From the NCBI GenBank assembly GCA_949775045.1, contig OX459104.1:718501-782500 (forward strand): a stretch of DNA of 64,000 bases, in the 5' to 3' direction. The notes under the pieces were generated by a model. The model was not told the origin of the DNA and did no database searches. It saw only the letters and a list, made by a program, of their open reading frames with translations. Source of the stretch: Metridium senile. Taxonomy: Eukaryota; Cnidaria; Anthozoa; Actiniaria; Metridiidae. A program made the position numbers and the translations under genes. Position 1 is the stretch's first letter, and every line of letters starts with the position of its first letter. Shown one piece after another: positions 1-64,000 of this stretch.

Positions 1-224
1 CTAATATTCATATACCAGTGCCATACAGGTGCAAGCCACCAGGCTACAGGCTGTACGCCCACGGGTACATTGTGCCGAACAACGACGTCAATTGATGATA
101 ATAATGAGCTCAGCTCAACTGTTCACGAATGCTGTTTTCCCACGCTATTTTTGTACATATTTTCTATTTAAGCAAACAACAAATCAAAACAACACAACAC
201 AACACAACCACGCAAGCAGCCAAC

Positions 225-458
225 CGTCCAATCAATCAATCAATCAATAGATCGATGGATCGATCAATCATTTAATCAACCAATTACTGAATCAATCAAT
301 CGATCGATCAATGAATGAATGAATCAATCAATGAATCACTGAATCACTGAATGAATGAATCAATCACTCACTGAATCAATCAATTGATCAATCAATCAAT
401 CAATCGATCAATCAATCAATCACTGAATCAACCAATCACTAAATCAATCGATCGATCG

Positions 459-498
<40 letters not shown>

Positions 499-506
499 AT
501 CGATCG

Positions 507-546
<40 letters not shown>

Positions 547-590
547 ATCGATCGATCGATCAATCAATCAATCAATCAATAGATCCATCA
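225..590. repeat. (CAAT/CGAT)n tetranucleotide microsatellite
   Basis: Long runs of CAAT and CGAT tetranucleotides with GAAT variants in the left part. The open frames across it encode only SINQ-type repeats and are not genes. Confidence 0.95.
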
Positions 591-1009
591 CCTGTATTTG
601 GTCAGCTATTCCAAAGACCAAGCTAGAGTACCCTCGTGCTTAGGTAATTATTCTACATCTTACACGTGCAACAACTAATGAATCACACGATATTCAGTTT
701 TGATAATCTTTCCCCAGAAACTGGATAGACAATTTAACAATAAGAGTCATCGGAACTGAGCAAATCGTTTTAATTGTTCTTAGTTATTTGAAAAGGAGTT
801 TTTTTTGGAAACCACTAGGTGTGAATGAACTGTGTCAAGATAATTATAGTATAACATTCACACATTTTTAAACAAATCTATTTTAGTAAGTCTAAAAATG
901 CCCAGTCGTATTACGAACTTCCTTCCTCAAGTTTGCATGAAAAAAATCATGTGAACAATATCGCATAGTTTTCACATTATATCAGACAGACAAATCATCT
1001 GTAAATTTG
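591..1009. other. AT-rich intergenic sequence, nothing recognised
   Basis: No open frame, RNA gene or repeat structure stands out between the two arrays. Confidence 0.5.
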
Positions 1010-2070
1010 TTCGATGTTTCTCCCATCTCCCTGTCTATTTTAAGCTGTTTCTCTTTCTCCCTATTTTCCCTTCTCCCTATATTCTCCCAATGTTTCTCTC
1101 ATCTCCCTGTCTATTTTAAGCTGTTTCTCTCTCTTCCCTATTTTCCCTTCTCCCTATATTTTCCCGTTGTTTCTCCCATCTCCCTGTCTATTTTAAGCTG
1201 TTTCTCTCTCTTCCCTATTTTCCCTTCTCCCTATATTTTCCCGTTGTTTCTCCCATCTCCCTGTCTATTTTAAGCTGTTTCTCTCTCCTCTCTATTTTCC
1301 CGTTGTTTCTCCCATCTCCGTGTCTATTTTAAGCTGTTTCTCTCTCCTCTCTATTTTCTCTTCGCCCTATATTTTCTCGTTGTTTCTCCCATCGCCCTGT
1401 CTATTTTAAGTTGTTTCTTTGTCCTCCCTATCTTCCCTTCTCCCTATATTTTCCCGTTGTTTCTCCCATCTCCCTGTCTATTTTAAGCTGTTTCTTTGTC
1501 CTCCCTATTTTCTCGTTGTTTCTCCCATCGCCCTGTCTATTTTAAGTTGTTTCTTTGTCCTCCCTATCTTCCCTTCTCCCTATATTTTCCCGTTGTTTCT
1601 CCCATCTCCCTGTCTATTTTAAGCTGTTTCTTTGTCCTCCCTATTTTCTCGTTGTTTCTCCCATCTCCCTGTCTATTTTAAGCTGTATCACTCTCCCCTC
1701 TATTTTCTCGCGTTGTTTCTCCCATCTCCCTGTCTATCTTAAGCTGTATCACTCTCCCCTCTATTTTCTCGCGTTGTTTCTCCCATCTCCCTGTCTATCT
1801 TAAGCTGTATCACTCTCCCCTCTATTTTCTCGCGTTGTTTCTCCCATCTCCCTGTCTATCTTAAGCTGTATCACTCTCCCCTCTATTTTCTCGCGTTGTT
1901 TCTCCCATCTCCCTGTCTATTTTAAGCTGTTTCTTTGTCCTCTCTATTTTCCCGTTGTTTCTCCCATCTCCCTGTCTATTTTAAGCTGTTTCTCTCTCCT
2001 CTCTATTTTCCCGTTGTTTCTCCCATCTCCCTGTCTATCTTAAGCTGTTTCTCTCCCTTTCTTTCTCGTG
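1010..2070. repeat. pyrimidine-rich minisatellite, about 59-bp unit
   Basis: Tandem units built around CCCATCTCCCTGTCTATTTT followed by AAGCTGTTTCTCTC. Unit length varies from about 55 to 80 bp. A subfamily with AAGCTGTATCACTCTCCCC forms a homogeneous block at about 1680-1900, suggesting local re-expansion. The overlapping open frames are by-products of the repeat. Confidence 0.93.
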
Positions 2071-2084
2071 TTGTCAATGTAAAT

Positions 2085-2160
2085 ACTACTACTACTAATA
2101 ATAATGTGCATTTATATAGCGCTATATCCAATAGCGCTCAGTATCATAACTATAGAAATA
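2085..2160 (-). mobile_element. non-LTR retrotransposon 3' tail remnant
   Basis: Read on the minus strand, a segment with AGCGCTATATAAATG runs into (ATT)n/(AGT)n. This is the usual form of a CR1/L2-type 3' end with its microsatellite tail. No coding part remains. Confidence 0.4.
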
Positions 2161-2437
2161 TATATAAATAAATTAACATATTTAACAACAATAATAATTG
2201 GATCTAATAAAAAGCTAGTTTAAAGTCAAAACATCAAAGCTCGTTGGTATTAAACAATAAAAAAAATATATAATATTATATATACAAGTTATACTAGCAA
2301 TACAAAGTTATAACGTTACTCGAGTTTAAAAACGCCAATCAAAAAAGTGAAACGGTTATTGAACAATTTCGTGGTTCCAATTTTTAAGTAAATAAAAAAG
2401 AACAAGATCTTGCTCTTAATAACATAAAAGCACCAAT

Positions 2438-2683
2438 ATCTAGCGTCGGTAGTTTCTTCAGCTACAAGTAAGCTGGTCTACCATAAAGTAGCGTCGGTAG
2501 TTCCTTCAGCTACAAGTAAGCTGGTCTACCATGAAGTAGCGTCGGTAGTTTCTTCAGCTACAAGTAAGCTGGTCTACCATGAAGTAGCGTCGGTAGTTCC
2601 TTCAGCTACAAGTAAGCTGGTCTACCATGAAGTAGCGTCGGTAGTTTCTTCAGCTACAAGTAAGCTGGTCTACCATGAAGTCG
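2438..2683. repeat. 48-bp tandem repeat, about 5 copies
   Basis: The unit begins TAGCGTCGGTAGTT and ends CTGGTCTACCATGAAG. Copies are nearly identical, with alternation of TTCCTTC and TTTCTTC between neighbours. Confidence 0.92.
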
Positions 2684-2719
2684 GCAATGGCGGCTATTTT
2701 ATCCCTCCCTCAATTAATA

Positions 2720-2965
2720 CTGCGTTAACTTTTAATGCATTGCGATTTTGGATGGACTATAGCCGAAGCAAAATGCTCAAAAATGGTTCCAAAATGACGA
2801 TTTTTGGTGGACTATAGCCGAAGTAGCAAAATGCTCAAAAACGGCCCCAAAATGACGACTTTTGGTGGCTTATAGCCCTTGCAAAATGCTCATTCCGATT
2901 TTTGGCCCAAAATGACGATTGTTTGTGTTTTATAGCCCTTGAAAAATGCTCAAAAATGGGTATTT
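2720..2965. repeat. degenerate ~70-bp tandem repeat
   Basis: Three to four diverged units contain TATAGCC, AAAATGCTCAAAAA and CCAAAATGACGA. Confidence 0.8.
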
Positions 2966-4165
2966 AAAAAGCTACATAGAAACAGTTGCTAGGCCACTGG
3001 AGATCTTGGGACCTCTCGCTCTGAATGCAATACGTACTAACCGAATGAACTAGACTTGCTTCTATGAAAAACCTAAGTAAAATCTAAAAGACAAGAATGG
3101 CTTTGTACTTACCTCATGCGGCTGTAGCAGAAAGGCACATATGCTTAGGGACATCCCGCAAACGGATTTATAAATCTTCTGGTTTGTTAAACGTCTATTC
3201 TTGACATAGTGTTATGACATCACTCTCACTTGGGCTATAGATAGAGGTGACACGTGGGTGGGGTAAAAAGAACACTTGATCAGATCTATATTTCCAAATC
3301 GAACACTTGGTCAAGATTATTTGTTATTGTTCTTGAGTATGTTACAGAAGACGTCATAACAGTGGAGAAGGTGTAAAATATGATGGAGATTCTCCCTAAT
3401 TTATATAAACTTCAACTTGGGTTTTCTATATAAAAACATTAATAGAAATTCTTGACTTTTTTGTACAAAAAAATATATTTATATACACCTAATTGCAAGA
3501 ACGTTGTCCTGAATTTTGTAATTCAGTGGGAAATTAATCAATTACAAAACAAAACTAGACCACTCAAGCTGATCCTTTTTTTTTGATATTCCCGATATTC
3601 CTTTGTTACTAAATTACTAATGTTCTTTTTTCATGTGACAACATTCTTGCAAGTAGGTATATAAATATATATAGTTTGGAGTATTTGCATGCGCACTCAG
3701 CTACGCCTCGTGTTTTAAATCCTGGCAAAACACGCCAGCTCGTTGCACTACTTATTGAACAGTACTTCGAACACTTGATCTATTTTTAAATCGAACACTT
3801 GATCAGGATCATACTTTAGTCGAATACTTGATCAGATTTACTCGTTAGTTTTTCATTTGCAAAGGAAAACAAATATGCACCAACCCCCACCCCTTCCCCT
3901 CCCTGTAAAAAATGGCAGGTCCCTTAATCGAACCACAATCATAATGACAATAATAGTAATGACAATAAAGAATATTTACATAAAAGCGTTTATCCAATCG
4001 TGTGAAATGCGCTTTACAATACATTAAGATAAAATATAATTCTAACATATAAACTATAATCTAGATATAATAACAAAATATTTCAATAATTTAAATGATA
4101 ATAACAATAATAATTTCAATAATAATTAAATAAGAAATAATTAATAAATAATAAATGGTAATAGA
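2966..4165. other. non-coding intergenic DNA with dispersed short repeats
   Basis: No gene is recognised. The motif CGAACACTTGATCAG recurs at about 3270-3310 and 3765-3835. Around 3935-4030 a minus-strand GCGCTTT motif followed by ATT-rich sequence resembles another decayed non-LTR tail. Confidence 0.5.
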
Positions 4166-4409
4166 AATACAGCGGTACCTCTATTAAGGTGTCACCCGCG
4201 GGACTTTCCAAAGAGGCCGCTTAATTGAGATTGGCCGCTGAATAGAGGTATATAATAGGTATAGGAATAGATTTGGGACTTTTTATTGTGGCCGCCTAAT
4301 AGAGGTTGGCCGCTGAATAGAGGTAAAGAATAGGTATATATATATTTTGGCCGCCTAATAGAGGGTGACGGCTTAATGGGTGACCACTTAATAGAGGTAC
4401 CGCTGTATT
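4166..4409. mobile_element. MITE with inverted termini
   Basis: About 244 bp with termini AATACAGCGGTACCTCTATT and its reverse complement. Internally it repeats GGCCGC(T/C)(T/G)AATAGAGGT motifs. It has no coding capacity, so it is a non-autonomous DNA transposon. The superfamily cannot be assigned from the ends alone. Confidence 0.8.
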
Positions 4410-4574
4410 AAGATTGCTTGAACAACAGCTTAGAGATTGGATTTGATACAACGTGTTCAGATACAGCTGAGATGCATATGTAGCTGAGGAAAGACATCAC
4501 GCTAAGGAACTTTAGATAGCAAACAAACGTTGAAGATTGGTCTGTAGTTGCAAAGTATGTTCGATTACAAGTTA

Positions 4575-4860
4575 GGCTTGATAACATTAGCAACAAATCC
4601 AGAATCTAAGGGATTGTTTACAATGCTCACAAGTTATTAGAGGTCCTAGAGCAGACTTGAAAACACCAGCAACAAATCCAGAACTAAGGGATTGTTTACA
4701 ATGCTCACAAGTTATTAGAGGTCCTAGAGCAGACTTGAAAACACCAGCAACAAATCCAGAATCTAAGGGATTGTTTACAATGCTCACAAGTTAGTAGAGG
4801 TCCTAGAGCAGACTTGATAACACCAGCAACAAATCCAGTGGCTATAGACAGCTGTTTACA
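4575..4860. repeat. ~79-bp tandem repeat, about 3.5 copies
   Basis: Units contain ACCAGCAACAAATCCAG, GGGATTGTTTACAATGCTC and TAGAGGTCCTAGAGCAGAC. The last unit is diverged and truncated. Confidence 0.88.
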
Positions 4861-5029
4861 ATGCTCACGATGGTTGGAAGCAGAGCATCATTATTCATAT
4901 TAGTATCAGCATTAGTATTCTTTAAGTAGAGCGGTAGGTAATAGATCTAGAATCCAGGATATTGTAGATGAGTTTGTGACACTATATATATAGAGAAAGA
5001 TGCAGTGATCAAGAGAATGCATGGACCAG

Positions 5030-5550
5030 TAATTTGGTGGTCTCCAGTTTAGGATGCTTGTCCAAAACAAAGTGATGGTGCGGATGTCTAGAGTAAAGAA
5101 AAAGAAGTTCGCATTGAAATACCTTTGTTTAGTCTTGTATCGCTTAGACTACATTTACAAGGTACTGGACGAATTTTTGACCGGTCAAAAAAACATCAGC
5201 TTAGGGGTTCCGTTCACCGGTCAAATATTCGACCTGCAAAATCGAGGACGATTTTTCAGCAGGCCCAGTTAAAAAGTTGCCCGGTTCTGGTGGTCTCGTC
5301 TGAACAAAACGAAAATATTGATCGGTTCCATGTGAACAGCATGTCCAGGTCGACCTTTTGACCGGTCAAAAATGCGTCCGGTACCGAGTAAATGTAGCCT
5401 TAAAGTACATATGAGTTTTGTGAGAATTCCAATAAAAATTGAGGATTTTAACAAGCTTTCAAATATACGTGTGTACCTTGATTTTTTTCAAAAATGTATT
5501 TGAATCGCTCGAATAACTATTACCTGTAGTTTGTGTCGTAGTTGATGTAT
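5030..5550 (-). other. conserved block downstream of gene A
   Basis: Parts of this block (GTGATGGTGCGGATGTCTAG at 5072, and CCAATAAAAATTGAGGATTT near 5430) recur downstream of gene B (15.54-15.79 kb) and gene C (33.87-34.13 kb). A more diverged form lies downstream of D near 44.8 kb. It may hold the 3' UTR or polyadenylation region of the cluster genes, or simply mark the duplication unit. A diverged palindrome containing TTGACCGGTCAA lies at about 5160-5390. Confidence 0.5.
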
Positions 5551-7190
5551 TCAGAAATACCAAGCTATTACAGAACTCACGACGGTCACCACCAACATGG
5601 TCCAAGCCAAAATCTCTTTTCCAGTAAGAGATTGTATTTGATCTCGTAAATCTGTTTTCTTGGTTTCAAGTTCCTTGAAAGCGCGCTTCACTTCTGCAGT
5701 AAGATATTGTATTTGATCTCGTAAATATGCTTTCGCGGTGTCCTCTAAAGCACTGAAACAAACAAAACCCTTTTTTCAGTTTTGAAAGAATATAATAACT
5801 GGTTATTCTAATGATTGCAATTTTTTGTCCAGGTCTTTAAGAATCAAAAGTATTGAAATATTCATGTTTCGATCTTTCAACACGTATAGCTTCTTCAGTT
5901 TTCTGGCCAGTGTAATTACTTAGCCAAACGTGCAGTTGTTGACAGAACACTGAAAAAGATCTTTGGTAACAGATCGAAACGTCTTTATATTTTTTTAAAT
6001 CAAAGACAACAAGTACAATCATGATATATCTACATGTATCCTGGCTGAGACAATTAACAGTATAACTTTAGTAAAAAAAATTATTAGTTTATACTTACGT
6101 TTGGTTAGGTTGTGACCTTTGGATCCACAAAACAACCATCTCTGCCACCACCACCACCACCAACGTGATTAGAGCGTACTTCATTAATTTGTTGAGTTTT
6201 GCACATTCGGTATCCAATTTGGAGTATTTTTGTTCAAGGCTGGAAATCATAAATCCGTGATTTAAAACTGATTCAAGTAAAACAATATACAGACTTTTCA
6301 ATCTTTAGTAAAATAAATTAATAGTTTATAGTACTTACTTTTTGTTGAGTTTTGCACATTCGGTATCCAATTTGGAGTATTTTTGTTCAAGGCTGGAAAT
6401 CATAAATCCGTGACTTAAAACTGATTCAAGTAGTAAAACAATATACAGACTTTTCAATCTTTAGTAAAATAAATTAATAGTTTATAGTACTTACTTTTGG
6501 TCCCGTTTTGCACATTCGGTATCCAAACTGGAGTATTTTTGTTCAAGGCTGGAAATCATACTTTTAGTGGCCATATTTTGGTTTGTTTCTTCAGAAAATG
6601 CATCTAGTTGGACCTCAAGTGAAATAATTTTTTCATCCAACTCATTTTCGAGTTGTCCCAGCTCTTCTGTTGCAATTTGTTTGTTCTCAGCTATTGCATT
6701 AGTATTTGAAACAGATATTACAGTTAAGTTTTGTTGCATTGTCAGAAATTGTTTTTTCAGATTGTTGGTTTGGTCTTTTACTGAATTTGTCTTGGCTAGA
6801 AAGTCTTCGGTCATGGTTTTCATTTGTAGGTTAAGTTTCTTGTTCTCTTCTTGAAGAGAAAACATATTTTCGTTTACTGAATTTGTCTTGGCTACAAAGT
6901 CTTTGGCCATGGTTTCCATTTGTAGTTTAAGTTTTTTGTTCTCTTCTTGGAGAGAAAACATCTTTTCCATTGTGAAGGCAAGATGATATGTGATGACATG
7001 TTCACTGTGGGATTTCCGTGGACCCTACAATGTACGTAATTAAAGTACTATTATAAGTATCATCATCATCATTAGCGTTATCACTACCATCATTGACATC
7101 ATCAACATCATAACGGGTTACCATAATCATCATCACCATTATAATTATCATCACATACATCATCATAATCTTCATCAATATTATCATAGC

Positions 7191-7225
<35 letters not shown>

Positions 7226-10200
7226 CTATTTTATCATCACCACCATTACCACCATCATCACCACCATTATCATTATCACCATTATCATGATCACTATTAT
7301 CATCACCATCGTCATCACCATCATCATCACCATTATCACCATCATCATCAACACTATTATCATCATCTTCGCCATCACCATAATTATCATTGTCATCATC
7401 ACTATCTTTATTAACATCATTATAATAATATTCATCACCATTATTACCATTATCATCATCACTATCATCACTATTATCATCAGCATCTTAATCGCCATCA
7501 TAATCATCACTATCTTGATTATTTAAAAATCACTATGAGTACCTCAAAGTCACATCCAAATTGTTTGTAGCTACATGGTATAACTCTCATGGGACATGTG
7601 TCCAAGTGATTCTGGCTGACGCTTTGACCAGGCTTAACTGGCTTGCTCTATGCAAACAAAAAGCAAACTATAATTAAGTTGATATAAAACGTTTTTAACA
7701 ATTGTAGATTTTCTTGCATGCTGATTGGACCAAATCACAATGTGGTAAATAGGAGGTCATGTCTGGGCCCACAGTAATTGGCTCAACGCTGTTGTGGGTA
7801 CCCTGCCATGTTATTATTTATTTTCTTTGTGATGTAATTTTGTTTTCTGTTATTGTATATTATTAAGGCGAAGCTAATAAAATAAAATAAAATAAAATAA
7901 ATATCACCAAATGGTGTGAATCAGAGCATGCATAAGATCAAAACCACTGATTCAAGTCATGCCTATATAAAAACAAAATACTTCCATCTAGAGTGTTTAC
8001 TTTTTTCATGTAATATAATTAATGCTTAAGCCATGACAATGTATTTTGAAATACGTGTATAATAATTAGGAAGAAGTAGCTATAACTAGATATAGTATCT
8101 AAAAAGCCCCGGCCGATAAAATATGGCGTTATTGTAAAAGTAATTATTGTAAGTAATATTTCTTGTGTTGTATGTAAGTATGTATGTTAGTAGGTATTAA
8201 AAAAAAAAAAACATTAAGAAAAAAAAAGAAAAAAAAAAAGTACCTGAATGTCTCTCAGTTCCCCTTGCCAGGTACATCCTTGGTTTGGACAATGAACTTT
8301 GAATGAAAGGATCTTACGTTCGGTTGCCTTGTCACTAAATATCTTGAACAAAAACCAAGAGGTATTAGTATTGTAGTATTATGATTGTGATTATAGTAAT
8401 TACGATTATACTAATGAAACTTAGTAGTTTAAAGTACACCTGACGCCCTTCATGATATTTTGCAAATCTGTTGTACATGAGGTGTATAATAAGTGTACTT
8501 AATATTTCATAATGTCGACATCTCCTTTCTAAGATATAAGCATTTGAAATCTGAAAATGCAAATGAAATGACGTCTACCCAGGCCTCATTAAATATACAA
8601 AAGTTCTCTGGAAATAATTATAGCAATTTTTTAAAGCTCAATATCTGTATTACTAATATTTACACTACCATTAACATTTTTACTTCTTTACAAAAACAAG
8701 CTTGCTGTCAGCTTTGAAACAAAACTTTGACAAATTCCTGGGATGACGTCACCTCATTTGCATTTTCAGATTTCAAATGCTTATATCTCAGAAAGGAGAG
8801 GTAGACATCAAGAAATATTAAGTACACTTATTATACACCTCATGTACAACAGATTTGCAAAATATCATGAAGGGCTTCAGGTGCACTTTAATGTATAACT
8901 TGAACATAAACAAAGGGTTGTTAGTATGGTAATAATGATGGTGGTGGTGGTGGTGGTGATGGTTATAGTAATGATCATTACGATGATTATACTGATGAAA
9001 CGTAGTACTTTTATTTCTTGAATTTTCTTCATATATGCTAAAAATAATAGTGATAATGATGACGATGACAAAGATGATAATAATGATGATGATGATTGGT
9101 CAATAACATACATTTTATTTTAGAAATCAAGCTAACTACAGATTATCAAATAGGTTATTGGCTAGCCAATAACCTATTCACTAATCTGTAGGTTGCGCCT
9201 GCAATGCATTGTTGACAAAAGGCGTCAAAAACAAAGACGTGGCAAACAGCATCAATTTTGTAACACAATAAAGTTTTAGTTTGCAATCTTTTCTTTGATA
9301 AATCTTTTGTTACAATTCAAAACAATGTATTATAAAACAATTAATGAATTCGGTTTTTGTGATATCTGAAATAATCAAGGTCTCGGCAAGTTTAATCAGC
9401 CTCGGGCATCCGGCCTTGGCTGATTACACTTGCCTCGTTCTTGATTATTTCGGATATCACAAAAACCTCATCCAATAAGTGCTTAATATATGCTAATGAT
9501 AACAATGATAATCTTTGTGATAGTAAATACTGATCAATAATAAAGATAATGATCATAAAGATAATAGTCAATGATAATGATAATACTAATGATAAAATAA
9601 TAATAATGATCATATGCTAATGATAATAAATAATAATAAAGATAATAATGATAAAAATAATAGTCTGTGATAATGATGATAATGATAATACTAATGATAA
9701 AATAATACTAATGATTATATGCTAATAATAATAAATAATAATAAAAGATAATGATGGTAATAATTATATGTAACTAACTTGTTGCTCTGTCAGCTTTTCT
9801 CTGTCTTTTGGACATTCTTGTTTTCTGTGAAACAATTAAATATCATAAATCACACATGGTATTTATATTTCGTATATATTTTTTATTCAACTTTTGTTTC
9901 AGTTTAAGGTTACCGTCCACGTTCGCGGGGTGATCTCAGTTAAAAATTGTTTAGCGCGTCACTTAACAATAAAGATAGACAAAGTATATATCATTTTAAA
10001 GCTTATATAACAGAGAATAAGACTATGTAAGTTTTTTTAAGAAAACGAATATCTTTAACCAATGCTCCACGAAAAACCTCAAAATCGAGCGCTTTCATTA
10101 AAAAAAGTATAAGTCCAAAAGTTCCTACTACTTCGCCGTCATTTCTGCATTATGTCAATCAGCACATACATGTGTTCAAAACCGTGTCCAGTTTTTTCGA

Positions 10201-13200
10201 TAAAATGCTTCGTTCTTGAATAAATGTGTTTCAAAGTCGACTCATTGTTAAAACTTCAAGTTAAATAACAAAATGGGCCATAACTCTAAAACTAAGCATT
10301 TTATCAAAAAAACTGGACACGGTTTTGAAGACCAATATGTGTTGATTGACATAACGAAGAAATGACGGCAAAGCAGTATGAGCTTTTTGACTTATACTTT
10401 TTTAAACAACTCGCATTGAAAGCGGTTAATTTTGAGGTTTTTCGAAGAGCATACCTTACAGAAAATTGTTGTATATAACAAAACATACACAGTCTTATTC
10501 TCTGTTATATAAGCTTTAAAATGATATATAATATGTCTATTATTATTGCAAAATGACGCGGTAAACACACTTTAAACTGAGAGCATGTGAAAGCACACCG
10601 CGAACGTGGACCGTAACCTTAAAGGCAATAATAATAATTATAATACATTGTACTTACAATCTTTGCTCTGATTGGTTGATAGCATACATTTTATTTTAGA
10701 AATCAAGCTAACTACAGATTATCGAATAGGTTATTGGCTAGCCAATAACCAATTCAATAATCTGTAGGTTGCGCCTGCAATGCATTGTTGACAAAAGGAG
10801 CCAAAAACAAAGACCGTTTGTGGCAAACAGCGTAAATTTTGTAACACAATAAAGTTTTAGTTTACAATCTTTTCTTTGATTAATCTTTTGTTACAATTCA
10901 AAACCATGTATTATAAAACAATTATTGAATTCGGTTTTTGTGATATCCGAAATAATCAAGGTCTCTGCAAGTGTAATCAGCCTCGGCTGATTACACTTGC
11001 CTCGTCCTTGATTATTTCGGATATCACAAAAACCTCATCCAATAAGTGCTTATAATCTTTATATTTATTAACTTATATAACGCAAATATATCTGTGCATG
11101 TATATAATCAAATGCGCATAAAACAAATTATAAGTTGATACAATACATTTTTAACAATTGTAGATTTTCTTGCACTCTGCTTGCTCCAAATCACGCCGCA
11201 GTAAATAGAAGGTTGTTAATCAGCAAATGGTGTCAATTAGCGTATACATGTATATGCATAAGATCAAAGAGACTGATGCAAGTCATGTCATTGATTGATT
11301 ATGGATTTCGAATATTAATAAGTAACAATTATTGGTTTCATCGATTAAGTATGCCGGAAATAATTACTCTCTGGTATTTAGGTTGAACATCTTACCAAGA
11401 TCCATGTAAGATCCTGGCAAGATCCAGGCATGATCTGACAAGATTTTGACATGTATATAACCCTCAACCTGCAAGAATGTCTTTCAAGTTGCTGCCAAGA
11501 TTTACTTGCCAAGGTTTTAGTAACATCCTGTATGATCTAATTACCATATCATTAATCACATCCTTTTTGTTTTCGATGATTTCAAAAAATTATCAGAGCC
11601 TTATTTTTAAAGATATTGAGCTAATACTTTCAGAGAATGTATGTTATGACATTCTCTTTTGTATTCTGGAATTCATTTTGTGATGCTCTTAAATATGTAT
11701 TTTTGTAAATGGTCACGTGACCAGGTCCTGCAAAAGACCTAGCTATTGCTCAGCCAGAATAGCCTTGCCTATTTCTGAGCTAATTAACTTTACCTTAGCT
11801 ATTGTTATTAAAGTAATAAAATATGTTTGTATTAGTATTAGAGTAATCTAATTGGGTGTAATGTATTCTATTAAGTTCTTTCCGGATTATCCGATTATCT
11901 TAATTAAAACGAGCTCGCGGGACACCCAACCTAGCTTGTTGTAATATTTCCCAGAGTATCCAATCGATGAAATCGATAATCGATAAAATCGATATCAATC
12001 GATATCAATCGATATCAATTTATCGATTTATATAATTTATATAATTTATCGATTGATATTGAAAATTGATGATCAATCGATGGCGAAAATCTTTGTGACC
12101 TTCATCGATTGAGCATCGATTGATCAATTTAACATCGATTGATAGGGATAATGAGTAAAAGTCAAAGAAGAGCTTTTATTGACATCACGATAGATAATGT
12201 ACTATTAAACACAGTTATTAAAGTACGGTGTGATAAGTTTTACACTCCGATAGAAACCACTCAAACAAATATGTATGAAACACGTTTGTCATCTACCATA
12301 ATGACAACAGTTTAACATCTTAGCCCCTGATGAGTCATGTTAAACTGGGTTTACCATTACACTATTTCGATCTATTCGTGTATTAGACCACATATGAGCT
12401 CATATCACAAATCACCTACAAACACACAAAATATATCCCTTTACCCTAACAATAGAGTCCGATTACCCTCTATTATTTAAACAAGTGATGGTATATAAGA
12501 TGTGAAATAAATAATCATAAGACAAATACACTTGATAGCTGCATGTGAATTAATTGTTTTCTTTGGTGTCTATCATTTGACTATCCTCTTTTCTTGTTCA
12601 CTTAGAACTTCTCACCGACATTAGCCACAAAAGGGCATTCATGGTTGCCCTTCACAGTTGCGTACACTAGTGTCTCACGCATACTCGCCTCTTCCATTGA
12701 ATTCTCACTTGCCCGGTCACTTGACGCACTACTTGAAACCATATTCCGTATGGTCGGTACTACTATAAAGGATGCTAACAAAGAGGCTGTTTGGAGACCC
12801 GGACAATCAAACGCTTTTAGAATGCTTTAATGACACAATAGGGAACAATTTCTAGTTCCGATTTTACATCGAGAGAGTGTCACAGAGCATGACATTGTTA
12901 AATGTCACTTACATGACAATTTAGCCGGTATCGATTGATATTCGATGACAATTTAGATATCGATTGATAATCAAATTTTAACAATTTAGTATATCAATTG
13001 TCAATCGATGACAAAAATCTTTGTGACCTATCGATTGATCATCAATTGACCAATATCAATCTATATCAATTACCTAATTATATTGATTGATATCGATTGA
13101 TCGATTGATTTTCCGATGATCGATTATCATCGATTGGATACTCCGGGAATATTTTTAAATTTCTGCAGCTTATATTAAGCTTATTACTTAAAGTATTCAG

Positions 13201-13467
13201 TTAACTACCAAAGAACTACATTATCAATATACCACTAGTATTAATTATCATGTAAACGAATATAGAATGAAATAATACATTAGAAAATGATACATACCCG
13301 GATATCTCGTGGGACAACCTCAGACAATCTTTGCAAAATTTATGTCCACATTTTGTTTGGACCGGGCTTCGTAGAACTAACTGGCAAATAATACAAATAT
13401 ATTCGTCTTCTATAGGATCCACAAACTTATAGTCAAACCCTGAAGGAATGGGCTGTTTTTGAGCCAT
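5551..13467 (-). CDS. TRAF-like RING/zinc-finger/coiled-coil membrane protein, gene A
   Basis: I assemble eight exons on the minus strand: 13298-13467, 9779-9824, 8244-8342, 7543-7647, 6495-7024, 6339-6392, 6099-6239 and 5551-5752. Junctions are GT/AG, phases agree, and the product is 448 residues. The RING is split over exons 1 and 2: C25-x2-C28, C40-x-H42, C45-x2-C48, then C61-P-K-D64, the C3HC3D form of TRAF RINGs. Zinc finger 1 is C90-x4-C95...H119-x3-C123 and finger 2 is C130-x6-C137-x11-H149-x4-H154. A coiled coil runs from about 159 to 350 and contains two copies of a 32-residue repeat. Exon 6 and the start of exon 7 repeat an 18-residue coil segment (LEQKYSKLDTECAKL). Membrane segments lie at about 356-374, with one buried Glu, and at 430-448, which is the C-terminus. 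There is no MATH/TRAF-C domain. By family knowledge a RING of this type suggests ubiquitin ligase or adaptor activity; the membrane anchoring is inferred. Which of the three membrane-proximal exons are spliced together is the least certain part. Confidence 0.82.
7040..7520. repeat. ATC/ATT microsatellite in gene A intron 4
   Basis: Imperfect CATCATCAT, CATTATCA and CACCATTATC tracts fill the intron between the second zinc-finger exon and the coiled-coil exon. The equivalent introns of B, C and D hold the same kind of sequence. Confidence 0.9.
7745..7905 (+). mobile_element. retroelement 3' tail in gene A intron 3
   Basis: The segment from about GTCTGGGCCCACAGTAATTG to AAGGCGAAGC and (TAAAA)n also occurs in the same intron of gene C (37.83-37.95 kb). 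It is absent from B. The A-rich tandem tail suggests a SINE or truncated LINE, and the shared position marks an insertion older than the A/C split. Confidence 0.55.
8431..8890. mobile_element. fold-back element in gene A intron 2
   Basis: Inverted arms at 8431-8575 and about 8744-8890 of roughly 145 bp surround a 170-bp loop. The outer ends read AAAGTACACCTGA and TCAGGTGCACTTT. No transposase is present. Confidence 0.85.
9095..9486. mobile_element. MITE copy 1 (gene A intron 2)
   Basis: About 390 bp with two internal palindromes: TTATTGGCTAGCCAATAA near 9160, and a hairpin around 9350-9470 built on TGATATC(T/C)GAAATAATCAAG. A close second copy lies at 10670-11053. Confidence 0.8.
9906..10620. 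mobile_element. fold-back element in gene A intron 1
   Basis: The termini are AAGGTTACCGTCCACGTTCG and its near-perfect reverse complement. Homology continues inward (AAGCTTATATAACAGAG, ACTGGACACGGTTTTGA), so nearly the whole 715 bp can fold back. There is no coding capacity. Confidence 0.88.
10670..11053. mobile_element. MITE copy 2 (gene A intron 1)
   Basis: Same element and orientation as 9095-9486, so the two copies flank exon 2 of gene A and the 9906-10620 fold-back. Confidence 0.8.
11943..13153. mobile_element. 1.2-kb fold-back element with ATCGAT-rich arms, gene A intron 1
   Basis: The termini read AATATTTCCCAGAGTATCCA and the matching inverse with one change. The sub-terminal arms are dense in ATCGAT and TATCAATCGAT (11.96-12.14 and 12.92-13.14 kb). 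The middle contains no recognisable transposase; the short open frame at 12.65-12.83 kb is not convincing. Confidence 0.85.
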
Positions 13468-13660
13468 TTTAGTTAATAAAAACAGTCAACAAACAAGAAA
13501 ATAAAACTACATTCTGAAAATAAAGATGTCGCCGGCGAACAAAATGAAATTTGCCACAGGGAGACCGAATTCTGAGAAAGTGGTGATTAACCGCTGACTG
13601 GACAGTGTGTGTCTGCAGGTGATAGCTGGACCACAGGCAGCCCAGACAATGCTTTCGAGA
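13468..13660 (-). promoter_or_regulatory. putative promoter/5' UTR of gene A
   Basis: The roughly 190 bp before the start codon are conserved with gene C (42247-42440), including GGTGATTAACCGCTGACTGG, CAGTGTGTGTCTGCAGG and GGACCACAGGCAGCCCA. Genes B and D carry the same sequence broken by insertions. Conservation and position suggest promoter function. No TATA box was identified. Confidence 0.5.
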
Positions 13661-14074
13661 CTAAAGTGGAAAAAAAATAATTGAAATTATAGAATCGTCC
13701 CAAAGAAATATTCTAAATGTTAACTTGCATTGCTTTGGCTACTGTTGATGGTGATAATGGTAGCAACAATGAAGATAAAATAGAAAATAAATATATATAT
13801 TATTTCTAAAAGCGCGCGAAACGCTGTAGTTGGATGCACCGCTGATCATAGAAATCGCGTCTGCAGATTGGTTCCAGAATTTCAAACTTGTGTATTTGCG
13901 GCCCTTGAAGCGTCATTTGCGCTCCGCTCGTGCATGTCTTTTTATTAATATCATTATTTAACTTATTCTACATTTACTGACAATATATTTAATTTTCTAA
14001 TTTAGAAGGGCCAGTGTAAGATTAGCTATGCTAAACTGGAGTATTTTGCAGAGTTTTTAGACCTTCTTTCAATA
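13661..14074. other. duplicated spacer DNA, no gene
   Basis: Nearly identical to 31580-31990. It contains AAAGCGCGCGAAACGCTGTA and no coding frame of substance. Confidence 0.6.
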
Positions 14075-14325
14075 AAGTTTATCTGTTTGTCTGTCAGTCC
14101 GTCTGTCAGTCCGTCAGTCCGTCTGTCAGTCCGTCTGTCAGTCCGTCCGTCTGTCAGTCCGTCTGTCAGTCCGTCTGTCAGTCCGTCTGTCAGTCCGTCT
14201 GTCAGTCCGTCTGTCAGTCCGTCTGTCAGTCCGTCCGCCCGCCCGTCCGTCCGCCCGTCCGTCCGCCCGTCCGTCCGCCTGCCCGCCCGTCCGTCCGTCC
14301 GTTTGTCCGTCCGTCTGAATACATA
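14075..14325. repeat. 12-bp minisatellite (GTCCGTCTGTCA)n
   Basis: Tandem CAGTCCGTCTGT units grade into CCGCCCGTCCGT. A shorter version lies at 32000-32145 in the duplicated spacer. The open frames on both strands are repeat by-products. Confidence 0.95.
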
Positions 14326-14709
14326 AATACATACATAGGTTTTACCTCTTCTTCAGTCTCTGCAGAAGATAGAGTAACTTTCGTCTATCTTAATGTTTCC
14401 TATTTATTGCAGCTTTAAATATTAGCTGGTCCTGAGTGAAAAATGACTCGTTTTTAACAACTACCTGTTCTAAAAGTGAAGGTGTATGTCGTCCTACTTT
14501 ACAATATTTATCATCATTAAAAAGTCATTGTTTTGTTGCTTGAATTGTTATTTTCTCTTACAATGTGGGCCTGGTTCTTCTTTTGTTGTCTTTTGATAAA
14601 ATGTTCAATGTTCTGTGTGACATAATCGGTGAATATCCGAATTTTTAGTCGTGCTAGATGGCCGACTCTAGTTTTACCTTTTAGCCAATATATGTATGTA
14701 TGTATATTT

Positions 14710-14866
14710 AGGGAGAGCCTATGTAGCAAGCAGTTGATGTAATGTATTCATAAAAATACAATGCATCACACGTAATACAATAGATAGAACGACAATAGAA
14801 TACAATAGATTTTGTGCATACATTACATCAACTGAGTGCTATGTAGGCTTTCCCTGTCTCTCCCTG
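14710..14866. mobile_element. small MITE with empty site in the spacer duplicate
   Basis: Inverted ends GAGAGCCTATGTAGCA...GTTGATGTAATGTAT and their complement. The matching position in the other spacer copy (about 32760-32770) is uninterrupted, so this is an insertion after the duplication. Confidence 0.8.
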
Positions 14867-15839
14867 TATATGTATCTATCTGTTATGTCGCGTATAGGTC
14901 CCCATGATGCTTTGGGAATGAACACAGGAAGCCCAAAGTCACGTGTTAAATCAAACTACCATGGAATGTTCATTCTATCATAAAATTAGAATTGTTAGCC
15001 TCCTGTATTGATTTTATGACTAGCCCGACTTCACGCTCATAGAGCGTCTAGTTAAGTTTAAATTTGAATCCGTTGTCTTCTTCTTCACTTAATTCATGCT
15101 TCCGATGACCACCTCTAACAAGTTTTCGTAACATGTACGATATGATTCTATGTTCAGTTTTTCCATTTGTGATTTTTCGTTAAATTCCACTGCTGACAGG
15201 AATAGGTCTTTCGACTTCTAAAATAGCTATTAAGAAATATCACAAGAGTGGAGAAGTTTATGCTTGAATTTGATTTTTGCAACATCTATATCGCTTCCCA
15301 GATGTCTGAATATCTCTACATTCTCAAGCTTTATGCCATTTAATATTGCAACTGATGTAGTCGTCAGGTTCTTTGTTTTTGTAGGATTTATTTCGAGGTG
15401 GCATCTGTGAAGCGTTTCTTGTAGCAGGTTAATTGAGAGTTGTAGGCTGTTTTCATCTTAAAAGAAAAATTAGGCGAGGATGCGCGAGGCTGAGGCATTC
15501 GGTGGTCTTCAGGGATTCCAGGGATAAAACAAATCCTTTCAAAGTGATGGTGCGAATGTCTAGAGTGAAGAAAAAGAAGTTCGTATTAAAATACTTATAG
15601 CTTTATTTAGTTTTGTATATCTTAAAGTGCGTATGAAACGGAATTGGTGTCGACGATTCTATAAAATGTTATTCTTGCAATATTTAATACGAAGTTTTTT
15701 GAGAATTCCAATAAAAATTGAGGATTTTACAAGTTTTCGAATATACGTTAGTACCTTGCTTTTCTTTCAAAAATGTACTTGAATCGCTTGGCCAAAATGA
15801 CACCTTTTCTATTGAAATATTTAATCTTATAGTGCAGTA

Positions 15840-16178
15840 AACACCGGTCAAACGATTACGCATGCGTGGCTAAATTTTCACAGCGGTAAATCTGCCATTG
15901 TAAACATTAGCAATTTCGGACTACAGTGTTTGAAGTCGATTTATAAGAAATTCCCTGAATATATAAGCTTGAAGTTTCGTGTAAATAACCTTTGTTATAT
16001 TTTAAAGCTACCATGAGTCTATAATGTTGTCATTTTCTTTATATTTTGAGAAAAAAGCGATGAAATTCGTACACTCCATCGTTTTTTATAGAGTCCGTAC
16101 GAAAGTCAGATTTGTGTGCTGGATCATTTTACTTGGGTTTTTTTCGCGCATGCGTAGTCGTTTGACCGCTGTGTTACT
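15840..16178. mobile_element. MITE with GGTCAAACGA termini
   Basis: Inverted termini GGTCAAACGATTACGCATGC and GCATGCGTAGTCGTTTGACC bound about 340 bp. The duplicated spacer keeps only one end (34175-34205). Confidence 0.75.
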
Positions 16179-16193
16179 TCAGTTACTATTATA

Positions 16194-16269
16194 ACATTCT
16201 CTTACCCAGACCCTTCTCAGCTGTCTAACGAAAGATCTTTCGCTGAGAAGGGTCTGGGTAAGAGAATGT
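16194..16269. repeat. near-perfect 76-bp hairpin
   Basis: Arms of about 28 bp (ACATTCTCTTACCCAGACCC onward) around a short loop. It is probably a tiny MITE. Confidence 0.85.
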
Positions 16270-16389
16270 ATACTGTAAGTACATGATTGGCCAGAGGAAG
16301 AAACCTTGCGGTACACCACAACTAAGCTCACAAAACGGTGATTTGTCTCCATTGATCACAAAGTTAGATTTGGAGTTAAGTATTATTTA

Positions 16390-16610
16390 TCACAATCATA
16401 ATAATCACAATCATAATCATATTAATATAATAATCATCATCAATATAACCATTATTATAATAGTAATCATAATCATAGCAATCATTATCACTTTGATAAT
16501 AAACAAAACCGACACCATCGTAATCGCAATCACAATAATCGTTATAATCATAATTTTAATCATCATCATTATGATGATCATCATCATCATCACAATCATC
16601 ATTGAGGTGT
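16390..16610. repeat. ATC/ATT/AATC microsatellite (A/B spacer)
   Basis: Imperfect CATCATAATAAT tracts, repeated in the B/C spacer at about 34310-34500. Overlapping open frames have no coding character. Confidence 0.9.
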
Positions 16611-16893
16611 ATTTATATTTATTTTATTGTATACATGTAGAGTATCTAGTCTCCTGCGCAGGCAACTTTTTTTTACTTTTGGGCTTCCTTTTTTGAGAAG
16701 GGAGCCGCAGAGAGACTGGGACTGAGAGCGAAAAAAATGAGGGAGGAGGGGGTGAGGAGGGAAGGCCTCAATCTTCCTTCTCTCGGATCTCCCACAGGAA
16801 TCCCAAAGGAGAAAAAGAAGTAGCCTGCGGAGGAGGCTTGTAGAGTATCTAAAATCTATGTGTTTTTGTAAATAGTTGAGTTATGAATAAATA

Positions 16894-19800
16894 TTACCTG
16901 TGGCTGGTGTCGTAGTTGGTGTAACCAAAATTACAAGCTATTACAGCAATCACGACAGCAAGCAAGGCACGTAAGAACCAAGAACCTAGGATGTAAATAA
17001 GCACTGCCAACAACGTCATCAGAACGTACTTTCCCAGTGAGAAAATGATTTTGATATCGACTTCATGTACCTTTAAAACACTGCAAAACAAAACCGTTTC
17101 TTCAGTTGTGAATGAATATAATAAGAGATTCTACTGATTGCAATTTGTTGCCCCTGACTTTAATAATTTAAAGTATTAAGATTTTCATTTGTTTCGATCT
17201 TTCAACACGTAGCTTCTTCAGTGTCCTGGCTAGTGTTTTTTACCAACAGCAGTTGTGGACAGGTAACAGATCGAAACGTCAATATATTTTTGTCAGAGAC
17301 AACAAGTTACAATCATAACATGAACCTTAACTGAGACTACAGTATAACTTTAGCGAAAGGAATTATCTTTAGTAAAAGAAATTATTATTAATACTTACTC
17401 TTGGTTGAGTTGTGACTTTTGGACAAACAAAACCCTTCCCACCATCACCGTGACCACTAGTACCACCATCACTAATATGATTAGATAGTACTGCACTGTT
17501 TGAAGTGTACAAGTCAGGGTTTCAGTTTCAATTTTCCATAAACCACTGCAAACCAAAACCTTTTCATCAGTTTTGAAAGAATATGATACGAGATAAAAAA
17601 TATTAATCCACCTTTTCTTACTAAGATCACGTGGTATAAATGTCGCTTTGTGATTGGTTCAAACGAAAGTTAGGACAACTCTACATTGGTTTGGAAGTCG
17701 CTCATATGGAGAAATTTGTAAAGTTTGGATTGTCTCGTTATTAAAATGGTTAAATATTGCTCTGTTAGGAAGCACATATATACAAATCTAAACAATAGAT
17801 AGAGGCTAAAGCTATCAATGAAGAAGTAAGGACTTTACACGTGAAATTCGGCAATGGATCGACGTCAATTGATTCAGCTACAGAAAGCCGAATACCACCC
17901 ACTTGTCAATGATAACTTTTGGTAGGTTTTCTCAATATTTTCCGAGCATTACAAAGATAAATCGACCAAAGCAAGTAATTTTAACTTCAAAGAGTTTAAA
18001 AGCAAATGATTAACTTGCTAATACACGAGTTTTGCTTTACTGAAAAAAGAGCAATTTTTATCCTGAGACTCGGCGGGAAAAGCGATCATTTTCTTTCGCT
18101 TCGATTCGCTTGCTTAGTTTTATTATAGTCGCTGTTTTCACGGCTTGAACGGCAATCAAAGATAACATTTTTAATCATCAAGTTACTGTTCTAGAGTTGT
18201 GGAACATAAACTTAACAGCCAGACAATTTCAAAATAGGTATTAATGAGCTATATTTTCAATTTCACGGATAGTTTGCACGCTTCAACCTAAACTCATTAA
18301 ATTAAAATACAAACATGATAATAATAAGAAAAACTAATAGCTAATAGTTTGTGATTCATTGGAAAACTTGCAGCTTTGAAGATGTTCATTGCAGTACTAG
18401 TTTCAGTGTATTTCTTCTTCCTTTAAAAAGTAGAAGTTAAAAGTTTGAAATTTTTGCTCATCTTTGGCGTTTTTGATTGAAATTATAAGCGAAAACTTGA
18501 CTAAAATAGATTTGTAATTTTTTAGCCGTTTCTTCAAAACTTAGTTTGACTGACACCATTTAAAAGAAACAAACATACCTAAAGATGATTTGCAGCCAAC
18601 AGTCGGCTTTTGAGAGGATTTTTTGTCGGTTTAACTTTCATAAAACAACATCTTCAGTTTGTTTTTTTCCTTCGTCGTTGCATCGTAGCTGAATCCATTG
18701 ACGTCGATCCATTGCCGAATTTCACGTGTAAAGTCCTTACTTCTTCATTCATATGATAGCTAACTGGTCTCTACTAAAGATTTGTTTAGATTTGTATATA
18801 TGTGCTTCCTAACAGAGCAATATTTAACCATTTTAATAACGAGACAATCCGAGCTTTACAGATTTCTCTATATGAGCGACTTCCAAACCAAGTAGAGTTG
18901 TCCTAACTTTCGTTTGAACCAATCACAAAGCGACATTTATACCACGTGATCTGTATGAAATTTTAGTAAGAAAAGGTAGATTTGTTTTCCAGCGACTTAA
19001 AAGATTTAAAAATATGATTGTTGTAGTCAGGATTCATGATGTACCTGGTGCTCATAGATTATGTAAAGGTTATGGCTGTTACCGAGGTAAAGCTTCTAAA
19101 TAAGATTATATGTGCTATATTTTCACATGTGAAAAAAACGATATGTTCAATTAGCACGCACTTTTCACATGTGAAAATATAACCAATCAGATTTGAGTAC
19201 TGAGAGTTTCAGCCAATCAGGAAACGAGAATCAGTGAATCAGTTTTTGTAACGGCGGACCGCTTTGGACTGTAAATTTGCTATTTTCAGGTTCTTACTTT
19301 TACCTTTTACCTGTCATACCGATGTACCGATTTACCTGTCATACCGATGTAGTTTTTCTAAAGAAACATTTTATGATTTTACATGAATATTTTTAAGATT
19401 GAAGTTTTGGTTTTATACTCAATTGTTGTTTGTGTAAAACACTCACTCGCTCGTTCCTCGCTCGTTCTTGTTTTGACACAAACAACTCGTGAGTATAAAT
19501 CTGTACGTCGCACTTTCTATTAAGTAATCTCTATATGGCTCCCTCTATATATCAACCCAAGGCCAAACACGAAGCCGAATGACTAACCGCCTTACATATC
19601 ATTGGGAAAGTTTCTTAAGCACAGGGTTAATGCCTAAATATCAACCCAATTGGGAAGTCAATAACTAGATATCAACCTGGATCAGTTCGTTTGTTAATTA
19701 GTTGGGTGAATATGTAGGATAAAGATCGCTAATGAACAAAAGAAACTGACTCAATGATATAGTAGTTATATATATAGTTATATATATATAGTTTTATACT

Positions 19801-22800
19801 CACTTTTGGTCCCGTCGTTCACAATCTGTATGCAATCTGATGCATTCCTGATCAAGGTTGTAAAACATACTTATATTTGTGGCCATATTTTTATTTATAT
19901 TCTTAGAATTTTCTTCTAGTTGGTTGTCAAGTAAAACAATTCTACTAACAAGTCGGGTTGTCTGGTCTTGGATTTTTCTGATATCATCATCTGTTTGTTC
20001 AGAAATTCCATGTACTTGGTGCTTAAGCGATGAAAATTCTTGTTGTATTGCCAGAAACTGTTTTTTTAAATTGTAAGTTTGGTCTTTTACTGAATTTGTC
20101 TTGGCTTCAAAGTCTTTGGTCATGGTTTCCAATTGTAGGTTAAGTTTCTTGTTCTCTTTTTGAAAAGAAAACATGTTTTCTTTTACTGAATTTGTCTTGG
20201 CTTCAAAGTCTTTGGTCATGGTTTCCATTTGTCGGTTAAGTTTCTTGTTCTCTTTTTGAAAAGAAAACATGTTTTCTTTTACTGAATTTGTCTTGGCTTC
20301 AAGGTCTTTGGTCATGGTTTCCATTTGTTGTTTAAGTTTTTTGTTCTCTTCTTGGAGAGAAAACATGTTTTCCATTGTGAAGGCAAGATGATATGTAATG
20401 ACATGTTCACTATGGGATTTTAGTGGACCCTACGTAATTAAAGTAGTATTATAAGTTTCATCATCATCATTAGCGTTATCACTACCATCATTGACATCAT
20501 CATCATCAACATCATAACGGGTTAACATAATCATCATCACCATTATAATTATCATCAAATACATAATCATAGTCTTTATATTCAATATTATCATAGCCAT
20601 CATCTTCACCATCATCATCACTGTCGTCATCCCCATCATCATCACGATTATCATAATCACCATTATCATCATCATCAACACTATTATCATCATCTTCGCC
20701 ACCACCATAATTATCATTGCCATCATCACTATCTTTATTGTCATTTTTTGGACATCATTATACGAATCTTCATCACCATTATCATCATTTTTATCATCAC
20801 TATTATCATCATTATATTCATCACTATTATCATCATTATATTCATCACTATTATCATCATTATATTCATCACTATTATCATAATCATCATCATTATTATC
20901 ATTATTATTTAAAATCCTTATTAATACCTTAAAGTCACATCCAAAGGGTTTGTAGCTACATGGTATAACTCTCATGGGACATGTGTCCAAGTGATTCTGG
21001 CTGACGGCCTGACCAGGCTTAACTGGCTTGCTCTATGACAAACAAAACACATTTTTAACCACAACTGTAGCTTTTCTTGCATGCTGATTGGTCCAAATCA
21101 TGCTGTGGTAAATAGGAGGTTGTATCAATCAAATTGTGTCAATTAATCAGCGCATGCATAAGATCAAAACCACTGATGCAAGTTATGCCTATACCAGGCA
21201 AAAACAAAATACTCAGCTAAGTTTAATCCATTCAACAATCTTTGCATATAATTGTAAATTGAAGACCGGTTGGCTTAGTTGGTGAAGTGCCGGACTACAG
21301 TGTGGGACTGAGGTGCTGGGTTCGCATCCCGGCCCGACCAATACTCAAGGTCTTATAAAACAATTGAGGAGAAGGTGCTGCCTTAAAGTTTGTAATTAAA
21401 TCTGCAAATGGTTAGATCTTTGCGTCTTCTCAGATAAGGACGTAAAACCAAAGGTCCCGTCTGTCTTCACTCTATTCAAACCCTATATAAGGCAGACGTT
21501 AAAGGTCCTGTTGTGCTGTCCGCAAAGAGTAGGGGATTGTCCCCCGGTGCAACCGTTAGGTCTCCGAGGCATACACTAATCTACACTCATGATTGTAAAC
21601 TGCTTCTAGCAGTCCAATAAGTCCTCCACATGTAACATAAGAAGTTGTAAACAGTCACGAAAAAGCCCCAAAGGGATCTGGCTGTGTATAACAATCATGA
21701 TTCTAAAATTTTGTTTACTTTTTTCATGTGATATACAGTGTCATTAATGCTTAAGCCGGGACAATGTATTTTGAAATAAGTGTAATAAATAATAATCATT
21801 AATAACTACCTGATCATGAATGTGTATTAAATAATAATGTGTAATAAATAATAATTATTAATAACTACCAGAATGTGTATTAAATAATAATCATTAATAA
21901 GTACCTGAATGTGTATTAAATAATAATCATTAATAACTACCTGAATGTGTATTAAATAATAATCATTAATAACTACCTGAATGTGTATTAAATAATAATC
22001 ATTAATAAGTACCTGAATGTGTATTAAATAATAATCATTAATAAGTACCTGAATGTGTATTAAATAATAATCATTAATAAGTACCTGAATGTGTATTAAA
22101 TAATAATCATTAATAAGTACCTGAATGTGTATTAAATAATAATCATTAATAAGTACCTGAATGTGTATTAAATAATAATCATTAATAAGTACCTGAATGT
22201 GTAATAAATAATAATCATTAATAAGTACCTGAATGTGTATTAAATAATAATCATTAATAAGTACCTGAATGTGTATTAAATAATAATCATTAATAAGTAC
22301 CTGAATGTGTAATAAATAATAATCATTAATAAGTACCTGAATGTGTAATAAATAATAATCATTAATAAGTACCTGTATGTGTAATAAATATTAATCATTA
22401 ATAAGTACCTGAATGTGTATTAATTAATAATCATTAATAAGTACCTGAATGTGTATTAAATAATAATCATTAATAAGTACCTGAATGTGTATTAAATAAT
22501 AATCATTAATAACTACCTGAATGTGTATTAAATAATAATCATTAATAAGTACCTGAATGTGTATTAAATAATAATCATTAATAAGTACCTGAATGTGTAT
22601 TAAATAATAATCATTAATAAGTACCTGAATGTGTATTAAATAATAATCATTAATAAGTACCTGTATGTGTAATAAATATTAATCATTAATAACTACCTGA
22701 ATGTGTATTAATTAATAATCATTAATAAGTACCTGAATGTGTATTAAATAATAATCATTAATAAGTACCTGAATGTGTATTAAATAATAATCATTAATAA

Positions 22801-25800
22801 CTACCTGAATGTGTATTAAATAATAATCATTAATAAGTACCTGAATGTGTATTAAATAATAATCATTAATAAGTACCTGAATGTGTATTAAATAATAATC
22901 ATTAATAAGTACCTGAATGTGTATTAAATAATAATCATTAATAAGTACCTGTATGTGTAATAAATATTAATCATTAATAACTACCTGAATGTGTATTAAT
23001 TAATAATCATTAATAAGTACCTGAATGTGTATTAAATAATAATCATTAATAAGTACCTGAATGTGTATTAAATAATAATCATTAATAACTACCTGAATGT
23101 GTATTAAATAATAATCATTAATAAGTACCTGAATGTGTATTAAATAATAATCATTAATAAGTACCTGAATGTGTATTAAATAATAATCATTAATAAGTAC
23201 CTGAATGTGTAATAAATAATAATCATTAATAACTACCTGAATGTGTATTAAATAATAATCATTAATAACTACCTGAATGTGTATTAAATAATAATCATTA
23301 ATAACTACCTGAATGTGTAATAAATAATAATCATTAATAAGTACCTGTATGTGTAATAAATATTAATCATTAATAACTACCTGAATGTGTATTAATTAAT
23401 AATCATTAATAAGTACCTGAATGTGTATTAAATAATAATCATTAATAAGTACCTGAATGTGTATTAAATAATAATTATTAATAACTACCTGAATGTGTAT
23501 TAAATAATAATCATTAATAAGTACCTGAATGTGTATTAAATAATAATCATTAATAAGTACCTGAATGTGTATTAAATAATAATCATTAATAAGTACCTGA
23601 ATGTGTATTAAATAATAATCATTAATAAGTACCTGAATGTGTAATAAATAATAATCATTAATAACTACCTGAATGTGTAATAAATAATAATCATTAATAA
23701 GTACCTGAATGTGTAATAAATAATAATCATTAATAAGTACCTGAATGTGTAATAAATATTAATCATTAATAACTACCTGAATGTGTATTAATTAATAATC
23801 ATTAATAAGTACCTGAATGTACAGTAATAAATAATAATCATTAATAAGTACCTGAATGTACAGTAATAAATAATAATCATTAATAACTACCTGAATGTGT
23901 ATTAAATAATAATCATTAATAAGTACCTGAATGTGTATTAAATAATAATTATTAATAACTACCTGAATGTGTATTAAATAATAATCATTAATAAGTACCT
24001 GAATGTACAGTAATAAATATTAATCATTAATAAATACCTGAATGTGTAATAAATAATAATCATTAATAACTACCAGAATGTGTAATAAATAATAATCATT
24101 AATAAGTACCTGAATGTGTAATAAATAATAACCATTAATAACTACCTGAATGTGTAATAAATAATAATCATTAATAAGTACCTGAATGTGTAATAAATAA
24201 TAATCATTAATAAGTACCTGAATGTGTATTAAATAATAATCATTAATAAGTACCTGAATGTGTAATAAATAATAATCATTAATAAGTACCTGAATGTGTA
24301 ATAAATAATAATCATTAATAACTACCAGAATGTGTAATAAATAATAATCATTAATAAGTACCTGAATGTGTAATAAATAATAATTATTAATAAGTACCTG
24401 AATGTGTAATAAATAATAATCATTAATAAGTACCTGAATGTGTAATAAATAATAATCATTAATAACTACCAGAATGTGTAATAAATAATAATCATTAATA
24501 AGTACCTGAATGTGTAATAAATAATAATCATTAATAACTACCTGAATGTGTAATAAATAATAATCATTAATAAGTACCTGAATGTGTATTAAATAATAAT
24601 CATTAATAAGTACCTGAATGTGTATTAAATAATAATCATTAATAACTACCTGAATGTGTATTAAATAATAATCATTAATAAGTACCTGAATGTGTAATAA
24701 ATAATAATCATTAATAACTACCTGAATGTGTATTAAATAATAATCATTAATAAGTACCTGAATGTGTAATAAATAATAATCATTAATAACTACCTGAATG
24801 TGTAATAAATAATAATCATTAATAACTACCAGAATGTGTAATAAATAATAATCATTAATAAGTACCTGAATGTGTATTAAATAATAATCATTAATAACTA
24901 CCTGAATGTGTATTAAATAATAATCATTAATAAGTACCTGAATGTGTAATAAATAATAATCATTAATAAGTACCTGAATGTGTATTAAATAATAATCATT
25001 AAAATACCTGAATGTGTAATAAATAATAATCATTAATAACTACCTGAATGTGTATTAAATAATAATCATTAATAAGTACCTGAATGTGTATTAAATAATA
25101 ATCATTAATAAGTACCTGAATGTGTATTAAATAATAATCATTAATAAGTACCTGAATGTGTATTAAATAATAATCATTAATAAGTACCTGAATGTGTATT
25201 AAATAATAATCATTAATAAGTACCTGAATGTGTAATAAATAATAATCATTAATAAGTACCTGAATGTGTATTAAATAATAATCATTAATAAGTACCTGAA
25301 TGTGTAATAAATAATAATCATTAATAACTACCTGAATGTGTATTAAATAATAATCATTAATAAGTACCTGAATGTGTATTAAATAATAATTATTAATAAG
25401 TACCTGAATGTGTAATAAATAATAATCATTAATAAGTACCTGAATGTGTAATAAATAATAATCATTAATAAGTACCTGAATGTGTAATAAATAATAATCA
25501 TTAATAAGTACCTGAATGTTTCTCAGTTCCCCTTGCCAGGTACATCCTTGGTTTGGACAATGAACTTTGAATGAAAGGATCTTACGTTCGGTTGCCTTGT
25601 CACTAAATATCTTGAACAAAAACCAAGGGCTATTAGTATGAAGAGAAGAAGAAGTTTGCCATGTCTTGTTGTAAATAAATAAGAGAAAGAGACTAATCAT
25701 AAGGCATTTATCCAAACGTTTTGCCCTCTGCAGGCTTCTTCAGTGAATTAACAATGGTTGGTAAATGGATCAATATTGGAATAATATACAAGATTAGTTA

Positions 25801-27679
25801 AACAATGTGAAAAGCTATGGTCCTTTTAATCAATCAATAACTTTATTAAAGTCTCAAGTCTTCTAGCTTTACACATGTGTAATACTAATCGGTATTACAC
25901 ATTACACATTGTTAGTAGTAGCTAGCAGTATTGTAATATTATGATGATGGTGGCAGTGCTGGTGGTGCATGTTGGTGATGATGGCCATAGTGATGGAAAC
26001 ATTACAGTGCGACTCTCCATACCATAGTCACTTACAAAAACTTTTGATTAATTTTTGACATTATTTTGACATTTTTTCATCTCAATTAGACCAATCAGGT
26101 ACAAGTTAATATCAACAGGTGGAGTTTACATCAAAAGGCGGAGACTTTATAGAAAGTTTGATGTCTGTAATTGGTCCGATTGAGATGAAAATTAAATGTC
26201 AAAATAATGTCAAAAATTAACCAAAAGTTTTTTGTAAGTGACTGCAGTACACTCACTCTGTGAGTCACACATGCAGTAAACAATTACTGCCTTCTTTCAA
26301 AAACAAGTTCAAAACACTTCTTTTCGACAATTAGCTGGTATATTTTTTCCCTGTTGGTGTAAAGCTCACCAAGATTTAATGGGGCCCGCTATATAAGAAA
26401 TTGATTATTATTATCATTTTAATGATGATATTAGCAGTGATGTTGACAATGATGATGATGATAATAATGATAATGAAAAAGATAATAATTTACCTGTATG
26501 ATAAAAATATTATTTTAAAATATTATAGTGATAATAATGATGATGATGACAATAATGATGATAAAGTAATAATTAAGAAATAGAAGACGATTTTCCGTGT
26601 TATATAGCCTGATCTAAACACGCGTGATGTTGGGAGAACACGAGAGAGCGTAGGAAAAGCACAAGCCGTTTTTTGAGGCTATAAATCGGCATTTTAATTG
26701 CTGATAAGAATAGCAATTCTCAATACGCGTGCCATCAATACGCGCGTGCATGTTTAGATAGCCTCATCCAACACGGTTTTTGACCAATCAGAGCATGCGT
26801 ACTATCTAAATTATTTTATAATAATGATTATATGCTTAAATGATAATGATGCTATAAGTTATATAGTAAAGTTATAATGATGGTAATAATTTTAATTTTA
26901 TGCAACTAACTTGTTGTTTAGTCAACTGTTCTCTGTCTATTGGACATTCTTGTTTTCTGTGAAACAATTAAATATCATAATCACACAATTCATGAGAAAT
27001 TCTACTCTTAGAGTGATATTACTAATTTGTATGGATAAAATTTTACATTCAAAAAATCATATCTCAGCCGTTTCACACTCAAATGATCCCAAATTTTTGG
27101 GCAGCCTATATTTTGACTAGCATTCTATGATGAAAGTAGTCTGAATACGAAAAGATAAAAACAAAACAAAATTGTGACGTCATCACTTCGCGATCGGTAC
27201 TCTATTTCGGTTTTGATATTTTGTTCATTATCGGTTGACGGTGCATTTTGAAATTTACAATATCGGTTTTGTTTTTGCAAGTTTAAAAACAAATTTAAAA
27301 TCAAGTTTGGAAGAATAAATCGAGCCTTCCAACCTCGATAGGAACGCTTCAGTAGGCTTGGCTGCAACTCGACCCGAGTTTCATAGCATATTTTCATATT
27401 TCTGTATAATATTTACCAATTAAAGTATTCAGTTAACTACCAAAGAACAACATTATCAGTATTAATTAACATGTAAACGAATATAGAATGAAATAATACA
27501 TTAGAAAATGATACATACCCGGATTTCTTGTGGGCAAACATCAGACAATCTTTGCAAAATTGATGTCCACATTTTGTTTGGACCGGGCTTCGTAGAACTG
27601 ACTGGCAAATACTACAAATATATTCCTCTATAGGATCCACAAACTTATAGTCAAACCCTGAAGGCTGTTTTTGAGCCAT
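16894..27679 (-). CDS. TRAF-like RING/zinc-finger/coiled-coil membrane protein, gene B
   Basis: Seven exons on the minus strand: 27519-27679, 26911-26956, 25512-25610, 20928-21032, 19804-20429, 17399-17545 and 16894-17080. The product is 456 residues and all phases agree. The RING lacks two residues (IP) and one acidic residue before the first Cys compared with A and C, but keeps all zinc ligands, ending CPID. Both TRAF-type fingers are intact. The coiled coil holds three copies of a 32-residue repeat (starting ENMFS, ending AKTNSVK). The C-terminus has a membrane segment at about 366-386 and a second hydrophobic pair at about 413-446. One base fewer than in C removes the ancestral stop, so B gains a short tail ending DTSHR. 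A splice donor (CAG|GTAATA) overlaps this stop, so a further 3' exon is possible. Intron 3 holds the 36-bp splice-site array and intron 5 a 1.4-kb fold-back element. The intact frame despite very large introns argues for selection. Confidence 0.8.
17608..18979. mobile_element. 1.37-kb fold-back element in gene B intron 5
   Basis: Terminal inverted repeats of about 300 bp (ends ACCTTTTCTTACTAA; internal ACACGTGAAATTCGGCAATG) surround a unique AT-rich middle without a transposase. Gene C has the uninterrupted intron sequence near 35510-35540, which serves as an empty site. Confidence 0.9.
20440..20910. repeat. ATC/ATT microsatellite in gene B intron 4
   Basis: CATCATCAT and TTATATTCATCACTATTATC tracts. 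The long minus-strand frame through it is fused to true exon 4 only by chance. Confidence 0.9.
21262..21705 (+). mobile_element. tRNA-derived SINE in gene B intron 3
   Basis: The 5' end has a pol III A box (TGGCTTAGTTGG) and B box (GGTTCGCATCC) at tRNA spacing, but the acceptor stem does not pair well, so it is tRNA-derived and not a tRNA gene. A body of about 350 bp follows, ending near AAAGGGATCTGGCTGTGTAT. Gene C has continuous intron sequence at the matching place (about 38075-38095). Confidence 0.8.
21787..25511 (-). repeat. 36-bp minisatellite made of repeated 5' splice sites (gene B intron 3)
   Basis: About 100 tandem 36-bp units abut exon 3 of gene B. On the minus strand each unit carries CATTCAG|GTACTTATT, identical to the exon-3/intron-3 boundary, followed by AT-rich intron start. 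Thirty-six bases are twelve codons and the frame matches exon 3, so the array would read VLINDYYLIHIQ per unit. The frame is open from the exon for about 13 units, then shifts at a shortened unit near 25005 and stays open in another frame to about 24020. Farther units have a TAATTAATA variant that creates stops. Variants alternate GTACTT/GTAGTT. The simplest reading is intronic; splicing at distal donors would add repeats to the protein. Confidence 0.95.
26025..26243. mobile_element. hairpin MITE in gene B intron 2
   Basis: Inverted ends AGTCACTTACAAAAA and complement, with TTGACATTATTTTGACATTT inside the arms. Confidence 0.85.
26275..26430 (+). pseudogene. non-LTR retrotransposon 3' end (gene B intron 2)
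   Basis: The plus strand reads LPSFKNKFKTLLFDN then a stop, the usual last residues of CR1/L2-type reverse transcriptases (FK..LKT.LF). A non-coding tail follows and runs into an ATT/ATG microsatellite (26401-26580). Confidence 0.6.
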
Positions 27680-27773
27680 TTTAGTTAATAAAAACAGCCA
27701 GCAAACAAGAAAATAAAACTACATTCTTAAAAACAAAATTTGCCACAGGTAGACCGAATTCTGAGAAAGTGGT
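27680..27773 (-). promoter_or_regulatory. truncated promoter-proximal sequence of gene B
   Basis: The first 94 bp upstream of the B start codon match the A and C upstream region. They end at GAGAAAGTGGT, where a 3.7-kb element intervenes; the rest of the conserved region resumes at 31499. Confidence 0.5.
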
Positions 27774-27839
27774 TATACCACTTCATGTAACACACACATA
27801 GTGGTTTACTATATTTCTTTGTATATATGTGTCCCATAA

Positions 27840-28280
27840 CCATACATAAATATACTTTGACATACATAGCCATACATCAGCATACATAGCCATGCATGGC
27901 CATGCATAGGCATACATAGGCATATATAGGCATACATAGCCATGCATAGGCATACATAGCCAAACATAGCCATACATAGCAATACATAGCCATACATAGG
28001 CATACATAGGCATACATAGGCATACATAGGCATACTAAGCCATACATAGCCATACATAGCCATACATAGGCATACATAGGCATACACAGGCATACATAGG
28101 CATACATAGGCATACATAGGCATACATAGCCATACTTAGCCATACATAGCCATACATAGCCATACATAGCCATACATAGCCATACATAGCCATACATAGG
28201 CATACATAGCCATACATAGGCATACATAGCCATACATAGCCATACATAGCCATACATAGGCATGCATATAGCCATACATT
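27840..28280. repeat. 10-bp minisatellite (CATACATAGC/G)n
   Basis: About 44 decamers CATACATAGC or CATACATAGG. The reverse complement of the same unit recurs at 31295-31440 at the other end of the enclosing element. The open frames (MPMYAYVCL-type) are by-products. Confidence 0.95.
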
Positions 28281-29464
28281 GTTACGGGGGAATAAAACGG
28301 GATGCACGCAGGGTATATGCAAGTTTGTATACTGCATGTTTTATAACTATACTTATTTCAGATAATATTTCAGATATTTGAGCTCTCTCAACTCTTAGCC
28401 GTTTATAAAAAATGAAAAAAACTACATCTCAACGATTGAGTATGATACACAATTTAATGCGTACCATGGTACTAATTTTCGCGTGCATTTAAGTTTGTGA
28501 AATTATGGTCGGCCTATCTTGTGTGTCTTTTTTCGCGATTTGGGTGCAGAATTATTTTCTAATGAAATCAACTTTCGCAAAAATGAAAAAAAGAACATTT
28601 GATTTTGAGAATTATTATCCCGTAATCACGACCGCATGCTATTTTTTTAAGATGATCAAAGTTAAACTGAAGACTTCGAAATTGTTTTGATGTAAAAAAA
28701 AAAGAGTCATGTGCAAATGCATTGACCTGTATGTAAATAAAAAATAAATGTATGCAAATGGGTAAGATTTAAGGTCAATGCTAAATGACATGCTAAAAAT
28801 CAGGTATTCCTACCAACACATCAATTGAGGGAAGGTGGGTGGGGATATAAGAGTTGTAGAGTGCATGTCGTGGCAAGTGTGAATATATATGTGGTGTTTT
28901 AAACTGAGGTGGAATTAGAACGATATAGTATGTGGAATGTAAAGGAAATATCTTAATGAATGCAAGGGTGATGCATATGAATCGACTGTAGGTGTACATG
29001 TGGAGTGATAACGTTGGTATGATAATGGTGAAAGAAATTCATAAAAGAAAAGTAAGAATAAAAATATGTTATGAATAATAGTAATAATGATAATGAGTAA
29101 ATTAATGTGTTTTAACATTGACCTATTCCTCACCCATGCACTACTACCTTGTTTCTACTCTAGCTGCCTTCTACATTCTCGTTACAGTCTTTTTTATCAC
29201 TCCTATCATTACCACCACCAATCTAATTTCTCATTACCATCATTATTTATATTCGTCAACATTGTTCATTCCTCTACATTCACCTAGCCCTTCACTTTAT
29301 TCGTATCCAATCACTTTCACCCACTTTATTGCCACTACATCATTCCTTTATTTATATATTCATCCATTCTTCATCTGTTTATTTATCAATTTATTCATTC
29401 ATTTCATTTTTTTTTACCTTTTGTCCATATATTTTCTATTTATCTATTCATTTATTTATTAGTT

Positions 29465-31135
29465 TTCCATCTATATCATTCATCATCCATCATTCATCAT
29501 CCATCATTCATCATCCATCATTCATTATTCATCATCCATCATTCATTAATCCATCATTCGTCATCCATCATTCATTCATCTATCATCCATTCATTCATCC
29601 ATCATTCATCATCCACCATTCATTCATTCATCCATCATTCATCCATCATTCATCATCCATAATTCATCATTCATTCATCCATCATTCATCATCCTTCATT
29701 CATCATCCATCATTCATCATCCATCATTCATCATCCATCATTCATCATCCATCATTCATCATCCATCATTCATCATCCTTCATTCATCATCCATCATTCA
29801 TCATCCATCATTCATCATCCATCATTCATCATCCATCATTCATCATCCTTCATTCATCATCCTTCATTCATCATCCATCATTCATTATCCATCATTCATT
29901 CATCCATCATTCATCATCCTTCATTCATCATCCTTCATTCATCATCCATCATTCATCATCCATCATTTATCCATCATTCATCATCCATCATTCATTATCC
30001 ATCATTCATCATCCATCATTCATCATCCATCATTCATTCATCCATCATTCATCATCCTTCATTCATCATCCATCATTCATCATCCATCATTCATTATCCA
30101 TCATTCATCATCCATCATTCATCATCCATCATTCATTCATCCATCATTCATCCATCATTCATCATCCTTCATTCATCATCCATCATTCATCATCCATCAT
30201 TCATTATCCATCATTCATTCATCCATCATTCATCCATCATTCATCATCCTTCATTCATCATCCATCATTCATCATCCATCATTCATTCATCCATCATTCA
30301 TTCATCATTCATCATCCTTCATTCATCATCCATCATTCATCATTCATTCATCCATCATTCATCCATCATTCATCATCCTTCATTCATCATCCATCATTCA
30401 TCATCCATCATTCATTATCCATCATTCATCATCCATCATTCATCATCCATCATTCATTCATCCATCATTCATCCATCATTCATCATCCTTCATTCATCAT
30501 CCATCATTCATCATCCATCATTCATTATCCATCATTCATTCATCCATCATTCATCCATCATTCATCATCCTTCATTCATCATTCATCATTCATCATTCAT
30601 TCATCCATCATTCATCCATCATTCATCATCCTTCATTCATCATCCATCATTCATCATCCATCATTCATTATCCATCATTCATCATCCATCATTCATTCAT
30701 CCATCATTCATTCATCATTCATCATCCTTCATTCATCATTCATCATCCATCATTCATTCATCCATCATTCATCATCCTTCATTCATCATCCATCATTCAT
30801 CATTCATTCATTCATCATTCATCATTCATCATCCATCATTCATCATCCATCATTCATTATCCATCATTCATCCATCATTCATCATCCTTCATTCATCATC
30901 CATCATTCATCATCCATCATTCATCATCCTTCATTCATCATCCATCATTCATCATCCATCATTCATTATCCATCATTCATTATCCATCATTCATTCATCC
31001 ATCATTCATTCATCCATCATTCATCATTCATTCATCCATCATTCATCCATCATTCATCATCCATCATTCATTATCCATCATTCATCCATCATCCATTCAT
31101 CCATCATTCATCCATCATCCATCATCGATCCATCT
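29465..31135. repeat. (ATTCATCATCC)n-type minisatellite
   Basis: About 1.65 kb of interspersed CATTCATCATCCAT, ATTCATTCATCC and CATCATCCTTCATT words with higher-order blocks of about 100-300 bp. A 658-codon open frame spans it but is pure SSFIHHPSFI repeats and is not a credible gene. Confidence 0.93.
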
Positions 31136-31999
31136 TTCATCTTTTATTCTTCATCCATTCTTCATTCCTCATTTCTTCATTTATCCTTTCACTCATTTTT
31201 TATTTTTTTTACTATCTTTTTTTTTCATTTTATTTATTTTTTATTTATCTAGTTGTTTTCAATCTGTATATCTATTTTTTTGTTTATTTGTATGGCTATG
31301 TATGACTATGTATGACTATGTATGGCTATGTATGGCTATGTATGGCTAAGTATGCCTATGTATGGCTATGTATGCCTGTATGGCTATGTATGGTTATATA
31401 TACGTATGTAGGCCTATGTATTTGATGTATGGTTATGGAACACATATATACAAAGAAATATAAGAACCACTATGTGTGTGTTACATGAAGTCCTAACCGA
31501 GAAAGTGGTGATTAACCGCTGACTGGACAGTGTGTGTCTGCAGGCGATAGCTGGACCACAGGCAGTCCAGACAATGCTTTTGAGACTAAAATGGAAAAAA
31601 TAAATAATTGAAATTATAGAATCGTCCCAAATAAATATTCTAAACGTTAACTTGCATTGCTTTGGCTACTGTTGATGGTGATAATGGTAGCAACAATGAA
31701 GATAAAATAGAAAATAAATATATATATTATTTCTAAAAGCGCGCGAAACGCTGTAGTTGGATGCACCGCTGATCATAGAAATCGCGTCTGCAGATTGGTT
31801 CCAGAATTTCAAACTTGTGTATTTGCGGCCCTTGAAGCGTCATTTGCGCTCCGCTCGTGCATGTCTTTTTATTGATATCATTATTTAACTTATTCTACTT
31901 TTACTGACAATATATTTAATTTTCTAAAGGGCCAGTGTAAGATTAGCTATGCTAAACTGGTGTATTTTGCAAAGAGTTTTTAGACCTTCTTTCAATAAA

Positions 32000-32145
32000 G
32001 TTTATCTGTCTGTCTGTCAGTCCGTCTGTCAGTCCGTCTGTCAGTCCGTCTGTCTATCCGCCCGCCCGCCCGTCCGTCCGCCCGTCCGTCCGCCCGTCCG
32101 TCCGCCTGCCCGTCCGACCGTCTGTCTGTCCGTCCGTCTGAATGC
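32000..32145. repeat. 12-bp minisatellite, shorter allele
   Basis: Same GTCCGTCTGTCA/CCGCCCGTCCGT array as at 14075-14325 but about 100 bp shorter. Confidence 0.93.
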
Positions 32146-32356
32146 ATAAATACATACATAGGTTTTACCTCTTCTTCAGTCTCTGCAGAAGCTAGAGTAA
32201 CTTTCGTCTATCTTAATGTTTCCTATTTATTGCAGCTTTAAATAGCTGGTCCTGAGTGAAAAATGACTCGTTTTTAACAACTACCTGTTCTAAAAGTGAA
32301 GGTGTATGTCGTCCTACTTTACAATATTTATCATCATTAAAAAGTCATTGTTTTGT

Positions 32357-32589
32357 GAGGGTCCTGAAGGGGGGGTCCGAATCCCATTTCCCAGTTTATA
32401 TTTGGACCAAATCCCAGTCAAAAATCACATAATACCATCAGTTTTGCTTAAGTTTTTTTAAGTTTTCAATCCCATTCCCATTTTCTATTGTTCTTTTATT
32501 TGTAAATCCCAGTCCCAGTGCATCAATCCCATTTTCCCAGTCAAAAATAAGGCCAATCCCAGCTCCCATTTTACCACTTCAGGACCCTC
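32357..32589. mobile_element. 233-bp MITE absent from the other spacer
   Basis: Inverted ends GAGGGTCCTGAAG and CTTCAGGACCCTC flanked by TTTTG. The A/B spacer is uninterrupted at about 14533. The interior is rich in AATCCCAGT/AATCCCATT words. Confidence 0.88.
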
Positions 32590-32949
32590 TTTTGCTGCTT
32601 GAATTGTTATGTTCTCTTACATGTGGGCCTGGTTCTTCTTTTGTTGTCTTTTGATAAAATGTTCAATGTTCTGTGTGACATAATCGGTGAATATCCGAAT
32701 TTTTAGTCGTGCTAGAGGGCCCGACTCTAGTTTTACCTTTTAGCCAATATATGTATGTATGTATATGTATCTATCTGTCATGTCGCGTATAGGCCCCCAT
32801 GATGCTTTTAGAACGAACACAGGAAGCCTAAAGTCACGTGTTAAATCAAACTACCATGGAATGTTCATTCTATCATAAAATTAGAATTGTTTAGCCTCCT
32901 GTGTTGATTTTATGACTAGCCCGACTTCACGCTCATAGAGCGTCTAGTT

Positions 32950-34300
32950 AAGTTTAAATTTGAATCCGTTGTCCTCTTCTTCACTTAATCCATGTTTCCG
33001 ATGACCACCTCTAACAAGTTTTCGTACCATTTGACGATATGATTCTATGTTCAATTTTTCCATTTGTGATTTCGTTCAATTCCATTTCTGACAGGAATAG
33101 GTTACTCGACTTCTAACATAGCTATTTAGAAATATCACGCCAGGGGAGAGTTTTATCTTGTAATTCAGCAGTAGTTTATCTAGCTGCTTGAATTTGATTT
33201 TTGCGACATCTATGGGGTGACGTATTTCAGCTTGGCCAGTTGATTGTATTGTATACATACAGTAAAAACCTAAAGAATCACTATTTTCCGAGGTTAGGCT
33301 TAAGTGGTTTTTATGTAATTGGTATTTAGGGAGATATAAGGCTATGGTGGTTCTTAACTGGTTCTTATTTACAAAGCAAGAACAATTTCCATTATATGGT
33401 GTTTTTATTAATTTATATAAACATATACATAACATAATTTGTTGTTGTTGTTGAAAAAATCAATTTTAAATTTTAGATTTTAAATTTGGGTCATTCAGAC
33501 TTAACTTATATTTTTTCACCAAAATGAAAAAAAGGTGCTTAAAAAGCAAATTTTAGCCTCGTGGTTAATCCACTGGTTCTGTTTTATGCGGGTTTTTACT
33601 GTATCGCTTCCCAGATATCTGAATATGTCTAAATTCTCAAGCTTTATGCCATTTAAAGTTGCAACTGATGTTGGATATGGTGTGTCTGTAGTCGTCATGT
33701 TCTTTGTTTTTGTAGGATTTATTTCGAGGTGGCATCTATGAAGCGTTTCTTGTAGCAGGTTAATTGAGAGTTGTAGGCTGTTTTCATCTTAAAAGAAAAA
33801 TTAGGCGAGGATGCGCGAGGACGAGGCATTCGGTGGTCTTCAGGGATTCCAGGGATAAAACAATTCCTTTCAAAGTGATGGTGCAGATGTCTAGAGTGAA
33901 GAAAAAGAAGTTCCTATTAAAATACTTATAGCTTTATTTAGTTTTGTATCTCTTAAAGTGCGTATGAAACGGAAAAGGTGTCGACGATTCTAGAAAATGT
34001 AATTCTTGCAATATTTAATACGAACTTTTTTGAGAATTCCAATAAAAATTGAGGATTTTACAAGTTTTCGAATATACGTGTGTACCTTGCTTTTCTTTCA
34101 AAAATGTACTTGAATCGCTCGGCCAAAATGATACCTTTTCTATTGAAATATTTAAAAAACTTATAGTGGAGTAAACACAGCGGTCAAACGACCACGCATG
34201 CGCAGAGAAAGAAACCTTGCGGTACACCACAACTAAGCTCACAAAACGGTGATTTGTCTCCATTGATCACAATGTTAGATTTGGAGTTAGGTATTACTTT
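32950..34300 (-). pseudogene. decayed non-LTR reverse transcriptase (B/C spacer)
   Basis: Second copy of the relic at 15.08-16.39 kb. The thumb region at about 33604-33790 reads HLEINPTKTKN, TSVATLNGIKLENLDIF and RYLGS. A C-terminal piece lies near 32960-33080 (KMEKLNIESYRQMVRKLV). The GVPQG-containing piece is at about 34205-34290. A MITE at 33259-33603 splits it. Confidence 0.75.
33259..33603. mobile_element. MITE with TACAGTAAAAACC termini inside the RT relic
   Basis: Inverted termini TACAGTAAAAACC and GGTTTTTACTGTA bound 345 bp. The other spacer copy lacks this block at about 15288. Confidence 0.8.
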
Positions 34301-34821
34301 TCATCCTTTATCACAATCATAATCATATTTATATAATAATCATCATCAATATAACCATTATTATAATAGTAATCATAACAATCATTATAACTTTAATAAT
34401 AAACAAAACCAACACCATCGTAATCGCAATCACAATAATTGTTATAATCATAATTTTAATCATCATCATTATTATCATCAAAATCATCATCGAGGTGTAT
34501 TTATTTTATTGTATACATGTAGAGTATCTAAACTTCTCCGCAGGCAACTTTTTTTTACTTTTGGGCTTCCTTTTTTGAGAAGCGAGCCGAAAAGAGACTG
34601 GGACTGAGAGCGAAAAAAATGAGGGGGGAGGGGGTGAGGAGGGTAGGCCCCAATCTTCCTTCTCTCGGAAATCCCATTGGAATCCCACAGGAATCCCAAA
34701 GGAGAAAAAAAGGAGTAGCCTGCGGAGGAGGCTAGTAGAGTATCTAAAATCTATGTTTTGTTTTGTAAATAGATGATTTATGAATGAATATAACCTGTGG
34801 CTGGTGTCGTAGTTGGTGTAA

Positions 34822-37800
34822 TCAGAAATTACAAGCTATTACAGCAACTACGACAGCAAGCAAGGCACGTAAGAACCAAGAGCCTAGGATGTAAATAAGC
34901 ACTGCCAACAACGTCATCAGAACGTACTTTCCCAGTGAGAAAATGATTTTGATATCGACTTCATGTACCTTTAAAACACTGCAAAACAAAACCGTTTCTT
35001 CAGTTGTGAATGAATATAATAAGAGATTCTACTGATTGCAATTTGTTGCCCCTGACTTTAATAATTTAAAGTATTAAAATATTCATATGTTTCGATCTTT
35101 CAACACGTAGCATCTTTAGTGTTCTGACCAGTGTTTTTAGCCAAAAGCGGTTGTGGACAGAATACTTAAGAAGATCTTTGGTAACAGATCAAAACGTCAA
35201 TATATTTTTGTCAGCGACAACAAGTTACAATCATGACATGAACCTTAACTGAGAGTACAGTATAACTTTAGCGAAAGGAATTATCTTTAGTAAAATAAAT
35301 TATTATTTAAAATACTTACTCTTGGTTGAGTCGTGACTTTTGACAAACAAAACCCCTACCACCATCATCGTGACCACTGCTACCACCATCACCAATATGA
35401 TTAGATCGTACTTCACTTTTTGAAGTGTACCAGTCAGGGTTTCAATTTCAATTTTCCATAAAGCACTGCAAACCAAAACCTTTTCATTAGTTTTGAAAGA
35501 ATATGATACGAGATAAAAAATATGAATTTGTTTTCAAGTGTCTTAATAGATTTTGTAAAGGTTATATATTGTTACCGAGGTAAAGCTTCTAAATAAGATC
35601 ATATGTGCTATATTTTCACATGTGAAAAAAACGATACGTCCAATCAGCGTTGCGTACACACTTTTCACGTGTGAAAATATAACCAATCAGATTTGAGTAC
35701 TGAGAGTTTCAGCCAATCAGGAAACGAGAATCAAACCCCATTGGAAAGTCAATAACTAGATATCAACCTGGATCAGTTCCTTTGTTAATTAGTTAGGTGA
35801 ATATCAAGGATATAGACCGCTAATGAACAAAAGAAACTGACTCATGATGATATAGTAGTTTTATACTCACTTTTGGTCCCGTTGTTCACAAATATTTGTA
35901 AACAATCCGATGCATTTCTCATCAAGGCTGTAAATCATACTTCTATTTGTGGCCATATCTTTATTTATTTTCTTAGAATTTTCTTTTAGTTGGTTCTCAA
36001 GTAAAACACATTTTCTACGAACAAGTTGGGTTGTCTTGTCTTGGATTTTTCTGATAGCATCATCTGTTTGTTCAGAAATTCCATGTACTTGGTGCTCAAG
36101 CGATGAAAGTTGATCGGTTATTGAAGTAATGTTCTTTCCATGGTCACGAACATGTTGTTCGGTATTTTTACATTTCTCTTTAATGTCGTTCAATTCAACT
36201 TCGAGTTGTCCCAGCTCTTCTGTTACACTTTGATTGTTTTCATCTATTGCATTAGTATTTGAAACAGACGTTACAATTAATTCTTGTTGTATTGCCAGAA
36301 ACTGTTTTTTCAGATTGTAAGTTTGGTCTTTTACTGAATTTGTCTTGGCTTCAAAGTCTTTGGCCATGGTTTCCACTTGTAGTTTAAGTTTTTTGTTCTC
36401 TTCTTGGAGAGAAAACATCTTTTCCATTGTGAAGGCAAGATGATGTGTAATGACATGTTCACTGTGGGATTTCCGTGGACCCTAACAAAAAAGTAATATC
36501 ATAAGTATCATCATCATTACCGTTATCACTACCATCATTGACATCATCATCATCATAACCATAATCATCATCACCATTATAATTATCATCACATACATCA
36601 TCATAACCTTCATCAATATTACTACCATCATTGACATCTTTGGAACTCTCTACCTCAATCGATTAGAACTATCTCTTCTATTACTTCGTTTAAAACTCAA
36701 CTTAAAACTCATTTATTTAAATCAACGTTTAGTGTATAATATTTTTTCTAAGTTTTTTAAATAGTTTTATATTTTTGTATTACAGCGCCTAGAACAGCGA
36801 TGAATAGGCGCTTTTTAAGTATTATTATTATTATAATTATCATCACATACATCATCATAATCTTCATCAATATTATCACCATGATCACTATTATCATCAC
36901 CGTTGTCATCACCATCATCATCACCATTATTATTATCATCATCACCATTATTATTATCATCATCACCATTATTATTATCATCATCATCACCATTATTATT
37001 AGCATCATCACCATTATTATTATCATCATCACCATTATTATTATCATCATCACCATTATTATTATCATCATCACCATTATTATCATCATCACCATTATTA
37101 TTATCATCATTGACACCATTATTATTATCATCACCATTATTATTATCATCATCACCATTATTATTATCATCATCACCATTATTATTATCATCATCACCAT
37201 TATTATTATCATCATCACCATTATTATTATCATCATCATCATCATTATTATTATCATCATCACCATTATTATTATCATCATCACCATTATTATTATCATC
37301 ATTATCATTATCATCATCACCATTATTATTATCATCATCACCATTATTATATTATCATCATCACCATTATTATTATCATCATTACCATTATTAATATCAT
37401 CATCACCATTATTATTATCATCATCACCATTATGGTCATCACCATTATCATCATCATCAAATAATCATCATTGCGTTCATCACTTTATTGACATCATTAT
37501 AAGAATCTTCATTACAATTATTACCATTATCATCATCACTATCATCACTATTATCATCATCGTCGTGATCGCCACCATAATCATCACTATCATCATTATT
37601 TAAAAATCCTTATTAATACCTCAAAGTCACATCCAAAGGGTTTGTAGCTACATGGTATAACTCTCATGGGACATGTGTCCAAGTGATTCTGGCTGACGGC
37701 CTGCCCAGGCTTAACTGGCTTGCTCTATGATAAACAAAAAGCAAACTATCATTAAGTTGGTATAAAACGTTTTTATCAATTGTAGATTTTCTTGCATGCT

Positions 37801-40800
37801 GATTGGACCAAATCATGCTGTGGTATTAAGGAGGTCATATCTGGGTCCACAGTAATTGGCTAACGCTGTTGTGATGTACCCTGCCATGTTATTATTTAAT
37901 ATTGTATTATTAAGGCGAAGCTAATAAAATAAAGTAAAATAAAATAAATATCACCAAATTGTGTCAATTAATCAACACATGCATAAGATCAAAACCACTA
38001 ATTCAAGTCATGCCCATATCAGGCAAACAAAACAAAAATCAGCTTGAATCCATTCAAACATTTTTGCACATAATTGTCAGTAATAATTAACAATCATTAT
38101 TCTAAAATTTCTTTCATCTAGAGTGTTTATTTTTTTTCATGTAATATAATTAATGCTTAAGCCATGACAATGTATTTTGAAATACGTGTATAATTATTAT
38201 TAATAAGTACCTGGATGTCTCTCAATTCCCCTTGCCAGGTACATCCTTGGTTTGGACAATGAACTTTGGATGAAAGGATCTTACGTTCAGTTGCCTTGTC
38301 ATTAAATAGCTTGAACAAAAACCAAGGGCTGTTAGTATCGTAATATTATTATGATGATGGTGGTGGTGATATAGTGATGGTGACAATAATGCGTTGCATG
38401 ATGTGATTGGATAATGATAACAATCATTTTGAATATGATGATGATGATAATAATGACATTGAAAAAGATAATTATGATAAAAATAATACTGATGCATATG
38501 ATGATGATGATAATGATAAAGATAATTAATTATGATAAAAATAATACTTATGCATACGATGATGATGATGATGATGATGATAATGATAAACTAAGATAAT
38601 TAATTATGATAAAAATAATACTTATGCATACGATGATGATGATGATGATGATAATGATAAAGATAATTATGATAAAAATAATACTGATGCATATGATGAT
38701 AATGATCAATGATAAAGATAATTAATTATGATAAAAATAATACTTATGCATACGATGATGATGATGATGATGATAAAGATAATTATGATAAAAATAATAC
38801 TGATGCATATGATGATGATGATGATAATGATAAAGATAATTATGATAAAAATAATACTGATGCATATGATGATGATGATGATGATGATAAAGATAATCAT
38901 GATAAAAATAATACTGATGGATATGATGATGATGATGATAAAGATAATTATGATAAAAATAATACTGATGGATATGATGATGATGATGATAATGATAAAG
39001 ATAATTATGATAAAATAATACTGATGCATATGATGATGATGATGATGATGATAATGATAAAGATAATTATGATAAAAATAATAGTCAGTGATAATGATGA
39101 TGTTGACAGTGATGATGATAATTAATGATAATCATGAGGATAATGATAATGTAATAATAATGATTATATGCTAATGATAATGATGACAATAATAAATACT
39201 AAACATAATGATGATAATCATTTTATGCAACTAACTTGTTCAGTCAACTGTTCTCTGTCTATTGGACATTCTTGTTTTCTGTGAAACAATTAAAATATCA
39301 TATTATTACATAATTCATGTGAAATTTTACTTTTAGAGTGATATTACTACTACTCCTATTTCATTGTTAATTTCGGTTTTAATGTTTTTTTGTTCAGGAC
39401 TTCAGCTTTTCTCAACAATTTCAATAAAGAAGTCTCTTAATTACAGCCAAACCTACTGAAGCGTTAAAAATTCCTATTGAGGTTTAGAACATTCAATTTG
39501 TTTATCGAAATTTGTTTTCAAATTTGTTTTGAAAATATCATAAATGAATCGATTCTTGTAAGTTTCAAAAACCGCTTCAAATCAAAACATCACTTTCAAC
39601 GTTTTTTGGACAACAGAAACTTGCTAAACCCTGAGTCTGCTTATACACAAGGGCCTCCAGGGTTTTTTTTCGTGACCTGTGATCGGGCATTTTAATTTTC
39701 CGTGATCTGAGAATTCTAGAAATAATTTCTCGTGATTCGTGCACGGCACTTGTCCCGTGACTCGTGAAAAGCTAAAATAATTGTTCGACATTCGGGAATA
39801 AATTGGTGATATTCGTGAATTTTCGGAATTTTTTTAAATGGAAAACAAACAGACAGACCAGTTATGATAATGCCTGGCGGATATCATGCCGACGCGTCAA
39901 ACATGATCAAAAATTAAGTAAATGATTAAACATAACGTTATACTCAGATTACATCGAGTCATCTAAAGTCAATATAGCGGGTCAATATGGCGAGGGAAAT
40001 GTGGGGGAAATATGGTGACTTAGAATTAAATCCTTCCCCCAGTACCTGGGAGAATTGTGGTGGATAGGTAAAATGGTTAAAATCCTCCAAAAGCATTAGA
40101 ATTCTTTATACAGGGTTGTTAATAATTAAGTCTTGGTCACCAATGACTTAAAAAGCAAATTAATACAACTACGTACGAGCGACGTTTTTGCGTTTTGTCT
40201 TCAATTAATATTGGGGTTGCTGTGTTGAGTGAGACACACTACTAGTAGACTGGTACCTAGACAACATGGCGGCCAAACGGCAATGTGAGAAAGGCCTGTG
40301 AGAAAGGCCAGAACAGCTGCTCAGTTTACTGAAGTAAGGGAAAGTACTCTTCATGTCTTAATCACTAGATATGTGTTGATACTACATGCATGCCTTTCAA
40401 CAAGGTAATAATGTTGATCAATAGCAGTTTAGAAAATTAAGAAATTCCCAAATACTTTCCTTGTAAATTTTGCTTTTCAATAAATTTAACTTTGTTTCAC
40501 AGATTTAGTGTGTGCACTCTGTTTGTTGACAGTTTTATTTTTATTTGTGAATTTTCTCTTAACTTTGCCCCAGGTACTGGTGAAATATAGGGGTATTTTC
40601 TTCATAAACCTGCCCTGAATACCTGGGGAAATAAGACACCTTTGCTCTGGACTCAAAGCAAAGTCCCCACATTAGCCTGGAGTCCCCTCCCCTCGTGGAA
40701 GCCGATGACAGGTGCATTATGAATAGAATAGAATAGAATATAATTTTATTACAATATTTACATGGCAGTGTACACTGAATTACGTAAATTTACAATACTA

Positions 40801-42246
40801 AAATTGACTAATTATAATTAAATGTAAAATATATATTTAAGTTATATTAAATTTTATGATATAAATTGCATGTATATATTGCTAACGTGAATTAATATTA
40901 TAAAAATTATGTGTATATGTATGGTATACTTATTGGCTTAGGATAAAATTTAAAAAATTGTACTCATAGATGGTATAAAAGTTTTCTTAAATCTGTCAGT
41001 ATGTACAACAGGCAATTTAAAGGTACGTTGGTTTCTTAGGTTGTATTTGCAATTGTGCTTCGGTGGCAGTAAATTCCTTAGCTTATGGCTAGAAATCATT
41101 GAATAATTTCGTGCAAAACTCCTTGTGGTGTTGCTCAAGAGTATTGAGATTGGAAATGCTAAGGGCTAATTTATAGGCTAAGTTTGGATGGATAATTACG
41201 GTGGCCCATATACGCAATGCTTGAATATATATTTTTGGGCACAAGTATGTTATAAATGAATAAAATGTTACTTCTTAGTGCACAAATATATATTTATTAA
41301 ATGAAATATATTTTTAAATGCATAAACATATTTCTCAATACACAAAAGTTACTCACAGTACACGAATATATTTTCTCAATACACAAAAGTTACTCACAGT
41401 ACACGAATATATTTTCTCAATACACAAAAGTTACTCACGGTACACGAATATATTTTTCTCAATACACAAAAGTTACTCACAGTACACGAATATATTTTCT
41501 CAATACACAAAAGTTAAGACTCACAATACACGAATGTATTTTCTCGTAAATGTCATGTGTCCTATATAGAGCTCATCATCAGCGGCTAATCATCACATAC
41601 AACTCCGCGCCTCTACTTGATTGACGGTCCACAAAAGACCAAATCAAACCGAAGTTTTCAAACAGCAGGTCGTGATACAACGAATATCGCTGTAAAGTTA
41701 AGTTTTTGCAAATCAAATTTGCCTTTAGTATTTTAAAATTTAATCCTGTTAGTTTTGATTTATCAGTCTGATAATGTCAACAAGTACAATTTTAGGAATG
41801 CATGTCGAGTCAGACTGTCGAATGATCATGTCGAATGTACATGCTAAAAAAAGCCGCATATGCACGTAACACTGAAATCGGTTGTAAGTATTAGGTAGAG
41901 AGCAATGAGCATTATAACCAACTCGACCAGTTTCATAGCATATTTTCATATTTCTGTATAATACCAATTAAAGTATTTAGTTACCTACCAAAGAACTACA
42001 TTATCAATACACCACTAGTATTAATTATCATGTAAACGAATATATAATGAAATAATACATTACAAATGATACATACCCGGATTTCTTGTGGGCAAACATC
42101 AGGCAATCTTCGCAAAATTTATGTCCACATTTTGTTTGGACCGGGCTTCGTAGAACTGACTGGCAAATAATACAAATATATTCCTCTTCTATAGGATCCA
42201 CAAACTTATAGTCAAACCCTGAAGGAATGGGCTGTTTTTGAGCCAT
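34822..42246 (-). CDS. TRAF-like RING/zinc-finger/coiled-coil membrane protein, gene C (membrane exon frameshifted)
   Basis: Exons on the minus strand: 42077-42246, 39236-39278, 38211-38309, 37620-37724, 35871-36481, 35320-35465 and 34822-34978. The RING is complete and ends CPIDREQL, close to the canonical TRAF form; exon 2 is one codon shorter than in A and B. Both zinc fingers are intact. The coiled coil has one copy of the 32-residue repeat, then NTNAIDENNQ and SSLEHQVHGISEQTDD segments. The sixth exon encodes a membrane segment (YDLIILVMVVAVVTMMVVGV) but lacks one base present in B near 35340. After that the frame reads KSHDSTK, joins the next exon as MF and stops (34971-34973), giving about 393 residues. 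The last exon itself is still open to its own TGA (34822-34824), so the frameshift is recent or an assembly error. The upstream region is intact. Confidence 0.78.
36490..37600. repeat. ATT/ATC microsatellite in gene C intron 4
   Basis: A 15-18-bp unit (CATCATCACCATTATTATTA) expanded mainly at 36830-37420. It starts directly at the tail of the retrotransposon fragment at 36635-36835. Long frames of poly-Ile or Leu/Ser are by-products. Confidence 0.93.
36635..36835 (+). pseudogene. non-LTR retrotransposon 3' end (gene C intron 4)
   Basis: The plus strand reads LWNSLPQSIRTISSITSF and FKTQLKTHLFKSTF then a stop, the classic C-terminus of CR1/L2-type polymerases. The 3' UTR contains GCGCCTAGAACAGCGATGAA and GGCGCTTTTTAAGT and ends in (ATT)n. 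It is severely 5'-truncated. Confidence 0.85.
37830..37950 (+). mobile_element. retroelement 3' tail in gene C intron 3
   Basis: Counterpart of 7745-7905 in gene A, slightly deleted internally (AAGGCGAAGCTAATAAAATA retained). Confidence 0.55.
38345..39130. repeat. minisatellite in gene C intron 2
   Basis: About a dozen 45-60-bp units with GATAATTATGATAAAAATAA, TACTGATGCATATGATGATG and variable (GAT)n. This is the same family as the 5.3-kb array of gene D. Confidence 0.93.
39279..40710. other. gene C intron 1, left part, no gene recognised
   Basis: AT-rich sequence with short repeats built on TCGTGA(C/T)(C/T)CGTG (39.66-39.80 kb). ACAACATGGCGGCC near 40262 looks like a start context but the frame closes after eleven codons. 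Confidence 0.5.
40710..41180 (-). pseudogene. non-LTR retrotransposon 3' fragment (gene C intron 1)
   Basis: The minus strand at about 40950-41138 reads KYNLRNQRTFKLPVVHTDRF then KKTFIPSMSTIF, matching the YNLR...KLP..RT...KSF...W pattern near the end of non-LTR polymerases. It ends in a (GAATA)n tail at 40717-40742. Confidence 0.75.
41195..41565. repeat. 41-bp tandem repeat next to an ACGGTGGCCCAT end
   Basis: Six units of AATATATTTTCTCAATACAC and AAAAGTTACTCACAGTACACG at 41300-41560. At 41199 stands ATTACGGTGGCCCATA, the terminal sequence of the fold-back element at 62132-63422, so this is probably a diverged or broken relative. Confidence 0.8.
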
Positions 42247-42445
42247 TTTAGTTAATAAAAACAGCCAGCAAACAAGAAAATAAAACTACATTCCATTACG
42301 GAAAATAAAGATGTCGAAAACAAAGAAAACAAAATGACATTTGCCACAGGGAGACCGAATTCTGAGAAAGTAGTGATTAACCGCTGACTGGACAGTGTGT
42401 GTCTACAGGCGATAAGCGGACCACAGGCAGCCCAATAAACTTGTA
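42247..42445 (-). promoter_or_regulatory. putative promoter/5' UTR of gene C
   Basis: Conserved with the 190 bp upstream of gene A (TGATTAACCGCTGACTGG, CAGTGTGTGTCTACAGGCGA, GGACCACAGGCAGCCCA) and uninterrupted. Confidence 0.5.
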
Positions 42446-42454
42446 TTGCTTGGG

Positions 42455-42560
42455 CTACTATTAATAATAATAATATGCCTCATTTATATAGCGCTATATC
42501 TCTAGAATAGCTCATAGCGCTTTACAATCTACTAATGTGTATATGAAGGTCTTATCGGAC
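42455..42560 (-). mobile_element. non-LTR retrotransposon 3' tail remnant
   Basis: Minus strand: AAAGCGCTATGAGC, AGCGCTATATAAATGAGG, then (ATT)n. The form matches the tail at 2085-2160. Confidence 0.45.
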
Positions 42561-43299
42561 TGTTGTTGATGATGATGATGGTAATAACAATGATGATCAA
42601 ACTAGAAATAATATTTATTACTTATTTCTAAAAGCGCGCGAAACGCTGTACTAGGTGGTTATCGAAAACTATTTAATAAAACAATAATAATAATAATAAC
42701 GGTTTATTGGTAATATATCCACACATTTCACATTTTTATTAAGTAGTTTATTAAGTTTCCATATTAAAACTTCTTAGTCATTTATAGTTTTATATTGTAT
42801 CCATTTACATAAATTATCTATCTATCTACACAGTGGCTCTTCACTTAATACTACCTACTGTATATAGCCAATTCAATTAACCTTGTCGCTGAAACAAGCC
42901 TAAAGCTTAAATCCTGAGAGCGAAAGTGGTCATGGGATTTTAAAATTTCATGAGTTTTCAAGTTTCCTAAACCATAATTTGTGTTTTTGTTTCCACTGAG
43001 GAACACTTGCAAATACATGTTGAATGTTTTACACGCTTTGCACGCCTCATTCGCCTCGATAAAAGATATCCCACGATCCCTTTCGGTCTGACGATTAGGC
43101 TTTAGACATTATAAATCAGCGACAAAGTTAATTGAATTAGCTATATTAAATATACCCATTAAATAAAACACAGATTATTATATTGAATTATATTCTAATT
43201 ATAGAAAATCGCGTCCACCGACTCGATTTCGAGAATTTAAAACTAGTTAAAAATAATTTACCGAAGGAGAATAAGTCATTAGAGCAATTTCACATAATG
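42561..43299. other. AT-rich intergenic DNA, no gene recognised
   Basis: Contains AAAGCGCGCGAAACGCTGTA near 42630, a remnant of the duplicated spacer, and a weak inverted repeat around TATAGCCAATTCAATTAACC (42865 and 43120). Confidence 0.5.
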
Positions 43300-43590
43300 C
43301 ATTTTAGTATGCTAATGAGCAAAAAAACATGCTAATGAGCAAAATAGCATGCTTATGAGGAAAATAACATGCTAATGAGCAAAATAACATGCTAATGAGT
43401 AAAATAACATGCTGATGAGTAAAATAACATGCTGTTGAGCAAAATAACATGCTAATGAGCAAAATAACATGCTGATGAGTAAAATAACATGCTCATGAGC
43501 AAAATAACATGCTAATGAGCAAAATAACATGCTAATGAGCAAAATAACATGCTAATGAGCAAAATAACATGTTAATGAGCTTCGCACGGG
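43300..43590. repeat. 20-bp tandem repeat, about 14 copies
   Basis: Unit AAAATAACATGCTAATGAGC with single-base variants (GCTGATGAGT, GCTCATGAGC). Confidence 0.95.
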
Positions 43591-43759
43591 TTAGCACACA
43601 TATTTATCACAAATCGCTTGCATCATTATGGCAATCTTGTCAAAAAATAATAAATTTTTTTTTACAATTTGTCTGGGGATAGAGTATCTTTTTGACATGT
43701 TGTCTGGGATAGAGTTATGTTTTAGTTGTTTAAGCCTGCTAAGCTACGTTTTCTGCCGG

Positions 43760-44001
43760 CACAAAAAACGATCTAAATTCAATTACAGCGCAACGCGTAA
43801 AAGTATGGTCACTGATAATGAATTCGCATACTTCTGTCTCGCCATCGATCCAATAAGCGTTTTGATCCGAGACAAGATAACACAATCCTACAACGCTGAT
43901 TGGATCGATTGCGAGACAGAAGTATGCGAATACATTATCAGTGGCCATACTTTTACGCGTTGCGCTGTAAACACTTGGAAAAAAATAATCGTTTTTGTAT
44001 G
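43760..44001. mobile_element. hairpin MITE
   Basis: Inverted arms of about 90-100 bp (ACAAAAAACGAT at the ends; TTACAGCGCAACGCGTAAAA inside) around a short loop near 43870. The open frames on both strands run through the arms and are not genes. Confidence 0.88.
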
Positions 44002-44227
44002 TCAACAAAATGTAATATATCTTAGGTTTAGTCTGGGGTAGGATATGTGAAATCAAAATGCAAGGTCTGGGATAGGGTCAGGGTTTTGAGGACCCGGCGG
44101 TACACACCCACCCAAGTTGGTTTGGTAGTACCCCCCTGGAGTCAATTGATACAGTCAAAAAGTAAATAACTCTATAAAGAGCGTGTCCATATAAGGTCAT
44201 AATGTAAGAGTTAAGTCACATGACACC

Positions 44228-44522
44228 CATCCTCGGGAACCCAGGGGTATTTTTCTGTCGCTCGTTTCTCGCTTCCACAACATATACCCCTGGGAACGTA
44301 GTCTGTTGGAGCTTGTTCCGGAAGTCAAAATTCAAACTTATTTAACGACTTTCTTTGAATGGTTATCTTGATTTTCATTGGTCGACCTAATAAGGTCGAC
44401 CAATCAGGAAAGAGCTGAATTTTGACTTCCGGAACAAGCTCCAACAGACTACGTTCCCAGGGGTATATGTTGTGGAAGCGAGAAACGAGCGACAGAAGAA
44501 TACCCCTGGGTTCCCGAGGATG
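44228..44522. mobile_element. 295-bp fold-back element with 9-bp target duplication
   Basis: The termini are CATCCTCGGGAACCCAGGGG and its complement. CATGACACC flanks it on both sides (44219-44227, 44523-44531). Related unoccupied sequence stands at about 57132-57145. Nine-bp duplications with long inverted ends are typical of Mutator-like elements. Confidence 0.88.
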
Positions 44523-44531
44523 CATGACACC

Positions 44532-45814
44532 TTGACAGTAAGATCATTACCATATTATGAAATGGCAATACAGCAGTAATATAGGTTAATATTAAAACTC
44601 CTTATTAGGAAACTGTGGCGAATGTGCATGGCCGAGGCATTTGGTGGTCTCCAGGTAATCCAGGGATAAACATTTCCTGGTACAAGCTATGTATACTGGA
44701 GATGATAGAAGGCTGATTTATAAACAGAATTAACTTGAGGTGCATAGTTATGTAAACATTAATATTCCACCACATTTTTACAGTTTGAGATGGCTTGTCC
44801 AAGTGGTATCTGGAATGGAATAAAAAGAAGTTCAGATTGAAATACGTATACCTTTGTCTAGTTGTCTTTGTCTATCGAATTACTGGTTATGTAAGTAATT
44901 TACTTTCATCAATATTCATTGAGATATCTAAATATGTAGATTCTATATTTATTATATTGTAAAATATTATTATAGTTTTTTATATAACATACTTTTCAAC
45001 TTTGTATATATACATATATTTATAATTTTGTATATAATTTTTTAATGTAATATTTTTTTTTCTCTTATTCGATTTATTTTATACACAGCTTCAATGTAAA
45101 TAAGTGTCAGCTTTTTGAATTCTGTGTTTAATAAAGTTAATTATTAATTATTATTATTAGTTTTAATTCATTTATCGACATCCATTCCTCAAGATCACTT
45201 AGGTACATTTAATGAAAAACTCATAGTAGAGATGGCCTCCCTGATTAAATATCATAATAAATATATTAAAAAATTAAAAAAATGCTAGCGATAGTGACGG
45301 TCAAAAGTCTTCTTTAACAGTTCTTTGTGTCATTTTGAAAGGTAGCCGTGCATTTGCATCGAAGCGAGACGAGCTTGCAAGGATAGAGACCTTTTTTAAC
45401 ACCTTGGACAAAGGTAACGATTTAGCTGTTCAATCGTGTCGAAACTCAAAATCTGCGCAGTGTAAATAGAGGGGCTCAGCTGGTTGAAGAAAATCGACGC
45501 GAAACTCCTCCAGATTAACTATGATTACTGTGAACATAGATGTGAACACGACCACGGTTAAGCTCAAATGAACCGTAAGTCACTTTTTGACCCAGAATCC
45601 TTTGCGAGTATTGATAAACCTCTCTGATGTCTCTGCTATTGCACGCCCACCGTACGTCTCGCTTCGATGTAAAGGCAGGGCTACCATTTTAAAATGGCGT
45701 AGAGAATTGTGAGGGGTCTAAACGAAACGTTTAGCTGGGTTTCATCAGTGTAGTGGAGGGGTGAAACTTTATCTTATGTTGTCTCAAAATGTCAGGTTGT
45801 GTTACAGTATACCG
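44532..45814. other. spacer C/D, no gene recognised
   Basis: Contains a diverged copy of the conserved downstream block near 44630-44860 (GGCATTTGGTGGTCTCCAGG). At about 45060-45160 is an AT-rich stretch ending in (ATT)n that may be a retroelement tail. Confidence 0.5.
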
Positions 45815-45920
45815 TAGGTATAGGATTGGGCAAAAACACAGCCTTGTGGTACCCCACAACTAAGTTCACGAAACGGTGATTTTTCTCCCTTGATCACAAG
45901 AAATTGTTGATGATTAGTTT
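45815..45920 (-). pseudogene. reverse transcriptase fragment (C/D spacer)
   Basis: The minus strand reads SPFRELSCGVPQGCVFAQ, the GVPQG motif of the same non-LTR family seen in the other spacers. The thumb part was not found here. Confidence 0.65.
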
Positions 45921-46919
45921 GATAGGCTCGAAACAGGGTAGTATCATGGACAACAAAGTTGGAGTTGAGCATCGTTTTTTTCTATTGATATCATAACTAT
46001 AATTATAATAATTATTTAATCCTATTCATATTATAATCAAATAATTATAATTATCAAAATGATGGTCATCGATGTGCACTGCGACACAATTGCATGCCAA
46101 TCTAATTTTATATCTATATATATTGATTACCTGCCGTAAATAGGCCTACCTAATTACAAACAACAAGCTATTATTGCAATAATAACGGCAAGCACTACCA
46201 AAAACCAGCTAGAACTTTGGACGGAAAAATACACCACCAAGACCAACGTGATTAGAGCCAACTTCAATAATAGAAGTCTACCATTAAGATAATTCAAATT
46301 TCTGCCAACACTGCAAACAACAACGTTTTTTAGTTTTCAAAGAATGATATTATAATGGGATTAAATGAATAATGCTATGAGGGATTATAATTTCATACTT
46401 TTCGTTGTGCACATGAAGTCTGCCGTAAACCAAGTTAATATTTGCGGCGATATGTCCGATTGCTTGTTGAAAAAGGTCCTGAACTTGGAACTCAACTCTG
46501 GAAAGATCGGTTGTTGATATTGCACTCTTTCTTACACTTTCCATATCAATTTTAAGACCACCAAGACTTGTGGATAAGCCTGCAATCATTTCTATGTTCT
46601 TTTCCAATTCCTTATCTGTTTGTTTAGAACGTTTGTGTACTTGGTGTTCAAGTGATGAAAGCTGATTGCTTGTTGAACTAAAGTTCGTTCTCATCTCCCT
46701 CATGTTGTCTCCAAGGCCTTCTACATGTTGGGTGGTATTTTTACATTTCTCTTTAATGTCGTCCAATTCATCTCCGAGTCGTCCAAGCTCTAGTTTAAGT
46801 TTTTTGTTCTCTTCTTGAAGAGAAAACATCTTTTCCACTGTGAAGGCAAGATGATGTGTGATGACATGTTCACTGTGGGAATTTCGTGTACCCTAAGAAA
46901 TATCATAAATATAAGTACT

Positions 46920-47260
46920 TAAGTACATTATTAATATCACAGTCATCATCTTCATTATAATGTAATCATCATCATTGTCATCAATAATAATACATAGTGA
47001 AGGATTATAAGTACTTCACATTTAATTGCATTATACATTCCATCATCATTACTATGACAATCATATGCATCACTATCATAGTCTTCATCACCACCATCAC
47101 TATATATAGCTATTATCATCATCGCTGTCATCACCATCATCATCACCGTTATCATCACTATCATCATTAACATCATTATCATAATCTTCATCACCATTAT
47201 TACCGTCATCATCATTGCCATATATTATCATCATCGCTATCATAACCAGCATTGTTATAA
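46920..47260. repeat. ATC/ATT microsatellite in gene D intron 4
   Basis: Imperfect CATCATCAT tracts in the same intron as in A, B and C. Confidence 0.88.
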
Positions 47261-47605
47261 TTATTAATACCTCGAAGTCACATCCAAATTGTTTGTAGCT
47301 ACATGGTATAACTCTCACGGGACATGTGTCCAATTGATTCTGGCTGACAGCCTGACCAGGCTTTACTGGCTTGCTCTAGGTCAAACAAAAATAAAAAAAC
47401 CCTTTGTGGCAAGGTAGAGATCAACAACACATCAAACAAGCTCAATTCAACTCAGACTACAGCAGTTAAGGACCAGTGCTGAGTTGCAAAATTGATTGTA
47501 ATACAATAACATGTGAAAATGCTCACTAATTTGAAGGTACATTACCAGCACGGCTTGACGCTTGGTAATTGTTGCTTAAGCCAGGACAATAATTTTGAAA
47601 TAAGT

Positions 47606-48029
47606 GTAATAAATAATAATCATTAATAAGTACCTGAATGTGTATTAAATAATAATCATTAATAAGTACCTGAATGTGTATTAAATAATAATCATTAATA
47701 AGTACCTGAATGTGTATTAAATAATAATCATTAATAAGTACCTGAATGTGTATTAAATAATAATCATTAATAAGTACCTGAATGTGTAATAAATAATAAT
47801 TATTAATAAGTACTTGAATGTGTATTAAATAATAATCATTAATAAGTACCTGAATGTGTATTAAATAATAATCATTAATAAGTACCTGAATGTGTATTAA
47901 ATAATAATCATTAATAAGTACCTGAATGTGTATTAAATAATAATCATTAATAAGTACCTGAATGTGTATTAAATAATAATTATTAATAACTACCTGAATG
48001 TGTATTAAATAATAATCATTAATAAGTAC
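47606..48029 (-). repeat. 36-bp splice-site minisatellite in gene D intron 3
   Basis: About 12 units abutting the zinc-finger-1 exon of D, the same 36-bp unit as at 21787-25511, in frame and open from the exon through the whole block. The distal edge (TTTGAAATAAGTGTAATAAA) matches the distal edge of the B array. Confidence 0.95.
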
Positions 48030-48234
48030 CTGAATGTCTCTCAATTCCCCTTGCCAGGTACATCCTTGGTTTGGACAATGAACTTTGAATGAAAGGATCT
48101 TACGTTCGGTTGCCTTGTCAATAAATATCTTGAATAAAAACCAAGGGCTGTTATATAGTATCGTAATAATGATGATGGTGATAGTGACAATAATGCTTTG
48201 CATGATGTGATTGGGATAATGATAACAATCATTT

Positions 48235-51200
48235 TGAATATGATGATGATGATGATAATGACATTGAAATAGATAATTATGATAAAAATAATACTGATGC
48301 ATATGATGATGATGATAATGCAATGACATTGAAAAAGATAATTATGATAAAATAATACTGATGCATATGATGATGATGATGATAATGATCAATGATAAAG
48401 ATAATTATGATAAAAATAATACTGATGCATATGATGATGATGATAATGCAATGACATTGAAAAAGATAATTATGATAAAAACAATACTGATGCATATGAT
48501 GATGATGATGATAATGATCAATGATAAAGATAATTATGATAAAAATAATACTGATGCATATGATGATGATGATGATGATGATAATGATAATGATAATTAT
48601 GATAAAATAATACTGATGCATATGATGATGATGATGATAATGATAAAGATAATTATGATAAAATAATACTGATGCATATGATGATGATGATGATAATGAT
48701 AAAGATAATGATAAAGATAATACTGATGCATATGATGATGATGATGATAATGATAAAGATAATTATGATAAAATAATACTGATGCATATGATGATGATGA
48801 TGATAATGATAAATGATAATGATAAAGATAATTATGATAAAATAATACTGATGCATATGATGATGATGATGATAATGATAAAGATAATTATGATAAAATA
48901 ATACTGATGCATATGATGATGATGATGATAATGATAAATGATAATTATGATAAAAATAATACTGATGCATATGATGATGATGATGATAATGATAAAGATA
49001 ATTATGATAAAATAATACTGATGCATATGATGATGATGATGATAATGATAAAGATAATTATGATAAAATAATACTGATGCATATGATGATGATGATGATA
49101 ATGATAAAGATAATTATGATAAAATAATACTGATGCATATGATGATGATGATGATAATGATAAAGATAATTATGATAAAAATAATACTGATGCATATGAT
49201 GATGATGATGATGATAATGATAAAGATAATTATGATAAAAATAATACTGATGCATATGATGATGATGATGATGATGATAATGATAATGATAAAGATAATT
49301 ATGATAAAATAATACTGATGCATATGATGATGATGATGATAATGATAAATGATAATTATGATAAAAATAATACTGATGCATATAATGATGATGATAATAA
49401 TGACATTGAAAAAGATAATTATGATAAAAATAATACTGATGCATATGATGATGATGATGATAATGATAAAGATAATTATGATAAAAATAATACTGATGCA
49501 TATGATGATGATGATAATAATGACATTGAAAAAGATAATTATGATAAAAATAATACTGATGCATATGATGATGATGATAATAATGACATTGAAAAAGAAT
49601 TATGATAAAAATAATACTGATGCATATGATGATGATGATAATAATGACATTGAAAAAGATAATTATGATAAAAATAATACTGATGCATATGATGATGATA
49701 ATAATGACATTGAAAAAGATAATTATGATAAAAATAATACTGATGCATATGATGATGATGATAATAATGACATTGAAAAAGATAATTATGATAAAAATAA
49801 TACTGATGCATATGATGATGATAATAATGACATTGAAAAAGATAATTATGATAAAAATAATACTGATGCATATGATGATGATAATAATAATGACATTGAA
49901 AAAGATAATTATGATAAAAATAATACTGATGCATATGATGATGATAATAATAATGACATTGAAAAAGATAATTATGATAAAAATAATACTGATGCATATG
50001 ATGATGATGATAATGCAATGACATTGAAAAAGATAATTATGATAAAATAATACTGATGCATATGATGATGATGATAATAATGACATTGAAATAGATAATT
50101 ATGATAAAAATAATACTGATGCATATGATGATGATGATAATGCAATGACATTGAAAAAGATAATTATGATAAAAACAATACTGATGCATATGATGATGAT
50201 GATGATGATAATGATCAATGATAAAGATAATTATGATAAAAATAATACTGATGCATATGATGATGATGATAATAATGACATTGAAAAAGAATTATGATAA
50301 AGATAATTATGATAAAAATAATACTGATGCATATGATGATGATGATGATGATGATAATGATAAATGATAAAGATAATTATGATAAAATAATACTGATGCA
50401 TATGATGATGATGATGATAATGATAAATGATAATTATGATAAAAATAATACTGATGCATATAATGATGATGATAATAATGACATTGAAAAAGATAATTAT
50501 GATAAAAATAATACTGATGCATATGATGATGATGATGATGATGATAATGATAAAGATAATTATGATAAAAATAATACTGATGCATATGATGATGATGATG
50601 ATAATGATAAATGATAATTATGATAAAAATAATACTGATGCATATAATGATGATGATAATAATGACATTGAAAAAGATAATTATGATAAAAATAATACTG
50701 ATGCATATGATGATGATGATGATAATGATAAAGATAATTATGATAAAAATAATACTGATGCATATGATGATGATGATAATAATGACATTGAAAAAGATAA
50801 TTATGATAAAAATAATACTGATGCATATGATGATGATGATAATAATGACATTGAAAAAGATAATTATGATAAAAATAATACTGATGCATATGATGATGAT
50901 GATAATAATGACATTGAAAAAGAATTATGATAAAAATAATACTGATGCATATGATGATGATGATAATAATGACATTGAAAAAGATAATTATGATAAAAAT
51001 AATACTGATGCATATGATGATGATAATAATGACATTGAAAAAGATAATTATGATAAAAATAATACTGATGCATATGATGATAATGACATTGAAAAAGATA
51101 ATTATGATAAAAATAATACTGATGCATATGATGATGATAATAATGACATTGAAAAAGATAATTATGATAAAAATAATACTGATGCATATGATGATGATAA

Positions 51201-53496
51201 TAATAATGACATTGAAAAAGATAATTATGATAAAAATAATATTGATGCATATGATGATGATAATAATAATGACATTGAAAAAGATAATTATGATAAAAAT
51301 AATACTGATGCATATGATGATGATGATAATGCAATGACATTGAAAAAGATAATTATGATAAAAATAATACTGATGCATATGATGATGATGATAATGATAA
51401 TGATAAAGATAATTATGATAAAATAATACTGATGCATATGATGATGATGATGATAATGATAAATGATAATTATGATAAAAATAATACTGATGCATATAAT
51501 GATGATGATAATAATGACATTGAAAAAGATAATTATGATAAAAATAATACTGATGCATATGATGATGATGATGATAATGATAAAGATAATTATGATAAAA
51601 ATAATACTGATGCATATGATGATGATGATAATAATGACATTGAAAAAGATAATTATGATAAAAATAATACTGATGCATATGATGATGATGATAATAATGA
51701 CATTGAAAAAGAATTATGATAAAAATAATACTGATGCATATGATGATGATGATAATAATGACATTGAAAAAGATAATTATGATAAAAATAATACTGATGC
51801 ATATGATGATGATAATAATGACATTGAAAAAGATAATTATGATAAAAATAATACTGATGCATATGATGATGATGATAATAATGACATTGAAAAAGATAAT
51901 TATGATAAAAATAATACTGATGCATATGATGATGATAATAATGACATTGAAAAAGATAATTATTATAAAAATAATACTGATGCATATGATGATGATAATA
52001 ATAATGACATTGAAAAAGATAATTATGATAAAAATAATACTGATGCATATGATGATGATAATAATAATGACATTGAAAAAGATAATTATGATAAAAATAA
52101 TACTGATGCATATGATGATGATGATAATGCAATGACATTGAAAAAGATAATTATGATAAAATAATACTGATGCATATGATGATGATGATAATAATGACAT
52201 TGAAATAGATAATTATGATAAAAATAATACTGATGCATATGATGATGATGATAATGCAATGACATTGAAAAAGATAATTATGATAAAAACAATACTGATG
52301 CATATGATGATGATGATGATAATGATCAATGATAAAGATAATTATGATAAAAATAATACTGATGCATATGATGATGATGATAATAATGACATTGAAAAAG
52401 AATTATGATAAAGATAATTATGATAAAAATAATACTGATGCATATGATGATGATGATGATGATGATAATGATAAATGATAAAGATAATTATGATAAAATA
52501 ATACTGATGCATATGATGATGATGATGATAATGATAAATGATAATTATGATAAAAATAATACTGATGCATATAATGATGATGATAATAATGACATTGAAA
52601 AAGATAATTATGATAAAAATAATACTGATGCATATGATGATGATGATGATGATGATAATGATAAAGATAATTATGATAAAAATAATACTGATGCATATGA
52701 TGATGATGATGATAATGATAAATGATAATTATGATAAAAATAATACTGATGCATATAATGATGATGATAATAATGACATTGAAAAAGATAATTATGATAA
52801 AAATAATACTGATGCATACGATGATGATGATGATGATGACATTGAAAAAGATAATTATGATAAAAATAATACTGATGCATATGATGATGATGATAATAAT
52901 GACATTGAAAAAGATAATTATGATAAAAATAATACTGATGCATATGATGATGATGATAATAATGACATTGAAAAAGAATTATGATAAAAATAATACTGAT
53001 GCATATGATGATGATGATAATAATGACATTGAAAAAGATAATTATGATAAAAATAATACTGATGCATATGATGATGATAATAATGACATTGAAAAAGATA
53101 ATTATGATAAAAATAATACTGATGCATATGATGATAATGACATTGAAAAAGATAATTATGATAAAAATAATACTGATGCATATGATGATGATAATAATGA
53201 CATTGAAAAAGATAATTATGATAAAAATAATACTGATGCATATGATGATGATAATAATAATGACATTGAAAAAGATAATTATGATAAAAATAATATTGAT
53301 GCATATGATGATGATAATAATAATGACATTGAAAAAGATAATTATGATAAAAATAATACTGATGCATATGATGATGATGATAATGCAATGACATTGAAAA
53401 AGATAATTATGATAAAAATAATACTGATGCATACGAAGATGATGATAATGATCAATGATAAAGATAATTAATATGATAAAAACAATACTGATGCAT

Positions 53497-53528
<32 letters not shown>

Positions 53529-53545
53529 CAATGATAAAGATAATT
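48235..53545. repeat. 5.3-kb minisatellite with higher-order structure (gene D)
   Basis: Units of about 45-60 bp combine GATAATTATGATAAAAATAA, TACTGATGCATATGATGATG, variable (GAT)n and, in many units, AATGACATTGAAAAA. A block of about 2.11 kb repeats: 49318 onward corresponds to 51432 onward, and 50294 to 52405. Inside it an arrangement with shift about 1.3 kb also recurs (49602 and 50927). All open frames, on both strands, arise from the array. Confidence 0.95.
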
Positions 53546-53761
53546 ATGATAAATTAATAGTCAGTGATAATGATGATGACAACAGTGATGATCATAATTA
53601 ATGATAATCATGAGGATAACGATAAATGTAATAAACAGGTTCCCATTTAAATCTGTACTTTCCCATTTAAATCTGTACTTATGCAAATTGTGTTGATGTG
53701 TACTAAACTCACAGATCAACCAATAGTCAAACCCTGAAGGAATGGGCTGTTTTTGAGCCAT

Positions 53762-53906
53762 TTTAGTTAATAAAAACAGCCAGCAAACAAGAAAATAAAA
53801 CTGCGTACATTCGGATCGTCCGGAAACGAAATACTGGATTTGCCACAGGGAGACCGAATTCTGAGAAAGTGGTGATTAACCGCTGACTGGGCAGTGTGTG
53901 TATCTG
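53762..53906 (-). promoter_or_regulatory. truncated promoter-proximal sequence of D
   Basis: About 145 bp match the A/C upstream region (GGTGATTAACCGCTGACTGG, CAGTGTGTGTATCTGCAG) until the insertion point. The continuation GCGATAGGTGGACCATAGG resumes at 57082. Confidence 0.45.
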
Positions 53907-54126
53907 CAGAGTATCCAATCTCGAACCCCGAGCCTTCGTTCCTCTTGGCCAGCCGAGTAACGTAAGACTCTGGGGGACCGGAATTCTATGCTTATGCTGA
54001 TTGGCCCTTGAAAATACAATGGTCAGACCGGAAACAGACGAAGTAAAAGCTCTGATTGGTCCATCATGTAAACAAATGTACATTCAAAATGTAAATTTTA
54101 CGATTACATGCAATACGACGTCAACG

Positions 54127-54952
54127 CAATCTCGAACCCAGAGCCTGCGTTACTCTTGGCCAGCAGTGCCGAGCAACGTATAACTCTGGGGTACCGGGAT
54201 TCTCTGCTTATTGTGATTGGCCCTTGAAAATACAATAGTCAGACCGGAAACAGACGAAGTAAACGCTCTGATTGGTCCATCATGTAAACAAATGCACATT
54301 CAAAATGTAAATTTTACGATTAATACGACGTCAACGGTTTTTAATACTAGATAGAATAATATCGTGATTTATGGAATAAATGCGAGTCGCGAAGCGACGA
54401 CAAATTGTATCGCTGCGAAGCGATGATTATCGAGTCGCGAAGCAAATTAGAATACACACAAAATACTCCTTTAAACTATTCTAAACCTTGACAATCCTCA
54501 GACCTCTGGCATCCAGTTGTTTAATAAAGGTCAATCGTACCACGAAAGCAAACTAATAACCGTTGGAAAACTATAAATAAGTCGACGGTTTATTAATAAA
54601 GCGATCTAAATTGAAGGAGATTTAGACTCGTTTTTATATCATTATATAAATCCTGATGGCCGCTAAAAAACCTTCCTAAACTTTAAATGTTTTATAAGTG
54701 AGGAAAATGTTTATATTTTGGCTTAGTAAATATGTAAAATACTACTAGGTCAACAATATTTTGAATGTCATATAACGTACTAAGTAACACAGGATGCCCA
54801 AACCAACAGATCATTATAATATTAACTAAGCATGCGCATTTCATGTTAAAACCGGAACTCCAAAATTGGAGCAGAATAATTCCGTTTCCCCAGAGTTATA
54901 CGTTGCTCGGCACTGCTGGCCAAGAGTAACGCAGGCTCTGGGTTCGAGATTG
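54127..54952. mobile_element. inner copy of the same fold-back element
   Basis: The termini CAATCTCGAACCCAGAGCCT and complement extend about 70 bp. They are flanked by 9-bp ACGTCAACG (54118-54126, 54953-54961). The interior (54.36-54.84 kb; GAGTCGCGAAGC, TTAGAATACACACAAAATAC) is a direct repeat of 56.30-56.82 kb in the outer copy. Confidence 0.88.
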
Positions 54953-54982
54953 ACGTCAACGGTTCTTTAATACTAGATAGAA

Positions 54983-56279
54983 CACAGGTAGCCCAAGCAT
55001 AGAGTCAGTACAATGGTGAATTGTAATTTTAACATAAATATGTCAATAAAATTTCCCTTTCTTACATGGATGTTTTTTGTGGTCTCTGATAATGTCTGTG
55101 AAGAATTTTTGGAAAATTTGATCAATTGTACATCCCCTTGTTAATATATTGACAAGGTTGGACGCTAAAGGCACCAACTCACTTCCAATCCAGTCTACTT
55201 CAGAAGCTTTTTTTCCACGAAAAACAATTCCTTTCCAAAAATCACTCCTCATAGCTAAGGAAGGGTTGTTTGGCTATCAATCCATACCAAATTCTTCGAG
55301 CCAGCGCGCGGTACTGAGCCGTGAGCCCTCAAGACCCTCAATAAAACGACTACGAAAACCGCCATTTTATGCGTGAAGCTACAATCCGGAACAGAAAAGC
55401 CGTTGAACGCGCGGTATGGCCTGGGAACGGTTGCAAATTTAACCCTCACCGGGAGGGTGTCAGTGAAATGACATCGTCAGCGAACAACGGACCCCTACCT
55501 GATCCTACCTGATACGAGTGAAATTTTAGCCGCCTTTCGTACTTTCCCACCAATCAACAGGGGAAACTCTTCATATTTAATCGTGGGAAACACATAAGTT
55601 CACATACATCGAGAGATCTACGAGTTAAAACAAAAGCGTCTAAAATGTAAACAAAAATGTCCTAAATCAAAGAAACTGTTTTAAAAACAGGTAAGTTCAT
55701 TTTATCGGAAGAACATTAGTATTTGGTATCACATATTATGCTGAATTTCTGCACTGCATTGTTTCCTTTTCGCTGACGATGTCATTTCACTGACACCCTC
55801 CCGGTGAGGGTTAAATTTGCAACCGTTCCCAGGCCATACCGCGCGTTCAACGGCTTTTCTGTTCCGGATTGTAGCTTCACGCATAAAATGGCGGTTTTCG
55901 TAGTCGTTTTATTGAGGGTCTTGAGGGCTCACGGCTCAGTACCGCGCGCTGGCTCGAAGAATTTGGTATGGATTGATAGCCAAACAACCCTTCCTTAGCT
56001 ATGAGGAGTGATTTTTGGAAAGGAATTGTTTTTCGTGGAAAAAAAGCTTCTGAAGTAGACTGGATTGGAAGTGAGTTGGTGCCTTTAGCGTCCAACCTTG
56101 TCAATATATTAACAAGGGGATGTACAATTGATCAAATTTTCCAAAAATTCTTCACAGACATTATCAGAGACCACAAAAAACATCCATGTAAGAAAGGGAA
56201 ATTTTATTGACATATTTATGTTAAAATTACAATTCACCATACATTCCCTTGTACTGACTCTATGCTTGGGCTACCTGTG
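54983..56279. mobile_element. 1.3-kb palindromic element, ~500-bp arms
   Basis: Arms 54983-55484 and 55769-56279 are inverted copies, nearly identical apart from an 11-bp indel near 56250. The loop is about 284 bp. The ends read CACAGGTAGCCCAAGCATAG, and GATAGAA stands on both flanks. Each arm has two short frames (65 and 69 codons) duplicated with the arm, without recognisable domains. Confidence 0.9.
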
Positions 56280-56877
56280 GATAGAATATTAAATATCGTC
56301 GTTTACGAGTCGCGAAGCGAAGAGATATTGTATCGCCACTAAGCGATGATTATCGAGTCGCGAAGAAAATTAGAATACACACAAAATACTTCTTTAAACT
56401 ATTCTAAACCTTGGCAATCCTCAGACCTCTGGCATCCAGTTATTTACTAAAGGTCAATCGTACTACGAAAGCAAACTAATAACCGTTGGAAAACTATAAA
56501 TAAATCGACGGTTAAAGCGATCTGAATTGAAGAAGATTTAGACGCGTTTTTATATCATTATAAATCCTGATGGCCGTTAAAAATCTTCCTAAACTTTAAA
56601 TGTTTCATTAGTGAGGAAAATGTTTATATTTTGGCTTAGAAAATATTTAAAATGCTACTAGGTCAATAATATTTTGAATGTCATTAACGTACTAAGTAAC
56701 ACAGGATGCCCAATCCCACAGATCATTATAATATTAACTAAGCATGCGCAATAGAAACCGGAACTCCAAAATCGGAGCTGAAAATTCCGTTCCCCCAGAG
56801 TCTAATGTCGGGCGCCATAAGACCGCTGACAAAAAGCCAGACGTGACGCTGGGCTCGAGATTGCAGAGTATCTGCAG

Positions 56878-57073
56878 GTAACCTGAGTATCAGGCCCTCG
56901 GGGAGGGGGCGGGGAGAGACTGGGGGAGAGAGAAGAGGGGAGAGGAGGGCCTGACACAAAAGCCGTTTTTTCCTGTGTCAAACATTCAGAATATGAATGT
57001 TTTTCTGATTGGTCCTCTCTCCCTTCTTTCTTTCTCTCCTTCCCCCCTCCCCTAGAGCCTGATACTCAGGTTA
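56878..57073. mobile_element. 196-bp MITE with 8-bp target duplication
   Basis: Inverted ends TAACCTGAGTATCAGGC and complement, flanked by ATCTGCAG on both sides (56870-56877, 57074-57081). An 8-bp duplication suggests a hAT-type element. The interior is purine-rich then pyrimidine-rich. Confidence 0.82.
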
Positions 57074-57235
57074 ATCTGCAGGCGATAGGTGGACCATAGG
57101 AAGCCCAAACAATGAAATCATAGTGTAAGAGTTTAGTCACATGACACCTTTAGAATAGCATCATTTCCATATTAGGACAATGACCATACAGAAAGCAAGT
57201 AGCAACAACCATCCCTTGAAGTGTTAAATTTATTT

Positions 57236-57432
57236 TCTGAAGAGAAGAGAAGAGAAGAGAAGAGAAGAGAAGAGAAAAGAAGAGAAGAGAAGAGAAGAAA
57301 AGAGAAGAGAAGAGAAGAGAAAAGAAGAGAAGAGAAGAGAAGAGAAGAGAAGAGAAGAGAAGAGAAGAGAAGAGAAGAGAAGAGAAGAGAAGAGAAGAGA
57401 AGAGAAGAGAAGAGAAGAGAAGAGAAGAGAAT
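57236..57432. repeat. (AGAGA/AGAAG)n microsatellite
   Basis: About 190 bp of GAAGA pentamers with a few AAAAGA interruptions. Confidence 0.97.
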
Positions 57433-57957
57433 CTTTATTTGTCTTTGTATAGACTAACACATTATACATTTTACATTTTACATTTTTTCTATTTATATTA
57501 ATTCGTTTGTAGGAAAAGTAGCCTAGCCACCTTACTCGCCCCCAGTCTTTGACGTGCGTCCAAGGATGTGCGCGCAAAGGTGAAATAGTTTGTCCAAGAC
57601 TTGTAAAAAGGTGTCGAACAGTCGTTTCAATTTTATAATTTCGGTTTGGACGGTGTTGATTGGTTGGGCCAAGTTTTTGCTTTTGCACAAGAGCGGGGAC
57701 GCTAAACTACTTATGGGATGACGCAAAAGCATCCGTTGATATTACCATATTAGGATGTGGTGACGTGTAATATCACACCAAAATGTCCATATAAGGATAT
57801 TATGACATAGGAGAGCGTTACTTACATCTACAATGACCATATTAGGCAGTCATGACGTATTAAATTGGCAATGGAACAGGGTAAACGTGCGTCATTAACT
57901 TTGCAAACATTTGCACATGTGGACGTAGTAGTGTATATTGATTGGCGCCATGGATTA
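57433..57957. other. intergenic DNA, no gene supported
   Basis: Short minus-strand frames at 57.53-57.73 kb have no recognised domain. The motif CCATATTAGGA recurs near 57745, 57788 and 57838. Confidence 0.4.
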
Positions 57958-58250
57958 TACACCCTTTCCGAGTAACTTTGTCACCCGTGAAGTGGAATTG
58001 AAAGCCTACAAGCTAGTAGCGAAGGGGATTATGGATTACCTATATGTATACTTTATTAGAATGCAGGGGTTTCGTGGCCATATTGCTACACTTGTCAATG
58101 TGTTATTGAGAAATGTCCATTTTGACTTATCAAATTAACAACAAGAAAGGCTTTCCGAATGCACATTTAGTTTCTGAACTGATCCGTGATCCTTTACGCC
58201 ACTAGCATGTGTGCTTTTCACGGGTGACAAAGTTTCTCGGGAAGGGTGTA
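57958..58250. mobile_element. fold-back MITE
   Basis: Inverted ends TACACCCTTTCCGAGTAACT and AACTTTGTCACCCGTGA with their complements at 58218-58250. Confidence 0.85.
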
Positions 58251-58329
58251 TGTAGGTTGAGTTGTTCTTCCAAACAACATGAGTGTTTTCCTCCTGATAA
58301 TTATATCCTGGTTTGTAACCATCCCAAAA

Positions 58330-58770
58330 AAAATCAACGTGTGAGCAGAGTTGTGTGTTGTAGATATTGAATGTAGTGGGAGTGAGTGTGAGCGAAACTC
58401 ACGGAAGAGCTCCGACAGGGAGTGAAGTGATGGTCATAGAATTTACGTTGTTTTACGGATCGATTACCATTTTTCTCTTTGTATTTGTAAAGACTACTCA
58501 TGAATAAAGGTTTTCGGTTATAGCAATAGCAATACCAGCAATAGTGCAATGGTTAACTTTCATTTATGCTTGTATATAGTCCCCGCTTGGGCATGAATTA
58601 TAAATGAGATGAGTTTGTTTAATGTGTTGTTCTCTCCCATGCAGCCACGAGGGTTTTTCTCCAGGTTATCTGGTCTTCCTCCCTCCGCAAAAATGATCGT
58701 GTGAGCAGAGTTGTGTGCTAAAAATATTTAACGTAGAGGTAGTGAGCATGAGTGTGATTCTACCCAATTA
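58330..58770. repeat. direct repeat pair (58.33 and 58.69 kb)
   Basis: GTGTGAGCAGAGTTGTGTG followed by diverged GTAG(T/A)GGGAGTGAG sequence occurs at both places, about 360 bp apart. No gene is seen between them. Confidence 0.75.
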
Positions 58771-58865
58771 GCAGGACACTGGCTGGCCTCGGCTAAATAT
58801 ACATTAAAAGGTGAGAAAGATTTACTTAAATGTTTTAAAATAAGGTTAATTCAAACTAATTACGT

Positions 58866-59605
58866 TACCATATATGAATATCATAACATCAAATAGGTAG
58901 TTACGTTACCATATATGGATATCATAACGTCAAATAGGTAGTTACGTTACCATATATGGATATCATAACGTCAAATAGGTAGTTACGTTACCATATATGG
59001 ATATCATAACGTCAAATAGGTAGTTACGTTACCATATATGGATATCATAACGTCAAATAGGTAGTTACGTTACCATATATGGATATCATAACGTCAAATA
59101 GGTAGTTACGTTACCATATATGGATATCATAACGTCAAATAGATAATTACGTTAACATATATGGATATCATAACGTCAAATAGGTAGTTACGTTACCTTA
59201 TATGGATATCATAACGTCAAATGGGTAGTTACGTTACCATATATGGATATCATAACGTCAAATAGGTAGTTACGTTACCATATATGGATATCATAACGTC
59301 AAATAGGTAGTTACGTTACCATATATGGATATCATAACGTCAAATAGGTAGTTACGTTACCTTATATGGATATCATAACGTCAAATGGGTAGTTACGTTA
59401 CCATATATGGATATCATAACGTCAAATAGGTAGTTACGTTACCATATATGGATATCATAACGTCAAATAGGTAGTTACGTTACCATATATGGATATCATA
59501 ACGTCAAATAGGTAGTTACGTACTTTACCTTATATGGATATCATAACGTCAAATAGATAATTACGTTACCATATATGGATATCATAACGTCAAATAGGTA
59601 GCTAA
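58866..59605. repeat. 41-bp tandem repeat, about 18 copies
   Basis: Unit TAGTTACGTTACCATATATG plus GATATCATAACGTCAAATAGG. It is highly homogeneous; a few units have CTTATATGG, AATGGG or AGATAA variants spaced so as to suggest a multi-unit period. Confidence 0.96.
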
Positions 59606-60033
59606 AATTATGCCCATATATGGCTATGTTGGCAGAAATCATCACCGTTTTTGTTTATGTGGTATTGCAAGAAAAACCAAAATGGATAGATTATAAACAC
59701 CTCTTGGCATAAAATAAACTGACTGAAAATTAAAGATGTATATCTTATCCAATGAGTATTCCGTTTTTAGATGTTCAGAAGATCGGTAATGTAAAGTACT
59801 TTCGAGCGTCATTCCACGTCAATCTTCCATATCACAGGCACCGGCAAATTAGCCGTTCACAAGCTAGAGCGTTTGTGATTGGTTGACTGATGTGCCTGCG
59901 TTTACAAGTAAAACAAGGAACGTGGTATGAACAAACATTCTTTAACGTGTGACTGCACGAAGGAACCAACTAAAGTTGTTAGAACCAGAATTTAGAAGGT
60001 ACAGTAGAATATACTTGAATATTTGAAGGAAAA
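59606..60033 (+). other. 5' flank of the 157-residue gene
   Basis: No repeat and no other gene are seen. The start at 60034 lies in a favourable context (GGAAAAATGG). No clear TATA box was identified. Confidence 0.35.
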
Positions 60034-60507
60034 ATGGAAAAGGTTTACACAAATTGGAGCGTCAATCTTCAAACAAGTGAGTCATCCAGTGTTGATATTC
60101 AAAGCTCTTACACGAACAATCTCAAGCCATTCAACGAGCGTACAGGCCGTAGAACGAGTGGAGAACCAAAGAAGCGTAGAAGATGGAGACGAACTGAAAG
60201 TCTGACAGAAGCGTCCTCGGAGGCAAAGGACGCCAACACCTCTGTCGCAACCCAACGTTCGTCACACAAAGAGAAAAAACGAGTTTCACGGTTGAACAGT
60301 GCGCCGAATATGATAACCGAGAAAGAACGACTTGACACATCGCAGAGAAGGCCGAGTCTAGAGGAAATACTTAGCACTGAGTCGCGTGGAAAGCAGATCG
60401 CTAAGGAACTACAGAAACATGCCTTGAGCGATGAAGAGTTGAGTCTACTAATGTTAGACCTGGTACAGCCTTTAGATGTGATACAGATGATATTGAAGAA
60501 GAACTAG
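60034..60507 (+). CDS. orphan basic, Ser-rich 157-residue protein
   Basis: Single open frame with balanced, non-repetitive codon content, unlike the surrounding arrays. I do not recognise the family. The N-terminal 40 residues are rich in Ser, Thr and Asn. Residues 46-53 (KKRRRWRR) are a strong basic cluster of nuclear-localisation type, and 79-86 give another (KEKKRVSR). RRPSL at 105-109 fits a basophilic kinase site. The last 50 residues are predicted helical and amphipathic (LQKHALSDEELSLLMLDLVQ), ending in LKKN. There is no signal peptide or membrane segment. The start at 60034 has a good context. A polyadenylation signal candidate lies at 60886. It could be a whole small gene or an expressed single-exon retrocopy. 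Function is unknown. Confidence 0.6.
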   Translation: MEKVYTNWSVNLQTSESSSVDIQSSYTNNLKPFNERTGRRTSGEPKKRRRWRRTESLTEASSEAKDANTSVATQRSSHKEKKRVSRLNSAPNMITEKERLDTSQRRPSLEEILSTESRGKQIAKELQKHALSDEELSLLMLDLVQPLDVIQMILKKN

Positions 60508-60885
60508 TAGCTTTAGCCATCAGCTAAAGTGACAATGATAGTTTTTAAGTTGAGTTACAAGTGACTTTGATTTCAAGTATGTATTTGCATAATTGCACTC
60601 TATTCCACAGTAGCAATTTGATTTAATTTATTTCATGTATATAGTATTAGCGTTCTATTCCACAGCAGCAATTTGATTTGATTTCATACATATATAGTGT
60701 TTGCGCTCTATTCTACAGCAATTTTATTTTATTTCATGTATAAAGTATTTGCGTTTTATTCCACAGCAGCAATTTGATTTGATTTCATACATATATAGTG
60801 TTTGCGCTCTGAAGTTTCAATATGTATAAAAACAAATTATTTACGAAAAAACGGAAAAACCTTTTATTTTTTGTGAATTTTTTTA

Positions 60886-60891
60886 AATAAA
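60886..60891 (+). terminator. candidate polyadenylation signal
   Basis: AATAAA about 380 bp after the stop of the 157-residue gene. The region between carries three copies of a ~60-bp repeat with ATTCCACAG(T/C)AGCAATTTGA. Confidence 0.35.
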
Positions 60892-61787
60892 AGATAATAT
60901 AAGCCATATTAGAAAAATGACATATAGCTTGAATAGCATGCAGTAAAATAAAATAGATCATTACTTACTTAATTACTTGTTAATAAATGTATTTACTTTA
61001 ATTACTTGTTTCTTAATTACTTGTTTCTGATTCACATACTTAATTACTTACTTACTAGTTCTATTTATATCCGTGTATAATAACTTTTAGTGCATAGATG
61101 AGCTTGTGGATGATCAGATATATCATTACTACATGTATTTTTTATTGTCTTGTTAATTAGCAGGAAAAAAAACCACAGGTTTTAAAGAACATTTAGTATT
61201 TTGGTAAAATATAATATTGATCAGTTAAGTATTGAATTGTTCATAATCCTTTGCTTTACGAGGAGGGGGGAGTAAAAGGGGGGGTGGGGGGGGGGGGGGG
61301 GTGGGGGTGTTCATAACCGCACAAACAAAAGTTAAAAAACCGCATCAAAATTTATTAAAACTTGCAACCTAATGCATGCGCAATAAATATATAAATCTTG
61401 AAGAAAACAAAACTGCCGGAAGTGAATAGATCAGAGTATAAAAATATTGTCTACCGTTCAACGCGCCCGAAAATTAAAAAGAAAAACGCAAAGCGCAATG
61501 CAAAACTGCACCAAAAATAACGAGAAACCGCACATCTACAAAGCATTACGTCCCTTGCTTTACCCTTTAGCGTTGCTAGAGTGATTTTCATATGACCGTG
61601 CAAGAAAATAGACCATTTAGTTTGTGGTAGTTGATAAAGAACAAAAGAAAACAATGGATTTAGTGTTTACTACTAACTATTAGTTTGTCTCTCCTTTCAA
61701 GGTCACTGATGGACATCACTCTATCGTGTTTTGACTGTACGTAGTTATACATTGTATTCACTATCTAGAATCTGATTGGCTAAGGGA
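60892..61787. other. intergenic DNA with G-run, no gene recognised
   Basis: AT-rich sequence with TTAATTACTTGTT repeats (60.96-61.05 kb) and a run of mostly G at 61261-61308 that could form G-quadruplex structures. Confidence 0.5.
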
Positions 61788-61991
61788 ATGTATTTTATTT
61801 TCAAATTCCTATTGGCTGCCTTCCTCGTGATGACGTCATTTGAGCCCGCATGTTCAAGTCCAGCGGTTAAGCGTGGCAGCTATTGTCAGGATTACTATGC
61901 TTGGGTAGAACGTTGTTTGAGTTCCTGCCATGGCATGGGTTGTATGAACTGCATCGAGACAAAGAAGTCATCTTGTGATAGACACTGTTAA
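61788..61991 (+). CDS. secreted cysteine-rich peptide precursor, 67 residues
   Basis: ATG at 61788 starts a typical signal peptide (basic K6, hydrophobic core to about V14, small residues near A21). A short propeptide ends in a dibasic KR site at residues 28-29. The predicted mature peptide has 38 residues with seven Cys at precursor positions 33, 43, 47, 52, 55, 63 and 67; Cys67 is the last residue. Cys22 lies near the signal cleavage site. An odd Cys number would suit a dimer or a free thiol. Small precursors of this type in animals include venom peptides, antimicrobial peptides and peptide hormones; the Cys spacing matches none that I can name. A polyadenylation signal follows within 30 bp, supporting a compact gene. 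An upstream non-coding exon is possible. Confidence 0.65.
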   Translation: MYFIFKFLLAAFLVMTSFEPACSSPAVKRGSYCQDYYAWVERCLSSCHGMGCMNCIETKKSSCDRHC

Positions 61992-62015
61992 TGGATCTAA
62001 CCCACGATAACATGG

Positions 62016-62021
62016 AATAAA
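62016..62021 (+). terminator. polyadenylation signal of the cysteine-rich peptide gene
   Basis: AATAAA 25 bp after the stop codon, giving a very short 3' UTR. Confidence 0.5.
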
Positions 62022-62131
62022 ATAGTTGAAACTTGATATGAGGTGTCTTTGTTATACGCGGGATTCCTGTGTTCAAAATTATGTTTCCCCACAGTTATAG
62101 AAACAACGCTATTAAAATAGATATAATAATG

Positions 62132-63422
62132 TACGGTGGCCCATAAATGTCACGGCAAAACTTTGTTACTCACGGCAAATCTTTTATTATTCACGGCAAA
62201 TCTTTTATTATTCACGGCAAATCTTTTATTATTCACGGTAAATCTTTTATTATTCACGGTAAATCTTTTATTGCTCATGGCATTTCATTTATTTATTCAT
62301 CTATTCATTTATTTATATTATTTACTTTATATTTTTCACACCACATTTATATCATTACCACAATTTTCTCACACCTTTTTGCTTTTCTGACTGTCTTTAT
62401 TTTTCGCCATATTCCTCTTCCCCCTCCCATCCCCTTATTTCATGCGTTTTTATTTATATTTTTTTATTACTGCTTCCTTTTATTAATTTTTTTTTATATA
62501 CAATGTTTTCTTCTCTTTACATTTATCTTGATATCACACCTATACCGTTTTTTTACATTATCATTTTTTCTACTTATCATTTTTTTTCTCCGCCTGGCAT
62601 TCTTTTATTATTTTTAATTTATTATTCATATCATTCTTTTTTTATTTTTCCACCTTTCTTTCTTTCTCCCGTTATTTTATATTCCAACATCCATGCCTAA
62701 TTTCTTTGTTTTTTCATTTTTTATTACTTCATTCATTTTTTAGCCGGGCGTTTTAATTTTATTTTTCTATACTTTGTTCGATTTATTACTAATGTACATT
62801 TATTATTTAACATTTTTTATAATCAAAATGTTTTCTCTCCCTTTCTATTTACAGTACTCGTTTTATTATTTATTTAATTCCACATTTATATTTTCCATTT
62901 TTGCATCCTTGTTCTTAATGTTTCTGTTATTCTTTCACATTTTTACGTCCCACATTCCCTACGCCCCACATTCCCTACGCCCAGGTCAATGCTTATCAGT
63001 TCATCGCGTTTACAAATTCTTGCGAATCGAACTCTACAATGTTTCATTGAAGTTTGTACTGCTTCAGCTTTGTTTTAGTGTGCAAATTAGACCCATGCAT
63101 GTTTATCTAGTGTTGCGTTCTGAGCATATGGAAAATTTTTTCATAGCTGTATCCTCTACTGATAGGTCTTGCAGTGATAGGTAACCCCTTTTGCAAGGGC
63201 CCCCATATGTAGATGTAGATAAAGACAAAAATTCGAGCCGTGATCTACTTTATCCGCCATCTTAAATTTCTAATAAGTTTTGCCGTGAGTAAAAAAAGAT
63301 TTGCCGTGAATAGCAAAAGATTTGCCGTGAGTAATAAATGATTTGCCGTGAATAGCAAAAGATTTTCCCTGAATAATAAAAGATTTGCCGTGAGTAATAA
63401 AGTTTTGCCGTGGGCCACCGTA
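62132..63422. mobile_element. 1.29-kb element with TIRs built of tandem repeats
   Basis: The ends are TACGGTGGCCCA and complement, flanked by ATAATG on both sides (62126-62131, 63423-63428). Next to each end is a tandem array of ~20-bp units (CACGGCAAATCTTTTATTATT), seven at the left and about six inverted at the right. The middle is T-rich with no transposase. Confidence 0.85.
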
Positions 63423-63428
63423 ATAATG

Positions 63429-64000
63429 GGAAATCCTTGAAGTGCATTGTGCAGGTGAACAAAGAGATGGCTCAAAGTTGGAGTAAAATGTCTGTAGGCT
63501 GAGACCTACAGCCAGGCGGCATCGGACACGCTCCACGTGACCCTTTACATCCAATGAGAAGGCTCGATTTACTCGAACTGTTTGCGAACTGTTCAGTTTG
63601 CGAACTAAATTGTCCAAGTGTGTCATTTATTTCGCTCATTAAAAAATTATTTTGAACATCTATACAAAACTTTTCTATGCAATGTGAAGGTGGATACATG
63701 AATTTTGCCTGGATAAATTCTCAAGTACATATAAAGTATTTTAGTACCTAAAATCTGTTCAGTTGTTCAGGTGAGTTTTCTTTTGTTTGGTCGTCGAACT
63801 CTGAATATAGTAGTAATCCACAAAGTCAATCCTACAGGAAACAAAGCTAGAATCCTTCCTTTTTTTTTTTTGCACAGACACATTCTTTAGATAGCAAACT
63901 TGCAGAAAATGTGAGGGGGCCCCAGGGGGCCTATTCGTTTTAAGGGTGAAAATCGGCCTTGAAGCTCACGAATATTGCCGTACCGAAGCTTACCACACTA
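63429..64000. other. right edge, no gene recognised
   Basis: Short minus-strand frames at 63.47-63.70 kb have no recognised domain. A promoter or exon of a gene beyond the window cannot be excluded. Confidence 0.4.

Follow-up and report, generated by a model that had tools for sequence, protein, structure and literature searches.

A 36-bp minisatellite bearing about one hundred potential splice donors at a zinc-finger exon of a TRAF-like gene in Metridium senile

Here, we analysed a 64,000-nt window of the genome of the cnidarian Metridium senile, in which a TRAF-like gene on the minus strand (gene B; RING finger, TRAF-type zinc finger and probable coiled coil) carries a 36-bp minisatellite that begins 8 nt within exon 3 and extends into intron 3. 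The array lists about one hundred donors and an equal number of weak acceptor-like CAGs, and it is a further case of the known donor-bearing minisatellites of IFI6 and ABCA7. As judged from paralogous genes, its unit derives from the exon-3/intron-3 boundary. We lean, somewhat beyond even chances, towards the reading that the array would be a neutral minisatellite with mostly exon-proximal splicing and minor inclusion of 12-residue segments, comparable to human IFI6 and ABCA7.

The donor array of gene B

Pfam matches above the cut-off place a RING finger at residues 22-59 and a zf-TRAF domain at residues 83-132 of gene B, and TRAF6 structures match the gene with a best E of 7.8e-26. Exons 1-5 stay open (Table 1); the last exon is not fixed, and no MATH match was obtained in five downstream open reading frames (two below the exons of paralog A, three between A and B). 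As originally predicted, the array sits inside the zinc finger, whose halves are encoded by exons 3 and 4.

Table 1 Features of gene B, its array and its paralogs in the window (a slash marks the splice boundary).
Feature	Position	Strand	Remarks
Gene B exon 1	27519..27679	-	start codon and most of the RING finger; open frame; donor CGG/GTATGT; phase matches exon 2
Gene B exon 2	26911..26956	-	end of the RING finger; acceptor ttcacag/, donor CAA/GTTAGT; arrangement common to A and C
Gene B exon 3	25512..25610	-	99 nt; codes for the first, CPNQGC half of the TRAF-type zinc finger
36-bp minisatellite of gene B	21782..25519	-	102 units followed by a partial one of 28 nt; 103 potential donors; takes in the last 8 nt of exon 3
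Units 1-14 of the gene B array	25008..25511	-	continue the open frame of exon 3, each coding for 12 residues
Unit 15 of the gene B array	24974..25007	-	34 nt; frameshift leading to stop codons
Gene B exon 4	20928..20996	-	69 nt; codes for the second, HLDTC half of the finger; acceptor gccag/, donor AAG/GTATTA
Gene B exon 5	19804..20429	-	probable coiled coil (by eye); open frame; donor AAA/GTGAGT
Paralog A exon 3	8244..8342	-	lone donor CAG/GTACTTTT; without array
Paralog C exon 3	38211..38309	-	lone donor CAG/GTACTTATTAATAATAATTATACACG; without array; taken as the ancestral state
Paralog D array	47606..48037 (approx.)	-	same boundary as in B; 12 donors from 48029 to 47633, one of them CAA/GT; all open with exon 4
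Paralog D exon 3	48030..48128	-	last 8 nt lie within the 12-donor array

The original prediction had placed about 100 consecutive donors in a 36-bp array at 21787-25511. The number is borne out, as 102 full units and the final partial unit in this one assembly supply 103 GT donors, while the boundaries move to 21782-25519. A TRF run on the window returned a period of 36, 102.1 copies and 95% matches at 21836-25519, and the overlap of the TRF array with exon 3 is exactly 8 nt in gene B and paralog D alike. When split on the minus strand, 97 units measure 36 nt, three 39 nt, one 34 nt and one 59 nt. The donors run from the native one at 25511 (donor 1) to donor 103 at 21809, which is followed by 28 intron bases; GT is kept in all of them (103/103), and four types occur: CAG/GTACTT (71), CAG/GTAGTT (25), CAG/GTATTT (2) and CTG/GTAGTT (5). 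CAG thus precedes GT in 98 of the 103 donors, in the form CAG/GTANTT with N being C, G or T. Since the exon end CAG meets the intron start GT, AG/GT is re-formed at nearly every unit boundary (98 AGGT junctions). As scored with a donor matrix, sites at least as high as the native donor reach a density of 26.3 per kb within the array, above chance when compared with 1.9 per kb outside both arrays on the same strand. A special RNA fold of the array was dropped as a candidate: compared with shuffles of the full 213-nt stretch it reaches z = -4.75, but 16 of 300 controls repeating a dinucleotide-shuffled unit fold equally well.

Origin and amplification of the unit

Among six paralogs compared, the number of donors at this boundary is 103, 12 or 1. 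A, C and two additional paralogs, located on other contigs, lack an array and have one donor at the corresponding position; they keep the single ancestral donor, which identifies the unit as a duplicated exon-3/intron-3 boundary and agrees with the original prediction that it combines the exon end with the intron start. The 36-nt unit comprises 6-8 exonic and 28-30 intronic nucleotides, and the final gene B unit continues into intron sequence common with C (CTTATTTCAAAATACATTG in B vs CGTATTTCAAAATACATTG in C). Paralogs A-D are 93.3-97.5% identical over exon 3 and 20 upstream bases.

The second, 12-donor array in paralog D lies beyond the account given by the original prediction. On common ancestry of the B and D arrays as against gene conversion, the informative sites are few and conflicting: exon 1 and exon 3 each hold one site for the split AB/CD, the poorly aligned intron 3' of the array two for AC/BD and one for AD/BC, exon 4 two for AD/BC, and the coil one for each split.

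In the 389-Mb genome, an exact 21-nt core of the unit (with one C/G position) gave at least 97 matches, of which B accounts for 87 and D for 10, and none of the matches listed lies outside these two arrays. A dispersed satellite or mobile origin is hence not supported (97/97 listed exact matches within the B and D arrays). There were 0 exact matches of the full unit in viral contigs, a set from which records of this genome or of one close to it may be missing.

Within gene B, each of the five T21A units directly precedes a T18A unit, an adjacency with a probability of 1.3e-8 under random placing, and successive pairs are spaced by 11, 11, 8 and 8 units; the exception is a sixth T18A-type unit, unit 42 (39 nt), which has no T21A neighbour. 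Lag periodicity of whole units reached 0.29 at lags 1 and 11, which is not clearly over the shuffles (mean of the maxima 0.27, highest 0.37). Block copying is better supported by the way in which rare variants sit next to each other. For the recombination mechanism behind the array, we infer that a 36-bp segment, made up of the terminal 6-8 nt of exon 3 and the initial 28-30 nt of intron 3, would have undergone tandem duplication at an AC microhomology of 2 nt and then been amplified as multi-unit blocks to 102 units in B and the 12-donor array in D.

Reading frame and candidate uses of the donors

The original prediction held that distal donors would add multiples of a 12-residue segment, with about 13 units open in frame with the exon. 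The in-frame run exists and counts 14 units, ended by the frameshift in unit 15. As the conceptual messages suggest, 12-residue multiples would stay open for donors 2-15, and donors 16-103 (88/103) would yield a broken message. The unit length is divisible by 3 with frame 0 as the sole open frame; open exon 1-5 messages from donors 1-15 encode 333 to 501 aa, with 0-168 residues added inside the zinc finger. Counter to a neutral reading, the open frame of the first 14 B units and of D, where all donors (12/12) are open with exon 4, is also explicable by selection.

Tests for selection on frame or donors in the gene B array units gave no sign of it. Frame-disrupting units amount to 13 of 102, an open run of 14 units has P = 0.13 when the units are placed in random order, and stops and frameshifts are not depleted. 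The eight substitution types in 36-nt units comprise one synonymous, five missense and two stop changes (20, 81 and 7 among the 108 possible). Since 28 of the 36 unit positions never vary, the invariance of GT is weakly informative. It is probable that the array represents a neutral by-product rather than a selected device.

If donors 2-15 were used, an isoform ladder with 12-168 extra residues might tune or diversify the protein, with VLINDYYLIHIQ-type repeats separating the CPNQGC half of the TRAF-type finger from its HLDTC half. We consider this reading unlikely: the 15 open donors of B and 12 of D, the single open frame of a unit that is a multiple of three and the use of early repeat donors in IFI6 and ABCA7 all fit it, but stops and frameshifts are not depleted, paralog D has no intact RING exon, and a protein search that combined the repeats with exons 3 and 4 returned one protein, aligned at residues 1-32 and thus in exon 3 only. 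A query of joined exons 3 and 4 for spliced retrocopies gave 13 matches, 12 of which are confined to one exon (or reach a few residues past it) and one of which is distant (C6, 43% identity, residues 1-51). It appears improbable to us that near-identical donors one U1 footprint apart (36 vs 35 nt) form an exon-length generator, with 0-14 inserts in the zinc finger of B, 0-11 in that of D and array length acting as a heritable dial for an adaptor gene of immune type.

According to a passage of PMC6002489, the intron-proximal one of two comparable donors is favoured, and the mechanism of choice between two donor sites is stated there as not known. If this preference is valid for gene B, the majority of messages would be broken. 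The array would then act as a poison: distal donors would often win, most B messages would be frameshifted into a stop and decay, and B would be lowered relative to A and C, its output tuned by array length. This, too, is unlikely in our view. Broken messages are indeed expected from 88 of the 103 donors, and intron 3 measures 4515 nt in B vs 632, 522 and 690 nt in A, C and D. For the ABCA7 VNTR, passages of PMC5954066 report that exon 19 skipping climbs with array length, which suits a poison array, and that unit retention does not change, which does not. Exons 1-5 of B are still open, so that the gene is not obviously dead.

The GT...AG units might also pair within the array, resulting in recursive splicing or in internal introns of 36n nt, a ladder of mini-introns that we hold to be highly improbable. 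AG/GT is fused in the units (98 junctions), and a branch-point-like TTAAT, read off the unit, lies about 25 nt upstream of each CAG. By an acceptor matrix, the unit acceptor reaches only the 80.5th percentile of AGs on the strand, arrays included, and the gene B exon 4 acceptor scores below it (66th percentile). An intron of 36 nt is under the usual animal intron size, and an internal intron would therefore have to span two or more units. Passages of PMC4974935 describe AGGT tandem duplicates in fission yeast that gave introns over several copies; gene B resembles this intron gain (Rogers model) in that AG/GT in duplicates creates GT...AG units, here at 98 junctions. The Rogers-model duplicate is exonic, whereas the gene B unit is mostly intronic (28-30 of 36 nt) and straddles an existing boundary.

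The original prediction had offered titration of U1 snRNP as an alternative, which is unsupported as the sites are sub-consensus and at one locus. About 100 neighbouring sites would have to load U1 snRNP on one transcript, titrating U1 or slowing processing; the 36-nt period slightly exceeds the 35-nt U1 footprint (23 + 12 nt, from a passage of PMC6002489) and would leave room for one U1 per unit. Pairing is weak: computed duplex energies lie between -7.6 and -8.3 kcal/mol in 98 of the 103 donors and at -4.8 kcal/mol in the five CTG-type donors, compared to -14.5 kcal/mol for a perfect site. With one such locus in 389 Mb, a U1 sponge is barely conceivable.

Under the favoured reading of a neutral minisatellite, splicing would rely mostly on the donor nearest the exon or on the few that come next, minor in-frame messages may carry one or a few additional 12-residue segments within the zinc finger, and the 69-nt exon 4 may be skipped more often.

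Related repeats and significance

The IFI6 repeat is 12 nt long and present in about 26 copies. In 1995, Turri et al. reportedly found that this minisatellite of human IFI6 (6-16, G1P3) supplies multiple splice donors. According to part of PMC4526556, two downstream repeat units serve as donors, giving three mRNA species. Gene B likewise has minisatellite units bearing splice donors; the array starts at the exon, includes the native donor as donor 1 and has a donor in every unit (GT in 103/103). Unlike IFI6, it combines 36-nt units and 103 donors with a cnidarian TRAF-type zinc finger, and 12- and single-donor paralogs exist in the same genome.

The ABCA7 intron 18 VNTR, as described in passages of PMC5954066, is also long, opens at the donor of its exon and carries in each 25-bp unit a donor formed by the first two bases, with one-unit retention of 2 ± 1%. 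Its 25-bp unit shifts the frame, whereas the 36 bp of gene B keep it, and its length variation between people is documented, whereas the gene B array comes from one assembly. Donor use in IFI6 was observed and one-unit retention in ABCA7 was seen in splicing data (PMC5954066); the gene B array is described here from the genome sequence. Human segmental-duplication genes, according to part of PMC2812944, similarly show exon-intron boundary repeats whose number varies between recent paralogs and which can change splicing; those genes have novel introns, in contrast to the row of donors in gene B. Among the open-licence splice-repeat papers listed, for which cnidarians were not a search term, there was no cnidarian case.

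The array shows that an exon end is able to seed a minisatellite that alters the splicing options of its gene. With 103, 12 and 1 donors at the same exon, the paralogs of this one genome provide a natural series for donor choice.

Gene cluster and its tandem repeats

Self-comparison of the window (C10:718501-782500 in a genome of 389,276,800 bases in 169 contigs) revealed four tandem paralogs, A, B, C and D, as repeat blocks, all on the minus strand. The TRAF-like gene B comprises five predicted exons with agreeing phases, which give a 333-residue open frame upstream of the last exon(s). Its predicted product carries a RING finger and a single TRAF-type zinc finger at residues 83-132, while the tail, judged by eye, looks like a coiled coil. 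The closest solved structures are TRAF6 RING/zinc-finger structures and the top database relative shares 46% identity across 65% of the query; the source was named for five of nine relatives, all from sea anemones or stony corals (Exaiptasia, Oculina, two Pocillopora and Stylophora). Judged from this similarity, a hexacoral is the most likely host. In the 104-aa Exaiptasia protein, the exon 3 alignment stops at residue 96 and the model ends eight residues later, as if the exon 3 donor had been read through in this gene model.

Exons of gene B and exon 3 paralogs outside the cluster
Feature	Position	Strand	Remarks
Gene B exon 1	27519-27679	-	open frame, phase match
Gene B exon 2	26911-26956	-	open frame, phase match
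Gene B exon 3	25512-25610	-	open frame, phase match
Gene B exon 4	20928-20996	-	open frame, phase match
Gene B exon 5	19804-20429	-	open frame, phase match
Exon 3 paralog	C1:43363602-43363700		exon 3+4 query; single donor CAG|GTATTTATT, same position, without array
Exon 3 paralog	C5:18769179-18769277		exon 3+4 query; single donor GAG|GTACAG, same position, without array

The coiled-coil exon contains an in-frame 96-bp repeat (32 residues per unit) with 3.0 copies in B (20083-20372) and 2.0 in A (6777-6967), so that coil length differs between the two. ORFs located 3' of these exons (17398-17658, 16897-17130, 6098-6304 and 5554-5775) encode strongly hydrophobic stretches (top 19-residue Kyte-Doolittle means of 2.95, 2.35, 2.57 and 1.95, respectively) and gave no match to a MATH domain; the products of A and B may thus be membrane-anchored TRAF-like proteins. 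In paralog D, the RING exon is truncated, with most of it missing, no exon 2 was found by motif search, and a 63-bp satellite (~85 copies, 5.3 kb, 48238-53518) separates exon 3 from an exon 1 remnant.

Tandem repeats detected by TRF cover 21,461 of the 64,000 bases, about one third, indicating that minisatellite birth is common there; examples are a 14-bp array (~119 copies, 29475-31141) and a 41-bp array (18 copies, 58860-59601). What is uncommon about the B minisatellite is the capture of a splice site.

Structure and origin of the donor array

On the sense strand, the end of B exon 3, AGAAACATTCAG, is followed by 102 units (consensus GTACTTATTAATGATTATTATTTAATACACATTCAG; unit 15 has 34 nt) and a last donor. 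The original prediction of about 100 consecutive near-identical donors was borne out by a count of 103 in the one assembly analysed (first at 25511, last at 21809), namely CAG|GTACTT (71), CAG|GTAGTT (25), CTG|GTAGTT (5) and CAG|GTATTT (2).

Exon 3 of paralog C ends almost identically to that of B (GACATCCAG) and has one donor, CAG|GTACTTATTAATAATAATTATACACGTATTTCAAAATACATTG; paralog A has a single donor followed by a T-rich stretch, and the exon 3+4 query yielded a third, distant match on contig C6 besides the two tabulated paralogs. The last B unit runs on as ...TTATTACACTTATTTCAAAATACATTG, intron sequence common with C. Given the single-donor paralogs and this entry into a C-like intron, the unit is, by paralog comparison, a copy of the exon/intron boundary (6-8 nt of exon and 28-30 nt of intron, with the overlap AC as microhomology), as had been proposed. 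Two of the six copies read across this boundary carry an array, B and D (12 donors, same boundary position); A, C and the copies on C1 and C5 do not. Genome-wide, at least 97 matches to the exact 21-nt core were found; B holds 87 of these and D the other 10, so that none of those found lay outside the two arrays. Units of two rare types, T21A and T18A, adjoin five times in B at spacings of 11, 11, 8 and 8 units (a further T18A-type unit, 42, is isolated from T21A), a regularity which points to growth via copying of multi-unit blocks.

The unit core TAATGATTATTA (21782-25519, minus strand) is a 12-nt near-palindrome if G-U pairs are allowed and the donor GTAC is a palindrome, which makes unit-unit pairing in RNA possible; pairing of the array RNA was not clearly above controls (16 of 300 shuffled-unit controls fold as well).

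Donor choice and its predicted coding consequences

Each B donor was joined in silico to exons 4 and 5 and the frame was read. Donors 1-15 of 103 give open messages of 333 to 501 residues in 12-residue steps, with the insert placed after residue 102 between the CPNQGC and HLDTC halves of the zinc finger, while joins from donors 16-103 are not open; the anticipated insertion of 12-residue multiples into the zinc finger would thus leave the message open for donors 2-15 but for none of the later ones. The frame is also predicted to be kept in B if exon 3 or exon 4 is skipped, and all 12 D donors are open when joined to exon 4. Intron 3 measures 4515 nt in B and 632, 522 and 690 nt in A, C and D, respectively.

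Stops or frameshifts occur in 13 of the 102 B units, and a first disruption at unit 15 or later has P = 0.13 under random unit order. Substitution types in 36-nt units amount to one synonymous, five missense and two stop (20, 81 and 7 of 108 possible). As 28 of 36 positions are invariant anyway (97 B units of 36 nt), constancy of the GT is not evidence. Selection keeping frame or donors left no sign in the 102 B units, a weak test given few variants.

The native B donor is a modest site, with a computed U1 5' end pairing of -7.6 versus -14.5 kcal/mol for a perfect site. Scored with a general donor matrix, not one derived from this species, it lies at the 95.9th percentile of 2,836 GT outside both arrays, and donors reaching at least its score number 26.3 per kb within the array versus 1.9 per kb outside.

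The B array belongs to a known phenomenon, the donor-bearing minisatellite; among the matches listed in open-licence literature, none reported such an array in cnidarians, nor this gene. By analogy with human IFI6 and the ABCA7 VNTR, early donors of the B array would most likely be used. Published work describes two downstream repeat units of IFI6 serving as donors (PMC4526556) and gives for ABCA7 a one-unit retention of 2 +/- 1% independent of array length, with skipping of the downstream exon increasing with array length (PMC5954066). Of two comparable donors, however, the intron-proximal one is preferred for a reason left unexplained in the source (PMC6002489). Applied to B, this preference would ruin the message, and we thus retain as a rival to early-donor use a poison array that would destroy it. 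The same source gives a U1 footprint of 35 nt; as the 36-nt period equals this footprint plus 1 nt, we infer that side-by-side U1 loading along the array would be physically conceivable. The value of the locus lies in a natural series of 103, 12 and 1 donors within one gene family.
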